Below, piece after piece: positions 1 through 64,000 of a DNA stretch of 64,000 nt (position 1 is its first letter; each line of letters opens with the position of its first letter). Origin of the DNA: Isoetes taiwanensis (Eukaryota > Streptophyta > Lycopodiopsida > Isoetales > Isoetaceae); the NCBI GenBank assembly GCA_021234155.1, contig JAJEKV010000052.1, positions 7,053,358-7,117,357 of the forward strand. The letters run 5' to 3'. The notes under the pieces were generated by a model. The model searched no databases. It saw nothing but the letters and a program-made list of their open reading frames with translations, and had not been told where the DNA came from. A program made the translations under genes and the position numbers.

Positions 1-119
1 AAAGATTAAGCACCACTGGATGCAGTGCTCAAAGAGATTTCCAACAAGCCCACACGCCCAAAACTGCCGCCACAGCTGATTCTGCCAGTGCAGGGGTGGT
101 GATAGCATAGCTTCCGTCC

Positions 120-600
120 TTGCCAGTCATCTTCACTCAGGCTGATCATTTGGGTCGTTGGGCCCTAATTGTATGGCAGGGGCCCCATCAAAGAGCTTCA
201 CTGTGGGCTTCCTTGCGAAGGAAGATGCTCAGCTTGGGCTGCCACATTTCATGGCTTCTTGTTGGGGATCTTAATATGGTGGAAATGGAGTCCCATAGGT
301 TGGGGCTACCTTTAAGTGGTGTCTAGTTTTGAACGCCAGCAGTGGCTCTGTCTACTCCATGACTGCAACCTCTCGAAGATTGATGGTGAAGATGCCTTTA
401 CTTGGTGCAATGGTCGAGTTGGTGGGGGCCGCGCAATCTCTCGATTGGATGGAGCTTACGAATGCAGATAAAGTTGTGGCACTTCCAGGTCTTTTTCGGT
501 TCTGTCTCAAAGACAACTCAGTTTCTGACCACCATCCACAATTCATTTCAGACGAGCCTCTGCAGCAGCGACGGCCTGGACGGACGTGTTTTCGCTTGAA
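120..600 (+). pseudogene. LINE endonuclease domain, broken
   Basis: The endonuclease/exonuclease/phosphatase fold that nicks target DNA in L1-type elements. Visible landmarks in order are GDLNM (about 262-276), FTWCN with a following RLDGAY (about 400-450) and SDHHP (about 523-537). These correspond to the GDFN, FTW-N...RLDR and SDH motifs of the family, including catalytic Asp and His positions. The three motifs lie in more than one frame, with a stop near 326, so no functional enzyme can be made. Confidence 0.78.
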
Positions 601-955
601 TATAAAGTTCTTAAAGGATGCTGACTTTCAAAAAGGCTACAAGAACACTTGGACATTTCAGCCGACGTTGAGGCATGACTGGCTTAGTGGATGCAATTGC
701 GGCAGTCAAAGGTTTTGCCAAACAATGGGGCCGAGAGTCTGCAGCAGCAGGTCTTGCTTTTACTGGATGCCTTGTATCAGGACTTGCTCCATTCTCACAG
801 GGACATCTTCTAGGTGTTCATGATCGTGATATTTTAGCACAGATCCAAGCATTAGAGGAGGAGCAAATTCAACAGGCAAAGATGAAGGTAAGTCTGCAAT
901 GGTTTCGCAATGGAGACCGTTGTACAGGCTTCTTTTTCCGTGCGGCTAAGAGGCA

Positions 956-2440
956 TTGCATGACATCAACCATATCCTCATTCCTTTTGCCAGATGGTTC
1001 GTGCTAACAGAGCCAACTGAACTCAAGCAGCATCTGCATAACCACTTCCAGACTTTTTTGGCTGAGAAACATCTTCCCTTTCAATCAGAAATGCGAGATG
1101 CTATTTTGTCTAGAATTTTTCCCATCATCTCTGATGAGCAGCGCGTGTCAATAGAGGCGGCTATGACAGTTGATGATTTAGGTTCGGCAGTCTTTGAACT
1201 GAAAAAAGGCAAATGCCCTGGTTTGTTTGGTTTTCCAATTGAGTTCTTCCAGGAGCATTGGAAATGGCTGGAGCCAGATGTGTATGATGCTTTCTATGAC
1301 TTTCGGCAGTCCACTGCTTTGGATAGAATTCTAAAGATAGGTGCCATCTCACTCATCCCCAAGGTCAAGGATCCTCAGACTATTTCAGACTGGCAGCCCA
1401 TCATCTTATTGTCATCCGCATATAAGATCTTCGCCAAGGCTTTTGCAGAGCGGGTAAAGGACATCTTGGCAGAGTCCATCTCAACAGCCCAGTCAGGTTT
1501 TCTTCTAAAACAGTGTATTCTGAACAATATTGCTGCTGCTTACAAGGGAATTTATTGGGCACGTAAGCAAAACCTTCCAGTTGTATATCTTAAGCTTGAT
1601 TTTGCAAAGGCTTATGAGAGTGTCAGCTGAGAATTCATGTGTCAATGTATGCTAAAACAGGAATTTGGGGAACAATTCACATCAGATATTATGAAGCAGC
1701 ATGTCTCTGCTCGGGTGACTGTTATGTTCCATGGTGAGCCGTCAGGTGCCTTCTCACTCGATCGTGGCATTCGCCAGGGATGCCCTTTAACACCATTGAT
1801 TTTCACAATTGTTGCAGAGGCTTTGTTGCAGTTATTCACCGTTGCAACTACAGAGGGACTTCTCTATGATCTTGCAATGGAGGATGGCACATAAGAGGTT
1901 TGCAATCAATATGCAGACGACATGTTCCTCTTCCTAGTCGCTAATGCTGAGAATCTTGCAACAGCCAAAATGCTCTTAGACACTTTTTCATTGGCTTTTA
2001 GTGTCCTTGTGGGGTGGCAGAAGTGTATAGCTTTATGGACATTGGATACTCCGACTCCAGCGTGTGTTCATGATTATCCATGAAAATTACTTGCACATGG
2101 ACAGGGCATCAAGTTGTTGGGGATTCCAATTGGCATCCATGTTACTATGGGAGCTACATGGGAGGAGATCATCAATGGTTTGGAGATGCACTTGTTCTAG
2201 TGGTCCACCGCAAAGTTGTTTCTTGCGGGTCACATTACAGTGGCCAAGTCAGTCCTTAGTAGTACCCATATTTATATGGCATCCTTACTACTAGCCCCAC
2301 AGATCAAAGTGTGTGAGCTCATTGCAATAGTTTGGAACTTTATATGGGCGGGTACTGAGGAAGGTGTTATGATTAAGGTGGATTGGTCGAAGTGCATCCT
2401 TCCAAAATGGGCAGGTGGTCTGGAATATCGATGATAAGGT
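956..2440 (+). pseudogene. LINE reverse transcriptase domain, broken
   Basis: RNA-directed DNA polymerase of a plant LINE. The first open segment (956-1630) holds the family block LKKGKCPG, then LIPKV, a W-P-I-LL motif, SGFLLKQ and the first palm motif LKLDFAKAYESV. A stop (TGA, 1628-1630) follows at once. The second segment (1637-1894) has the GIRQGCPLTPLIFTIVAEAL motif, and after another stop the catalytic NQYADD motif is legible at about 1901-1925. The thumb is seen around 2216-2434. Frame breaks at about 1630, 1894 and 2080 rule out function. It is the only near-complete RT in the plus-strand LINE remains of this window. Confidence 0.87.
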
Positions 2441-3742
2441 ATGTAGATTTTTTTGCAATATTTCGACATTCTATTTTATGCATCCTTTAGTTGCCTTTGC
2501 TTGCAATAACTTCCAAACAAAGTTGTCCATGAAATTACATTTCTGCAAAGCATTTGACAAAATAGTGAAACTATTTCGTTCAATCTTTTCTCACGAGTTA
2601 TCAAGAAAAAAGCACATTTGTCCTATGAAGATCATAAATAAAAAACACGAACTTTAGGAAAAGAAATGGGATGTAGATTCAACATAGTAGAAAAATGCAA
2701 CACATTTAAAATATTGTGCTGAAACAGATATGAGACAAATAAATACCTTTGAAAATGGAGAAACTTGTCCTCATCCATTATGAAAATAGTCTCTTCTTCC
2801 CAGAAAAAATATACTTCATCATGGTGCTTATATGTGCCCAAGTAGAATAAACATTAATTGCTAATTGCCATGGACAAACTTTTTTACTTGAGGAATATCA
2901 TATCTACTAGGCTTAGAAGTTTTCTCACATATGGATGCATCATCATAGGCAATGGCATTTTAGAATGCAGTCCTTGTAGTTCATGCTAAGCAGAGGCAGA
3001 TTAAGAAAGTCTTACAACATGGAAGTTGGTCGCCAGTTTTTCCCTGAAGATTAACCCCGTGATGCCATGTGGCATCCTCTCTACAGCGGAATGGAAGTTG
3101 GGTTCAACATTCCGACAACAGCAATTTATTACCGGTTTTACAAGTCATTTTCTTTTCCCCTGTTTTTGCCCTGCTCTGTTCTGCTTCGTCTTAGAGGTAA
3201 CAGGAGTCCCGGACTTCCTTAACTAGGCCACATGCAGAGGTAAGTCCAGAGAGTTTGGTTTTGAAATATTGCTCCACCTTCTTCAGGATCACTATTCTCT
3301 GTTTCTCTATTCCAGATCTCTCTTCTCTGTTTCTCTATTCAGTCAGAAAAAATGTGTAGAGGTGTTGATACATGCCCCCTTTCTCAAGGCGCTTCTTTTG
3401 ATCCTTCTCCATAGGACTGGAACTTGGATCTTGAACCTCTCAAGGCACTTTTTTTCCTCATATCAAAGCAGAAACAAGCTTTGCCACTACTAGATGCAGG
3501 GCTCGAGAATGGGCCAAGCAAGGGCTCATTCTGTTTCCACTTCTGCACACAAAATACCCCGCAAATCATCCCATGCTTCGACAGTACAGAGCCCTCCGTT
3601 TTGTGCTGTGAAGAATACCGGCTTAGACCACTTTGTTTTTGCTTTGAACCATCGGAGTAAATCGCCAAAAGCCCCTGTTTCTATTTTTGCCCCCTGTTCT
3701 TACTGAGAAGAGTGCCTTTCAGAGCGAAGAAACAAAAAACTA
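2441..3742. other. AT-rich spacer, no gene seen
   Basis: No recognisable coding or RNA gene. A short direct repeat built on CTCTGTTTCTCTATTC occurs twice at about 3296-3342. Open frames of 60-95 codons on both strands around 3384-3706 overlap each other and show no family resemblance. Confidence 0.5.
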
Positions 3743-3820
3743 TGCCATAGCCGAGTTCCAGAGAAGCAGGGCGACGCCATAGCAGGGCGACGCCATAGCC
3801 GAGCTCCAGAGAAGGAAGAC
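3743..3820. repeat. Short local tandem repeat
   Basis: Units built on GCCATAGC...CAGAGAAG and GCAGGGCGAC are repeated two to three times, apparently by slippage. They lie immediately before the GC-rich foldback at 3865. Confidence 0.75.
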
Positions 3821-3864
3821 GTCGACAAAAAATGCACAAACTGCCTCCCAACTTCCATGTTGTC

Positions 3865-3976
3865 GGGGAATGGAAGAGGGTCGCCTTTTCCGGTTTGGAA
3901 GGGACCCGCTCCCGGCTACCGCCGGTCGCGGGGCCCCCCTTCCAAACCGGAAAAGGCTCCCTTCATTCCATTCCCC
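3865..3976. repeat. GC-rich foldback (hairpin) element
   Basis: A 112-bp near-perfect inverted repeat. The left arm begins GGGGAATGGAAG and contains CCTTTTCCGGTTTGGAAGGG. The right arm is its reverse complement and ends CATTCCCC. The arms are about 45 bp and surround a GC-rich loop (CCGGCTACCGCCGGTCG core). It stands out sharply from AT-rich surroundings. The outer ends are abrupt (GTC before, TATAC after) and no clear target duplication is visible. It may be a foldback/MITE-type element or another DNA-hairpin insertion. It resembles the 54.54 kb hairpin in plan but not in sequence. Confidence 0.8.
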
Positions 3977-4185
3977 TATACATCATTTCCATCAAATTCC
4001 AAAAAGGATTGTGGTTTCTGATTGCACACATACACTCTAAGAACATTTTGATGGTACCTTCCATGTTTTCCAACAGATGCAAGATGAAGGAGTGCATTTT
4101 GACAAAGTAGATATTTTCAACCTTTGTCAATCCATGTACATTATCCCAGGGTCAATATATATGTTCCATTTTGAAAAGGTCTGAA

Positions 4186-4760
4186 AATTAATAAATTACT
4201 AATTGCACATTTCTTATTAGCCATAATAACATTAGCTAAACTTGCCAGAGATTAAACCCAAAACTTTCTGTGGTTTAGCTAAACTATATACATTTTCCCT
4301 CTCATACTTTCTAACGTTTAGCTAAACTAATTCAAAATTCATCCCGAAAATTTTTGTGGCATGGTCAATGGAAAATATTAAGCTAATATCACTATACTTG
4401 TTTTCAATTGTTTCCATTTAGTTTAGCCAAGTTTTTGTGGAAAATTTCTAAGCGAGCTAAGTCTAGGCATTAAATTATTTTATAGACGCTAGAAAATAAA
4501 TTACTAGTCATATATTTCTTATAAACTAGAATGATGTTAGCTAAACTAGCCCGAAATTCATTCCAAAAGTCTATGTTTTAGCTAAACAATACAAAATTTC
4601 ACTCTCTTACTTTCTAGGGTTTGGTCAAAGAGATCAAAAGTTGGTGCGGGCGTGAAAGCTAAAATTATTATTTTTTTCTCAATTTTTCCATTTACTTTAG
4701 CCAACATTTTTTTAAGATGTGCTAAAAAATCGCCAAATAGCTAAGTTTGGCCCTTAAATT
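4186..4760. repeat. Dispersed AT-rich dimeric repeat, copy 1
   Basis: About 575 bp rich in the motif TTTAGCTAAAC. It is internally dimeric. The first half starts near AATTACTAATTGCACATTTC and the second near 4498 with AATTACTAGTCATATATTTC, each continuing with a TTCTTATxA...TTAGCTAAACT segment. A second, slightly shorter copy in the same orientation is at 7090-7612. No coding potential. The family is unknown. Confidence 0.8.
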
Positions 4761-7089
4761 ATTTTATGATTCAAATGTATTCCATGTGACGCAATGTGGA
4801 AGAAAATGCTCCTGCAATGTTAGAAATTTCACTCATTTGGATGTGATCGTTTAGACTTCAATGATTACATGCTAAACTGCAAAAGTTTAATGTATTCATG
4901 TGGCATGGCTGCTGATGGTGCCACATTTTCTAGTGCTAATTTTGCACGTATTCTTGCTGGGAAGTAAAGGTGATGAAGCCCATATATTTGTCTCTATGGG
5001 AGATCATTGCATCTTTCCCAAAGTGGAGCATTACAGTTGCATCATCAATCTTCTAAGAAAGGCATGTGAATTATGAGGCATGTGCTCTTGATAACATGAT
5101 GATTTTTATCCCAGAAGCAACATCCTTACGTGCAGTCTAGAATAATTATGATTGGAATGCAGCTAATCATTTGAAACAGATGGCCTACATACATGTTAGT
5201 GCAGTATGATTTGGAGAAGTCGTATATCTATGCTGCATAAGTTTGGTTTTCCTAATCCATGCTGCATAAGCTCAATTTTCCTAATCCAATGAGTCTCTAG
5301 ATCGATAACTTTGTCATTTGGTTCTGTTATACAGTCCTACATAAGAAGGCAATGATTGTATAAATGATCATTAGCTGATCGCACTAACCTGATTTTTCTT
5401 CTTCTCTTGAAATGTCCAAGTCAAGAATTTTTAAGTGCCAATGGACAAGTTTACCATAGGAATGCAGTATTCCCATGGTAGAATCTAGTACATGAACCTC
5501 TGCATCATACAGTCGTGTTGTTTAACTTAGTGTGGTTTTGGTTGCTTAAGTTTTAGACTATCTCTCCATCTACCCTTCAGATGCCCTTGGCCATTCATTT
5601 AGTACGAATATGTCACTCACTCCAGTATTTTGTATTCCATTAAGTGTGCTTGACTTCAATGACTATCTCTTTTGGTGCAATCAGTTAGCAATGGAGATGA
5701 ACTTCAGTGGTAATTGCAGCACAAAAGGACAATGTTGACATGCTAAAAAACTTGAAGCCTCTGTGTGCAAGGCTAGATAGCGATGATAGATCTTTGATTC
5801 TCCTTTTCTCTCTGCTCTTGTGCGTGGTTCTATTTATGCAATCTAATGGCATGTTATTCTTTGCCACTGTTAATGTAGTCAAGTCCATAGTCTGCGCTAT
5901 GTCTCTCCTAAAGATGTACTTGCAGCTAGTTGTCCCATTGCAGGATTCAATGGGCACAGCTTTACTCGTCTTGGTGAGGCTATTAGGGGGACTTTGGAAT
6001 AGTGAAGGCACTGGATCGATGTAGGAGCAACTAAAATGGACTCCAGGGAAATTACCATTGCGTATAGGCATGCTTAAGGAACAGGATGACATAATATTGG
6101 TCAGAAACCTATGTTACAGGATGTATTTTATGCATATTTTCAAGATTGCAAATTAGTTTTGGACAAAGCAAACAAATTTAAATCTTATTCCTTCAGTTTC
6201 GTTCAGTTCTTGTATTTCAGTCTGAGTGTCCAATTCCATTTTCAGAAAAGAAGACTATTTTGAAAGTGCTTATGGTCTTTGGATGTTAAAATATAAATAC
6301 AGGAAAGCCAACCTCTTTGTGCCAAAAAATGCACTTGTTTTTTCGAATTATATCAGTTGGAAGGAGGGCTCTCATTTATTCTGATGCCTCTGCATGAAGG
6401 CCAAGGAAAACTAAGGGTGTTGATGCAATTTTTGCGATGCTCTATACAATTAGTGTTCTCAATCCAATTAGCACTGTTCATTTTTTTGGATTTTATGAGA
6501 AGATGAAACTGGAAATTTGGCATTATCAGTCAGCAGATTGTACTATTGCAGGGAGTGCATGTACAGTAAGGCTAAAGATGTTATTACATGAATGTATCTT
6601 GGCCTACTAATATGGATGTCAAGAAATTACTAACCATGCAAGCTTATTTGAATGCGTCAGTGCCCATTTATGCTATGCCCCATAAATCAGTCATTCGTCT
6701 TACAATCATGTATGATGTAAGTTACATGAGAGATGGATTGTGTCATAGTAGCACCAATTGTCCTCCCTGTAATATTTAACTCCAAGTTCGCAGCTGCCAG
6801 AATATCCTGCATAAATGCTTGAGTACTTTAGAGCTTTTATTGCTAATTTTAAAATCTTTATAAGCTATTCTTTTAAATTCTGTTTATGTTCTATTGGCTA
6901 TGTATATATGGGATTGGACACCTTATAATTATAGCATTGACAGATTGCTGTTATATCACCCTTACCACAGCCCTTACATATAGATTGGAGTTGCCCTTAC
7001 CACAACTCTTATATGCTGGCATTTTCATCAGCTTCGGATGCAATTGCTAGATGTAATATTTTGCATTTTAAACAACACTTTTGTAGATG
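4761..7089. other. AT-rich spacer, no recognisable gene
   Basis: Overlapping frames on opposite strands at 5685-6092 are open for just over 100 codons but have hydrophobic or low-complexity composition and no motif that I recognise. I see nothing else that can be supported. Confidence 0.5.
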
Positions 7090-7612
7090 GGACAAAATTT
7101 ACTAATCGCATATTTCTTATTAGCTATAATGGCCTTAGCTAAACTCTATACATTTTCTCTTTCATACTTTCTAGTGTTTAGCTAAACTAATCCAAAATTC
7201 ATCCCAAAACATTATGTAGTGTGATCAATGAAAAACATTAAGCTAAAATTACTATACTTTGTTTCAATTGTTTCCATTTATTTTAGTCATTTTCTTTGCG
7301 AAAATTCTAAAACAATGCCAGTTAGCTAAGTCTAGGCTTCAAATTATTCCATAGATATTAAAAAATAAATTACTAATAATATATGTCTTATAAACTAGAA
7401 TGATGTTAGCAAACTAGCCCGAAATTCATTCCAAAAGTTTCTAGGGTTTGGCTAAACAATACAAAATTTCACTCTTTTACTTTCTAGCATTTGGCTGTAA
7501 AAAAGTTAAGCTAAAATTATTATGTTTTTTCAATTTTTTCCATTTACTTTAGCCAATATTTTTTGAAAATGTGCTAAAATCTTGCCAAATAGCTAAGTTT
7601 AGCCCATAAATT
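7090..7612. repeat. Dispersed AT-rich dimeric repeat, copy 2
   Basis: Same family, orientation and dimeric plan as 4186-4760, with shared blocks such as TTTAGCTAAACTAATyCA and TTTCAATTGTTTCCATTTA. It differs by many substitutions and several short deletions, including loss of part of the first unit's CTTGCCAGAG section. Confidence 0.8.
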
Positions 7613-8909
7613 GGACACAGTACAAGTCATTGTATCAATTGAAATATTTATTGAATCCATTGCAGCTTACAAATGCTAGATATATAATCATAAGCTTGGC
7701 TTTCAGCCTGTGTATATTCAAGTACTCAGGTGTTTTTCATTTAGGGAGGAATAGTCTCTTTCAAACTATATATGCACAAAAAGCGACATGTATATAATAG
7801 TTCACTAAGTACCTTGTATCACACATCACATTGTTGTATATACTAGATTATCTATCTAGAATATGCTGTCCACTCACATTGTTGCATGAATCGAATTTTA
7901 ACTCATTCAAAGCAAGATTCCGAGCTTTCTAGAATGGTGAACGATAAGTTTATGTTATTTCTTTGATCGTCTTAGTGTATACGTAATGTTCATAGGGGCA
8001 TGTATATCAAGCTTGGTGACATGTGACTTGTACCATAAAATAAATCAAGGAAATAAATAGTTTGTTACAACAGCAAACACTAACCATTCCATCATAGGGG
8101 CTAGATAAACAATGTCAAAGGAAATAAACAATTTCTTACAATAGCAAGCACTAACCATTTCCTCACCAAATATACTTATTGTTTTCATCATGAAATTATA
8201 TCAAAATGATTTTGGTTCCAATCAAGCTCGTATATTAATTTCAATACTAGTCCTAGATGCAATATTTAATCTGTATACGAAGAATTGCGAGGCTAATTTT
8301 TTCTATATATTTATGAGTCAACTTAAATGTATAATGAAAGAGGTGTAAACCGATGTTATATTTCCTACATGTCTTATCTTTATAGTGCTAAACAAGCTCA
8401 AGCTACCTTAAATTTCATAAATAGCACAACGAATTACGAGATAAAGTTGTGTACCCTTCCTCCCTATGCTTTGTTATCTAACTAGCATAGACCTATGTCT
8501 ATGATCGCATGCATAAGTTTATCATCATAATTTCCCTTCCTAAACCAATTCTACAATCAAACCAACCGAATCCAACCCATTCCCCAAGTCTGTATTACCG
8601 CTAGTTCATTTTTTTTTATCACAGCTCATTCTGAAGCACATAGCAAAAAGAAGTTGAATTTATAATAAATGACAACATAAAAGGTAGACATGAAAGAAAA
8701 AATGAAGATTTGAAGAAGAAGTAAGGACTCTTGTGAGAAATTTAGTAAGTGTCAAGCTTTTGAGACATTATAAATATAAAGCATTTTAAAGTTCGATGGC
8801 ATATGCCTGCTGGTGCTGGAAAGCATTGTGTCGATGATAATGATTCCAATGTGTGTCCCCGTATATACTTGAGATGGGCCAGGGAGAGCGGGTTGCAACT
8901 TCTATAAGA
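7613..8909. other. AT-rich spacer, nothing identified
   Basis: No coding sequence, RNA gene or clear repeat could be supported here. Confidence 0.5.
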
Positions 8910-8916
8910 AAAGATG

Positions 8917-9216
8917 TTGCGCTGGCTATACGCATATTATACTCATATGTATAAAGATGGTCGTCACATAGATGCAAAAAGTAGTTGCACAAGACAAGAC
9001 TCAAACTCACAATCTTCTAGTTGCAAGTCACACATCTTTGCCAATGAGCATATCTCATCATGAATTTTTCTCTAGTGACTTTTATATGAAAACATGTTGT
9101 GACGACCATACGAGTATACTCGTATGTTCAAAAACGGTCATTACACAGATGCAAAAAATAGTTGCACAAGGCAACCCATAACCTTCTAGTTGTGAGTCAC
9201 ACATCTATGCCAAGTG
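8917..9216. repeat. Diverged tandem duplication
   Basis: Two copies, each about 140 bp, of a segment containing CACAGATGCAAAAA-TAGTTGCACAAG and CTTCTAGTTG...AGTCACACATCT. They start near 8917 and 9090. Both carry a ATACTCATATG/ATACTCGTATG palindrome upstream. Function unknown. Confidence 0.7.
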
Positions 9217-10397
9217 GGCTACGAACACCTGTTGAGGACACTACATTGCATTATCCTCGTATATGCAATAGGTTCAGGAAGTTTTCTCATCCGTGATAGT
9301 TGCGCAATCCTGACCATTGATCTAGATATAAATAGAGGAGCCTCATCCTTGTTGAACCATTCGGTTCGAGAACCAATCCAATAGCCTTCTAGGCATCTAT
9401 CTGTATTCCTACTTGTCTTTAGGCTACTGTATCCTTGATTCCTCATTATATATCAGAATCTTTGCCAATCTTATGTCCCCAGAGCCTAAATATTCTTCAT
9501 TCCTTTATCGGTGCCCAGAGCCTAAGTGTTCGTTTGTCCATATTTGATAAGATTTCATCCTCGTCACAACACGTCCAACAGCTTGTTCAAATATGTCAGC
9601 AGTTGCAGTTGGACAATAAAGAGCTCAGAACAGACCGCTTCTCATGAGTTTCTAGCTCTGGATCAGTGTTGTTTAAGTACGCATATTTACATATGTCTTA
9701 TACCTTCCTCACAATATTATATGTACTAAACTTATAAGTTGACAAGTCAGATTGCTCTCATGTTTTATTAATACCGTACTAGAGTACTGGTATGTAAAAT
9801 ACATCCGAGATGTACTTCTAAAAAATAAATAGTTCAAATGACCGAACGATGCTAAACTATCAAAAAAATATAAATTACGCAACTGGGATAGAAGAATAAC
9901 CAAAGAGTCGTGCACTATATTTTTTCCTTCTCCTTGCACCTTTTTCCCTTCTTTCCTCTCTGCTCTAATTGCGGGCATCTGTGAGAATGATGGAAATGTA
10001 TTCTTTTCTTTTTGTTATTCCTTTCAGCATGCTCAAATGGTATACCACCAAATAAAGCAGGCTGCAAATGCTTTGGCTGCCTCTCTTATATATATGCAGT
10101 TAGCTAGGGATGCCTAAGAACTGGTTGCCTCTGAAATTGAGCAGATTGACAATCCTTCATTTCCACATTATTTTGCTTGAGAGAAATGCCTAAGGTTGTA
10201 GATCCCCCGCAATCTTAGGCAGAAGAGTGTGATGCAGCACGCTTGTAATATGCTTTAGAACAAGTTTTTACGGCTATGATCAAATGCGAAACTATGAGTT
10301 ATCAACAGATCAAGCACGACTTCAATTAATTTTTTTTGGCTTAAGCATTTTTCATGCTATATGAATATGAAACAAAACAAAAGGAATGGAAGTTATT
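9217..10397. other. Spacer, nothing identified
   Basis: Short open frames on both strands (about 60-90 codons) without recognisable motifs. Nothing is supported. Confidence 0.45.
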
Positions 10398-10456
10398 TCT
10401 TTCTTTTTTGAAGGATGGAAAACGTTTATTAATCAAAAGTAAACATTACAAGATGT
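10398..10456 (-). mobile_element. 3' end of a truncated retroposon
   Basis: A T-run followed by GAAGGATGGAAAACG and TTATTAATCAAAAGTAAACA. This is the pattern left when a poly(A)-tailed element is inserted in minus orientation. The same terminal sequence recurs at 41800-41861, so it is a family rather than chance. The 5' limit could not be placed. Confidence 0.55.
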
Positions 10457-11850
10457 ACATATCTCATCTAGCTCTATAAACGCTCCTAAGACACAAGCTT
10501 GAAGCACTATGAACTTACTTCAACATATGAGACAATGATAAGAATTAATTTGAAGATACTTATTTAGCATGTAGTTGCTGAAGATAGGATGCCACCTCCT
10601 TTTGGTTATTTACTATCCATCATGTTGGATATAACCTCTAACACACTCCAGGATGTGGTAGAAGATGATAATCTTTTGCACAAATCCTCAGAGAAACGAA
10701 CACCTGTAACTTGAGCAACGATGTCGGATGACCTCCAAAGGTAGAAGCCACTGTAGGCCAGAATGCATCAATAGAAGATGCAGATGCAGACGTAGAATTT
10801 GATACTGTAGTCATTTCTTTTATCCCTCTGGATGGAAACCGCAGAAAATATTCTCATCTTAAAGTAACTTCAACATGCATTGGAGGTTGCATTTGCCCAG
10901 ATGTAACACCAACATATGCAGGTTGAACAAGGTGTCCAGAAGTACTTCCAGGTTGGAGGTGCTGATGATCTAGAGCTCTTGTCAACTAATGCATGAGACA
11001 TTGCTTGTTCTGAAAGACCTCCAATTCCACCTCCAACAGATGCTTTAACATGTGTTGGAAGTGCAATGAAGCTCCACCTCTAACAGAAGCTCCAACATGT
11101 GTGGGAAAGCATTGCTCCTTGTGCAATTGAATCTTTACCACCCACACATAAAGTCTCGGCCACAGTAATATGTAGTGAAATCGCAGTTGAAGCTATAAAA
11201 AAAGAAGAGGGGACTGAGACAAGAAGCTGAGAAGAAGAAACACCTGAAGATCCAGTATCTAGAGACATGCTTGTCGAAGAGGACTGAACATGGAATAATG
11301 CAGCTAAGAGATTAAGGTGCACACATGCAGTTTCCCTTTTCCTGTCAGAGCCTGATTCATGTGTAATATTAGCAGCTACAATTGAACCTTCACGGGCCAG
11401 CCTATGAGCATCCAAGGCACCTATCCATAGAAAAAACACCACCATATAATCCTTCTCATCATTCTATTGTGACGTGTCTAGGTTACTTGTGGTGCATTTT
11501 GAAGGGCTACGATTGGATCTCATGATCTCCACCAAAAGAGGCTGAAGTGATCAGACCCTAATCCACCTACAATTTGACAAATGTTTTTGGCAACATTGGT
11601 TCCACTGAAAAACTTTCACTCCAAGCTTTCCAAAAAGCCCAAGCACAACTATAGAGATGGCATTGTCTGTAAAAAAGTGTTGCAGTCAAACCCTAGCACC
11701 AAAGTAGGCCAGAATTGTCAGACATTTTCTCAGTACCAAATCGACCGAATCAGCATCAAAATCTTATATCATTAGAAGTAGAATGTCCATTCTTTCCAAC
11801 AGGCCAAACATGACCACCCGTAGTGTACTAAACTGACAATACTGCTCTCG
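10457..11850. other. Spacer with weak low-complexity ORF
   Basis: A minus-strand frame at 11080-11445 is open for 121 codons but has no motif that I recognise. Repeated CTCCAACATGTGTKGGA-like words occur at about 11050-11105. No gene is called. Confidence 0.4.
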
Positions 11851-11851
11851 A

Positions 11852-12545
11852 TTGAGACCATTTGAACTTAGAATTAGCTTGCCCCAGAAGTTTGACAACA
11901 CTCTGTCCAAGCTTCTTTCTTCATCAGCTCTCATAGCATCTCCTTCCTTCTCCCTACGGTTTGGCCCTATTCCTGCTTCACGGTGCTTTTTCTTAGTCTT
12001 GGTAGTTGTTGCCGGTGCATCCACGCTGCTTATTATGGCCCCCAAAACTGATGCGATAAAGCTCAGGAAGAGACATGCATCTGATTCTTCTGAGCATGTT
12101 CCGGCATGGCTTAAAGCAATGGAAGGCAGATTGGAAGCGAAGTTTGACAATATGAGTGGCCTTATGGAGAGCAGGTTGCAGGCTAAGTTAGATGATCTGA
12201 GTAGCTCAAAGGCAAAAATTTTTGGTTTCGTCTCTGCAGGGAGAGATCCAACAGAAGAGCAGGAGAGCAAGAGCCCCTCTCTTAAAATATCACGAAAATA
12301 TGAAACAGTATGATTTTTTCAATCAATTGGAGGACTATTTTCTGGATTTAGAGAGCCACTTACAGTCGCACAAATCCCTGGACGCAACAGCCAAAGATCG
12401 TTGATAGAGGTAAATCTTGGATTTCTAACAGGAAAAATATAATCTGCATCAGGGATAGGGAGGGGCCAAGAGTTGCGGAGTTCTACGAAATGGGGGATTT
12501 CCTTTTCGATTTGAAAAACGGCCCAAAAATAGGGCTCGAAGGATC
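11852..12545 (+). pseudogene. Coiled-coil ORF, copy A (frameshifted)
   Basis: The protein start that matches the better copy at 14635-15147 is the ATG at 12035 (MAPKTDAIKLRKRHASDSSE). It is followed by a heptad-rich stretch beginning WLKAMEGRLEAKF. The frame breaks at about 12215, the matching sequence resumes in another frame (EEIQQK-type region, 12222 onward), and it stops at 12402-12404. The family is not recognised. A basic N-terminus followed by coiled coil is reminiscent of ORF1/Gag-like nucleic-acid-binding proteins of retroelements, but that is only an inference from composition. Confidence 0.65.
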
Positions 12546-13200
12546 TGTGGTTACTCTGTCATAATCTTTGGCAAGGAGGCCAGCCATATCCAAAGATCTG
12601 TGATAAACAAACCCCTTTTACCATATTTCGTCTGCTTTTTCCATCCCTGTTCTCATTTAGCCTACCTAAGAGCTTTACGATTTCCTGTATTTCGGATTTG
12701 CAGGGGGTTTAACCCTATTTGATTTGAAAGACGGCCCAAAAATGGGGTTTTAAGAATCTGTGTTCTTTTTTCATTGTGTTGTTGTGGTTGGACGGAATAA
12801 AGTTATTTTTGTTTCAGTTGTATAAGGAGCAGAGTTTCAGGAAGAAGGCTACTGGAATAGTTTGGTTTCTCAGCTTGTTTTCTTAATGATTTTTCTACTG
12901 CAATCTGTCAATCTTTTTATCCACCGGCTGCATATGTTAGTTTCCTGTTGTTCTATACTCGGTCTTCTTTGGCAGCAGACGATGAAGGGTTCAGAATCTT
13001 TAGCAAAGGGGCCAGCCAAATCCAGGGGCCTGTGATAAATCAAGCTCTTTTATCCTGTCTCATCTGCACCTATTACTATATATGACCTCATCTAACCTAC
13101 CGAAGGGCTTCATGGTTCCTTTATTTCGGATTTGCAGACTTTCGAACTCCAGATTCGAGCAGGTAATATGCCGAGATCGTGGGCCGGTCGATCTCCAGAC
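12546..13200. repeat. Tandemly duplicated noncoding segment
   Basis: Sequence at about 12555-12720 (AATCTTTGGCAAGGAGGCCAGCC..., then TGTATTTCGGATTTGCAG) recurs at about 12985-13140 with moderate divergence. The sequence GATTTGAAA-ACGGCCCAAAAAT also appears twice (12517 and 12720). It forms the downstream flank of coiled-coil copy A. Confidence 0.65.
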
Positions 13201-13829
13201 CTGTGCAAACAAAAACCTAGCTATTTTCTGTTTTGGTTTTTTTTTCATTCGTAAGTTTCTTTGTTTTGCCCTCAATTAACCCTAACGTTTTTCTTGCTTT
13301 CATATTTTAAGACTCATAGATGCCTATGTATATGTTGATATTTTGAATGTATTTTAACAAGGCATAACGACTCTTAAATGATCATTTAATCAACTCAAGT
13401 GAACTAACGGGATGAGACCACTATTTTGCAAGTGTTCTACGGGGCCAGTTATAATCTTGATAATGGGTTTACTGCTGGTTGTATGATATTATGGCTCGAA
13501 CGGTGTTTTACGTGTCTACATATGGTTGCTTCTTGTGTCGGTGGTAGGCAGAATGGTTTGTTTTCCTTTGAGCTTTGTGTCCCCTAACTCTATGTCCAAC
13601 TTGCATCTAAGATTTTTTTGCCCATTTTCTCTATATCATTATTGGTCATGTGTTCATGTTCACTAAGAGTCCGTTTCCTTTGGGATTTCTGAAAATTATG
13701 TGGCCTTCTGTGGTACTCTATGTTTTAGAAATTTTCATTGCTTATGAACATCTTCTAGCCTCTTGCTCTTGGCCGAGCTTAATTGGATTGCATCGTTCTG
13801 CCTCTTCTTCAGCAGTCTTGTCTGTGTTT

Positions 13830-14035
13830 TCCCATAGTAGTTCTAGAAATGATGTTTTCCTTTGTTTCACCGAATAGAAGGAAAACAAGGTTCTAGAACT
13901 ACGATACAGTTAGCAGTTAGTTATTTTTGTCATTTTCCTAGTGCTCTATTTAGTATCTTGGCGTCCCTTTCTTTCTTCATCAGCTCTCATAGCATCTCCT
14001 TCCTTCTCCCTACGGTTTGGCCCACCCCCCCACCC
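13830..14035 (+). repeat. Arm B: duplicated 5' flank of the coiled-coil ORF
   Basis: Plus-strand sequence containing GGTTCTAGAACTACGATACA and ending CTTCTCCCTACGGTTTGGCC. It matches the region upstream of the 12035 ATG (11915-11965) and, as reverse complement, 15238-15420. The coding part that should follow is absent; the copy ends abruptly at a C-rich stretch near 14030. Confidence 0.75.
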
Positions 14036-14078
14036 CTTCGCCTGCTTATATGACTTGTTTGTAAACTAACACTTTGTT

Positions 14079-14200
14079 GGAGGCCTTGTGCCTAGTTGGA
14101 GGCCTAGTGCCTGGTTGAGGCCTGTGTGCCTGGTTGAGGCTTTTGTGCCTGGTTGGAGGCCCTAGTGCTTGGTTGGAGGCCTTCGTGCTTGGATGGCCTT
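14079..14200. repeat. Minisatellite, about 20-22 bp unit
   Basis: About six imperfect units of the type TTGGAGGCCTTGTGCCTGG, with alternating GTGCCTGG/GTGCTTGG variants. The array is short and shows no coding constraint. Confidence 0.85.
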
Positions 14201-14634
14201 GGTGGCTTTTGGTTCATCTTTCTTGTGAATGCAGGGTTTAGCGTGGCTTTTTGGAAGAGAGCTTTGGATTCGAAGCACAAGATGAAGATCAATGGAGAAG
14301 ACAATTCAAACATGTTTCGTCTTTGGCAACTTCATTGCTGTAATGTATTCTTGATTTATTACAGGTCTCTGGATTTGGCTAGCTCTTTGCTAATGATTCT
14401 GAGCCATTCATCGCCCGCTGCCAAGGTAGATCAAGTATGAAACAATAGGACATCAACACATGCAGCCAGCCAGTGGACAGAATTATTGACAGTAGAAAAA
14501 ACGAAGAGAAACAAGCTGAGAAACAAAACCATATCCAGAACCTTCTTCCTGAAACTTGCTTCTTACACAGCTTAAGAAAAAAATCTTATTCCGTCCATCC
14601 ACAAACCACACCATAAAACAAAGAACATAGATTC

Positions 14635-15147
14635 TTAGAGCCCCATTTTTGGGCCATTTTTCAAATCCAGCAGGGTTAAATCCCCCATTTCGTAGAACTC
14701 TGCAACTCTTGGCCCCTCCCTATCCCTCTTCCTGTTAGAAATCAAAGAATTACCTCTATCGATGATGGCTTTGGCTGCTGCATCCAGGGTCTTGCGCATC
14801 TGCAAATGGCGCTCCAAATCCGCAAAATAGTCTTCTAATTGATTCATAAAATCAAACTGTTTTATGTTTTCGTGAAATTTCAAGAGAGGGGCTCTTGCCC
14901 TCCTATTCTTTTGTTGGATCTCCTCCTGCAGAGAGGAAATCCTGGACTCCAAAGCCACAACTGTTTCTGCTTTAGTGTCGCTGAGAAGATCTAACCTAGC
15001 CTGCAACCGATTCTCCAAAAGGTCGTTCAGGTTTTCTAACTTAGCTTCCAACCTGCCCTCCATGGCTTTAAACCAAGCCGGAATCTGCTCAGAAGAATCC
15101 GATGCATGCCTCTTCCTAAGCTTTGTCACAGCAGACCTTGGGGCCAT
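14635..15147 (-). CDS. Unidentified basic/coiled-coil protein, copy C
   Basis: A 170-codon frame, the best preserved of three related copies. The N-terminus is MAPRSAVTKLRKRHASDSSE, then PAWFKAMEGRLEAKLENL. A long amphipathic heptad stretch follows (residues about 25-90), then RRARAPLLKFHENIKQFDF and a C-terminal part rich in charged residues ending at a TAA. The first ATG after the matching upstream flank is taken as the start. I do not recognise the family. Similar copies at 12035 (plus strand) and duplicated flanks at 13830-14035 suggest a mobile or repeatedly duplicated locus. It could be a retroelement ORF1-like protein or a host gene exon duplicated here. Confidence 0.5.
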   Translation of the reverse strand: MAPRSAVTKLRKRHASDSSEQIPAWFKAMEGRLEAKLENLNDLLENRLQARLDLLSDTKAETVVALESRISSLQEEIQQKNRRARAPLLKFHENIKQFDFMNQLEDYFADLERHLQMRKTLDAAAKAIIDRGNSLISNRKRDREGPRVAEFYEMGDLTLLDLKNGPKMGL

Positions 15148-15420
15148 AGCAAGCAGCGTGGATGCACCGGAAGCAAGCTAAAAGACTAAGCAACTGAGAA
15201 GAAGGAAGGAGCCAAACCGAGAAGGAAACAAGAAAGGCCAAACCATAGGAAGAAGAGAGGAGATGCTATGAGAGCTGATGAAGAAAGAAAGGGATGCCAA
15301 AGCTCCTAAATAGAGTACTAGAAAATGGCAAAAAGTAACTAACAGCCAACTGTATCGTAGTTCTAGAACCTTGTTTTCCTTCTATTTGGAGAAACGAAGG
15401 AAAACATCATCTCTACTATA
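15148..15420 (-). repeat. 5' flank of coiled-coil copy C, inverted match to arm B
   Basis: The reverse complement matches 13850-14035 over about 180 bp, including the TTCTAGAACTACGATACAGT block and the CTTCATCAGCTCTCATAGCA block. With arm B it forms an inverted repeat separated by about 1.2 kb. Confidence 0.75.
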
Positions 15421-16150
15421 GAAGAGTTGGATATATTGCTCGTGAATATCTCGTTAAGCGTTCAAATCACTCGAACAACTTCAGAGGCTGGTCCAAGTAG
15501 TAGGAGTCTCTCGATGGTTGGTCGCCAAATCTTAGACTCCTTCCATACATAATGAAGGATTTATTCCATCTGATAAGGTCAGTAAGGAATTTTTCATCAC
15601 CATATCAAAAGGTTGAATGCATTGGCAACTTGATGATAGCACAAATGCTTGATTTATGGTTACTGTATTTGCTTCTAAGTATACCATCCCTAGAAGCACG
15701 GTGAGCATCCCCATTTTGTTGGTTAAGATTGATGGATGTGATATCTCCTCGGGCAATCACAAACTATATTACACTTCTGGGGCCTTGTTTGAAGGAGCTT
15801 CTTGTAGCAGTTCCTTCAATCTCATCACTAGCTCACATGTGCCATTAGTTTTAGGTCTTCCTTTATTCTAGTTTGCATAACTCATAGCTTGATTGGCACT
15901 CTAGATCATTTTGATTTATTGATTTTATAGTTCTAGTTCCAGTTCATCTGCAGTCATGCCTCCGTGCCAACATCTACTCCAGTCCGTGCAGCATCGTAGG
16001 CTCATGATTTTGCGTTGTTCATGTTCTAGTTCTTGCTCCTGCTCTTGCTCCAGTTCTATAGACACATTGATACATGTGGTCTCTTGGATATTGTACTTGA
16101 GTGTTTCATGAAAGTTATGTCTTCACAAAAAAGTATATGTCAAGATGGAA
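15421..16150. other. Spacer, nothing identified
   Basis: No supported gene. A CTCTTGCTCCAGTTC-like low-complexity patch is present at about 16020-16060. Confidence 0.45.
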
Positions 16151-16154
16151 TAGG

Positions 16155-16470
16155 AAGGAAATGCTAATGATCGTGACACAGGGGTGAAAGAGAGGTGCCC
16201 TCTCTTACCTACACTATTTGGGATCTATATAGACGCTCTCCAAGAGTTCATAAGGAAAAAGCAGAGAGACACACATGCACCAACTTTGGGGGAAACTAAG
16301 GTACCAATCATGTTGTATACAGACGATCTTGAGTATGATATCCACTAGAAATAGAGGAATGCCCTCACGGCCATGTGGACATTCAAATACTATACTATTC
16401 TATTCTATTTTATTCAAAAACCTTCCTGTAAAACTAAAAGTCTATGTCTGAAGAGGACATTGGGTCACCG
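16155..16470 (+). pseudogene. RTE-type reverse transcriptase fragment
   Basis: Translation shows CPLLPTLFGIYIDALQEFI (about 16197-16253) followed some 20 residues later by MLYTDDLEYD (about 16310-16340). These are the GCPLSP-LFGxYID and Y-x-DD palm motifs of RTE/CR1-like reverse transcriptases. Stops follow directly. It is the same RT family as the fragments at 59940 and 62790. A TIR element (16528-16787) lies just downstream, as it does in the 60 kb copy. Confidence 0.7.
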
Positions 16471-16527
16471 AGATATGATGCTTCAAATTTCGATTACCAA
16501 AAATTTTCACAATATAAACTATTACTC

Positions 16528-16787
16528 ATAACACTTATAATATAATCCCCTCTAAAACCCCTTCTTGTCTGGGTGCATATTCAAACGAGGGGCGCCTTCG
16601 GGCATCGAGAGCTGTTGAATGGGCTTATTTATGCCTTACTTTAGGCTGTAGATAGCGATCCTTTGTTTGTGGGGTGTCAATTTGATACATGTATTGTACA
16701 ATTGAAGAAAAAGAAAAATAGAGGTTTTTGCCCTCGTTTGAATATGCAACCAAACAAAAGGGGTTTTGTGGGGATTATATTATAAGT
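16528..16787. mobile_element. Non-autonomous TIR element (MITE), about 260 bp
   Basis: Terminal inverted repeats of roughly 55 bp. The left end reads CTTATAATATAATCCCC...CCCCTT and continues through TGCATATTCAAACGAGG. The right end is the reverse complement (CCTCGTTTGAATATGCA...GGGGATTATATTATAAG). The interior has GGCATCGAGAGCTGTTGAAT and no coding capacity. The inner TIR words TTTGTTTGGTTGCATATTC recall Tourist/hAT-type MITEs, but the superfamily cannot be assigned because no clean target duplication is visible. Related partial copies lie at 60250-60572 and 63966-64000. Confidence 0.82.
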
Positions 16788-18160
16788 TTTTTTTTTTTTT
16801 TTTGAGAGAGAGTAGGAGTTGGTTTCATCATTAATTATAAAAATTCATATACAAAGCAACATGCATGCTTATAGAAGCCAAGGCATGATGAAAGAAAGTA
16901 TAGTGTGAAACCACTATATAAAGTATCAGAGCCTAAATAGATACTATATTTCAGTTATATCCAAAAATAGAGTAAAATGATAACTAAAGAATATATCAAA
17001 AAAACCTCAGCATTCAGAGCAGCACTCTAATGTTGTCTCATTGGCTTACAGAAACTTATAAAGATCCGTAGAAATTGTCAGCCGTTGTTCTCAATTCCTG
17101 TACACAATACATTCCAACCAAAATAGTGAAGCAAGGTAGAAATTTAGATTAGAGCACACCATTAGGGGAAAAATCTGGAATGTAAAGAAATATCTCAGTT
17201 CACTCAAAAGAGGCTCCATGGGCAAATCAGAGATCTATGGCTCACTGAAAAAGATAGAATTGAAATAAGCATTAAAAGGATCAGTTGTCCCAAATGTATA
17301 GGATTTGGCAGGCCAACTATTATTGTAAAAGGGACGAAATGTATCCACATCTCCCAAGAGTATGAGTAGTGATCCATTGACATCCGCAATTTGCTTATGA
17401 TTATAGTACATCGATCTATATCTTAACAATTGCCTTTCTGTTAAGCTGAAATGGGTGTTGAATAAGAGCCCCATAAAGAGTGAACCTGGATAACCTCTCT
17501 GCAGAAAATGGCAGCCCATAAGTCTTCACTATCCTTATCATAAGGAGCCAAGCCAACCCTCATCATATTTCATTCCATTGGAGTTGCCAAATTGTTCTCA
17601 AACAAACCATCAATAGTAGATTCACAAAAAGGAGACTATATGTCAAACTTGCTTTTCCGTTCTCCTCGCAGGAACTCAAGATATTCTAGGATCATTAGAG
17701 AAGAAAATATTAGAATCCACCACACTTAGATTTGAAGCAAACATATCAAAACAACCTCTGTACTCTCAATATATGAATCCCATTTCCTGTCATAGTTAGT
17801 ACCATATCTCTTTTTATGAGCAGTAGCAAGAGTTTCAAAATCAAATTGAAAATGCAGGTTAATCCAAAATATAGAAAGATTTTTATTCTTATACAAAACA
17901 CGATTTCTTGATTTCTAGATACTCCAGTGAGGAGAATGAATAATACATTTAGGAATTTGTCATTGGATTGAATAAGAGACAAAAGATCCTGATTATAAGA
18001 GATGCCAAATTTATTACTTATCCAAGACCAGAAACCATTAAGCTTATTGCAGAAGAAGATATGACTCATAGTTTCATCATGATTACCACAGTGCATAGGG
18101 CAACTAACGAAAATATTAGGACTTCTCCTTGATGAGAGTAATGGTTTATGTTGTGAAAAA
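16788..18160 (-). mobile_element. 5'-truncated LINE, 3' part with zinc-binding domain
   Basis: Minus-strand insertion ending in poly(A), seen as a T-run at about 16788-16804. Upstream on the minus strand, a plant LINE zf-RVT domain is legible near 18100-18010: CPMHCGNHDETMSHIFFCN, the C-x2-C...ET-x2-H-x4-C pattern at the C-terminus of plant LINE ORF2. Frames beyond it (17746-18096 and 17235-17519) are interrupted. The T-run starts exactly at the right end of the TIR element at 16528-16787, so one inserted next to or into the other. Confidence 0.72.
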
Positions 18161-19571
18161 TTTTTCGGCCCCTTCGGAACCTTAAAAAAATAATTGTAGA
18201 CGTTAAAATCAAGGAGAGCAATTAATATTATGGGATAAAATGATCATTCTCAATATAAAGAATATAAAACAACAGTCTAGGACTTTTGAAGCACTAAAAT
18301 GTAGTGGTGATAAAATAATAACCATATAAATTGCATTTAGTCATAGATCCTTGGTTTCGCATGGCCAGCCAACATAATGGATAAGTAAATAAGTAATTGA
18401 TAAGGACACATGTACATCCAATCGCACTGCATCGTTCAATTGCATGATGCACCTGTAAATGCATTGTGGATCCAATTGCATGATGCACCTTCATATAATC
18501 ATGCCCTGAGTGTAAAAAGGAATGCAAGATGCAATTAAAAATAGGCATTTCCAGATGTATATTTAATTTGCACGCAATTTTCCATTCCAAGATGAATGGA
18601 CTAGAGTTGTGACATCACATAATGGTCGAATTAAAACAGAAGCTTCCTAGAGTTGCAAGAAAAACTGGATTTTGTTGCATCCCCCTATTTGAACCTTAGA
18701 TAGCTCCATCCAAATATGAAAAATTATTGAGACATAATATTCTACTAACTTGGAGCGCCTTCGAACATGTTAATCTAGATAAATTTGATGAGGCCCAACT
18801 CCTTGATGTAGTAGAAGGGCTTCAGCTAGATATTGACAGTAAATATAAGAATTTGGCACCGATATATCAATCTCTGCAAGTAGCGAGCATTAAAAGGGCT
18901 GAAAAAAGGTAGGAACAGTAGTAGTTGGTTGCCCCTTTATGTAGTAGACATGCCTTTTTTTTGTTTATGATCCGAAGCTATGGCTAATTTACACTATGAA
19001 ATCCTGTCTTTCAACCTTGGCCCTTCTGTGCAAGCATAGTACATCCCAAATCTGCAGATAATAGCCCCAAAATGAAAACTCAATTGGAACTCCCACTAGA
19101 AGCCAAAATGCTCTTCTTTAGCTCAAATGCTAAACCTTAACATGCATGATCTCGATGTTTGCATATCAAAATTTCGAGCAATACAAAATACATGTTGAGA
19201 AACCATTAGGATATTCCATAAAAATTCATTCAACCTTATGTGCACTCTAGATGTGTGCATTAGTACATCCACTCGAACACACCATAAATTATAGAAAAAT
19301 CATATTGAAAAGCATACAAAAATACTAAAGCAAAAGCAAACCCCATGTTATTCTGCTAGATATTTGTTCCTTCTACCTCTTTTTACAAACCTCGCAGAAA
19401 CCTAAGGTATGGTTGCCCTCTATCTCAACTTGCCCATGTCGGTGTGATCAAAGGTCCCGTTAGCACCTTGCAAGCTCCCTCCCCCCCCCCACCGCGGCAA
19501 GATGGGTTCAATATCCATATGCATGGCCTCGAGACCACATAGGATATAAGTTCCTATCACAACACGTCATT
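18161..19571. other. Spacer flanking the retrotransposon
   Basis: No gene recognised. AATTGCATGATGCACCT occurs twice at about 18437 and 18474. A C9 run is at about 19491. The last five bases (TCATT, 19567-19571) are the left target duplication of the retrotransposon. Confidence 0.5.
19567..19571. repeat. Target site duplication, left (TCATT)
   Basis: A perfect 5-bp match to 36395-36399. Five bases is the usual Ty3/gypsy duplication. It proves that the intervening 16,823 bp entered as one unit. Confidence 0.95.
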
Positions 19572-21071
19572 TGTGACGTCCCCTACTCGTATACGATGCC
19601 CGCACCGTATACAAACAAGAGTTCATCCCCCATACCAGCTCTATACTGATACAGGGCCCTCCACATATCACTGTGACCGTACTGGGTCCCCAGTGGGAAG
19701 AGTGAAGGGGTCATTTTACCCCGTCTCCCTCAGGGCCTACCTAGCTGCGGAAGCGTAAACATACATGTCAGTAAACAATATCATCACATATCCACCTCGA
19801 AGGGTGGTCTATCAACATCTGCATAGACAAAGGTCAGCACAAGACATATGGGAATCCTACCCAAGGCTCAGACTCGAAGGGATGACTGACGGCTTGGGTC
19901 TCCAGAGTTCATTGCAAACAGAATTCATGGCAATGGATTTGGCTGGCATAAGAACATGGCTTCGGGTTGTCCGCTCCATCCGCCCCTCCTGTGCACACTT
20001 TACAGAGTAGGCTGAAAAGTGTTGGGACCTGACTATAGCCCGCCGGATGCATAGCCAAAGGGGCTATTCCTGGGTTGCATCTCCCCAGTTCCGATGGGGC
20101 AGGTAGGGATCACTCCCTCCAGAGATCTACATGCTGACTCAAGGTGACTAGAGGGCCATTGCCCTTATTCGACTGAACCCACTGGAAAGTGTACACCACT
20201 CCACGGGTGTCGAGCCCATGCCTTGCCCGCACTCAGTGGCAAGCCATTAGACCTAGTCACAATGATCCCCGGTAGGCCTTACACACCAGAGGGATCGCTC
20301 AAGAGTCAGAACACGAACCTCCTTCTTAGCCAGTCTGGCCCCTTCACCCACAACCAGGTGTGGTTCTTGTACACAGGCCGAATTTACAGTGTGCTAGAGA
20401 GGCTAATCTAGGAGCATCTACTACCAAGCTTGAGGTCTCTACCCCCCTTCCCAATACAAGGAGTTCACAGAGATACATCATCCATATACATCACAGAAGA
20501 ACTAAAGAACTAGATCTAATCTATATCATAGAGTTAGGTTCTTTAGTTAGAGTCTGGTATCTAGAGATCTAAGTGGCTACTATGGGCAATTTAATAGGCT
20601 AAACCTACTGTTACAATGACTGGAAGACGGTTTAGGCTATTAAATTGACTAAATACCTGATCCTTGGCTCGCTCCTCCTGCTCTGAGTTCGACCATCCTG
20701 CTAAACTGCTTGAATCAAGGAAAACTAATGGTGCAATTCGCTTCGACGGAGTCTGGGAGGCGGTTTTGACTCCTGGGGCAGCCAAAACAGAGCTCTAGAA
20801 CCCTATGGACGAAAATGGGCATGTGGGATAATTGGGAATGGCCCACTTGCAGGTGGCATAAATGTATCTACATGGAAAGGTGTGCACCTTAATAAATGTG
20901 CACATTGGTAAATGTGCACATTAATAATAAATGCACATACCTTGCAAGTTGCCCCCTAGGGGCTACTGATCTGGCTACACGTCGGCGTACATGTCAGTCG
21001 GGGTGGCGTGTACGCGTGACGAGGCAGTACAGTATACGCCCTGGGGCCGTATACTGTGCTGGAACGTCACA
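19572..21071 (-). repeat. 3' LTR (1,500 bp)
   Basis: Begins TGTGACG and ends CGTCACA on the plus strand, so the termini are inverted repeats. It matches 34821-36394 almost throughout but lacks an about 65-bp segment and an 11-bp segment present there. A palindrome (ACAGTATACG...CGTATACTGT) lies at 21029-21057 and tandem AAATGTGCACATT words at about 20895-20940, both near the U3 end. Open frames inside the LTR are identical in both copies and are not genes. Confidence 0.95.
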
Positions 21072-21084
21072 TTCTCCCCACCTT
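21072..21084 (-). promoter_or_regulatory. Polypurine tract
   Basis: On the minus strand it reads AAGGTGGGGAGAA directly before the TGTGACG of the 3' LTR. This is the plus-strand primer site of the element. A similar AAGGTGGGGAGA word lies about 35 bp further upstream (about 21111-21123). Confidence 0.88.
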
Positions 21085-21947
21085 GAAATGATGCTGTCCG
21101 CAGCATCGTGGGTCTCCCCACCTTGGAATCCTCCTAACCTGCAATCAACCTGATGCATACAATGTACTACTATAATACTTACGCATTTATTAAGATTACC
21201 TTAAGATAATATTTCTAGAACATTATTACGCCATTATCTTCTGAAATAACTTATCAATTCGTAACATCATTAAAATAAGTTACTCAATAATTTTCTTATC
21301 ACGCAATTTAGTTTATCAAAATTTCAATATTTCATATATATACTTAACGTGCGAGGTACTCTTCGTTTCTTGCAACACATTCCAACAAAATTTGTGTTGC
21401 AAGTCTTCGTAGCTCGACCTCCTTGCCCTCCGGAGTGCTCTATTGGCCTGCAGGTCGACACTACGTTAGTACCATTTTAATTATTAATAAAATTTTGGTT
21501 ATATGGTGACCACCCCACCTATCTACATGAATGCATGGCTAATCTCCCGGCGTAGGAAGAGGATGATTCTTCCATCGTGGCCGCGGGGACAGTGCCTATA
21601 ATGCCTATATGGCGCTCATGCCTACACCTTTAGTTGCCTAGTGTGGAGGATAGGTCCTTCCCGTATATGGGGCGTGAAAGCCAGATTCCTCCTATCAATG
21701 CATATATGGGGCTAGAGGTGCTTTTCCTATCAATGCATTCCTCAATGACCTCCTTTCTCTCGAGGTCGTCTACTTCCGTGGGACAGAAGGAGACTTTCTA
21801 ATCTACCTTCCACTCATCCAAGCGGAAACGCGGTCATGCCTACATCGACATTACACCACGCCCTAGAGATCACCGTAGTGGTCTCATCATTGCAACTCAT
21901 ACCTAGCATAGGTTGCATGCGTAGATTAATCTTAACTACACATAGAA
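21085..21947 (-). other. Region between chromodomain and PPT
   Basis: Noncoding 3' region of the element, about 860 bp, with no recognised ORF. AT-rich at 21150-21360, more GC-rich near 21540-21800. Confidence 0.5.
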
Positions 21948-22181
21948 TTAATCTACACAAATCGACATGCCTGAGCCGATTTCTTCGGAGATGACCTTGC
22001 CGTCCCATTGCTCCATAAACTGTGGGTACTGCTTTAATAGATCCTACTTAAGTACCCACGTCGCGTCTTCCACCGGCAAGTGTTTCCACTTCACCAAATA
22101 TTGGAGAAATTCTGATCTCTTTGTTTTCTTGAAGGCTTTATCAAGAATCAATTCTGGAACTATTTCCAGCTGCTCCTCCGT
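21948..22181 (-). pseudogene. Chromodomain at the pol C-terminus, with internal stop
   Basis: The frame reads EIVPELILDK, then YLVKWKHLPVEDATWV, the chromodomain core of chromovirus integrases. It is followed by TAG (22044-22046) and, in frame, LLKQYPQFMEQW to a TAA at 21948. In the family this module directs integration to particular chromatin. The first cage position (Tyr in HP1, as in EYVVE) is Ile here. The Trp of VKW is kept and the third aromatic is not evident. It is separated from integrase by a retroposon insertion. Confidence 0.85.
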
Positions 22182-22554
22182 CTTTTTTTTTTTTTTTTTT
22201 TTTTTTTGAAGGCAAGATATTTTTATTTTTATTAATAGTATGTAATAAATACATTTATTTAAGGCTCCCAAAAGCCAGATGCCTAACCGTGTCAACACGG
22301 GTGCTCAAAAGCCCAAGTGTGGAGATAGAAAACAAGCATCATTCCAGAAGTTCATCAAAAGAAAATATCCCATGATGTATGAAGATGCTGCCACCTGAAA
22401 AACCTCCCGAAAATACTGGTAGACAAAAGTAGAGATGAAGGGGTGTCTCCCCGCGCGTTAACTTGGCCCCAAACCCACATCTGCAAAAGGATACAACAGG
22501 AAGACTGCTTACTCTTTTCCTGCTGTACTAGGAGATAAGTAGTCTCACCGTCTT
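22178..22554 (-). mobile_element. Poly(A) retroposon inserted between integrase and chromodomain
   Basis: The 7-bp words CCGTCTT at 22178-22184 and 22548-22554 flank about 363 bp. On the minus strand the insert ends in a run of about 25 A (T-run 22183-22207), overlapping the duplication. Removing it rejoins LEKT (integrase side) to EEQLEIVPE (chromodomain side) in frame, which supports the boundaries. The insert has no ORF. The TTAAATAAATG...ATTAATAAAAATAAAAAT 3' region resembles the other LINE-like tails of this window, so it is probably a heavily 5'-truncated LINE or a SINE. Confidence 0.82.
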
Positions 22555-23965
22555 CTCCAAATGCCGATGACTTCTAGAGGCCTCCCCTTTGGGGTCCCCA
22601 AAGGGTGGTCTACTACTTCTGTCTCTACTTTTAGTCACCTGCTTGGGCATCATCATCATTATACTCAACCAACCAGCAAAACTGATAAGCAGCAATGAAT
22701 GCATTTGGCCCTCCCGATCCATATGCCTCTGGATTTTCCCTTAAGCATGGCCTTCTTTCATGATACTGCCTCCTGCAACCACACCCTTCTTCTTGCTGGG
22801 ATAGAAGTGAGCCAACATGAAAAGCCAAACTCTTTCCAAGGTACAAAATATTAAGGCTTTCAAAATCTGTTAGACTCAACACCAAATGGCCTCCGTCATT
22901 TCCAACAACGTTGGAGTGTCCAAGACTTCGTCTGGATTTGGAGTATGCTTGGAAGACCTTATGAATCTTTAGGTGTGCTGGTAGGTCTAACTTGTAGGAT
23001 TGATTACCTACTCTCTTGACTATTCTGAAAGGTCTAGCCCACCTTGGAGCAAGCTTCTTACAATTTCCGATGCGGAGCTTCGCCTGCTTCACTTTGATTT
23101 TGAGCCACACGCTGTCGCCAACTTCGAACTCCCTGACTGTCCGATGCTTGTCGGCGATGCTCTTTTGTCGACTCCTTGCTGCCAGAAGATATCCTCGAAC
23201 TTCTTCCACTAGCTGCTGCATGTCGGCCAACATCTGCTGCGAAACCTCTACTTTTGACACGGGATTGTGCCAAGTGTCTGGAGTTAGGCACTGGTAGCCG
23301 TAATTGGTCATAAACAAAGACATTTGGGATGACTCCTGCTTGGTGCTATTATACGCAAATTCCACCAAGTGAATAAATTCTTCCCACATATCTTGCTTGT
23401 TCCAGACATAGTTTCGTAGCATATCCTCCAAAATCCTGTTGGTCCGCTCCGTCTGGCCATCCGTCTGGAGATGATAGGCCGTGCTCATGGATAGCTTCGT
23501 CTGAATTGTCGCAAAGAGGTCTTGCCAAAAGGCACTCATAAACTTCGGATCCCTGTCGGAGATAATCTCCCTTGGCATGCCATGAAGCCTGAAGATTTCT
23601 TTGGTGAAGAGCTTCGTTGTATCCATAGCGGTGTCTGTGGTCCTACAAGGCACAAAATGTGCCATCTTCGACAACTTGTCGACCACTACCATCAAGGCGT
23701 CCTTCCCTCTTACTGTCCTTGGAAGCCCTGTTATGAAATCCATGCTGATCACCTTCCACTTAGCGTTTGGCACCGCTAATGGCTCCAATGCCCCTGAAAT
23801 TCGAAGCTGCTCTGCCTTCGTTTGCTGACATAGCTGACATTCCTTGATGTAGCGAGCTACCTGCTTCTTCATTCCTGGCCAATAATAGCTGCTGCGCACT
23901 TTGAAATATGTCTTCATGAATCCTGCATGGCCAAGTCGCTGGAGAGCGTCGAAATTGCATTGCAA
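22555..23965 (-). pseudogene. Integrase (pol), N-terminally deleted
   Basis: The open frame runs 23965-22631, and the chromodomain linker in another frame continues to about 22555. An incomplete zinc-binding region is seen ([10 protein letters not shown], then WPGMKK and CQLCQQTK). Catalytic D,D,E residues are in SMDFITGLP, ISDRDPKF and TDGQTERTNRILEDMLR. A GPY/F-type region follows (KLAPRWARPFRIVKRVGNQSY), then LPAHLKIHKVF. It begins only about 50 nt after the RNase H frame ends, whereas about 100 residues normally intervene. A deletion has therefore removed the RH-IN spacer and the first zinc ligands. Confidence 0.9.
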
Positions 23966-24899
23966 TGCACTCTAGTTGTCAGGGGATGCCTTGAAAGCGC
24001 ATCCGCTACCACATTGAGCTTCCCCGGCTTGTAGACTATATCAAAGTCATACTCCTCGAGGAACTCCATCCACCTTCGCTGCCTCAGATTAAGGTGTGGT
24101 TGCGTGAATACATACTGGAGGCTCTGATGATCTGTATCCAATTGGAACTTCCTTCCCAAGAGATAGTGCCTCCAAATTCTTAATGCCCTGATAACTGCAA
24201 GCAATTCTTGATCGTGCGTCGGGTAGCGCGTCTCTGCGTCGTTCATCTTCCTAGAATCATACGCTACCACACGCTCTTCCTGCATGAGCATTGCGCCTGT
24301 GGCTATCTTACTCGCATCTGTCGCCACAAGCTTATCTTTCTCTGGGTCCGGCAGGGTTAAGACGGGGGCGGTTGTTAAAGCTTCTTTCAACAATTCAAAC
24401 CCTGCTTGGGCTTTCTTGTGCCAATGCTCTGCCCAATCTTTCACCTTCTCCGCCCTCGTCAAGTCTGTTAGCGGCGCCGCTATCTTAGCAAAGTTCTTCA
24501 CGAACTTCCTGTAGTACCCTGCTAGGCCGAGGAAACTTCTGACCTCATGGACATTCTTCGGTGCCGGCCACTGAATCACTGCTTCAATCTTGGCGGGATC
24601 CGTCGAGATTCCTTCTGCTGAGATCACATGACCCAGGTATTCCACCTTCTCCGTCGCGAAGTGACACTTCGACAACTTGGCGTACAACTGGTGCCTCTTC
24701 AATTTCTCTAGCACTCTCCTTAAGTATTGTACGTGCTCTTCAAGGGATCTGCTATACACCAAAATGTCGTCAAAGAATACTATTACAAAGGTGTCTAAGA
24801 ACTCCCTGAAGATGTCGTTCATGAGCTTCATGAACGTTGCTGGGGCATTCGATAAGCCGAAAGGCATTACCGTGAACTCATAGTGTCCATACCGCTTCT
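23914..24899 (-). pseudogene. Reverse transcriptase C-terminal half and RNase H
   Basis: Continues the RT after a one-base frame change. [13 protein letters not shown] comes first, then the catalytic [10 protein letters not shown], then [12 protein letters not shown] in the connection. RNase H shows [13 protein letters not shown] (first Asp), [14 protein letters not shown] (Glu) and TDHQSL (Asp), with [17 protein letters not shown] near its end. All landmark motifs are intact, so the domain was under selection until recently. It ends at a TGA at 23914 instead of running into integrase. Confidence 0.93.
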
Positions 24900-25625
24900 G
24901 AAGGTGGTTTTATGAATATCTTCTTCCTTTATCCGGATCTGATGATAGCCTGACCTTAAGTCAATTTTGGAGAAGACTTTTGCCCCTTGGAGCTGATCCA
25001 TTAAGTCATCTGATCTGGGGAGCACATACTTGTTCTTAATGGTGTGCTTGTTCAACTGCCTATAGTCTATGCACATCCTCAAACTGCCATCCTTCTTCTT
25101 GACAAAAAGAATGGGTACTCCAAATGGCGAGACGCTAGGTCTAATGAAGCCTAGGTCGAGCAACTCCTGCAATTGCTTCTTTAGCTCTGTCAGCTCCTGC
25201 GTCGTCATTCTGTATGGAGCCTTGCTTATTGGCTTCGTTCTTGGTTCGAGTGCTATCTCACACTCGACTCCCCTGTAAGGAGGGAGGTGCTCGATCTCAT
25301 CTGGAAAGAGATCGTGGAACTCCGTGATCAACTTAGCTACTTGCTTGGGCAACTTACTGAGCACCTTGTCTTCTTTGCTTTCTTCTGACTCCGGCTCTTC
25401 AATCTCAAGCTTGAAGATGTATGCTACCTGCTCGCTTTTGATGCACTTGAACAGCTGTTTACTTGACATGCACTGCATGATGGGAGCAACTTCTTTACCT
25501 GTGATCTCGATAATCTTGCCGTCGGGCGTTGTGAAGATCACCTTCCGCTTTCCACAATCAACGATGGCCCCTACTGGTCCAAGATACTCCATTCCTATGA
25601 TCAAGTTGTACTTGCCAATATTCAT
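24867..25625 (-). pseudogene. Protease C-terminal part and RT N-terminal half
   Basis: From the ATG at 25625: [16 protein letters not shown] (end of the aspartic protease, ILGMDWL-like), a 60-residue linker, then RT fingers [52 protein letters not shown], and [13 protein letters not shown] with the first catalytic Asp. The frame is lost just after KTTFR at about 24893-24905, where TRYGHYEF-type sequence should continue. Reading one base over restores the family motif. Confidence 0.93.
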
Positions 25626-25916
25626 TACTTATGCCCCCATCTGGATGTTGATTCCCGGCAAATCATTGTCGAAGTTTATCCTTTTGTCTGCTGTATGCCT
25701 TACTCCCCCGTTTGCTAACACGACGGGTCTTGGCTTGGACTTCAATGGCTTGGGCTTCAACATTTCAACCATTCTTGGGGATGCAAAGTTGTGGCTACTT
25801 CCCGAATCTATCAGGACTATGAAGGACTTGGCCTTGGCCTTCCCTACTGTGGAAATTACCTTATACTGGTTCTCTGCTTGTTCTGTGTCTATTGCGGCAA
25901 AGATATGACGCTCACC
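25626..25916 (-). pseudogene. Aspartic protease (pol) active-site part
   Basis: The frame reads HIFAAIDTEQ, then VLIDSGSSHNFASP with the DSG catalytic triad of retropepsins, then GGVRHTADKR and LPGINIQMGA. An in-frame TAA follows, one residue before the ATG at 25625. Upstream it is cut by the 25917-27160 insertion. Without that insertion, GER joins from the gag side to HIF in frame. Confidence 0.9.
25906..25916. repeat. 11-bp duplication, left (TGACGCTCACC)
   Basis: Identical to 27161-27171 and in coding sequence of the gag-pro junction. It is the target duplication of the 1,244-bp insertion. Confidence 0.9.
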
Positions 25917-27160
25917 AATGTTGTTAAAAAACCCGTTTTTTATTTTTAAAGTACTTCTATAAAAATCCTCACGTACTTTAAAGGATTTTTATGATTTGGC
26001 ATGGCCAAAAAATAAAAAATAAAAAAATTGCACATTCTTTGCACTGCTTTATTGGACATATTTGCTACTGTTAAAATGCACATTATTGCTACAAGTTATA
26101 AGACATAGCATGCCAACAAGTAAATCAGAAGCTTATGCTACTATTAGAAACTATTAAGTTCAAGTACAAAGATATCGTAGTTGTTTTGCCATGCAACTCT
26201 TAAGAAAGTTCAGAAAAACATTATTATAGAGGTTAAGAAGTATAAGAATTTTATATACAAAGATAAATAAGTTTAAGAATATCATATATTTGGATAAAAA
26301 AAAATCACAGTCTAAGGATTTTTAAGGATTTTTAAAGATTTTTAAGGATTTTTAAGGATTTTTAAAGAAGGATTTTTAAGGATTTTTAAGATTTTAAAGA
26401 TTTTTAACGTATTTTATATAAATACGTTTTTAAAGTTTTTTTTTCAAAAATTTTAAAAATCTTCAAAAAATCTTAAAAAAACATTTTTTAAACGTACGGA
26501 TTTTGACGTACTTAACAACATTGCTGTGGATATGCATGTCTTATATATACAATATGTTAATAGATCTGAATTACATAATAAGGTACATAGGGATTGAGTA
26601 TAGATCTAATAATTGGTAAAATGATGGTAAGAAATGTACTGGTAAAAGGATGGTAAGAAATATGCTGCCCCATGAATAATTTATGCGTAATGGGGGATTT
26701 TGGTTGATCTACACATCAAGGTGGTTAAAAAACCCGTTTTTTATTCATAAAAATCTTCTATAAAAATCTGTACGTACTCTAAAAGATTTTTATGGAATGG
26801 GATGGCCAAAAAAAAAAAAATTGCCCTAATTTTTTTGTGCACATTTAGGTTTAGGGTTTGAATGTTTAGAATTAAGGTTTACAGGGGTTAGAATGTTTAG
26901 GTTTAGGGTTAGAATGTTTAGGCTTACATTGTGTACACAGGTTTAGGGTTAGAATGTTGAAAATTTAGGATTACAGGTTTAGAATTTAGGTTTAGGGTTA
27001 GAATTGTAGGCTTACAGGTTTAGAATTTCATATTGTAATGGCTATATTGTAATTTCTATAAAATTTGTATTCTAAGGATTTTTATATTTTTTTAAAAAAC
27101 CTTTAAAAAATCTTTGCATACGGATTTTTAAGGTACGGATTTCTAAGTACTCAACTACCT
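25917..27160. mobile_element. Insertion of two related AT-rich TIR units
   Basis: The insert contains two similar units in the same orientation. Unit 1 (25917-about 26526) starts AATGTTGTTAAAAAACCCG and ends GTACTTAACAACATT. Unit 2 (about 26720-27160) starts AAGGTGGTTAAAAAACCCG and ends GTACTCAACTACCT. Each has about 11-bp imperfect inverted ends and a TATAAAAATC...GTACGT block. Unit 1 has tandem TTTTTAAGGA words (26308-26400). Unit 2 has degenerate TTTAGGG telomere-like words (26846-27005). About 195 bp separates them. No coding capacity. The superfamily is uncertain; 9-11 bp duplications would fit Mutator-like elements. Confidence 0.75.
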
Positions 27161-27171
27161 TGACGCTCACC
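27161..27171. repeat. 11-bp duplication, right (TGACGCTCACC)
   Basis: Second copy of the target duplication at 25906-25916. Confidence 0.9.
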
Positions 27172-28479
27172 CTGAATATAGTCGCGGACTGGCTCGCCGT
27201 CGTCGTCAGACGGAGTGTCCCAATCTTCCAACTCCGCTAGCGCTGCACTCATGACGTAGGGGCAGTTCGTTGTCCTGTGGCCCGGCTAGAAGCACCTGAA
27301 GCAAAGCTGCTTCTCTATGCACTCCTGTCTCTTCTCCTTGGGCATGGCTTGCAAGAAGGACTGCACTGCTTTGGAGTAGTTTGACCCCTCCTGCTTGTCC
27401 TTGAAGGACACCTGCTTCTTCTCTTGCTGCTTCCCCTGGTTGCCACCATATGGGGCTCTAGCTGGACCTGGGCTGGCTGCCCTAGGGCTATAACTCCCTG
27501 TTGCCTTGCCTTTATCCTGGTAATACTGCTGCCTCTGCCCCCTATTCTGAGGCCCCATTCCTTGCAAGCTTATTGCATTGGACTCTGCTTCTGATACTAT
27601 CTTAGGGTTTATTGCCCTTACAAGCTTGCGGATCTCATCATTCAGCCCCTCAATGTAGCTCTCCATTGCATGCTTTTCACCCAACTTTGGCACATAAAGC
27701 CTTAGCCTCATGAATTCCTCTGTATATTTCTGGACTGATTTGTTGCCTTGCTGCAACCTGTAGAACTGCTGTATCATGCTGGACTTGTGCTCTCTTGGGA
27801 CGTAATGGCGCTTGAAGGCTTTAACAAACTTTCTGAACCTGCAAGCATCCCTGCTCAAGCCATGGGTCTTTGCATAACCCTTCCACCAAATGCGTGTTGC
27901 TCCTTTCAGGTTGGCTGTTGCCACCCTGCCTTTATCCTTGTCCTTCATACTATAGGCGTTGCCGTATTCACTCATCTCATCGAGCCAAGCCTCTGCTTCC
28001 ATGCCCGACCTATTCTCGCCTGAGAATTGCTCGAGCTTCATGGCCTTCCATACGTTTCCCAATGCAGAGTCTACCTTCTTCTGGTAGTCCGAGGTTCTCG
28101 TCTCCTTGTGTCTGTCGTCCCTTCGGTCCTGCACTGGTTCAGCCTCTTCCTCGGAGTCAGAGTCTGAGTCCGAGCTGGGGTCGGAGGATTCCGTACTGGG
28201 GGACCTCCTTCTCTTGCTCCTCCTCTTGTCCTTCCCTGCTTTCCAAGCTGATGCTTGTGGCAACTGAGCGTTGCCCTCCAAATCAACTCCTGCTTGTGCG
28301 GCCGGGAAAGCCTTTATCTGCTCAAGGTCCGTCCTCATCTGTGACATTTCCTCCTCTGGGGTCATGGGTCCAAATGCCTCATACAGGTTCCTTGCTGGGG
28401 GTGGCCTGGGCAGAGTCTGTTCTTCTCTATGGTCTCGGCGTTGTCGTTCCCCTGAGCCTGGGCCTCTAGCTGCATACAC
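27172..28479 (-). pseudogene. Gag (capsid and CCHC nucleocapsid), stop in zinc knuckle
   Basis: Starts at the ATG at 28479 (MYAARGPGSGERQRRD). A charged, Ser/Asp-rich region lies at residues about 80-130. The retrotransposon Gag core follows (about 145-290): KLEQFSGE, AEAWLDEM, RIWWKGYAKTH, FVKAFKRHYVP, QGNKSVQKYTEEFMRL. A Gly/Gln-rich tail leads to the zinc knuckle CFRCF-stop-PGHRTTNC, whose CCHC ligands are all present but whose sixth position is TAG (27286-27288). The frame then continues to GEPVRDYIQGER at the insertion site. Gag coats the genomic RNA. With the stop, Gag would lack a complete nucleocapsid finger and be cut off from Pol. Confidence 0.93.
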
Positions 28480-28646
28480 AAGTAGGTCATGGCTGTACGG
28501 TTAGTTTCATTTATTCTCTTGCATTATATATGTTTGTTGGTATAGTTGTGGAACAAAATACATCAACAAAACATTTAAAGTGCAAAAGAAATTATATTCA
28601 TATTATATAATATCCTAATACAAAACCTCCGGGATCAAGAGTCTGA
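28480..28646 (-). other. Spacer between cargo gene 2 and gag
   Basis: AT-rich on the side adjoining the cargo gene 2 stop, with ATATTATATAATATG-type sequence. It could serve as that gene's 3' UTR/polyadenylation region. No defined AATAAA is evident. Confidence 0.4.
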
Positions 28647-30153
28647 CTATTCTTGAAATCGCCGGTAGGATGGGTTGTCCTCAAGGAACTTCTTAACTTG
28701 GGCCGTTCCTGCCGAGCGTCCCAAGTTCCTAAGGACATTGGTGGATGACCCGCCTTGCAAGGCTGTCACCAATTCTTCTACCCTGCGGTCGGAGGCGTAG
28801 GCCGCTGTTACTGCCAATCTCCCCTGCCGTCGGTAGGCCACGGCGAAGTCGAAGAGGTCAAGTGCCATCGCTCTCTTGACTAAGACAGCATAGTCGACAT
28901 TTGCAGCTATTCGAGCATGCCTGCCAAAGCCAGAGAGTGCAATGAGCATGAACACTCCTTCTTCGCCTCGTGGACTGAATTTGCGGTGTACCACCGCTAT
29001 TCTCCCATCCAGCAGCAGAGGAAGGTAGTACCTCAGTGACCTGTCGTTGTGTGTCGCAGATGATTCTCCACTTGCTTGGCCTCCAGCTCTATGTCGTCCG
29101 GCGTATTCGTCGACCTCTATCTCCGTCATTTCTTGATAGTCTCTGATTGTCGAGTCGACCCGCCTGATGTCGATCCCTGCTCCTCTTGCTGGAGGTGGTG
29201 TTGAGGGACTCGGCATCAAAATGCTCGTTGTCTTGCCGCGGATCCCCATCCATTCCTGGATGGCCAGGAACTCCTCCTCTGATGGCAGTTCTCGAGCTTC
29301 CATGATTTGTCGTATGTTGCTGTAGGCCTGGATATCGGAAGTCGACTCCCCTGTATAGGTGTCAGCACTTGAAGCGGGAAGTCTGAGACTCCCCGGACGA
29401 TGAAGTCGTCCAAGTCTGGTTGTTGCCGTAGTTGGTGCAGCAACTCATCGAGCCGAAACTCCCTCTCCCTGCATTCGGGGAAATGCTGTATGTCACTGAG
29501 GAGCAGATACTCCTCACCGTCGATGATGATGGGGGCTAGGCTTGTGATACCTAGCCCTAGTGGGGGAGCGACTCTGAGGTTTTGCCGGCTCCGCTCGAAG
29601 TTGGTGAGCTCCTCTTCTGCTTGCCGCCGTTCGTCCTCTGGGTCGAGCTCCGTATATTCTTCCTCTTCTGATTCCTCTTCATCTGCTCTTCCTTCTTGCT
29701 CTTGATGGTACTGCAAAAGCATCTGCTCTGCTGCTGCGGTTACCTCCATGGGAGGAATAGAGGTTGCTTCCATTGGGTTTTCGGCACGGTGGGAAAGGAA
29801 AATGGCTAAGGCGGCGGTGTAGGAAAAATACTTGGTCCTGTCAACTGTCAGGACCATGTAATCTGGCAGCCTCTGTGCCTTGTTCGTCAAGTACTTGGCA
29901 ATGTTCGGAACATCGCCCAAGGCTGCTTGAAGGGATGGGCGGGAACAAAATAGCCTATGCAAGGGGGTAGCTGCACTAGGGAAGGTCCTAGCCTAGCTTG
30001 GAACTCGGCTAAGACTTGCCTATATGCTGGGGTCGCATGCAGAGTTGCTTGGACATCTATCTCTTTCCTAAAGACTCGGAAGATGTCGTTGACATCCGCC
30101 TCGGCAGCATGGGCGCTGGCGCTGTACCATCGCCTGAAGTCAGCAGTTGCCAT
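28647..30153 (-). CDS. Cargo gene 2: unidentified acidic protein, frameshifted
   Basis: The first ATG after the TATA box at 30272-30279 is at 30153 (MATADFRRWYSASAHAAEAD). The frame changes at a G5/C5 homopolymer (29963-29967) and again near 29370-29400. Following the frames gives about 500 residues: a helical N-terminus, RLFCSRPSLQAALGDVPNIA, a strongly acidic patch (DEEESEEEEYTELDPEDE), IIIDGEEYLLLSDIQHFPE, an S/T/P-rich hinge, and a C-terminal domain RYYLPLLLDGRIAVV...VFMLIALSGFGRHARIA ending SYRRFQE-stop. I do not recognise the family. Acidic patches are common in histone chaperones and nuclear proteins, but no chaperone fold is demonstrated. It shares promoter architecture with the H3-like gene, which suggests co-expression. 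Confidence 0.7.
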
Positions 30154-30271
30154 GGATCTAAGGAAGATGAGACTAACAAACGAAAGCAAAAGCGCCTCAG
30201 GGAGCTGGAAAATCGCCTAAACAGTCAAGAGCAAACTTGTAAGGTTGCTAAGTGAGGAATGGCCCCGGACC

Positions 30272-30279
30272 TATTTATA
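30272..30279 (-). promoter_or_regulatory. TATA box of cargo gene 2
   Basis: Minus-strand TATAAATA in the context CTATAAATAGG, 119 bp upstream of the ATG at 30153. That ATG is the first one after it. The leader contains GCTTTCGTTTG and ATCTTCCTTAGA words that also appear, in another order, in the leader of cargo gene 1. Confidence 0.7.
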
Positions 30280-30471
30280 GAAAAAGGTAAAACCCTAATT
30301 TTTGGATGACCTGGAATTTTACTGGGGTTGGGCAATTCTGACCTATTAAGAGGTCCAAATGAGAATTTGAAGACTACTTTTAGGGTTTGAGCATGCTAAG
30401 ATTGGCTAATGAACCTATTGCAATAAACTGGAGGTCATTTGGATATGGCATGGTGGAGAAAATGCTGAGAG

Positions 30472-30538
30472 GTCTCACACGTTGCGCCCAGGCCGATAAT
30501 GAAAAGTTCATTTTCTGCCCTGGCGCGACGTGTGAGAC
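30472..30538. repeat. 67-bp hairpin palindrome P1 (upstream of cargo gene 2)
   Basis: GTCTCACACGTTGCGCC at one end and GGCGCGACGTGTGAGAC at the other pair over 17 bp (one G-U in RNA). An inner AATGAA/TTCATT stem follows. It lies about 193 bp upstream of the TATA box of cargo gene 2. One of four copies, all inside this retrotransposon and all next to cargo promoters. Confidence 0.93.
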
Positions 30539-30671
30539 ATTGGCTCTAATTGGGTTAAACTTGTCCAATTTGGGTGATGTAAGGGTCTAATTCTACTGGA
30601 CTCGTCGAGTTAGGTAGAATTAACCCTTTATTTGGTCAATTTGGAGCAGTTTTGGGCACTTTTGGGGCATG

Positions 30672-30738
30672 GTCTCACACGTTGCGCCCAGCCCGAAAAT
30701 GAAAAGTTCATTTTCTGTCCTGGCGCGACGTGTGAGAC
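30672..30738. repeat. 67-bp hairpin palindrome P2 (upstream of cargo gene 2)
   Basis: Exactly 200 bp from P1 and nearly identical, with outer arms conserved and inner stem AAAATGAA/TTCATTTT. It sits between the end of cargo gene 1 (stop 30883) and the promoter of cargo gene 2. Confidence 0.93.
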
Positions 30739-30882
30739 ATCCTCTCAAATTTGCTCAAAGTGTCCATTTTAACTAAAACAAAAGCCAGAATTCGATATCT
30801 TAACCTACTTAAGCAATATTACACATATTACTTAACCGAAAATTGTTTATATTAACAAATGTTTTCTATTATTTACAAAATC

Positions 30883-31197
30883 TTAAGGGCGCTCTCCCTT
30901 GATATGGCTAGCAAGATGCATGTCTTGCCTCATGAGTGTGACCCTCTTCGCGTGAACTGTGCAGGCCGTCGAATCTTCGAAATGCTGCACCAGTTTTTGC
31001 TCTGCTGCTTCCTGCAGGGCCAACAACATTTCGTCGGTCACCCTCATATCCGTGTTGTATTCTTGAACTACCTCTCGGACCAGGCGGTTGAACGGTGCTC
31101 GGGGGATCAAAAACCCGTAGCTTCTCTGAAAGTGCCTGATCTCCTTGAGGGCTCTCCTCTCGGTCTCCTTCCTGCCGGTCCTCTTCTTCCCTGTGCT
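30883..31197 (-). CDS. Cargo gene 1 exon 3: complete H3 histone fold
   Basis: 104 codons plus stop. It starts directly after a CCTCCTAG acceptor with STGKKRTGRK, which parallels STGGKAPRK of the H3 tail (residues 10-18). ALKEIRHFQRS matches the alphaN helix. PFNRLVREV fits the H3 family signature P-F-x-R-L-V-R-E-[IV]. NTDMR occupies the alpha1/loop-1 position and ALQEAAE begins the central alpha2 region. FEDSTACTVHAKRVTLM is the alpha2-L2 segment and retains the buried Cys. The C-terminus IKGERP compares with IRGERA. Loop 1 has the canonical length, unlike centromeric H3. The lineage-specific changes are mostly conservative, so the fold was under selection. Confidence 0.95.
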   Translation of the reverse strand, partial: STGKKRTGRKETERRALKEIRHFQRSYGFLIPRAPFNRLVREVVQEYNTDMRVTDEMLLALQEAAEQKLVQHFEDSTACTVHAKRVTLMRQDMHLASHIKGERP

Positions 31198-34133
31198 CTA
31201 GGAGGCTTGGGCTTCGGTGGTGGCGGCTTCAGAGTTTGGCTCTTCGTCGGGTGTCCGCCTTCGATAGTTCTTACCCTGTTCTCCAGGTAGTACGCGTTGT
31301 ACGCCTCCCACTTCACCATGAAGGCGTTGTGCTCCCTTAGCTTCTTCTGATAGACCTTAACAGGGTCTATCACGTACGCCTCTCGAGCTGGCCGGGGTGC
31401 TTTGACTCGGTCCCACGTCGGGTATGGTGGGGGGCTTCTGCGGCTGCTCGGGCTGCTCCGGGTCGGGCTGCTCCTGGTCGGGTACTACCTGCTCGACAAC
31501 TGGGGGTTTTGAAGAGCTTGCACCCTCGGTGTTGGGGACGAAGTCTTCGTCGGAATCATCGGTGGAGGGCGGGGTCTGGTCCGCTGAGGGTTCGTTAATG
31601 ACTAAACCCTTTACCCGCTTAACCTGCACGACTTTTCTTTTGCCCACCATCTTGCCTTTCGCCTTCTTCTTCTTCGGCTCCTCCTCTTCCCTCTTTCTCT
31701 TCTTTTCTCGACGGCGCTCTTTGGCTTCATGCTTTGCAATCCACGCCGCGAGCTCTTCCTCCTCAGCTGGCTCGAGCCTCGGCTCCCTCTGTTCCTCTCG
31801 CTCCTCAGCCTCCTTCAAACGAACCCAAGCTTCGAGCTGCTCCTCGATGGTTGGCTCAAGGGTCGGCTGCCTCTGTTCTTCCTTCTCTGTTCTTCTTTCT
31901 TCTTCATTTCCTGTTGACCCTAAACCTGGCTTAAGGATCAACCACAAGGAACCAACTTGAGCTTTCACTCAAATTGGGGTTAGAACCTCCAGATCACTTA
32001 AGGTGATCAATCTATGCAAGCAAATTTCAATGATAAGTCCAAAAACTTGAAGTTTTGTACCTTTCCCATTTCCAGAAATTGACACCTTTGTCAAAACAGT
32101 TGTGGTATTGATATGCAAATCGATTTTTTGAGTCAACCACTGTAGACTTAGTCAGAAAAGATGTAGGTACTCAAAGGTAAAGCTTCTGACCAAGTCAGAA
32201 ATATAGTTTGTGAGTTATTCGAGCTCAAAGTGCAGTCAAAATTTGGTCAATAGCAGTCAAAATCTGAAAACAGTGATTAGAGATTGGAATTTTGGAGTTG
32301 CCAGACGAGTTGTTGAGAATCTCCAAAGCAAATGTGCTTTAATGGTGATAAGGAATCTAGGCAAAAATGGTCGATTGTCATCCGGATAAGCAAAAGTAAT
32401 TTTTGTTGGATTTGGCAAAATACAGTCAAGAATAGTCAAAACAGAGTGCAAAAATTTCTAACTCAAGTTGTGAGTGGGATTTTTTGGATTTTTCAAGGCA
32501 TATAGGTTCCAGATGCTTCAAGGATTGATGGCAAATGGATCAAAGGTAATCAAAAGTACTCGGGGATTTTCTATAAAATTTTGAACAGAGGAAAAATTGT
32601 AAAGGATCATAACAGAGATAATTTCTTCAGATAGGCATCAAATTTCATTGATAGGAATGTAAATCAATCATAATAATGTTGGATAATAATAATTCAGTAC
32701 TTCAAAATCAACTTCAGGTCAATAAAAAGTTTCAATAGATAATTTCCAACCAAATCTCTTGTGACTTGATCGGGGATTACTCGAGAGACTTCCAAAATCC
32801 TTCGGTCATGCTCAAGAATGATCACAAGAAGGTTTGTAACCACGGGCCTTCAAAAAAAAAATCCTTTTGTCGAATCCCATGTTTTTATCTTAGTTTTCAA
32901 ATGTTTGCTTAATCTTAGCCTTGATTGATGGGTTTATTCGGTTCATAAAGAGTGGGAAGGTCAAAATAGGTAGATTCCGAGGGCTCTGGTGCCAAATCCG
33001 GCGAGATTCGAGGTGGAAGCGAAATTTAGGGTTCTTGGTCTGTATTTTCTCGAGAAAATAGCGATCACGATTTCGTATTTTTTTGCCCGTGATATCCATG
33101 GAATATCTTTGTATTTTTTATTTTTGCAAAGCTAGGCCATGGTTTTAAAAGGTCACTTATAGAAAATTGAAGAGGTGGATCACTTTAGCAATGGCAACCC
33201 TAATTTTTCTTTGGGAATATGCTAAGTCCTTGGGCATAATGGTCAAGAATATTCCATAAAGTATACAAGTGGCATGGCATAATGGTAAGGACTTGCAAAA
33301 GGGTCTTGGCTAGGGAAATTTGCAAAAACAAATGTCATATGAAGTGAGAAAGTATAGAGGCAATGGGGGAATGTGGATGTAATGGAGAAAGGAAAATTTG
33401 GGTAAGGCAAAATAAGGTAGACAAGGGTAAACAAAAAGGAGGGTATGGGTGTGGGAAGAAATGGCTAGAAAATCTCAATGGATAGAGATAGAATATGAAC
33501 AATGATTGGATGAGAATGGCTAAGGGATAAAATCAAGCACCATGGGGTCTTCCAAACTCTTTGACTTCCAATCTTCAAAAAATGTCTTCCAAACTTCATA
33601 ACCCAGAATCTTCTAGAGCATACTTTTTTACTAAGCATTTTGACCTCAAATAAAGTACCTCATGTAAATTTGAACCTTGAGCACTTGTTGACCTGAAGAA
33701 GGAACATCCTTTGACCTCCATATCAATGTTAAATGCCAAGGGTCTTCCAAACTTTGACCTAGTCTTCTAAAGTAAATTGACCTAGTTTGAATGCATAGAC
33801 CACAATTAGCATGTTGCCCTTTGGGGGCAACATTTCCTCCTCGACCCGATCTTCTTCTTCTTTCTCCTTCCTTGCCACTTCTTCAAGGATTTTCTGCATA
33901 ACGTCCGGCTGCTCTTCGCCCTGGACCTCTGTTCCGGCGCCGGAGTGGGCATCCTCCTCTACCTCTGTGTCACCCCCTTCTTGGTCGTTGTTGTTGTTGG
34001 GGTGCTCTTCGGACAACTCTCCCTCGCTTTGACCTTCTTGCCGAGCGACGCGCTGCCGAAGCATCTCCTGGAGTATGGCGCTGGGAGGAGTGACACCTGG
34101 AGGGACTCTAGCAGTCTGTTTGGTCCTGGCCAT
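30883..34133 (-). CDS. Cargo gene 1: retrotransposon-borne H3-like histone (spliced model)
   Basis: Proposed exons are 34133-33782, 31925-31275 and 31197-30883. Residues 1-9 are MARTKQTAR, the exact start of histone H3. Then come an acidic low-complexity linker, a K/E-rich segment with KKKKAKGK, a P/Q-rich part and a DPVKVYQKKLREHN segment. Finally STGKKRTGRK leads into ALKEIRHFQRS, PFNRLVREV, ALQEAAEQKLV, FEDSTACTVHAKRVTLM and IKGERP. Those motifs cover the H3 alphaN, alpha1, alpha2 and alpha3 helices in order with no gap, about half identical to canonical H3 by my hand alignment. Total about 430 residues against 135 for H3. One frame change at a six-base homopolymer (31429-31434) remains unexplained by splicing. 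The expected role is nucleosome incorporation or mimicry, which is inferred. Confidence 0.88.
31198..31274 (-). other. 77-nt intron in cargo gene 1
   Basis: Donor AGG|GTAAGA and acceptor CCTCCTAG|AGC. Removal joins ...YYLENR to STGKKRTGRK in phase 0 and bypasses the stop (TAG at the acceptor itself) that closes the fold's frame upstream. Reading straight through instead gives a P/R-rich run, which ends at the TGA just after the HFQRSYGF-coding stretch. The fit of donor, acceptor, phase and frame is the best evidence that this is a spliced gene. Confidence 0.82.
31275..31925 (-). CDS. Cargo gene 1 exon 2: charged linker
   Basis: Begins after TTAAGCCAG. It encodes NEEERRTEKEEQ, two repeats of the type LEP-x-EE-x-L-AW (EEQLEAWVRL and EEELAAWIAK), a basic nuclear-localisation-like run (EKKRKREEEEPKKKKAKGK), SDEDFVPN, and a Q/P/E repeat region. 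After a frame change at the six-base G/C run 31429-31434 it continues as YPTWDRVKAPRP, EAYVIDPVKVYQ and MVKWEAYNAYYLENR. The two-residue-spaced repeats suggest internal duplication. Mostly disordered; a DNA- or protein-binding role is possible but unproven. Confidence 0.7.
31926..33781 (-). other. Probable 1.86-kb intron in cargo gene 1
   Basis: AT-rich, without minus-strand coding potential, between two GC-richer exons. The proposed donor CTAG|GTCAAT and acceptor TAAGCCAG|GTTTAG are phase-matched (phase 1). A second acceptor 15 bp downstream (TCAACAG|GAAATG) has the same phase. The donor is not strong and the boundaries are less certain than for the 77-nt intron. The alternative is two separate genes. 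Confidence 0.55.
33782..34133 (-). CDS. Cargo gene 1 exon 1: H3 N-tail and acidic linker
   Basis: The ATG at 34133 is the first after the TATA box, 103 bp upstream. Codons read MARTKQTAR then VPPGVTPPSA. All eight residues after Met equal the H3 tail, including Lys4, but Lys9 and Ser10 are replaced by Val and Pro. The following 100 residues are a short helix (ILQEMLRQRVARQEG) and a low-complexity acidic stretch (NNNN, EGGDTEVEEDAH), ending near LPPKGNMLIVV. A frame read without splicing ends at 33759, so 33760-33781 would be intronic in this model. Confidence 0.85.
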
Positions 34134-34235
34134 GCTTGACGGTTCGTCGATCCGAGCTGTGCGCCAGAAGATCGCCTTGGCAAACGAGAGCAGATTTTCT
34201 AAGGAAGAACGTGAAAATGGGGAGGGTCCTAGGTC

Positions 34236-34243
34236 TATTTATA
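34236..34243 (-). promoter_or_regulatory. TATA box of cargo gene 1
   Basis: Minus-strand TATAAATA inside GTCTATAAATAGACC, about 103 bp before the first ATG (34133). Distance and context match the TATA box of cargo gene 2. Confidence 0.7.
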
Positions 34244-34333
34244 GACGGGCCATTTTAGGTCAAATTTCAAACTACCCTTTTGGGTCATCTAGAACACCTA
34301 AAACACCTAAATTTAAGCATTTCTAACCTCATG

Positions 34334-34400
34334 GTCTCACACATTGCGCCCAGACTGAAAATGAAAGTTTCATTTTTGGTCCTGGCGCGACGTGTGAGAC
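34334..34400. repeat. 67-bp hairpin palindrome P3 (upstream of cargo gene 1)
   Basis: Same outer arms as P1/P2 (GTCTCACACATTGCGCC / GGCGCGACGTGTGAGAC). The inner stem AAAATGAAA/TTTCATTTT differs in sequence from P2 yet still pairs. It lies about 90 bp upstream of the TATA box. Confidence 0.93.
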
Positions 34401-34548
34401 ATGGTGGATTCTGATGCTAAATTTTATACTTCCTAAGCATGTTTTTAGGAATGTAACATACTAATTCTAGCTAATTCCTAGTTTAAAATTCGAATTACCA
34501 AGTTATTTTTCTAGAATTCATGACTTTTTAAGGTGTTTTGGGCTCAAT

Positions 34549-34615
34549 GTCTCACACGTTGCGCCCAGCCCAAAAATTAGATTTTCATTATCTGTCCTGG
34601 CGCGACGTGTGAGAC
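34549..34615. repeat. 67-bp hairpin palindrome P4 (upstream of cargo gene 1)
   Basis: Outer arms intact. The inner stem is weaker (CAAAAATTAGATTTTCATTA). It is 215 bp from P3. Arms contain ACGTG, the core bound by plant bZIP/bHLH factors, and GGCGCG. Confidence 0.92.
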
Positions 34616-34807
34616 CATCCTTCTTTTTGAAGGTTTGGATCACTAATTTTAGTCTTTTTATGTTCTCATTCACTTTAATTGTTACTATCTTAGCATATAC
34701 TACAAAAATGAGAAAAAAATTTCCCATTTTTCGAGGTTCGAGAATCCTATCAAGTTAGTACTACTGGGAGCATGGTCAGTGCTTTGCTCTTGGTCTCCAA
34801 GAACATT

Positions 34808-34819
34808 GCTCTGATACCA
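34808..34819 (-). promoter_or_regulatory. Primer-binding site (initiator tRNA-Met)
   Basis: Minus-strand TGGTATCAGAGC one base after the 5' LTR end (CGTCACA-G). This is the standard sequence complementary to the 3' end of plant tRNA-iMet, used to prime minus-strand synthesis. Confidence 0.96.
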
Positions 34820-34820
34820 C

Positions 34821-36394
34821 TGTGACGTCCCCTATTCGTATATGATGCCTGCACCGTATACAAACAGGAGTTCATCCCCTATACCAGCTCCATCGTCTGG
34901 GGCCCTCCACATATCATCGTGGCCGTCTTTGGGTCCCCAGTGGGAAGAGTGAAGGGGTCATTTTACCCCGTCTCCCTCAGGGCCTACCTAGCTGCGGAAG
35001 CGTAAACATACATGTCAGTAAACAATATCATCACATATCCACCTCGAAGGGTGGTCTATCAACATCTGCATAGACAAAGGTCAGCACAAGACATATGGGA
35101 ATCCTACCCAAGGCTCAGACTCGAAGGGATGACTGACGGCTTGGGTCTCCAGAGTTCATTGCAGACAGAAGTCATGGCAATGGATTTGGCTGGCATAAGA
35201 ACATGGCTTCGGGTTGTCCGCTCCATCCGCCCCTCTGTGCACACTTTGCGAGTAGGTGAAAAGTGTTGGGACTGGACAGTAGCCCGCCGGATGCATAGCC
35301 AAAGGGGCTATTCCTGGGTTGCATCTCCCCAGTTCCGATGGGGCAGGTAGGGATCACTCCCTCCAGAGATCTACATGCTGACTCAAGGTGACTAGAGGGC
35401 CACTGCCCTTATTCGACTGAACCCACTGGAAAGTGTACACCACTCCACGGGTGTCGAGCCCATGCCTTGCCCGCACTCAGTGGCAAGCCATTAGACCTAG
35501 TCACAATGATCCCCGGTAGGCCTTACACACCAGAGGGATCGCTCAAGAGTCAGAACACAAACCTCCTTCTTAGCCAGTCTGGCCCCTTCACCCACAACCA
35601 GGTGTGGTTCTTGTACACAGGCCGAATTTACAGTGTGCTAGAGAGGCTAATCTAGGAGCATCTACTACCAAGCTTGAGGTCTCTACCCCCCTTCCCAATA
35701 CAAGGAGTTCACAGAGATACATCATCCATATACATCACAGAAGAACTAAAGAACTAGATCTAATCTATATCATAGAGTTAGGTTCTTTAGTTAGAGTCTG
35801 GTATCTAGAGATCTAAGTGGCTGCTATGGGCAATTTAATAGGCTAAACCTACTGATACAATGACTGGAAGACGGTTTAGGCTATTAAATTGACTAAATAC
35901 CCGATCCTTGGCTCGCTCCTCCTGCTTTGAGTTCGACCATCCTGCTGAACTGCTTGAATCAAGGAAAACTAATGGTGCAATTCGCTTAGACGGAGTCTGG
36001 GAGGCGGTTTTGACTCCTGGGGCAGCCAAAACAGAGCTCTAGAACCCTATGGACGAAAATGGCAAGTTATAGTTTCCTCCTACCTAAATAGACAAGGGGT
36101 TAGAGCTAGGGTTTCCAATTATCCCTTTAGGCATGTGGGATAATTGGGAATGGCCCACTTGCCTTTAATGGCTAGGTGGCATAAATGTATCTACATGGAA
36201 AGGTGTGCACTTTAATAAATGTGCACATTGGTAAATGTGCACATTAATAATAAATGCACATACCTTGCAAGTTGCCCCCTAGGGGCTACTGATCTGGCTA
36301 CACGTCGGCGTACATGTCAGTCGGGGTGGCGTGTACGCGTGACGAGGCAGTACAGTATACGCCCTGGGGCCGTATACTGTGCTGGAACGTCACA
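34821..36394 (-). repeat. 5' LTR (1,574 bp)
   Basis: TGTGACG...CGTCACA. It differs from the left LTR at roughly 2% of positions. About 14 differences crowd into the first 130 bp (34821-34950, the end next to the PBS), and another cluster is near 35235-35285. It retains about 65 bp (36063-36130) and 11 bp (about 36164) absent from the other LTR. The U3-end palindrome is at 36352-36380. Confidence 0.95.
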
Positions 36395-36399
36395 TCATT
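36395..36399. repeat. Target site duplication, right (TCATT)
   Basis: Identical to 19567-19571. Marks the right edge of the retrotransposon. Confidence 0.95.
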
Positions 36400-36822
36400 C
36401 ATTGTGTTGACCGTGTTGGTGCGTTCGTCGAGGCTCTTCGAACCCATCTCACGCCCTTTTACCAGATACATCATGGTCTGGAAAGCCCATCCATTTCATT
36501 GAGATACGGGAACTTCAATGCATTCTACTTCGGATTGGCGGGCAGATCGATCTACTCTTTTCCAAATGGAGTGGATTGATATTTCAAAATGTTTTGAATC
36601 CCAATTGTGCTTCTAGAGCTTCAACTAGCTCGATGAATCCCAATTGTGCTCTGTAATACCATACCAAGAGCTTCTAGAGCTTCAACTAGCTCGATGGTGC
36701 AGACTAGATCGAACATCAATCCGAGCACCTGCCAATACCAAGAGGGTTAGGGCAAAGCAGGTGAGGAAGAGAATGACGGATCAAACTTCGACAAGACCGT
36801 GGCAAAGCAGACTTCTACATCA
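36400..36822. other. Flank between retrotransposon and pogo-like element
   Basis: Open frames of about 65 codons (for example 36379-36579) show no known motif. TTCTAGAGCTTCAACTAGCT occurs twice (36609 and 36670), a local duplication. Confidence 0.45.
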
Positions 36823-38420
36823 AAGAGAGGCCAGTGGACGGAGCAACAGATGGAGGGCATCTTGGAATAGGTTAGTGAATATGGCATTTCAATTAGAGAG
36901 GCCTCTAGGAGATCCGGTATACTTGAGTCTACCATATGTGATTGGCAATATAGGAGAGTTACCCATAAACAAAAGAAACATCCCCATGTCCTCACTCCCA
37001 AGCAAGAAGAAGAACTAGTTGCCTGAGGTCTTGAGAGGGCAAACTCAGGTACTGGGGGTTACCATGACTGCAGTCAAGGGCAAAGCAGGCCAAAATGGCT
37101 AATGCTGAGGACATAAACATATTAGATGGTATGCCATGCAATAAGTGGTGGAAGCTCTTCAAGCAGAGGCATCCTAATATAACTTTGTAGAGGGCAAGGA
37201 CACTTGCCATGAATCAGCCAAACCTAGACATGTTCTACAATGGCCTCAAGACCATCTATATTGAGTTTTCTTATCCCCCTTCCAGGATTTGGAATGCTGA
37301 TGAAATTGGGATACAAGCAGGCAATAGGTGCCCACTGCAAGGAAGGGTGCATGAGATGTCAATGAGTTTGTCATGAACTCTAGAGAGTGGGTGACAATTC
37401 TGGTAGTGTTAATGCTGAAGGATATAGATTACCCAACTTATATATCTTTATGGGTAAAACGGTGAAGGTAGATTACATAAGCAGATGTGAAGAAGGGGCA
37501 GTCTAGGCAGTGCTGCAACATGCATGGATGACCATTGAGCTCTTTAAGTCATGATTGTCACAACTTTCGATCTAGGGTACCTGAGGAGTGTCACCAGAGA
37601 ATCCACACCTAATTTTCTTGGCTGCAAAAGCATTCGGTCACTACTCCCAGCCCACACAATCCACAAACTCCATATTGCTTGTTTTGCCCCATTCAAGGCA
37701 GCCTTCAAGAAGTTGAGGGTTGATTGGATGTGTGTGAGGAGCAAGGTAGAGCCCAAGAGAGAAGAGATTGTTGAGGTGATATCCAATGCAATTCATGCTA
37801 GGCTTAACACCTGATAACATAAGGGCAGGTTTAGTGCCACAGGCATTTACCCCTTCGATAGCACAAAGGTGGTGGCAGCTAGTACAAATAAGGCTTGTGC
37901 ACCTATGAAGGCAATGTACCTCAGCATGTTGCAAGTGACTCTCAATATACAAGTGATGATGGGAGTGACCTGGACAATGATGATAATGATGAGGATCAAG
38001 AAGAGGAGAATGGTGGTGTTGTTCGTGACGACACGTACGAGGTTTTCAACCTTGTTCCCAATGCCCCTAGCTAGGTGCAAGTTGCCACAAGTAAGCAATT
38101 GTGATGTGCAGGGTGAACTGCCACCAGACTTTGAGAGAGGAGATGCATGTTTGCCATGCAGAGGCAACTGAAAATGGACTCCAATCACAAGATGGAAGAA
38201 GGAGAGATAAGGTCTCCGACGTGGCAGGATTGGTTCACATTAGATCAGCCACCTTCTGTGATTAGGGTTGAGAAAGCCATGACGGCACAACCTGAACTAG
38301 AGAAAAGCGAGCAATTGAAGACTTAAAATCGCGACAGCTAAGAAGAGGGCATTGAGAGAAGAAGAGAAGAAGAGGGTTTAAGCTAGGAGGGAAGAAAGAG
38401 ACAACAAAAAAAGAGCTAAG
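36823..38420 (+). pseudogene. Pogo/Tigger-like (Tc1-mariner) transposase, decayed
   Basis: A DDE transposase related to the CENP-B family. The N-terminal psq-type helix-turn-helix reads KRGQWTEQQMEGILE, stop, VSEYGISIREASRRSG, STICDWQYR, HVLTPKQEEELVA. The CENP-B-type second HTH reads WWKLFKQRHPNITL, stop, RARTLAMNQPN. The DDE domain shows RIWNADEIG (first Asp), REWVTILVVLM, ENPHLIFL at the second Asp position (Asp lost, LAAKAFG instead of LDGHxSH), HIACFAPFKAAFKKL and FSATGIYPFD. A basic tail follows at about 38330-38420. Stops at 36868, 37052 and elsewhere plus frame shifts make it nonfunctional. No terminal repeats were identified. Confidence 0.85.
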
Positions 38421-39060
38421 ACCCAATTTGAGCTTGGGGCCAAGAGTTCGGGAAATTCATGTATCCACATGGCCAGTCAGAAGTGGCATCCATCTTCAGC
38501 ACTCAAAGGCCTACAGATATGGAAGTCAATAAGAGAAGGTTGGACCTTCCGAATAGAAGGAGGGTTAGAATGGGAAAGAGGCCTGTTTGGGTAGGTGCCA
38601 CTCAAACACAGGATGGAGCAACTGAAATGGACTTGCCTTCTAGCCAATCCCCAATCAGCATTGGTGGTCACATACCTGTAGTCAAGCCCATTCCAAACAG
38701 GGTTGACAACATTGCATCTCCTTGCACAAGATGGGACTTGTCATCACATGTTCAGCTTGGTGGAAGTGTACATGATGAGGTTGATCGGCTATGCTGATGT
38801 GCACTGGCCCAGCAGGTGATCAGCTCCCTGAAATTGACAAGGCAAGAATTATTAGGGGAATGGTGGCTGACGGTGTACAAGGAGATATAATATCCAAGGC
38901 CAAAGGCATGGATCTTGAATTTGCGATTGCATGGAGGAAAGAACTTGCTGAGGTAATACTAGGTCTTCAAATATTTAGTCCAATTCACTCTCTTGTGAAT
39001 AAAGGTATTTATTTCCTTGTATCAGTCACTAAACAACCCTAAATCCATGCAGGTATCTAG
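38421..39060 (+). other. Two unidentified open frames after the transposase remnant
   Basis: 38459-38797 (112 codons) and 38791-39042 (83 codons) overlap by a few bases. Motifs such as SPISIGGHIPVV and DKARIIRGMVADGVQGDIIS look protein-like but I recognise no family. They may be the C-terminus or a second ORF of the pogo-like element. Confidence 0.35.
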
Positions 39061-41799
39061 CTGCACACTAGCTTTTGATGTTGATGCTGAAGCAAGGACA
39101 GTGGCTGAAGATGCATATGACAGTGAAGAGACAATTGACAAAAGCAACCTGCATATCAGCAACTCCTAGTATATATATGAATGTGAGCAGGCACTCTAAT
39201 TTGGTGTCTTGTTGATTTATTGGAGCACAATTAAGTCAATTTACTCTATTATTAGACATATTGTTATTCCAGTGAATCCCAACGGTTTGAATCATTTGTT
39301 CTACACAAACTGAACCATTTGTGAACACATGGAATTCCCAACTTTATAACTGCTTAGTTGCAGTTGCATGTTTACAGTGGAATGTTGCTATGCAGGCCCT
39401 ATAGCACAAGATAAAATAGCAATCATAGCACAAACCCTTAACCTCAGGAGTTACAACACTACCATTATCTCAACATGATTGCCCCTCAACAATTTCTAGC
39501 AAATAGAACATCATCTTATTAACACTATATCTATGACTAAATCTATGATAACAAATCTGGTGCTCAATATGGTATTGTTATATATATAATAGTGGCTGAT
39601 TATAGAGTACATGCCTAGCGAGCCCTGCCAAAATAGCTCATAGAGCTTCTAGACAACAACAAAAAAATTACACAAAGGAGAAGAGGAAAAAAAAAGGGGG
39701 GTCAAAATGGCCCTTTCTCACAGAAAAAACAAGCCCACATGATAGCTTATCTTGCCACGAATCAATAACATCCGGTGTTACCAAAATCCGTGGTGGATTT
39801 GTGGGTAATTTGCAGTGGCGCCCCTTAAGTGCGCGAAAGGGGGCGACCATACCCTATTCTTTTGCAGTCTCTTAAAGTTCATGAATTTACAATGTATATA
39901 TTATTGGCATTATACCCAAAATATATAATGCATAATACCGGTCAAGGTACCAGGACCGTGACAACTGAATAGATAACTTTAAATTCCTGAAGCCTATTAC
40001 AAAGAAGAACGTCAACAATATATCATGGATATGCCATTTGTAAGCTCAAATTACCAACTAGAATTTCTTTTTGGGGCATTCCTCTAAAAAGGGGATTTAT
40101 TGAAACAAGAGAGAGAAAATTTGCCACAATAAATGTAGCAATACAAACCTTCAATTTTTTTGGAGGGTCGACACATATATAATATTGGTCATTGTCAATG
40201 GAAGTACAAGCCCTTTACACATCATTGGCTTGTTCCTTTTAATGCCCCTGTTTTGTCTCTTTCATTGCATTTTGGATCACAATTATTTGGTGAAGCCACC
40301 ATAAGCAAGGTTTAACATCTACAACTATTATAAGTAAAGAATAAGACATTTTTACCATTGTAATTAAACTCAACAATTTCGAGTAAATGGATGAAATTGG
40401 AATTTGGAAATGCATAATATATAAATTCACTAAAAAGGTATGCATCCACAGCATACAAACAAAAGTATAAGACTTTGACAAAGCACTAGCATCCAAAATT
40501 GCCATAAGAGTGAGTCCCCCACCACATGGACAAGACTATTGATTTGTTAAGCATGAGGCTAAACTTTTTTTGGGGAGACAATGATAGTCCGGATACTAAC
40601 AAAGAATGTTGAATTCCCAAACCATTTCAAATTATTATAAATGAAGACCCCACACCCTTGAAACCAAGAACTCTCCTTGGATATTTTCACTAAAGGATTA
40701 AGTCTTCTAGTCAATGATCTTTCCAAGTGTATTGATCAAAATGCAATAAGAGCGATCATAATCAAGGGGTTCAAAGTTCAAGAATGTGATTCTTGTAGCT
40801 TACACAAATTTAATTATTTATTAGTACTATGGCTAAGTGGTGAACTACTACAAGGTCATCTGTAAGACACTAAATGCAAACGTGAATAGATTTTTTAGAA
40901 CTTGCAACTTTGAGGAGGAGGATTTTTCTCTATTGCATGCTGCACAGAGCATCAAGAATGTATTAACATCTATCAAAGACCAATTAGACATTTTTTAATT
41001 TCTTCAAATTGTAGGCTGATTTTGGGTCCTAGAATTAAAAGCTAAATTCATTTTCACCTCTACAAGCCACCCTGCTTGATCTATTCCACTTTGCTTTAGT
41101 TCACTTTAATTTAGAGGGCTTCGGATTAGTTTGATTCGAGGTGCTTCATTATGGCAAAAGGTAGCAAGAAAATAGAAAATGTGTTATACATAATTGGTAC
41201 TCGATCTAGAGACAGGGACAAATCAGTGTCCAGATAACTTTATCGCCTTCTCTCATTGGCCCACAATGGCCTTTCACGGGAAAGCTATTTTGCACAAGTA
41301 TACCATCTGCTATCTTTTGTCCACAAAGGAGCTTCTTGATTGAGGAGAGAGGACTCTCATGACGTCTTGTCAGAGTACTCTCCAATCCTAGTACAACTTC
41401 CTTGCCGAAGCAGCTTCTACAAGAGTCTCTAGCACAACTTCATCTCCAATAGGAGGAGTCTTTACAAGAGCAAATGCAACCATTCATGCCAAGTAGGAGG
41501 GAGACCCAACAAAATTCTGCAATGGAATAGCTTCATGTTCATAAGGAGGAATTTTGACCAGCACAAGCTCTAGATGAATGTGTATGATATGCTAGTGCAT
41601 TAGAAGAGTTTAAGAAGTATGTGGGTCTTATAGATCAGTCGATCTTAATGGACACTAAAAATGCTCTTCTTGAATGAAGGCACTGTAAAAAAAGAAGAAG
41701 TTAGTGCATGAGTTACTAATGTTCTTTCACGTCATAAATGAGCGATAGAGAAGAAGGTGCTACCACATGGAGGTGGCCCTTTGTATGTTGAAGTTCCCT
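39061..41799. other. Spacer, no gene identified
   Basis: AT-rich. Short open frames at 40239-40505 (minus) and 40677-40865 (plus) lack recognisable motifs. Nothing further is supported. Confidence 0.45.
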
Positions 41800-41861
41800 T
41801 TTTTTTCTTTTTAATTTTTGAAGGATGAACAAAAATATTTGTTAATCAAAAGTAAACATTC
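41800..41861 (-). mobile_element. 3' end of a truncated retroposon, second copy
   Basis: T-rich run then TTTGAAGGATGAACAAAAAT and GTTAATCAAAAGTAAACATT, matching 10398-10456. Minus orientation. Confidence 0.55.
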
Positions 41862-42419
41862 TCGTGTTGTGATTCACAAGATACAACGATATCCCACATA
41901 TAGGCTTTTCATTCATCTCATTAGTTTTCTACAATGATTTAGATTGCGTACTTGCACATTTGCAAACTACCCACAAAAAAATAAAAAGCACATGGAATAT
42001 CCAGTCACATCACCTGGATCTCAAAATTAAAAATTCTACAGATGTTGGATATTGTACCTGTTGAGAGCTAATCGATGGGAGAAAAAACATTGGCCTTTCA
42101 AGTTTTCTAGGAAAAACCCTAGCGATAGATAAGCCCTTGGTAAGGGGCTTGGACAAACTGCAAGGCTGCTAAATATGCTCCCATAAAAAATCCCACGATG
42201 CAAGGAGAAATCGGAGTCCCATATCCCAGTATACCATGCACATCACTAATACTAAAACACAATGATAAGAAAATAAATCCTGGAAAAGCGAGGATTTGTT
42301 CAAGTGTCCCATGCTAGAAAACTTCAAAAAGTGAGAGGCTAGTCACCCGTCCCACCCGAACATTTAAACACAACATTTACATGGATATACAAAATTAAGG
42401 GAGATATGGTGGGAATCAA
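41862..42419. other. Spacer, likely body of the truncated retroposon
   Basis: Sequence beyond the 41800 tail. No motif recognised and the 5' limit is unknown. Confidence 0.35.
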
Positions 42420-42905
42420 GGGTATTGCAGAGAGATGAGAAAGCGTCAATGAAGAACCCTGCAATACATAGCGATCTCACCATTGGATTAGCAGCTCAAA
42501 ATGCATGCGATGCATGCATGCGACACATGCAATGTATGGATGCTCATCTTGCACAAGAATCCAGATCCAATAATCGAATTGATTGCATTCTTGTGGTGCA
42601 ACTCACAAGATATACAACAACATCCCAATACCAAGAAACTTCTAAGTTTTCACAAACTAGATTCAAGGCAAAGACCGAAGCATTGTCCTACGCAGGACAA
42701 ATAAGGATGAGATAGAAAAGGCTATAAAATAGGATAAGAAACGCCAAGAGAGATTAAGCTATAAAAGAAGAAGCCGCTTCTCTTCTACATGGGATCACAA
42801 AAAAAAATAAAAATAACTAAATAAATAAATAAAATCAACAGTACTGCTGAGAGATGCAAAAAGCGTCAATGAAGAACTTTGCAACATATAGCGATCTTCC
42901 CATCT
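42420..42905. repeat. Duplicated 60-bp segment
   Basis: GCAGAGAGATGAGAAAGCGTCAATGAAGAAC (about 42427) recurs at about 42847 as GCTGAGAGATGCAAAAAGCGTCAATGAAGAAC, both continuing to ATAGCGATCT. A TGCATGCGATGCATGCATGCG palindromic patch is at about 42503. Confidence 0.7.
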
Positions 42906-43125
42906 CTTGCCTCTTCAAAGGGCAGCCCTTGATTGCCACATCATCTACTTTCAGAAGAGGGTCAACATGGATGAGTCTACTCCCCTCAACTTGGCTTACA
43001 TCGTGGCAATGGGGCCACAACGCCTCAAGGCCTCTGGAAAGAAAGGCGAGTTCAATGGCTCACCAAGTGGAATGTGCAGCACAGGTATATACAGGCACAA
43101 ACAGAAGTAGATCACCATACCTTGA
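42906..43125 (+). pseudogene. RTE-like ORF fragment
   Basis: Translation includes FQKRVNMDESTPLNLAYIVA and GPQRLKASGKKGEFNGSPSG. It aligns in DNA and protein with 63340-63530 (KVVNMGDLRLPNLAYIMTWV), which follows a recognisable RTE RT C-terminus. It is therefore a second fragment of that element's ORF. No RT motif is present in this piece itself. Confidence 0.5.
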
Positions 43126-43684
43126 AGCAGTATCTTGACGCTTGCTTCCTTTGCAAGCTTTAGATTGCCAGCACCCTTGAATATGTCAAGATAACACATT
43201 ACCAGCACCACATAAATCCCACGCACAGGATCCACAATGCTACTCACATACCCATCTACCTATGAAGAAGTGCAAACTCATTGCCTCGATTTGCACAGGT
43301 GGCACACTATCACCGTCTCCGTATTGAAATAGACAGAGGACAGGGTTTGTCAGTGTTGCCAAGGGGAAAACGTTGAAGATGAATGTCCTTATTCTACAGA
43401 CCTATCCAGCATAAGAACAAATCCGGACACGCCATGCTGAGTTAGTCACCCGACCAGGCGCTGCATGTGCTATTGAAGATGATTTTGGTACGGATGTTGG
43501 GACCGTACCTTTAGGAGGTCATGGATATGCAGGCTCAGCAATGATCTCGGACACTCACCTAAGATGTACATATATTTCATGATGTATATATTTGTACAGT
43601 TTGTCAGCATCCTTATTACAGCCACAGGTTTTCCCTCGGAAACCCTTCAAGGTGGGGTTTTCTTAAATCCAAATAGTAAGAAGT
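43126..43684. other. Spacer, nothing identified
   Basis: No supported feature. Confidence 0.45.
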
Positions 43685-43765
43685 CTGTTGTGCTCCTTTA
43701 TTGGGTCCAATAGGCCAATTGGTTTCCATGGACAATAAAATCCATTCAAATCAATTCAAGTTCGA
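43685..43765 (+). mobile_element. Retroposon 3' tail with ATTCA-type repeats
   Basis: CCAATTGGTTTCCATGGACAATAAAATCCATTCAAATCAATTCAAG. The same pattern occurs at 57745-57832 (GGTCTTCGTGGACGATAAAAGCCATTCAATTCAATTC). A simple-repeat tail is typical of RTE-clade elements; the body is not recognised. Confidence 0.5.
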
Positions 43766-46410
43766 ACTGGAAAATTTTAATGTATGAGACAATGTAATAA
43801 CCAATTACACCATGAAACCAATATTGAAAGTGGCCATTGAAAAGTTAATCAAGGATTCCTACTATTAAAATTGCTACAGAAACACATCAACCTATTTGTG
43901 TACAAAAATGAACAATGTTATTTTTGTACATTGTTTTGTGGTGTAGTTGGTGATTGTGCAAGGCTAATACACGAGAGAAGAAAGCCTCCATGATAAATTT
44001 CTTGTAACAGAAACTTGACAAGCTTAGTCTCCTCCTCTTAAGACTATTTCTAAGTGCATGTCTAACCCTTCATTTGGATGGCACATCTCTAGGGGAACTA
44101 TCCTAAAATAACCAAAAAACTATCTATTACATTGAACTAAACACATCTAATTCTCATGCACTCACAAGAATATTCACAACAGTACAACTTTAACGTAGCA
44201 TATGCTCTACGATAGATTCATCACAAATCCGAGCGCCCTATTGCTTGCAGATTAGTTTGATATCATTTGGATTCTAAGGAGACGGCTTCATCGTACCATA
44301 CACCCTTCTACTATTAGCTCATGGGTAGAGGGTAGACTAACATCTTCATAAAGGCAACCCATGATACGTTAACATCTTGTTACTGCTTGTGTGATGGTTG
44401 TTGACGTGGAGTTGTTGAACTTCAGATTTTTTATCAGCATCTATTTATTATCATTTTTTTTTTGCTCCTATGAGGCATGTCTACCACACAAGTTATTTGT
44501 GGTATATGATTTAAACAAATGGGTTCAGTGATAATGACTCGTATAAACATAAGTTGTGGTGTAAAAGTTAAACAAGTGTGCTCAATTTGACATGTATATG
44601 AGTCGTGTCTGTCTGTAACTGAACGGGCTCAATTTACCATGTTGTTAAGGGGACAAAAATTATAGAAAAAAGAAAAGGTCAATGTTTTAAAGTGAGTTTA
44701 AGTCCAATGAGTCTTTTGTGGTGCAATTTTTTTGCAATGAACCTTGTAGAATGTTCTTAAGATCGTTTGTATCCTCAATGTTTACCATCTAGCACGCGTT
44801 AGAAGATTTAAACCACAAGCAAATATAAATAGTACTTAAACTTATATACGGGGCTATATAATTTCCATAAATGGTGTCCATTTGCCATCAAATTGGCTAG
44901 TTTAAATTTGCATCGAAGCAACTCTAGGCATGTTAGAGACATGCTTTACAGGGTTGATCCAATTTTGCCATCCTACAATATTTATATATGTTCAAAAATA
45001 TAGTATTTTTCTTTATCAAATGTCCTTTTCTAATATTTGTCAAGACATTTCTTGTATTCTAAAGAAACGTTGTTCGTTAGTTTTATGAATAAGAAAAGGC
45101 ATCAATTTAAGACATCATTTACTAGAGGACAAAGTCTCAATTTTATAAGGTCTCCATAATATGACAACCAATTTCGAGCGAAATATTGGCTCCCGAAAGG
45201 GGGTTGGATTCCAAAAAATGGCGAGCCGAATACGCCGTGCATAATAATCATATTTCATTGTGATATGAGAATCAAATTTATTGTAGTAATGTTGTGTGTT
45301 GCAGATGGCCAGTTCGTTTGGTTTTCAACTTTCTTGCGCGAGTTCGAATCCATCTTTTCACATTTTTTACTTTAGACAGGTATTCGACTCACACAATATT
45401 TTTTGGGCGTATTTGACTTACATAACTTACATGCGAATCTACGAGTTGAATACCCCATTTTTGCAAAATAGAACCCAATCTACGAGTCTAATACCCCATT
45501 GGAATCCAACCCGAACCAATCTAATGCACCGAACCAATTTATCCTCAATGAAATGAGTGCACATATGTTACTCATATATTGTATTTTTTGTACTTCCAAA
45601 AGGACCTTTGATATTTAATTTCGTAAAAATTTCCTTAGTAGGCCATGTGAGTATATCTACTTATTTGGCTATGAATGGGCTACTAAATTCGACAATCTAG
45701 TCAAAGTGGCAATGACATGTTGTAAATTCAACGGAAGTATCTGCATTTTATGGGTCATGGGTGAGTTGGGACTTGCTAAAAGGGTCTTGCAACATGAGTT
45801 CCATTGATTGTAGATTTTACCATGCATAAGATGGGAAGGTGTTAAAAGGACCTTGTCACATTCAAGAACTTTGGTTGTACTGTGATGTTTAGACGTATTA
45901 GTCTTAGATAAACAATTATAACTCGTTGGTGACTCGCCTGCCCATACCTATGACGACAATATAAGATTATAGGATCTCCTCGACAAACTTATTGAGCCTT
46001 AATCAGGTCTAATGTCATCTTAAATCAATTCCTACCTTACAAGAACAAAGAAGCATTCCAGGACCCTAGCAACTCCTGTCCAGGTGGAAGGTCCTGTATG
46101 GGAATGGGACCACCAGGCTGCATTAAATACAACTCCCGACAATCCAGGTCCGATCGCAACCCATATCTCCCCTCGACCCATGTTTGTTAGGCGCCCGTCT
46201 TCGAGTATAGGGCGACCAATAAGAAATGAAAGTTGAGTAGAGACCCTTGCCCCCAACCAAAATAGTTTGAAGCACGTTTGATTATTGTCCGAAAAAAAAA
46301 AATTCCATATATTTATGAAAATGCCCTTGTCTTAAGGGTATCCTTTATCTATATACAAGTTTATTAATATTTAGGGCCTACACATTTGGAGAAATTTGTG
46401 ACAAAAATGT
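43766..46410. other. AT-rich spacer, no gene identified
   Basis: Open frames at 45296-45556 (plus) and 46032-46256 (minus) show no family motif. A GTTCGAATCC word near 45349 is not part of a foldable tRNA. Confidence 0.45.
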
Positions 46411-48720
46411 GTGAAAAATAACCTACAAAATATACCCAGTGTGAAAGACTCTCCTAGAAGATTCTACATAGATTCCCCTAGATTTTCAAAAACTATCCCA
46501 AGGTTCCTCTACATTTCCCAAGATTCCATGTATATTCTCCTAGATTCCCTTGGATTATATGAAAATTCCTCAAGATTCTCCAGGATTCTATTAAGATTCC
46601 TCTATATTATATCATAGATTCCATTAAGATTCCAAGATTCACCCTGCAAAACATATACAGTGTGAAAGATTCTCTTACATTCTAAAAATTCTATATCCCA
46701 ATATTCTTCTACATTTCTCAAGATTCTATGTATATTCTCCTAGATTCCCTTAGATCATATGAAAGTCCTCAAGATTCTCTAGGATTCTATCGAGATTCTC
46801 CTACATCATAAAAGATTCCTCTAAATTCCCCAAGATTTTATGTAGATTCTCCTACATTTCCTTCGATTCTATGAAGATCCCCTTAGATTCTCCAAGATTC
46901 CTCTAGATTCTCTCAAGATTCCCATATATTCCCCAAGAATCTATGTAGATTCTCGTAGACTCTCTAAGATCTTATGAAGATTCCCTTAGGCTCTCCAAGA
47001 TTCCATCAAGATTCCCCTAGATTCTCAAAGTTTCAGGGTTTCCCTAGATTCCCAAAGATTCTCTCAAGATTCACATGATTCCCCAAGATTCTTCTAGATT
47101 CTCTAAGATCCTATCAAGATTTCCTTAGATTCTCAAGTATTCTACGAACATTCCTCAGATTCCTATAGATCCTCTTGAGATTCCCATAGTCCCCAAGATT
47201 CTCTTGAGATTCCCCAAAATTTTCAACAACTATCCTAAGATTCCTAGAGATTCCTCAAGAATCTATGTAGATTCTTTTAGCTTCCCTTATATCTTATGAG
47301 GACACCCCTAGATTCTCAAAGATTCTCTCAAGAATCCCATAGATCCCCCAAGATTCTATGTAGATTCTCCTAGATTCTCGAAGATCGTTTTGAGATTCCA
47401 CTAGATTCCTTGAGGTTCCTTTAGATTCTTTAAGATTCCTTAGATTCTCAAAAAATTTATGAAGATTCCCTTAGATTCCTCTAGATTCTCCCAAGATTCC
47501 CATAGATTCCCCAAGATTCTATGTAGATTCTTCTAGATTCTCTAATCCTATGAAGATTTCCGTAGATTTTCTAAGATTCCATCAAGATTCCCCTAGATTC
47601 TTAAAGATTTATGAAGATTCCACTGGATTCCTCTAGGTTCGCAAAGATTCTTTAGATTCCTAAAGATTCTAATGAGATTCACTTCGTGTACCATAGATTT
47701 CGTTAAGATTTATGAAAATTCCAAAGATTCCCCTAGATTCTCTTAACATACCATAGATTCCATTAAGATTCTAAGATAAGATCCCATGTAGATTCTCCTA
47801 GATTCTCTAAGATCCTATCAAGATTTCCTTAGATTCTCAAGTATTCTATGAAGATTTCCCAGATTCCCATAGATCCTCTTGAGATTCCCATAGTCCCTAA
47901 GATTCTCTTGAGATTCCCTGAAATTTTCAACAACTATCCTAAGATTCCTAGAGATTCCTCAAGAATCTATGTAGATTCTTTTAGCTTCCCTTACATCTTA
48001 TGAGGACACCCCTAGGTTCTCAAAGATTCTCTCAAGAATCCCATAGATCCCCCAAGATTCTATGTAGATTCTCCTAGATTCTCAAAGATCCCTTTTGAGA
48101 TTCCACTAGATTCCTTGAGGTTCCTTTAGATTCTCTAAGATTCCCTAGATTCTCAAAAAATTTATGAAGATTCCCTTAGATTCCTCTAGATTCTCCCAAG
48201 ATTCCCATAGATTCCCCAAGATTCTAGGTAGATTCTCCTAGATTCTCTAATCCTATGAAGATTTCCCTAGATTCTCTAAGATTCCATCAAGATTCCCATA
48301 GATTCCCCAAGATTCTAGGTAGATTCTCCTAGATTCTCTAATCCTATGAAGATTTCCCTAGATTCTCTAAGATTCCATCAAGATTCCCCTAGAATCTCAA
48401 AGATTTATGAAGATTCCACTGGATTCCTCAAGGTTTGCAAAGATTCTTATGTGATTCCTATAGATTCCTAAAGATTCTAATGAGATTCACCTAGATTCTC
48501 AAAGATTCCAGGAAAATTCCCCTAGATTCTCTTCGTGTACCATAGATTTCGTTAAGATTTATGAAAATTCCATTGAATTCCACTAGATTCGCAAAGATTC
48601 TCTTGTGATTCCTATAGATTCTTTAAGATTCTATTGAGATTCCTCTAGATTCTCAAAGATACCTGGAAGATTCCCCTAGATTCTCTTAACATACCATAGA
48701 TTCCATTAAGATTCTAAGAT
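46411..48720. repeat. Degenerate GATTC-type minisatellite, 2.3 kb
   Basis: About 2.3 kb built from short variants of the type AGATTCYCCTAGATTCTC-CA, with AGATTC recurring every 10-20 bp. Higher-order structure is visible. A block beginning GATCCTATCAAGATTTCCTT at 47107 recurs at 47811 (offset 704 bp). A TTCTAGGTAGATTCTCCTAG block at 48220 recurs at 48311 (offset 91 bp). CTTAACATACCATAGATTCC near 47743 recurs near 48685. No coding capacity persists through it. The array starts after ordinary sequence at about 46440 and ends sharply near 48725. Confidence 0.93.
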
Positions 48721-49635
48721 AAGAAGATTCTTAGGATCCGATCAAGTTGGCTCCAACTATGACGGAACGATGCCAAAGCACCACTCATTGGAAAGTTCTC
48801 GACGAGAGAAATCCAAAGACGTGGGCCCCACCTTAATCCGACCCCTCTAGTGCAAGTTACAGGCCTTTGAATGCGATTAAGAAAAAAGAAGCTTTCTAGA
48901 AAGTGCATCTACTAAATGCTTTGCCATCTCACTACATTTTTATTAATGAGGATGCCACCTCACCTCATTTAAAAGAAAAAATGTAATTTAATATAAAAAC
49001 TTAATGGCTAGGATTTATCCTAACCTTTTGATCTAACGGCTAAGATCTCCTACACCAAATCGCCTTTAAGGAACCTTCCTTGCACCTTCCCTACATTTGA
49101 TTCGATAGTTCACAGATGGGGTGCATGCCCCCATGCATGCCCATGCATGTACACACATCTAAATATGTGGCCGAGATTTAACCCCTAAAATTCGACGGCA
49201 CAGATAGAAAGGAGCAACCGATGTGTCCACACATCAAAGTGTGTTTATATATATAATGATATGGAAACAAGTGTAATTTTTTGTGATGATCCAAATGGGA
49301 ACGTGTCCTGTAGATTAACTGTAAATGTGGAAGATTGATATTTTTCCATCAAAGTTAACATCACTTTCGGAGTCCAAAATTATGGCCTCCTGAATCTTTG
49401 CCCTTTTTGTATATTGAAAATAACATAGCTTGTGATTTTGGATTTTGATTCAGGTGATTTTAGATTTCATGGGAAGATATCATCCTCACCTATTCCCAAT
49501 TGGATCAGGGCATTTTCACAATTTTGCAAATATCTAACTACTAGAAAAAGTGCCCAGCGTTGCTGGGCTTTTTAATGGGATATATTCAAAAACTAATAAA
49601 AATATAGTTGAATGCTACGCCTTCTTGATTTTGGG
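48721..49635. other. Spacer, nothing identified
   Basis: No gene supported. Flanks the minisatellite. Confidence 0.45.
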
Positions 49636-49639
49636 ATGT

Positions 49640-50050
49640 TCCTTATTAGTTTATGCGTTGTATCAGTCATTGTTGAACAATGATACTTGGGACTTGTGTC
49701 GCCTCCCTACTAATAGAAAGGTTGTTGCTTGCAAATGGGTATACAACGTAAAGTGTGATGAACGTGGAACATTGATAGATCAAGGCACGTTTGGTAGCCA
49801 AGGGAACTCACAAGTGCCAGGCGTAAATTTCTATGGAACATTTGCTCCGGTTGCCCGCCTCACCTCTGTTCGCTTGGTGATTGCCTTAGCAGTAGCCCAT
49901 GGCCTAGACTTATAGCAGATGTACGTCAAGACTTCTTTTCTTAATGGTAAACTCAAGGAAGAAGTCCGCATGAAACAAGCAGCAGGATTTATCAAAAGCC
50001 AAGAACAATTAAGTGTACAAGCTTAAAAAGGCAATTCATGGACTCAGACA
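49640..50050 (+). pseudogene. Ty1/copia reverse transcriptase N-terminal fragment
   Basis: NDTWDLCRLPTNRKVVACKW and VYNVKCDERG, then YGTFAPVARLTSVRLVIALA, HGLDL-stop-QMYVKTSFLNGKLKEEV. This is the start of the copia RT domain (WVY-K, FAPV, DVKxAFLNG). The first catalytic position reads V-K-T-S rather than V-K-T-A with a preceding Asp replaced by Tyr, and a stop lies at 49913-49915. It ends before the YVDD motif. Confidence 0.85.
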
Positions 50051-50088
50051 GTCATGACGGCAGTGGTACCACACAATTCATCAATTCT

Positions 50089-50403
50089 TCACCCAAATAG
50101 ACCAGTGACCAATTCATGTGCCTTCATCTGTTTGATGAGAGGGTAGTTGGCATGGCATAATCGTTCATGCCATGTCTTGGCCTTTTGCATTTCTATTGTA
50201 GTCAATGCTATGCTAGAGTTGGCAGTCCAGCTGAGCTGGTATATGTTGCCAGCCCGTTTTCCAGTGGCAATGATATCGTTTTTGTCCTTCACAACACATC
50301 TGCCATTTCCAAAATTAATGTAAAATCTCGCATCATCCATTTTTGATATGGAAAGCAAGTTCGCTTCAAGGTCTGGCACGTGAAGGACATTATTTAGGTG
50401 CAA
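50089..50403 (-). pseudogene. Ty1/copia GAG-pre-integrase fragment
   Basis: LNNVLHVPDLEANLLSISKM, GNGRCVVKDKNDIIATGK, and WHERLCHANYPLIKQM give the pre-integrase module with the HxxxCH start of the integrase zinc finger. It is on the opposite strand to the RT fragment just 40 bp away, whereas in an intact element it would be upstream on the same strand. The two are therefore pieces of a rearranged element or of two elements. Confidence 0.85.
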
Positions 50404-51827
50404 CGTTCCCTATGGCATATTCTTCTAGGATGTTATGATGACTTCATGCTAAGACCCTAGGAGAGTATAAAATTTGGGCCAGTCAAATGTTATTAGTTGG
50501 CAACAAACACTTCAATCAATGATTAAAATTAAATCTCAAACTATAAACCCAAAAATCAGGATGTTAAGGACCCATGGAACTCCTATAATTCATCATGATC
50601 CCTAGACATCCAACATTCACATAAAACCTAATGTGCATATAAACCATGACTCTAACAATTGAACAGACATTTAGTTTTACGGTATTACCCCATCTATCTT
50701 CAATGCTCAAGCACTTGCCATCTACCTCCTTCCTCCCTCTCAAACATATGCATACACCCCCAATAAACTTTTTGTCGAGTCAATATTCAACCATTAATGT
50801 TCGACATTGTTGGGCATCTATTTAGAATAGATTCTAATCATTAAATCAGCAAACTAAGTGATGAAATTGAGGTGCTAATGTTCATTAAATCAAAATTATA
50901 CATTAATAACCTAGGCAAAGTGCCTAATAAATTATCTAAAAATGCCATTAATCCAAATTTCTCACCATTGTGTTAACACTCTGACATATGAGTACTTATC
51001 TCTATACATTGTCTTTAGTCAACTCTTTCTATACAAGTTTGACGTTACATGTTTATTTCCATATAAAAAACAATATATAACACAAGCTTGCTTTCCTAAG
51101 GATGTTCATGGTGACATGAAAATTGGCGGCTTTGCTCAGAAAACTCCGAATATGAGCAAAAGACACAAAAAAATTTCTTTATCATAAACAATCCCTTAGA
51201 AGTACAATCACCTGTATCCAGATTGCATAGAAGCTCAAACAATAAATATGGAACATAGAAATGGACATGGGACCTAGCAATCCCTGCCAAAGAACGATCT
51301 TCAACGACACAAAGCCTTTCTTTAATATTCTTCCTCTTTCACGAAATGTTAAGAGTAGCCAAAAGAGGATCAAATTTTACAATGGATGATGGCATTTTGG
51401 CGGAAGCAAAGCAATCAAAATTGGCAGAAAGGAAAGAATTTGGTTGCTTGTGCCAAAACCCTAACCTCAACATAATTAAAACTGAAAAAATTATTTCCGG
51501 GTATATATTGACGAAACTGGAAAATGGCTTTTGGTAACATTTCTATATATTTTTTCAAAGGAACCGTTTCCTGCTAAAAATTTTGGGCAATCAGAATTTT
51601 CAAATTCCAGCAGGTAGTCCGCAAGAGCTCAGTTCCTCGGAATCTGTTTGATAGAAAAGGCACAACAAAATGGGGCCCCGAGTACCTTAAGCAAAACTGC
51701 CTGCAACCAGGTTTGAAGCTGTTGTATGCCTGCAATCAGATTTGAAACCGTCGTAAGCCGTGGTATGCAACCAGATTTGAAGCCGTTGTACAGATACCCA
51801 TTTTGCAAAGTTTGCTGGGTTTTATTA
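50404..51827. other. AT-rich spacer, nothing identified
   Basis: No gene. Repeated GCAACCAGATTTGAAGCCGTTGTA-like words at about 51704-51795 form a short tandem repeat. Confidence 0.45.
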
Positions 51828-51838
51828 AATATCCCACA
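51828..51838 (+). promoter_or_regulatory. Possible plant snRNA upstream sequence element
   Basis: TATCCCACAGG, about 73 bp before the U1-like start, resembles the plant USE (RTCCCACATCG) in sequence and position. The TATA-like word about 35 bp further on (TTACAAAA) is weak. Confidence 0.5.
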
Positions 51839-51901
51839 GGAATGTGCCATGGAAGAAGGCAAGGGAGAATTACAAAACAAAAGGATGGGGCACACTGAAC
51901 T

Positions 51902-52058
51902 ATACTTACCTGGGCGGGGTCTATCGGTGGTCCAGAGGGCCGATGGCCTAGGATGGTTTATGCCATTGCACTAGGGTGTGGATCGTCCTAGCATCTCCTC
52001 AAGGGGAGAGTGCACGTCATAATTTGTGGTAGTGGGGGCTCGCGTTCGCGCGGCCCCC
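51902..52058 (+). ncRNA. U1 snRNA-like gene
   Basis: The 5' end ATACTTACCTG is the invariant sequence that pairs with 5' splice sites. Next comes stem-loop I (ATCGG...CCGAT around 51922-51945). The loop II word CCATTGCACT contains the U1A-binding ATTGCAC. The Sm site AATTTGTGG is at 52021-52029. The terminal stem is GGGGGCTCGCG...CGCGGCCCCC. Length about 157 nt against about 160 for plant U1. The stem-loop I loop reads GGTCCAGAGG rather than the plant GATCAAGAAG-type loop needed for U1-70K binding, so it may be a variant or pseudogene despite the good ends. Confidence 0.88.
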
Positions 52059-52108
52059 TTCAATCAATCCAACTCATACTTCTAGCATAATCTAAGGTGA
52101 GTCTTTTA

Positions 52109-52348
52109 ATCAATTCAATTTGTTATTTGTTAGTTTAGTTCTAGTTTTCTCTTTCGGTGCATCAAGAAGTAAAACAGGCTGGTATTTGTTAGAAGTGGTA
52201 TTTTCGAACTCATTATCCTTGGAATAGTATCAATTCAATTTGTTATTTGTTAGTTTAGTTCTAGTTATGTCTTTCAGTGCATCAAGTAGTAAAACAGGCT
52301 GGTATTTGTTAGAAGTGGTATTTTCGAACTCATTATCCTTGGAATAGT
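52109..52348. repeat. Tandem duplication, 120-bp unit
   Basis: Two nearly identical units starting ATCAATTCAATTTGTTATTT, with only a few substitutions. Noncoding and directly downstream of the U1-like gene. Confidence 0.95.
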
Positions 52349-53464
52349 TAGTTCTATAGAAGAATGGCTGAATTTGGTTTTCCATTGAATCAAATAGAAA
52401 GACAGCCTGTTGTAAATTTATAGGTTAGTTTGAAGTGTTGATGGTTTCTCATATACAGCTTAATAGCTTAATATCTGTTAGAAATGGTTTTGAACTTGGA
52501 AATCCCTTACATGTGGGGCCTTTAAATAAAGATACAAGGTTTTTTTCCCATTCTTGCTGAGAGGAGGTTCGTTTGAACAGTCTCCACATTATGCACGTAA
52601 GTTGATTCATATCATCTAAAAGATGTATTTTCTAGAAGCCTTTACATTGTCTAGACTGATTAAAACCTGCCTTCTCCTCGGCAGAAGACAGCTTAAAAAA
52701 AAGCAGCAATTGGTGACTGTAATGATTGGAATGATGACATGAATGTCATGAATGTTTTGACAAACAGGGTCCGTCGTCCTGTATAATGCAGAAGCATGTT
52801 TTGGGAAAATGATAAAAGCATGTGAATACATGCTATCTTGCAGTTGTAAAATAATTGTCATAGTTGAAAATTGATATAAAATTAATGGCAAGATCATTTC
52901 ACTGGCCTGATGCTTAGGTTTTTTTGAGGAACTTGAAAGAAATCTAACAGTAGTTAGGATAAGCTGAGGCAGCAATGAATTCAAAGATTATCTTCTAGAC
53001 AAAAAGGGAGTTCAAAGATTATAAAGCTAGGGATCATAATAATATTGGCTGCAAGAACACTGGACTAATTCATGCCAGATTGGACCGTATCAGATGAGAC
53101 TATCAACCTTTGGCTGTTTATTCAAGAGATGATGTTGGTAGTTTAGCAACTTACATAGCACAATTGTTGGTTTGGAAGAGCTTGTACTACGGGCATTGCA
53201 TGTGTTTGAAGATAGACATTGTCTTTTGCTCTTTCTTTAGACTACATTACGAGACTATTTTTAAAGGAGTATTTGTATCAAGAAAAGAGCGTGCTTAATA
53301 TGTGGTTGATGGAGGTTGTCTTGATATCTTTATGTTGTCCAGGAAAAGGTATTGGTGTGAATGAAATCGTGCAGAAATATGGTTGTTGTCTAAAATGAAG
53401 ATTGGTTTTATTTTTTGCTGATACGTGAGATGGTTGATTATTATTTTTATTAGAAAGTTCAGAT
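52349..53464. other. Spacer, nothing identified
   Basis: No supported gene or RNA. Confidence 0.45.
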
Positions 53465-53465
53465 T

Positions 53466-53745
53466 GGTGTAGTAAAAGCATAGAGGCATGTACAGTGTGG
53501 AGCTGCAAATTTGGGCAGAAGACATTCCAGTGTTCTAAGAGCTCTGCTCTGAAATTCTACCAATGAAAGTCTTATTGTAAAGACCGTTACAATATAGCTT
53601 TTGCGGTGTAGTAAAAGCATATGATAAGGTATGTACAAGTGTGGAGCTGCAAATTTGGGCAGAAGATATTACAGTGTTCTAAGAGCTCTGCTCTGAAATT
53701 CTACCAATGAAAGTCTTATTGTAAAGGCCGTTATAATATAGCTTT
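53466..53745. repeat. Tandem duplication, about 139-bp unit
   Basis: GTGTAGTAAAAGCAT...GAGCTGCAAATTTGGGCAGA...GTCTTATTGTAAAG occurs twice with a small insertion in the second unit. Confidence 0.93.
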
Positions 53746-54129
53746 CTCTCCACACATACATGATCGTATTTGCACCATTAATCAAGAACTAGAACCATGC
53801 AGCCACATAATGTTGTAAGAGGAAATTCCATAAAATTTATTGCTTTTAGAAGATATAATTGCAGGAGGAACATACAGTTCCAAGTTTCTGGGATTACCTT
53901 TCTGTAACCAATTGTGTCAGCAGATTACTACCAACTGCCCAAGTGAAAGGTGATGTTCAAATAATGATCCAATTACATTGGCAAACACTATCAACAAAAC
54001 AAAGTGTCAACAATTCTGCAATAAATCTTATTGAGTGGAATATCAGAAATGGATCTGCCATACTGCTATAAATCTTATTGAGTGAAATATCAGAGATGGA
54101 TTGGGTTAGCAGCCTGCACTGCACGTCAT
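53746..54129. other. Spacer, nothing identified
   Basis: No supported feature. Confidence 0.45.
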
Positions 54130-54291
54130 TGCCCAATGATTTACGTTAACAATTGACCAAATGTTTAGAACAAATCACAATAACAATTGCGTAAATGTCA
54201 TAAAGTATTTTGCCCAATAATTTACGTTAACAATTGACCAAATGTTTAGAACAAATCACAATAACAATTACGTAAATGTCTAGAGTATTTA
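54130..54291. repeat. Tandem duplication, 81-bp unit
   Basis: TGCCCAATGATTTACGTTAA...ACAATTGCGTAAATGTC occurs at 54130 and 54211. Confidence 0.93.
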
Positions 54292-54537
54292 CATTAACAA
54301 GTTCTGTATTGAGCGTATACAAGGTAAGGTCTTCAAGCAATTTGTTCACTCCATTATTATAGAGCTTAGATCATAACACATTATTATAACCTCTACAAAT
54401 ATCACATTTGAAGCACTTGAACAATTTTTCCATTTATGCTAAATTATTGTACCTTCGAAATGGCTATGACAATTGGACATTCTAAGGCACTATATCATAA
54501 AGTTACACATAACCAACCCATATAAACAAGTGTGTAT

Positions 54538-54645
54538 AAGAGAAAGCCCCTCCGGGCTTGATTCCGGAGGGGAAAGCTGGCCGACGCGCGGAGCGCGGAG
54601 GCCTGCTTGACCCTCCGGAATCAAGCCTGGAGGGGCTTTCACCTA
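54538..54645. repeat. GC-rich foldback hairpin
   Basis: GAAAGCCCCTCC-GGGCTTGATTCCGGAGGG pairs with its reverse complement CCCTCCGGAATCAAGCC-GGAGGGGCTTTC across a loop containing CGACGCGCGGAGCGCGG. It is about 100 bp long with arms of about 30 bp. Same architecture as 3865-3976. Confidence 0.85.
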
Positions 54646-54878
54646 ACGTAGAGGACGGCTGGGCCCAATCCAGTCGTGACACGTGTCAAAATCCAGGTGA
54701 AAATATCAAGAAAAGCAGGTAAGAAAAGTAAGAAAGGCAGTAAAAGTGGCGGAATGCGAGTAAAAGCGGCGGAATGAACAGTGAAAAACTTGCACGGTTT
54801 TTCAGATAAAGAAAAAGCGACACGTGTCACTTATTTATTGGATGAGACGGTTGGATTGGGCCCAGCCGTCCTTTACGT
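54646..54878. mobile_element. TIR element, 233 bp
   Basis: Inverted ends of 26 bp beginning ACGTAGAGGACGGCTGGGCC and ACGTAAAGGACGGCTGGGCC, with GACACGTGTC repeated near both arms. Interior AT-rich without ORF. Inserted in the first copy of the duplicated target. Confidence 0.85.
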
Positions 54879-54890
54879 AGAGTTGAAATG

Positions 54891-54967
54891 TACCTAACGC
54901 CGCTCGCGGCGGCGGCGCCTGCCGGTTTACCAGCCGGAAACCCCGAGATCCGGACGGCTACCTAACG
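54891..54967. repeat. GC-rich insert flanked by 9-bp TACCTAACG repeats
   Basis: TACCTAACG at 54891-54899 and 54959-54967 flank 59 bp containing GCCGCTCGCGGCGGCGGCG, a compact hairpin. ACCTAACG also follows the hairpin at 54641, so this word may be part of a mobile sequence rather than a simple target duplication. Confidence 0.6.
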
Positions 54968-55804
54968 TGAACCGACGCTTGGGCAAAATTCCGTTCTTGG
55001 GATTCTTGCAAGCAGGGCCGATTTTGGCCTTCAATCTCTGCGGCTATGGCCTGGAACGGGATTTTAAGGAAGGTCTTGGCCCTTCACTCTCTGCGGCTAT
55101 GGTCTGGAATGTGATTTTAAAGAAGGTCTGGCTATGACCTGGCTATACCCTGGATATGGAACGAACAAGATATTTTAAGGAAGAACAAGAGCAATGCAAG
55201 ATCCGGCTAGCATAAACTCACAGAGGATCTTGCGAAAAAGGCGCCACTTTGAGGGCAACATAACCTCTGAAGCCGGATCAAGGTATTTGCAGAGTTGTTC
55301 TTGAATCTGCGGAGCAGGGTATCTGCGATGGAGATGTTCTTGAAATTCTTAAGAAACAAGCCAACGGCTAGGCTACTACTACACTAATAGTTCGTGCTTT
55401 CCTTCAAAAATACCCATAATACCACCATGCTTTTTTTCCTCTTCTTTGTGGTGCCTGTGATAGGCTCTGCCATAGCATGTGAGAGCTCTGCCTGTGTATT
55501 ACCTTTTGCATGGTATCACAAAAGATAGCACCATAGCTATGGTGCCGGCTCTGTGAGAGCTTTGCCTGTGTATTACCGAACAAAAGCACCGGACAATCCC
55601 AGGGGCCGCTTGAATGGGAAGCTGGAATGGCATGGGAAGGTCTGCCGGCCGCTCGAAATGGCAAACTCTGCTTGAAATGGGAAGCTCGAATGAATGGCAG
55701 TATGTCGGCGCTGTAAGCGGCGCCACCAGACAGTCGTAAACCAAAATTACCTAAATAAACATATAACGAATATTCCAGGAATTTTGCCCAAACGGCGGTT
55801 TACG
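54966..55804. mobile_element. Non-autonomous TIR element, 839 bp
   Basis: The left end CGTGAACCGACGCTTGGGCA and right end (reverse complement) CGTAAACCGCCGTTTGGGCA continue together for 27 bp with three mismatches. The interior contains two direct duplications: CTCTGCGGCTATGG-TGGAA near 55030/55090, and CTGTGTATTACC with flanking GTGAGAGCT near 55490/55567. No transposase is encoded. The superfamily is not assignable from the ends. Confidence 0.85.
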
Positions 55805-56081
55805 ATGGACTAGTTTGCCCCCTCATGAGCTTTTCACTAGTATATCGTAAAGTTACACATCATAACCAACCCATATAGACAAGTGTGTAGAGTTGAAATG
55901 TAATGGACTAGTTTGCCACCTCATGAGCTTTTCACTAAGGACGTCTCAAGTTTGAGGCTCTTTGTGGTCCTTGATGGTTCTAAGAGCGTAAAGGTTGATT
56001 TGCCAAGTAGTTGTACCAGTCGAGACATGAGAAGCTGAGTGGCATATGTTGAACATCTTATTCCCTTCAAAAAAAAAAACT

Positions 56082-56224
56082 AATTGTTCCTAGCATAAGG
56101 TATCGCGGCTAGGTAGTGGATTGGCTTCCATGTGATATGTAGAATGTGATGTAGCTACTGTACTCATGATGTGATGGTGAATAGACTAACGTCCTTCAAT
56201 AAAAAAAAAAAAAAAACTAATTGT
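56082..56224 (+). mobile_element. Short poly(A) retroposon insertion
   Basis: ACTAATTGT occurs at about 56080-56089 and again after an A16 run at about 56216-56224. Between them are about 125 bp ending CCTTCAATAAAAAA. The insertion is a 5'-truncated LINE or SINE placed next to an older poly(A) (56068-56078), itself preceded by CCCTTCA. Confidence 0.7.
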
Positions 56225-57744
56225 AGGGCAGGCTTGGGCTAGAGAGTTGGCAGGCTGTTAACTCAAAGGGTAGCAAATTGCCAATGTTGTAGGAATTTTC
56301 CCAATATGTTAATTGTTTGACCATATGATCCATTTGTGAAACCCCCACAAGTTGTTAAATTGATAAATGTAAGGGTGTAAAATGAGTCATGAGTAAATTT
56401 TTAAGCTAAAGCTTATGAATTGATTAATGTAAGGATGTAAAATGCTTATGCTACAACTTCCTCCACTGGGCCTGTTTAGCATAAACCATCATAGACATTT
56501 GGTCAGCTTTTTGCAAAGGCATCTAGTTAAGTCTAGTAAAAGTGAATGAATCTAATAAATAACATTTTTTACCGTTTCTTTTACAAGCAATTGGGCATCC
56601 TTCAATCTTGAACTTCTAATCATTCCTAAGATAAAGGCATTAAAGATGATTACCCAAAAAGCATCCAACCTTTACTAGATGCAAATTTAGATAGTTTTAT
56701 TTCATTTAGTGTTTGGGACTCACTATGATGTAGCCAAGCTTTCACATAGTATTATTTTATTTTAGTGTTGGGACTCGCAACGATTTAGTTATGGTTCCAA
56801 TTGTACCACGGTGGCATTTAACCTTAAGTTAACACTCCAAGCAAAGCTGATTTTGACAAAAACACCACTTACTTTTGTTTTTCAAGGTATATCCAAGCCG
56901 AATAAACCTAATCGGAATCCAACTCTAACACTAGGGTTCCTCCTGAACTACAACTAAATAACACAGGAGCTTTCATTCCAAGTAGGTCGTTACAATAGTG
57001 CACATGACTTTTTCTTTAAGGAGGGAGAAGATATGTTTTGAACATGCATTGGAACCGCATGCCCAAGAACAGTAACACAAACACTCTAAATATGAACTCC
57101 TCCATTATATTGTGCACAAAGGGGTATATGCCACGAGCATCTGGTTGTACAAAAATATCAATCTGCATATGCACATCACCACTTCTCACTTCTTTATTTC
57201 CTTTAACATGCTATATATTGTCATTCTTGCACTTCTTGACATTAATAATAGGATTTGCTTCTGTAATTGCCCTGCTCCTTTGCAATGAAATGTGGAACGT
57301 GCTTATATATAAGGTACAAAATAGTAATGACAAGTGCTAAGATATTTAACAGCCTAAATTGTCTCACACATGCTAATGCATATCCTGCAATTAGTGCATT
57401 CCAAAATACAATAAGTTGATCTTCCAAGCAGAGGTGTTTCTGCTAGTCTACCTGCCTAGAGAGTGGCACATATAAAAATACTTGCCACTATTCTTAGCCG
57501 ATACTAACATGTTATCATATAATAAAGGAGTTTTCTTGCCTTGTTTAAGCACTTGGTTTCGTTATATTATCAAATGTTTTGTTTGTTTCTGTCAAAGTGA
57601 TAGAGCATGTGAAAAGTTAAATAAGATGGTTGCCTAGAGCAAAATTTTGTATCCAACCCATTGGCAACTAGAAGAAGCTAAAGCCCATGGTGGTCTTATT
57701 GCTGCCACGATTTTTCCCTCGAATATGCCTATTGCGCTCCAGTA
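56225..57744. other. Spacer, nothing identified
   Basis: Open frame 57038-57340 (plus) has a hydrophobic C-terminal half but no known motif. No gene is called. Confidence 0.4.
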
Positions 57745-57832
57745 CTAAGCCTATTGCGCTCCAGTATTTGGTTGCATAGGTCGATTGGTCTTCGTGGACG
57801 ATAAAAGCCATTCAATTCAATTCAATTCTTAT
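57745..57832 (+). mobile_element. Retroposon 3' tail with ATTCA-type repeats, second copy
   Basis: CGATTGGTCTTCGTGGACGATAAAAGCCATTCAATTCAATTCAATT, matching 43685-43765. A GCCTATTGCGCTCCAGTA word is duplicated just upstream (57728 and 57748). Confidence 0.5.
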
Positions 57833-59864
57833 ATGCATTCTTGTAATAGAAAGTATTAATCATTCCTGCTTAAAATGGATGCCACATATTGAATCACTTA
57901 ACTGAAGAGTACCTGCAATTTGAAAACCAAGATTGGATTCATATTTGTGTGAAGCATAGGCCGAAAGAATGATATTATTAAATTGATTACAAAAAGATAT
58001 TGAACAAGGTAGCATTGGATTCTAGAATCTAAGCCTCTAATCAGTAAACACATTTGTGTAGTATAGGCACTTACCTCATTTTAATTCCCTATAAGTTCAA
58101 GTTCATCTTAATTCCAAACAACAATTGAACCCTAAGGAAAACATCAAAACATACCTTCTCGACCATATTCTGGAGGTCCAGCGCCAACAACATACGATGG
58201 ACCTATAGCAATACGATCTCTAACAATTGAAAAAAAATTAGCGTATAAAAGTACAGTCCTTCAACTTGAGAGCTTTATAGGCCATTCGTAATTTTCCATT
58301 GTTTCTATCCCTTTTTGAGCCACAATCCAATTCTATATTTAGGTGCTACATTTTTCAACATACAGTCTCTGTAGTCAAATCCGGCATTCGCATTCTGAAG
58401 CACTCTAATTCTTCAACGCATGCTTTGAGTCTGATCTGCCGTAGAACATTTGGCAAAGCTATTTGGGCTCAGATCCATAGAAGAATCTAAGCAATAGCCA
58501 AAGCCAAGGCCGATGGTCTACTCAAATGGCAGATGGGAAAGAGATGATTTCATTAATTAAGCAAAGACCCATTTTCACATCTTAATTCGTTGTTCTATTC
58601 TATTCTATTCTATTCTATTCTATTCTATTCTATTCTATTCTATCAATCTATTTGCAAATGCTCCAGAAGAACATCCAAGTTGAGAAAATGGTAGATGATG
58701 GAAGCAGGATAGACGACTAAGATTGATTAGGAGGTTTATGAGAAGACCATTGTGATATTTAAAATATGTTAATACGTTGCAGCATTGTTGGAATCTTGTG
58801 ATGTTCCATTATTTGTTAGCTTGAACTCATTAACTACTATACTTTTCTGACCCCATATAATAACACTTAGGCAATTCATGTTGCAAATGCCCACTGAGCT
58901 TTTTGATTTGAGATAGAGTAGCAACACATAAAACGGCCTACAATTAATGACAGGTGAAATATAGTATTGAGAAAGTTGCTCATCCCTCATCAAGTAAATT
59001 TGGACTTTTCCAAATAATATAAACTGTTCAAAAAACTCATGATGAAAAATGACGGGGAAGACAACTATATATGTTTAAAAATAAATAGGTCACGGAGGAA
59101 GCCAATTTTGCTCGTAGTCATAAAGGGAAATCCCCTTGATTCATGTAACGGGCTCAAGCAAAGGATAGGAGGGGATTAGAAAAGAGAAATGTTTGCGATG
59201 GCCTTGGCCGCTACGATAAATTTCTTGTATATGTGATGCATTGTGCACTCTTCTTACTGTTAGAGAAGCTTTATAGTTAGGAAATGCATATGTAACCATG
59301 AAATCTATATTTTAAGGGCATAGATAACCATAGAATTTGTACGGTAAGGGCATGAACTCTTTTGGAAACTTTTTCGTTAGGCTTTTATTTAAAGTATAAG
59401 TTTTTTTTTTAAAGAGTCCTAAAAGATCTAACGATGTTAGTACATCGGATTCAAATTGGTTTTGATTGCATAGCCGAGTTATTGAATCTTAATTAAACAA
59501 TCCAATGACGTGAATGATATGACAATTATAATCAATGATGTGAAAGGTGTGTGATACTGCAAACCACAATCGTGAAGGTTCAGTCAATTTTTTAGACCAA
59601 GCATCAAGTCTCATGGGAAACCGCATGGTTGATAAGGATTAGTATTTTTATCCTATGTATATGTGAGTGAAATATTAACTATTTCATAAGTAATTAATAA
59701 CACATCTTGGATCACCACTTTGTCACATGCAACAACTTCTAAGATTGAAGATGAATCAAGCCCTTTCGGTTCTCTAAGGCATGACTATAGAAACGACAAT
59801 AATTATGATAATGACAAGGAGGACAATCTCAATATACATGCATTTTGTACTACTCCGTTGCAAA
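57833..59864. other. Spacer with one microsatellite
   Basis: No gene identified. Contains the TATTC array listed separately. Confidence 0.45.
58594..58643. repeat. Microsatellite (TATTC)n
   Basis: About ten uninterrupted TATTC units. Confidence 0.98.
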
Positions 59865-59886
59865 TTTTTTTTTTTTTTTTTTTTTT
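59865..59886. repeat. T22 homopolymer
   Basis: An uninterrupted T-run, consistent with the poly(A) end of a minus-strand retroposon. The body of such an element is not recognised. Confidence 0.6.
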
Positions 59887-59939
59887 AAACTCTTTTTAAT
59901 GTTCATGATGCTTTGAAGCTATTTTCAATGCGATCTATT

Positions 59940-60255
59940 GCCTTTGAAAGCTGTACAGAAACAATTTATAGAGATTGCATAAGGTATCGTATACCATATA
60001 TTTATGTTGCATGCCTTGATAGAAGATAATAAATACAAACGACAAGATTTGTATTGCTACTTTGTGGACTTTGTTAAAGCTTTCAACACAATCTCACTAG
60101 AGAAGTTGTGGGAAAGATTGATGAGGTTTAAAATCCTCAAGAAAATGCAAAATGCAGTTTATAGGTCCTATGAAATCTGTTCAGCTCAAATGCCACCTTC
60201 AGGAAGGGTTATCAACAGTAGTATTGTTCGCCAAGGGTGCCCACTCTCTCTTACA
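59940..60255 (+). pseudogene. RTE-type reverse transcriptase fragment (copy 1)
   Basis: FVDFVKAFNTISLEKLWERL (palm motif D-x3-AFD with Asp replaced by Asn) and IVRQGCPLSLTLFG, separated by the expected about 45 residues. The upstream YKRQDLYCYF is typical of the preceding strand. The sequence then runs directly into a TIR element, so the YxDD motif is absent. Nearly identical to 63660-64000. Confidence 0.85.
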
Positions 60256-60572
60256 TTGTTTGGGTGCATATTTACACAGAGGTGACTCTCGGCATCGAGA
60301 GCTGTTTAATGGATATATTATCCAGTTATTCTCTCGATCTAGGCCGCAAATAGCGATCCTCGTTTGTGGGGTATGTCTGTGCAATAGGTATACTGTATAG
60401 CGAGACTTGCAAACTACTATAAGGTTTAGGGCAATGTACTGGATTTATTTTATGCATGTATTATACAGGTTTAAGGAGTATAAAACGTGCTCTCGTTGCC
60501 CTATGTTACCCTCCGTGTGAATATTGCAGCTAAACAAAGCGGATTTTTGAGGGAAGATTTAATTTAAGACGT
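60250..60572. mobile_element. TIR element related to 16528-16787, left end missing
   Basis: Starts at TTGTTTGGGTGCATATTTAC, which lies about 35 bp inside the full-length left end, and has GGCATCGAGAGCTGTTTAATGG and AATAGCGATCCT...GTTTGTGGGGT as in the 16.5 kb copy. The right end is GTGTGAATATTGCAGCTAAACAAAGCGG...GGGAAGATTTAA. Its truncated left end is joined to the RT fragment. Confidence 0.75.
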
Positions 60573-61902
60573 TGAGAATTATGATTTATAATATGTACCG
60601 TGTGTAATAAAGAGAAATTCAAGTCCCTTCAGGCCCAAAAAATAATAATTGGATGAGTTTGTTCGATGCAAAGCATATGATCGAGATGTCTTTTTCATGA
60701 ATGTGCATGTGTGAAGACCTTTGATTTTGTAGTCCCTCCTTTCCATTCCTTTGAACATAAATATCCTTTTTTTAAGGCTTTTTTCTTTTTGTCCTCAGGT
60801 TCTTTCTTTTGTTTGTTTTTCTCCTCAAGATAGTTGAACCTCAAATCAAGAAGAATGCCAATCCATCCAAATTTATTTTGCTTGGCACTATGAAGGTTGG
60901 ATTCTCTGCAATACAAAAGCCATTGCTCATCTAGTTATACAGTCTAGAATAGCATGGAGTTCAATCCAAGCACTACCAACCTTGGCTAATAATTCTTTGC
61001 AGCTGAAATTTGGTTATTTTATGACACTCTTCAATGCCCCTTGCATGCATTTTAGGCTCTGTCAAGCCCTGACATATGGAGAACAAATCTAGGATTTTTT
61101 GTCACATCTAATAGTTTCAACTTTTAATTTTGTCATAAAATGAACATGGAGAGAAATTAGAAAAGTGATGATCGTCTCGGAAAAAGAAGTATATTATTTT
61201 TACTCAATGTCCATATCAAAAGATCCACAGATAAGGAAAGAACAAGGCCCCGTCAATATTTATTGCAAACCCTTCTGACATCTGGATCTAGAGAACCATA
61301 TCCAATTTGAAGGAAATTAAATTAGGCCTACTATGATTTCAAGCCAGTAGAAATTTTAAAGGATTTCAAGCAAACAATGCAGCACCTCATGCTAAACGCT
61401 TATTACTTATCTCAAAGTATATGAGTTAGCTTTACACTTAATTCACTGGAATATCTCAATAGCGCAGCCAATATGTCTGGCAGCAGCAAGTACAACATCC
61501 TACGAGCCAATAGAACTTATTATTTTATTTACAAGCTCAAATCAACATCTTAACCCATAAACCTTGTCATAAATAAGGTGGTTGGCAAGCCTCTTATAGT
61601 AGCAGCATTCGTGCAAAGAATACATCAATAGAAGTTCTACACCTTTATGTCTGAAAGCAGCCATCCATAAGCAACAGGATGTAATTGAACTAGCTAAAGT
61701 CACATGAATATGTAACCATACCTGATGGCCTATATGTATCCTATGCAACTTGATTTGTACCATCCAAGTGAAGCAAAAGATATGCTTTCAGCTGCCACAA
61801 AAGCATAACTAATAAGGTCGTTTGTGATATTAAAATTCATAAACAACATAGAACCATAAAAAACTTGAGACTGCAAAGCTATCATATATTGTCAACAAAG
61901 GC
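60573..61902. other. Spacer, nothing identified
   Basis: No supported gene. The minus frame 60695-60916 is lysine-rich, low complexity. Confidence 0.45.
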
Positions 61903-62136
61903 CTAGCAAAAAAAAATGAAAAATCGTAACAAAATTCGACTAGTGTTCCTAATTTGCCCTCTTGCTGATGTGGCATCATATCCGACCATTGAATGCCCGA
62001 ATTGGTTGGCCAAATTTGATGCCACGTCAGTCCAGGAGTCCAATGGATACACTTCTTTCCTGCCCACTCTGATGGCAAAAAAGACTGACTCAAGCTCTGT
62101 TAGTACTTCAGGTGTCCAAAGTGAACGATTGCACAC
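61903..62136 (-). pseudogene. Possible Myb/SANT-like domain fragment
   Basis: MCNRSLWTPEVLTELESVFF, then SWTDVASNLANQFGHSM and ARGQIRN. The spacing W...W..VA..L...FG.....R.QIRN resembles the trihelix Myb/SANT-like domain found in plant Harbinger-associated proteins and host transcription factors. It is only about 65 residues and there is no partner ORF. The resemblance is from memory and could be chance. Confidence 0.35.
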
Positions 62137-62789
62137 ATCAAAACCTCATCTTCAATGCCGTGATCAACAAGCATATGAGCAAATGCTGCAATCCAGGAGC
62201 GCATAAATGTTTTTCTTGGCCACAAAAATCTTCTCCAAAGAACTAGGTCTGGCAAACGTCCCAAAGAACCATCGCAAAGAAGGATAACGTATTAGAGGGA
62301 TAAGGCATACTCTATAGAATCAAAATGGGGACTATGTTTCGAGCCCGAGCAATATGCCTCTCTTACCACATGAAAAGGACTTTAAACAAAAATTCGATAT
62401 AGTGCTTGGAGTTAGAGAGGCTTCAAGCTAGAACCTCAAAACACAATCTGACCACATTCTCTTCACAGCCACAATCTCCAGACGCATGAACCCTAAAATA
62501 ATAGGTCGACCTTTTGCATGCAAAGAGAATAAGCATCGTATGCTCTAAAAAAAGGGGGACAAGGGACTAGACCATTGAAGAATGCCATTAATAATTAATG
62601 CGCACTCTAGATGTACTACTTGGTAGGCCTTGTGCAACATGCCTAGCAAAATGCGTATAAAAATACAAAGGAAACCCTTCATTATTATGCTAGATATATT
62701 GATCAGCTTGAAGATTGGCTTACACAGTACGGAGGTGGGTGGGTGACTAGCTGGCTAGGGGGAGGGGCATGCTTCCCCACTATATCAAC
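62137..62789. other. Spacer, nothing identified
   Basis: No supported feature. Confidence 0.4.
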
Positions 62790-63535
62790 CGACAGCTAAT
62801 ATATGTGGGTGACGTGGACCTCTTAGCCGTCGTCACCCCAGCGAGAATGCAGCAGCACCTGGATGCCTTGAGTACTTTCTGCCAACTTACTGCAATCTAC
62901 ATCAATTTGGTTGCTCCTTGTGTCATCTTTGTGCAACAAAAGTAGCCTTGCTTCACGTACCAAGGTCAAGATGTGGAAGTAGCGCAGACATATATATATC
63001 TAGAAGTGGAGTTCACTACAACAATATTTTGGGATACTAGTATTAGGTAATAGGTGGCAGCAGGTTGAAAGGCTTTCTATGCCATGTTGAGCAACAATCA
63101 CAAAGTTGAGCTTTACGTCTCTCACATCAATCGCACTTGTTAAGGATGTTGACAGAGCCGATGCCCCTATATGGAGTGGAAGTGTGGGTTCTAGTGACAT
63201 CGCTCACCACTTGGGAGGACTAAGAATGGGTACAAAAAGCTTTCTTGACCCAAGCACTTGAAGTCAAGTCCACGGCCGCCCCATATTAAATTCTTCTACA
63301 AGAAACCGGCGTTCTACCTCTTGAAAGAGCTAATCTGGAACATCATGTCATATACTGCCAGAAAGTTGTAAACATGGGAGACTTACGCCTTCCAAACCTT
63401 GCCTATATAATGACATGGGTCCACAACATCTTAAAGATTGTTGGAAGTAGAAAGGAGCAATCTAGTTCTCCAAATGGAATGTACATGAACAGGGGTTCAT
63501 ATAGGTGCTTAGCAATGAGCATGTACAACGGTCTC
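62790..63535 (+). pseudogene. RTE-type RT C-terminal fragment
   Basis: YVGDVDLLAVVTPARMQQHL (degenerate YADD motif), DALSTFCQLTAIYIN, FTYQGQDVEVAQTYIYLEVEF. These match the order YADD, LxxLxxFC...LxIN, F-Y-G--IE-V--YKYLG of RTE elements. It has several stops. The part after 63340 (NMGDLRLPNLAYIMTWV) is shared with 42906-43125. It may be the downstream half of the element whose RT front is seen at 59940 or 63660. Confidence 0.75.
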
Positions 63536-63557
63536 CATCACGAAACCACTACAAACC

Positions 63558-63660
63558 TGCCTTCATCTTTGCTTGCTGGATTTGCTCCTCCTCCAATGCT
63601 TGGATCTGTGCCAAAACATCTCGATCACGAACACCTGGAAGAAGTCCCTGTTGAGTGACC
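63558..63660 (-). pseudogene. LINE linker fragment, inverted
   Basis: The minus strand encodes GVRDRDVLAQIQALEEEQIQ, QQAKMK, nearly the same as 793-890 of the LINE at the start of the window. About 95 bp long and abruptly bounded on both sides. Confidence 0.85.
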
Positions 63661-63975
63661 AGTTGCCTTTGAAAGCCGTATAGAAAGAATTTATAGAGGT
63701 TGCATACGGTATCGTATACCATATGTTTATGTTGCATGCCTTGATAGAAGATAATAAACACAAACGACAAGATTTGTATTGCTGCTTTGTGGACTTTGTT
63801 AAAGCTTTACACATAGTCTCACTAGAGAAGTTGTGGGAAAGATTGATGAGGTTTGGAGTCCTCAAGAAAATGCAAAATGCAGTTTATAGGTCCTATGAAA
63901 TCTGCTCAACTCAAATGCCACCTTCAGGAAGGGTTATCAACAATAGTATTGTTCGCCAAGGGTGCCCACTCTCTC
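63661..63975 (+). pseudogene. RTE-type reverse transcriptase fragment (copy 2)
   Basis: Matches 59940-60255 with few differences (FVDFVKALHIVSLEKLWERL, IVRQGCPLSLTLFG). As in copy 1, it runs directly into the same internal point of the TIR element, so the chimera as a whole was duplicated. Confidence 0.88.
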
Positions 63976-64000
63976 TTACATTGTTTGGGTGCATATTCAC
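63966..64000. mobile_element. TIR element, start only (cut by window edge)
   Basis: TTGTTTGGGTGCATATTCAC at the last 25 bases or so, identical in position and junction to 60250. Confidence 0.7.

Follow-up and report, generated by a model that had tools for sequence, protein, structure and literature searches.

A histone H3-like gene inside a Ty3/gypsy chromovirus of Isoetes taiwanensis

Introduction

Can an LTR retrotransposon carry a histone gene of its own? Retroelements read histone marks through chromodomains, and the 64,000-nucleotide stretch of Isoetes taiwanensis DNA analysed here (the window) raises the question of whether one of them has also encoded a histone. According to the initial annotation, no retroelement was known to carry a core histone. 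Our literature search likewise turned up no histone in any LTR element, but fungal hAT DNA transposons carry H3: according to the accessible parts of the reports, H3L-carrying elements occur in Pyrenophora tritici-repentis (PMC3538342) and in Pseudocercospora and relatives (PMC6710886).

Results

The H3-like ORF is enclosed by a complete Ty3/gypsy chromovirus of 16.8 kb (19572-36394; Table 1). Gag, protease, RT, RNase H, integrase and chromodomain follow one another between two LTRs that are 97.6% identical (36 differences in 1,503 aligned sites), a primer-binding site and a polypurine tract are present, and the TSD TCATT stands on both sides (36395-36399 and 19567-19571), so the TSD-bounded chromovirus of the initial annotation is borne out. 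The protease remained below the Pfam cut-off (20.4 against 24.3 bits), and a tRNA scan found none. The primer-binding site is of plant type, matching plant initiator tRNA-Met. The H3-like ORF lies between this site and ORF-X/gag, in sense on the gag-pol strand; this position and a promoter layout like that of ORF-X support the central claim of an H3-derived gene in an LTR chromovirus.

Table 1. Features of the chromovirus and its H3-like ORF (window positions)
Feature	Position	Strand	Remarks
5′ LTR	34821..36394	-	1,574 bp; ends TGTGACG...CGTCACA
Primer-binding site	34808..34819	-	TGGTATCAGAGC; adjoins 5′ LTR; read directly
Palindrome 1 before H3-like ORF	34545..34619		half-site GTCTCACACGTYGCGCC in both orientations
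Palindrome 2 before H3-like ORF	34330..34404		
TATA box of H3-like ORF	34236..34243	-	TATAAATA; 110 nt upstream of ATG
H3-like ORF, piece 1	33833..34133	-	MARTKQTAR and acidic linker
Nested LTR-like insertion	31912..33832	-	1,921 bp, splitting the H3-like ORF; probably solo LTR; TSD GGAAA
H3-like ORF, piece 2	31426..31911	-	charged linker; frame change near start
H3-like ORF, piece 3	31200..31425	-	linker, shifted frame
H3-like ORF, last piece	30883..31197	-	basic stretch, complete H3 fold, stop
Palindrome 1 before ORF-X	30670..30744		
Palindrome 2 before ORF-X	30470..30544		
TATA box of ORF-X	30272..30279	-	TATAAATA; 126 nt upstream of ATG
ORF-X	28647..30153	-	second accessory gene; three frames in present copy
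gag	27286..28479	-	PF03732 E 1.2e-17, PF19259 E 3.6e-14
pol	22634..25988	-	protease, RT, RNase H, integrase; disrupted by frame changes
Nested retroposon	22183..22889	-	25-nt poly(A); GACGGAGG flanking both sides
Chromodomain	22001..22160	-	approximate, hand-counted; one internal stop; PF00385 E 4.1e-11, from a typed 74-residue piece with X in place of the stop
Polypurine tract	21072..21084	-	AAGGTGGGGAGAA; just before 3′ LTR
3′ LTR	19572..21071	-	1,500 bp

The last piece of the ORF encodes the complete H3 fold that had been proposed: Pfam family PF00125 scored 92.3 bits (cut-off 26.4; E 3.5e-26), and the alignment with H3.3 of PDB 7ux9 is ungapped with 48 of 88 residues identical, in agreement with the earlier estimate of about half. 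The closest PDB sequences were H3.3, H3.1 and H3.2 (best 60 of 177 matches), and a PDB sequence search at E 1e-30 returned none. When a model of the fold was submitted to Foldseek, the best 50 matches listed were nucleosome, octamer or tetrasome entries, with 46-53% identity and TM ~0.6. A core fold above the Pfam gathering score, with best matches to H3, is as expected of a histone H3. The N-terminus of the ORF is the MARTKQTAR noted at the outset, starting at 34133(-) on the gag-pol strand. Residues 1-8 of H3 are identical, K4 included, and V9 P10 stand where H3 has K9 S10; the full tail set of K4, K9, S10 and K27 is not present, and no K27-like context was seen by eye in the tail. Under the numbering and roles that we assume for H3-H3 interface and DNA-contact positions, the fold retains C110, H113, D123, L126, R69, R72, R83, R116 and T118 and carries the substitutions R49K, R63P, F84V, K122Q and R129H. 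The DNA-contact changes of R63 to P, F84 to V and R49 to K are counted against the explanation that we favour.

The H3-like ORF and ORF-X have a promoter layout in common, in which two 72-bp palindromes are followed by TCTATAAATAG and a TATA box lies 110-126 bp before the ATG; the palindromes are spaced 215 bp apart before the former and 200 bp apart before the latter. Eight half-sites with at most three mismatches were found in the window against 0.05 expected, and 8/8 fall within the four palindromes. The best match between the two proximal promoters is the 11-bp TCTATAAATAG only, which 19 of 1,000 shuffles equalled. TATA box and palindromes together look like a candidate promoter of the H3-like ORF's own. 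We also considered whether the palindromes delimit a nested cassette that holds the H3-like gene, and set this aside because each pair is similarly placed before each of two ORFs; the repeats do not form a single pair of ends, as the terminal inverted repeats of an H3L hAT element would. ORF-X has a 501-aa relative, P0055, with 46% identity over 99%, and is therefore a real gene; it gave no Pfam family above its cut-off, and its predicted structure (mean pLDDT 37) was too poor for a structure search.

The common layout implies a regulatory module common to the H3-like gene and another element gene, and the former therefore looks like an accessory gene owned by the element. The layout bears directly on the strongest competing explanation, a one-off transduction in which a single element took along, as a passenger with no role in the element, a host gene for an H3 variant whose divergence from H3 had arisen in the host. 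The H3-like ORF is known from one copy, with no second among the search matches, and the capture of a gene by a single copy or a handful of copies has already been described, as the accessible text of a review indicates (PMC7264820). However, ORF-X, which has a diverged relative, possesses the identical double-palindrome and TATA arrangement, and the H3-like ORF lies in sense directly behind the primer site; we consider the transduction unlikely.

A search with the linker plus fold (176 residues) gave 12 matches, spanning 32-65%, about the fold, and 0 outside it, while the fold-only search gave 42 matches, none recognized by eye as a relative of the same gene; viral contigs scanned with the H3 fold, gag, RT and P0055 yielded no relative. 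Because the matches P0002, P0004 and P0005 also have long linkers preceding an H3 fold, this design is not unique to the element. In the tree the H3-like fold has an end branch of 1.81 and stands weakly (79/30) beside P0017 and P0027, with H3.3 closest by path and no supported placement. The protein resembles plant CENH3 and canonical H3 in its histone fold and its N-terminus (MARTKQTAR in H3, MARTK in Arabidopsis CENH3, P0045), but differs from them in being about half identical in the fold, in the ~325 residues from tail start to fold and in V at position 9. A derivation from centromeric CENH3 rather than canonical H3, which concerns origin and is compatible with an accessory gene, is suggested by 11 residues common with Arabidopsis CENH3 and not with H3.3, including some in ALKEIRHFQ, LIP and RVTLMR. 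Yet 13 residues are common with H3.3 and not with CENH3, loop 1 has the length of that in H3 and lacks the two residues inserted in Arabidopsis CENH3, and the tree gives the fold no supported placement; this origin appears improbable.

The LTRs have diverged by only 2.4%, yet 40 of the 88 fold residues are unlike those of H3.3, with neither a stop nor a gap. In neutral simulations of the fold, 75/1,000 in one run and 256/3,000 in another were stop-free, a BLOSUM score as high as the observed one arose in 19/1,000 and 56/3,000, and 15/3,000 combined the two; the constraint test is modest, because 15 of the 256 stop-free simulations attain the score. Of the columns conserved in relatives (≥70%), the fold keeps 41 of 52, against 7 of the 36 remaining columns, a comparison biased in favour of constraint by relatives that were picked for similarity to the query. 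Such constraint may have acted on a host gene before capture. An assembly chimera, or a host histone locus trapped between unrelated LTRs, is very improbable in view of the matching TSD, the near-identical LTRs, the primer site and polypurine tract abutting them, the consistent strand and the promoter layout common to two ORFs.

The long gap within the H3-like gene is most likely a later insertion. Its ends are TGTTGCCCC...GGGTCAACA, that is, TG...CA, and the 5-bp direct repeat GGAAA flanks it; among 122 site pairs sharing a 5-mer in the two boundary zones tested, the GGAAA pair is the only one that also has TG...CA ends. The GC content is 37% in the insertion and 56-57% in the coding pieces on either side. 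The single gene model spliced across this gap in the initial annotation, with a 1.8-kb intron, is hardly credible: although both halves lie on one strand and together read as a single H3 protein, and frame-compatible splice pairs exist (best acceptor 2.74, between the 95th (2.18) and 99th (3.27) percentiles), the TG...CA ends, the duplicated 5-mer and the lower GC indicate an insertion, and the best donor (0.98) barely exceeds the 90th percentile (0.90; 95th 2.21) for the window's GT sites. Splice sites were scored throughout by consensus weights, with percentiles taken among sites of the window.

If the gap is an insertion, the H3-like gene was once essentially one ORF of ~440 codons. The linker between tail start and fold is charged and coding, as had been noted, but measures ~325 residues in our own join rather than ~290 and has frame changes within it. 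Codon-position GC at 31425-31275 (0.56/0.36/0.76) is a coding pattern resembling that of the neighbouring pieces on both sides; this pattern is absent at 31274-31198, which could be a 77-nt intron in place of one frame change. The donor of this candidate (4.54) exceeds the 99th percentile and the two frames are joined in phase, but the acceptor is ordinary (-0.64) and the segment has 58% GC with 9% T, which is atypical of a plant intron. An in-frame intron at 31377-31198, which would delete a stop, was rejected, its donor being weak and 31425-31275, when read in its own frame, having the codon-position GC of coding sequence. Besides the insertion, the present copy contains three frame changes (one replaceable by the 77-nt intron) and is therefore unable to make the full-length protein.

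Discussion

We regard the H3-like ORF as probably an accessory gene of the element. Slightly less firmly, we favour the whole explanation, mechanism included, in which an H3-family gene was taken up by a plant-type Ty3/gypsy chromovirus that then retained it as its own. The model applies to the intact ancestor of the family; the present copy is dead. In that ancestor, the H3-like gene would be transcribed from the internal palindrome-TATA promoter, independently of the genomic LTR transcript, and its product would pair with host H4 via its fold and present an N-terminus with a readable and modifiable K4 and no K9. Either the chromatin of the element would be kept from silencing, or the integration machinery would be held on nucleosomes; an anti-silencing or tethering role of this kind is a tentative proposal, somewhat unlikely as judged at present. 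Bolder, and quite unlikely, is a chromovirus lineage encoding its own chromatin, in which a palindrome-controlled module of H3-like gene and ORF-X would provide a histone that replaces or caps host H3 on element DNA, its N-terminus being markable at K4 and free of K9 methylation, thereby blocking the mark used by host silencing and by heterochromatin-reading chromodomains.

An additional ORF (aORF) of Grande reportedly has its own promoter, and the Isoetes element is like such plant systems in combining an accessory ORF with a candidate promoter. In the accessible text of a review, aORFs of plant LTR retrotransposons are commoner between pol and the 3′ LTR, whereas the H3-like ORF sits ahead of gag; the word histone is absent from the main text of that review (PMC7264820). 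As far as their accessible text goes, giant Ty3/gypsy elements of Phalaenopsis, which have an ORF for an AlkB-type m6A demethylase, are similar in being plant Ty3/gypsy elements with a host-type domain acquired in an additional ORF, but differ in the domain and belong to another lineage, with a dual RNase H like that of Tat; the same source screened 121 angiosperm genomes and retained 15 extra domains after filtering, with no histone among the approximately ten named (PMC9289625). The fungal H3L hAT elements, as described in the accessible parts of both reports, likewise carry and multiply an H3-derived extra ORF, but they are DNA transposons with terminal inverted repeats and no long linker is mentioned there (PMC3538342, PMC6710886), whereas in Isoetes an LTR retrotransposon combines its plant-type primer site with a long linker in the H3-like ORF and with the palindrome-TATA layout. 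Tm1 of root-knot nematodes was set aside as a precedent, since the accessible account concerns a hairpin motif in the RNA of histone genes and not a histone protein (PMC3169594).

With the H3-like gene, histone capture, known from fungal DNA transposons, is seen in an LTR retrotransposon as well. If the explanation is true, an element supplying part of the nucleosome would represent a new level of the conflict between transposons and host chromatin, and whether an element-encoded H3 without K9 shields element DNA from silencing would become a testable question. Certain retrotransposons may have produced a DNA-packaging protein in a version of their own.

Results

The H3-like sequence lies, as the initial annotation had proposed, inside a complete Ty3/gypsy chromovirus: TCATT flanks the element on both sides, the LTRs (1,574 and 1,500 bp; termini TGTGACG...CGTCACA) are near-identical, and gag is followed by a weak protease, RT, RNase H, integrase and chromodomain, which is the chromovirus order. 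Over 1,503 aligned sites the LTRs differ by 27 transitions and 9 transversions (97.6% identity, K2P 0.024), the alignment having a further 88 gapped columns and a few flanking bases counted in. TGGTATCAGAGC, which we take to match plant initiator tRNA-Met, follows the 5′ LTR, and AAGGTGGGGAGAA precedes the 3′ LTR. This primer site and the element types would point to a plant host. Gag-pol is interrupted by frame changes, stops and a retroposon. Most of the aromatic cage seems to be absent from the chromodomain, which would presumably place it in group II. A 2025 review describes group I chromodomains as binding H3K9 methylation (PMC12786077).

Some 1.3 kb between gag and protease (25913-27290) is AT-rich and repetitive, containing tandem repeats and a 108-nt direct repeat (83% identical); it is a candidate intron or insertion separating gag from pol. 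Elsewhere in the window are a degenerate 2.3-kb minisatellite array (46446-48746; ~31-bp units of the AGATTCCCC type) and, by eye, Ty1/copia RT-like (49538-49912, plus strand) and LINE RT-like (299-1627, plus strand) fragments.

Features of the H3-bearing element
Feature	Coordinates	Strand	Remarks
Complete LTR retrotransposon	19572-36394	minus	16,823 bp
Poly(A)-tailed retroposon	22183-22889	minus	707 bp; 8-bp repeat GACGGAGG on both sides; between integrase and chromodomain
ORF-X	30153-28647	minus	between H3 gene and gag; in three frames in this copy; ~500 residues, no Pfam family
Palindrome pairs (four palindromes)	30470-30744 and 34330-34619		each pair upstream of one accessory ORF
Insertion between the two H3 parts	33832-31912	minus	1,921 bp; ends TGTTGCCCC and GGGTCAACA; 5-bp duplication GGAAA

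The translation of 30883-31197 (minus strand) scores 92.3 bits against PF00125, the best 60 of its 177 PDB sequence matches are all H3, and it aligns gap-free with H3.3 at 48 of 88 identical residues, bearing out the complete fold and the ungapped, roughly half-identical alignment first annotated. MARTKQTAR at 34133 (minus strand) is likewise the exact H3 start, with valine, not lysine, at position 9. An AlphaFold model (mean pLDDT 80.6; 29 sequences) positions four helices as in H3 and matches nucleosome H3 chains, with a TM of only ~0.6 and an rmsd of at least 5.6 Å, values that we ascribe to the predicted helix arrangement of an isolated monomer.

The initial annotation had joined the two H3 parts by splicing. 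That both belonged to one ancestral gene still holds, but the proposed long intron gives way to an LTR-type insertion, recognized by its ends and GGAAA duplication and probably a solo LTR; its GC content is 37%, that of the coding flanks 57% and 56%. Splice pairs that keep the frame are present across the gap but of moderate quality: the best donor lies a little over the 90th percentile and the best acceptor between the 95th and 99th. Beyond the insertion the linker stays coding, with frame changes near 31.9 kb, 31.43 kb and 31.2 kb; codon-position GC of 31425-31275 in its own frame is coding-like (0.56/0.36/0.76). The third frame change may be a small intron, because the adjacent 77 nt are not coding-like (0.58/0.62/0.56), open on a strong donor (GTAAGA), close on TAG and, if excised, would leave the last two frames joined in phase; the 58% GC and 9% T of this stretch, however, count against an intron. 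With or without it, the ancestral gene would have encoded H3 residues 1-8, a charged linker of ~325 residues (~290 as initially estimated) and the H3 fold. Given the LTR divergence of 2.4%, decay after the element inserted plausibly accounts for the ORF damage.

Neutral simulations, in which the fold drifted freely to 48/88 identity from the window's own bases, stayed stop-free in 75 of 1,000 cases in one run and 256 of 3,000 in the other. The observed BLOSUM score was reached in 19/1,000 and 56/3,000, and jointly with freedom from stops in 15/3,000 (15 of the 256 stop-free simulations). When conserved sites were defined by the share of relatives agreeing with H3.3, 41/52 were kept at the 70% threshold (other sites, 7/36), 35/42 at 80% (13/46) and 23/25 at 90% (25/63), a result favoured by the relatives having been found through similarity to the window sequence itself. 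These results suggest that the fold was once under selection, either within the element or, prior to capture, in a host gene.

ORF-X has a sole match, P0055 (501 residues, on a 2,007-bp contig of a public assembly), in a search that scored only the 8,000 candidates with most words in common; its 46% identity over 99% supports the ORF-X frames and shows a gene conserved in one relative. Each accessory ORF is preceded by two near-perfect ~72-bp palindromes, 215 or 200 bp apart, and then by TCTATAAATAG, with 110 nt (H3 ORF) or 126 nt (ORF-X) from TATA to ATG. This motif is the best common stretch of the two proximal promoter parts; block shuffling reached its score in 19 of 1,000 cases. Allowing up to 3 mismatches, the 64-kb window contains eight copies of the half-site GTCTCACACGTYGCGCC against 0.05 expected, every one within the four palindromes, for which roles as operator-like sites, cruciforms or sources of hairpin RNA are conceivable. 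Of the evidence for an element-owned H3 gene, as opposed to a passenger, this common layout is the strongest.

Protein searches gave 12 matches among 258 candidates for linker plus fold, spanning 32-65% of the 176 query residues around the fold, and 42 among 44 for the fold alone; by eye, none of these 54 represented the same gene. A long linker also precedes the fold in three H3-fold relatives (P0002, P0004 and P0005). A maximum-likelihood tree of 30 rows gave the window fold no placement (end branch 1.81), setting it only weakly (79/30) beside P0017 and P0027. The fold agrees with H3.3 alone at 13 residues and with Arabidopsis CENH3 alone at 11, and the CENH3 insertion in the loop is missing from it. 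Two other H3-like proteins, P0003 (282 residues) and P0007 (483 residues), on contigs of 259 and 919 kb, have by eye a long repeat-rich region in common outside the fold, possibly representing another multicopy H3-bearing gene. P0049, P0051 and P0052 (contigs of 8-11 kb), also H3-like, resemble one another closely, lack the start of the H3 tail and are apparently multicopy.

Discussion

The initial annotation knew of no retroelement carrying a core histone. For LTR retrotransposons this stands, none with a histone gene having been recognized in a literature search of journal papers, mostly open-access; mobile precedents do exist, in the H3L genes of Pyrenophora (PMC3538342) and Pseudocercospora (PMC6710886), although these fungal carriers are hAT DNA transposons whereas ours is an LTR retrotransposon. 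A screen of 121 angiosperm genomes reports 15 extra domains, with no histone among about 10 of them, and describes orchid Ty3/gypsy elements carrying an m6A demethylase whose captured domain is active in vitro (PMC9289625); the main text of a review of additional ORFs does not contain the word histone (PMC7264820). The H3 gene would be a case of accessory-gene capture by a retroelement, a phenomenon already known.

The anatomy, the essential continuity of the ORF, the promoter layout and the fold are shown by the sequence analysis. The gene would be transcribed from an internal promoter, and the protein would pair with H4 and present an H3 N-terminus without K9. Its most likely use would be to shield element chromatin from H3K9-based silencing or to tether the element to nucleosomes, roles that we advance, even taken together, only as a doubtful proposal. 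Should the H3 gene prove family-wide, the interest of the finding would be high.
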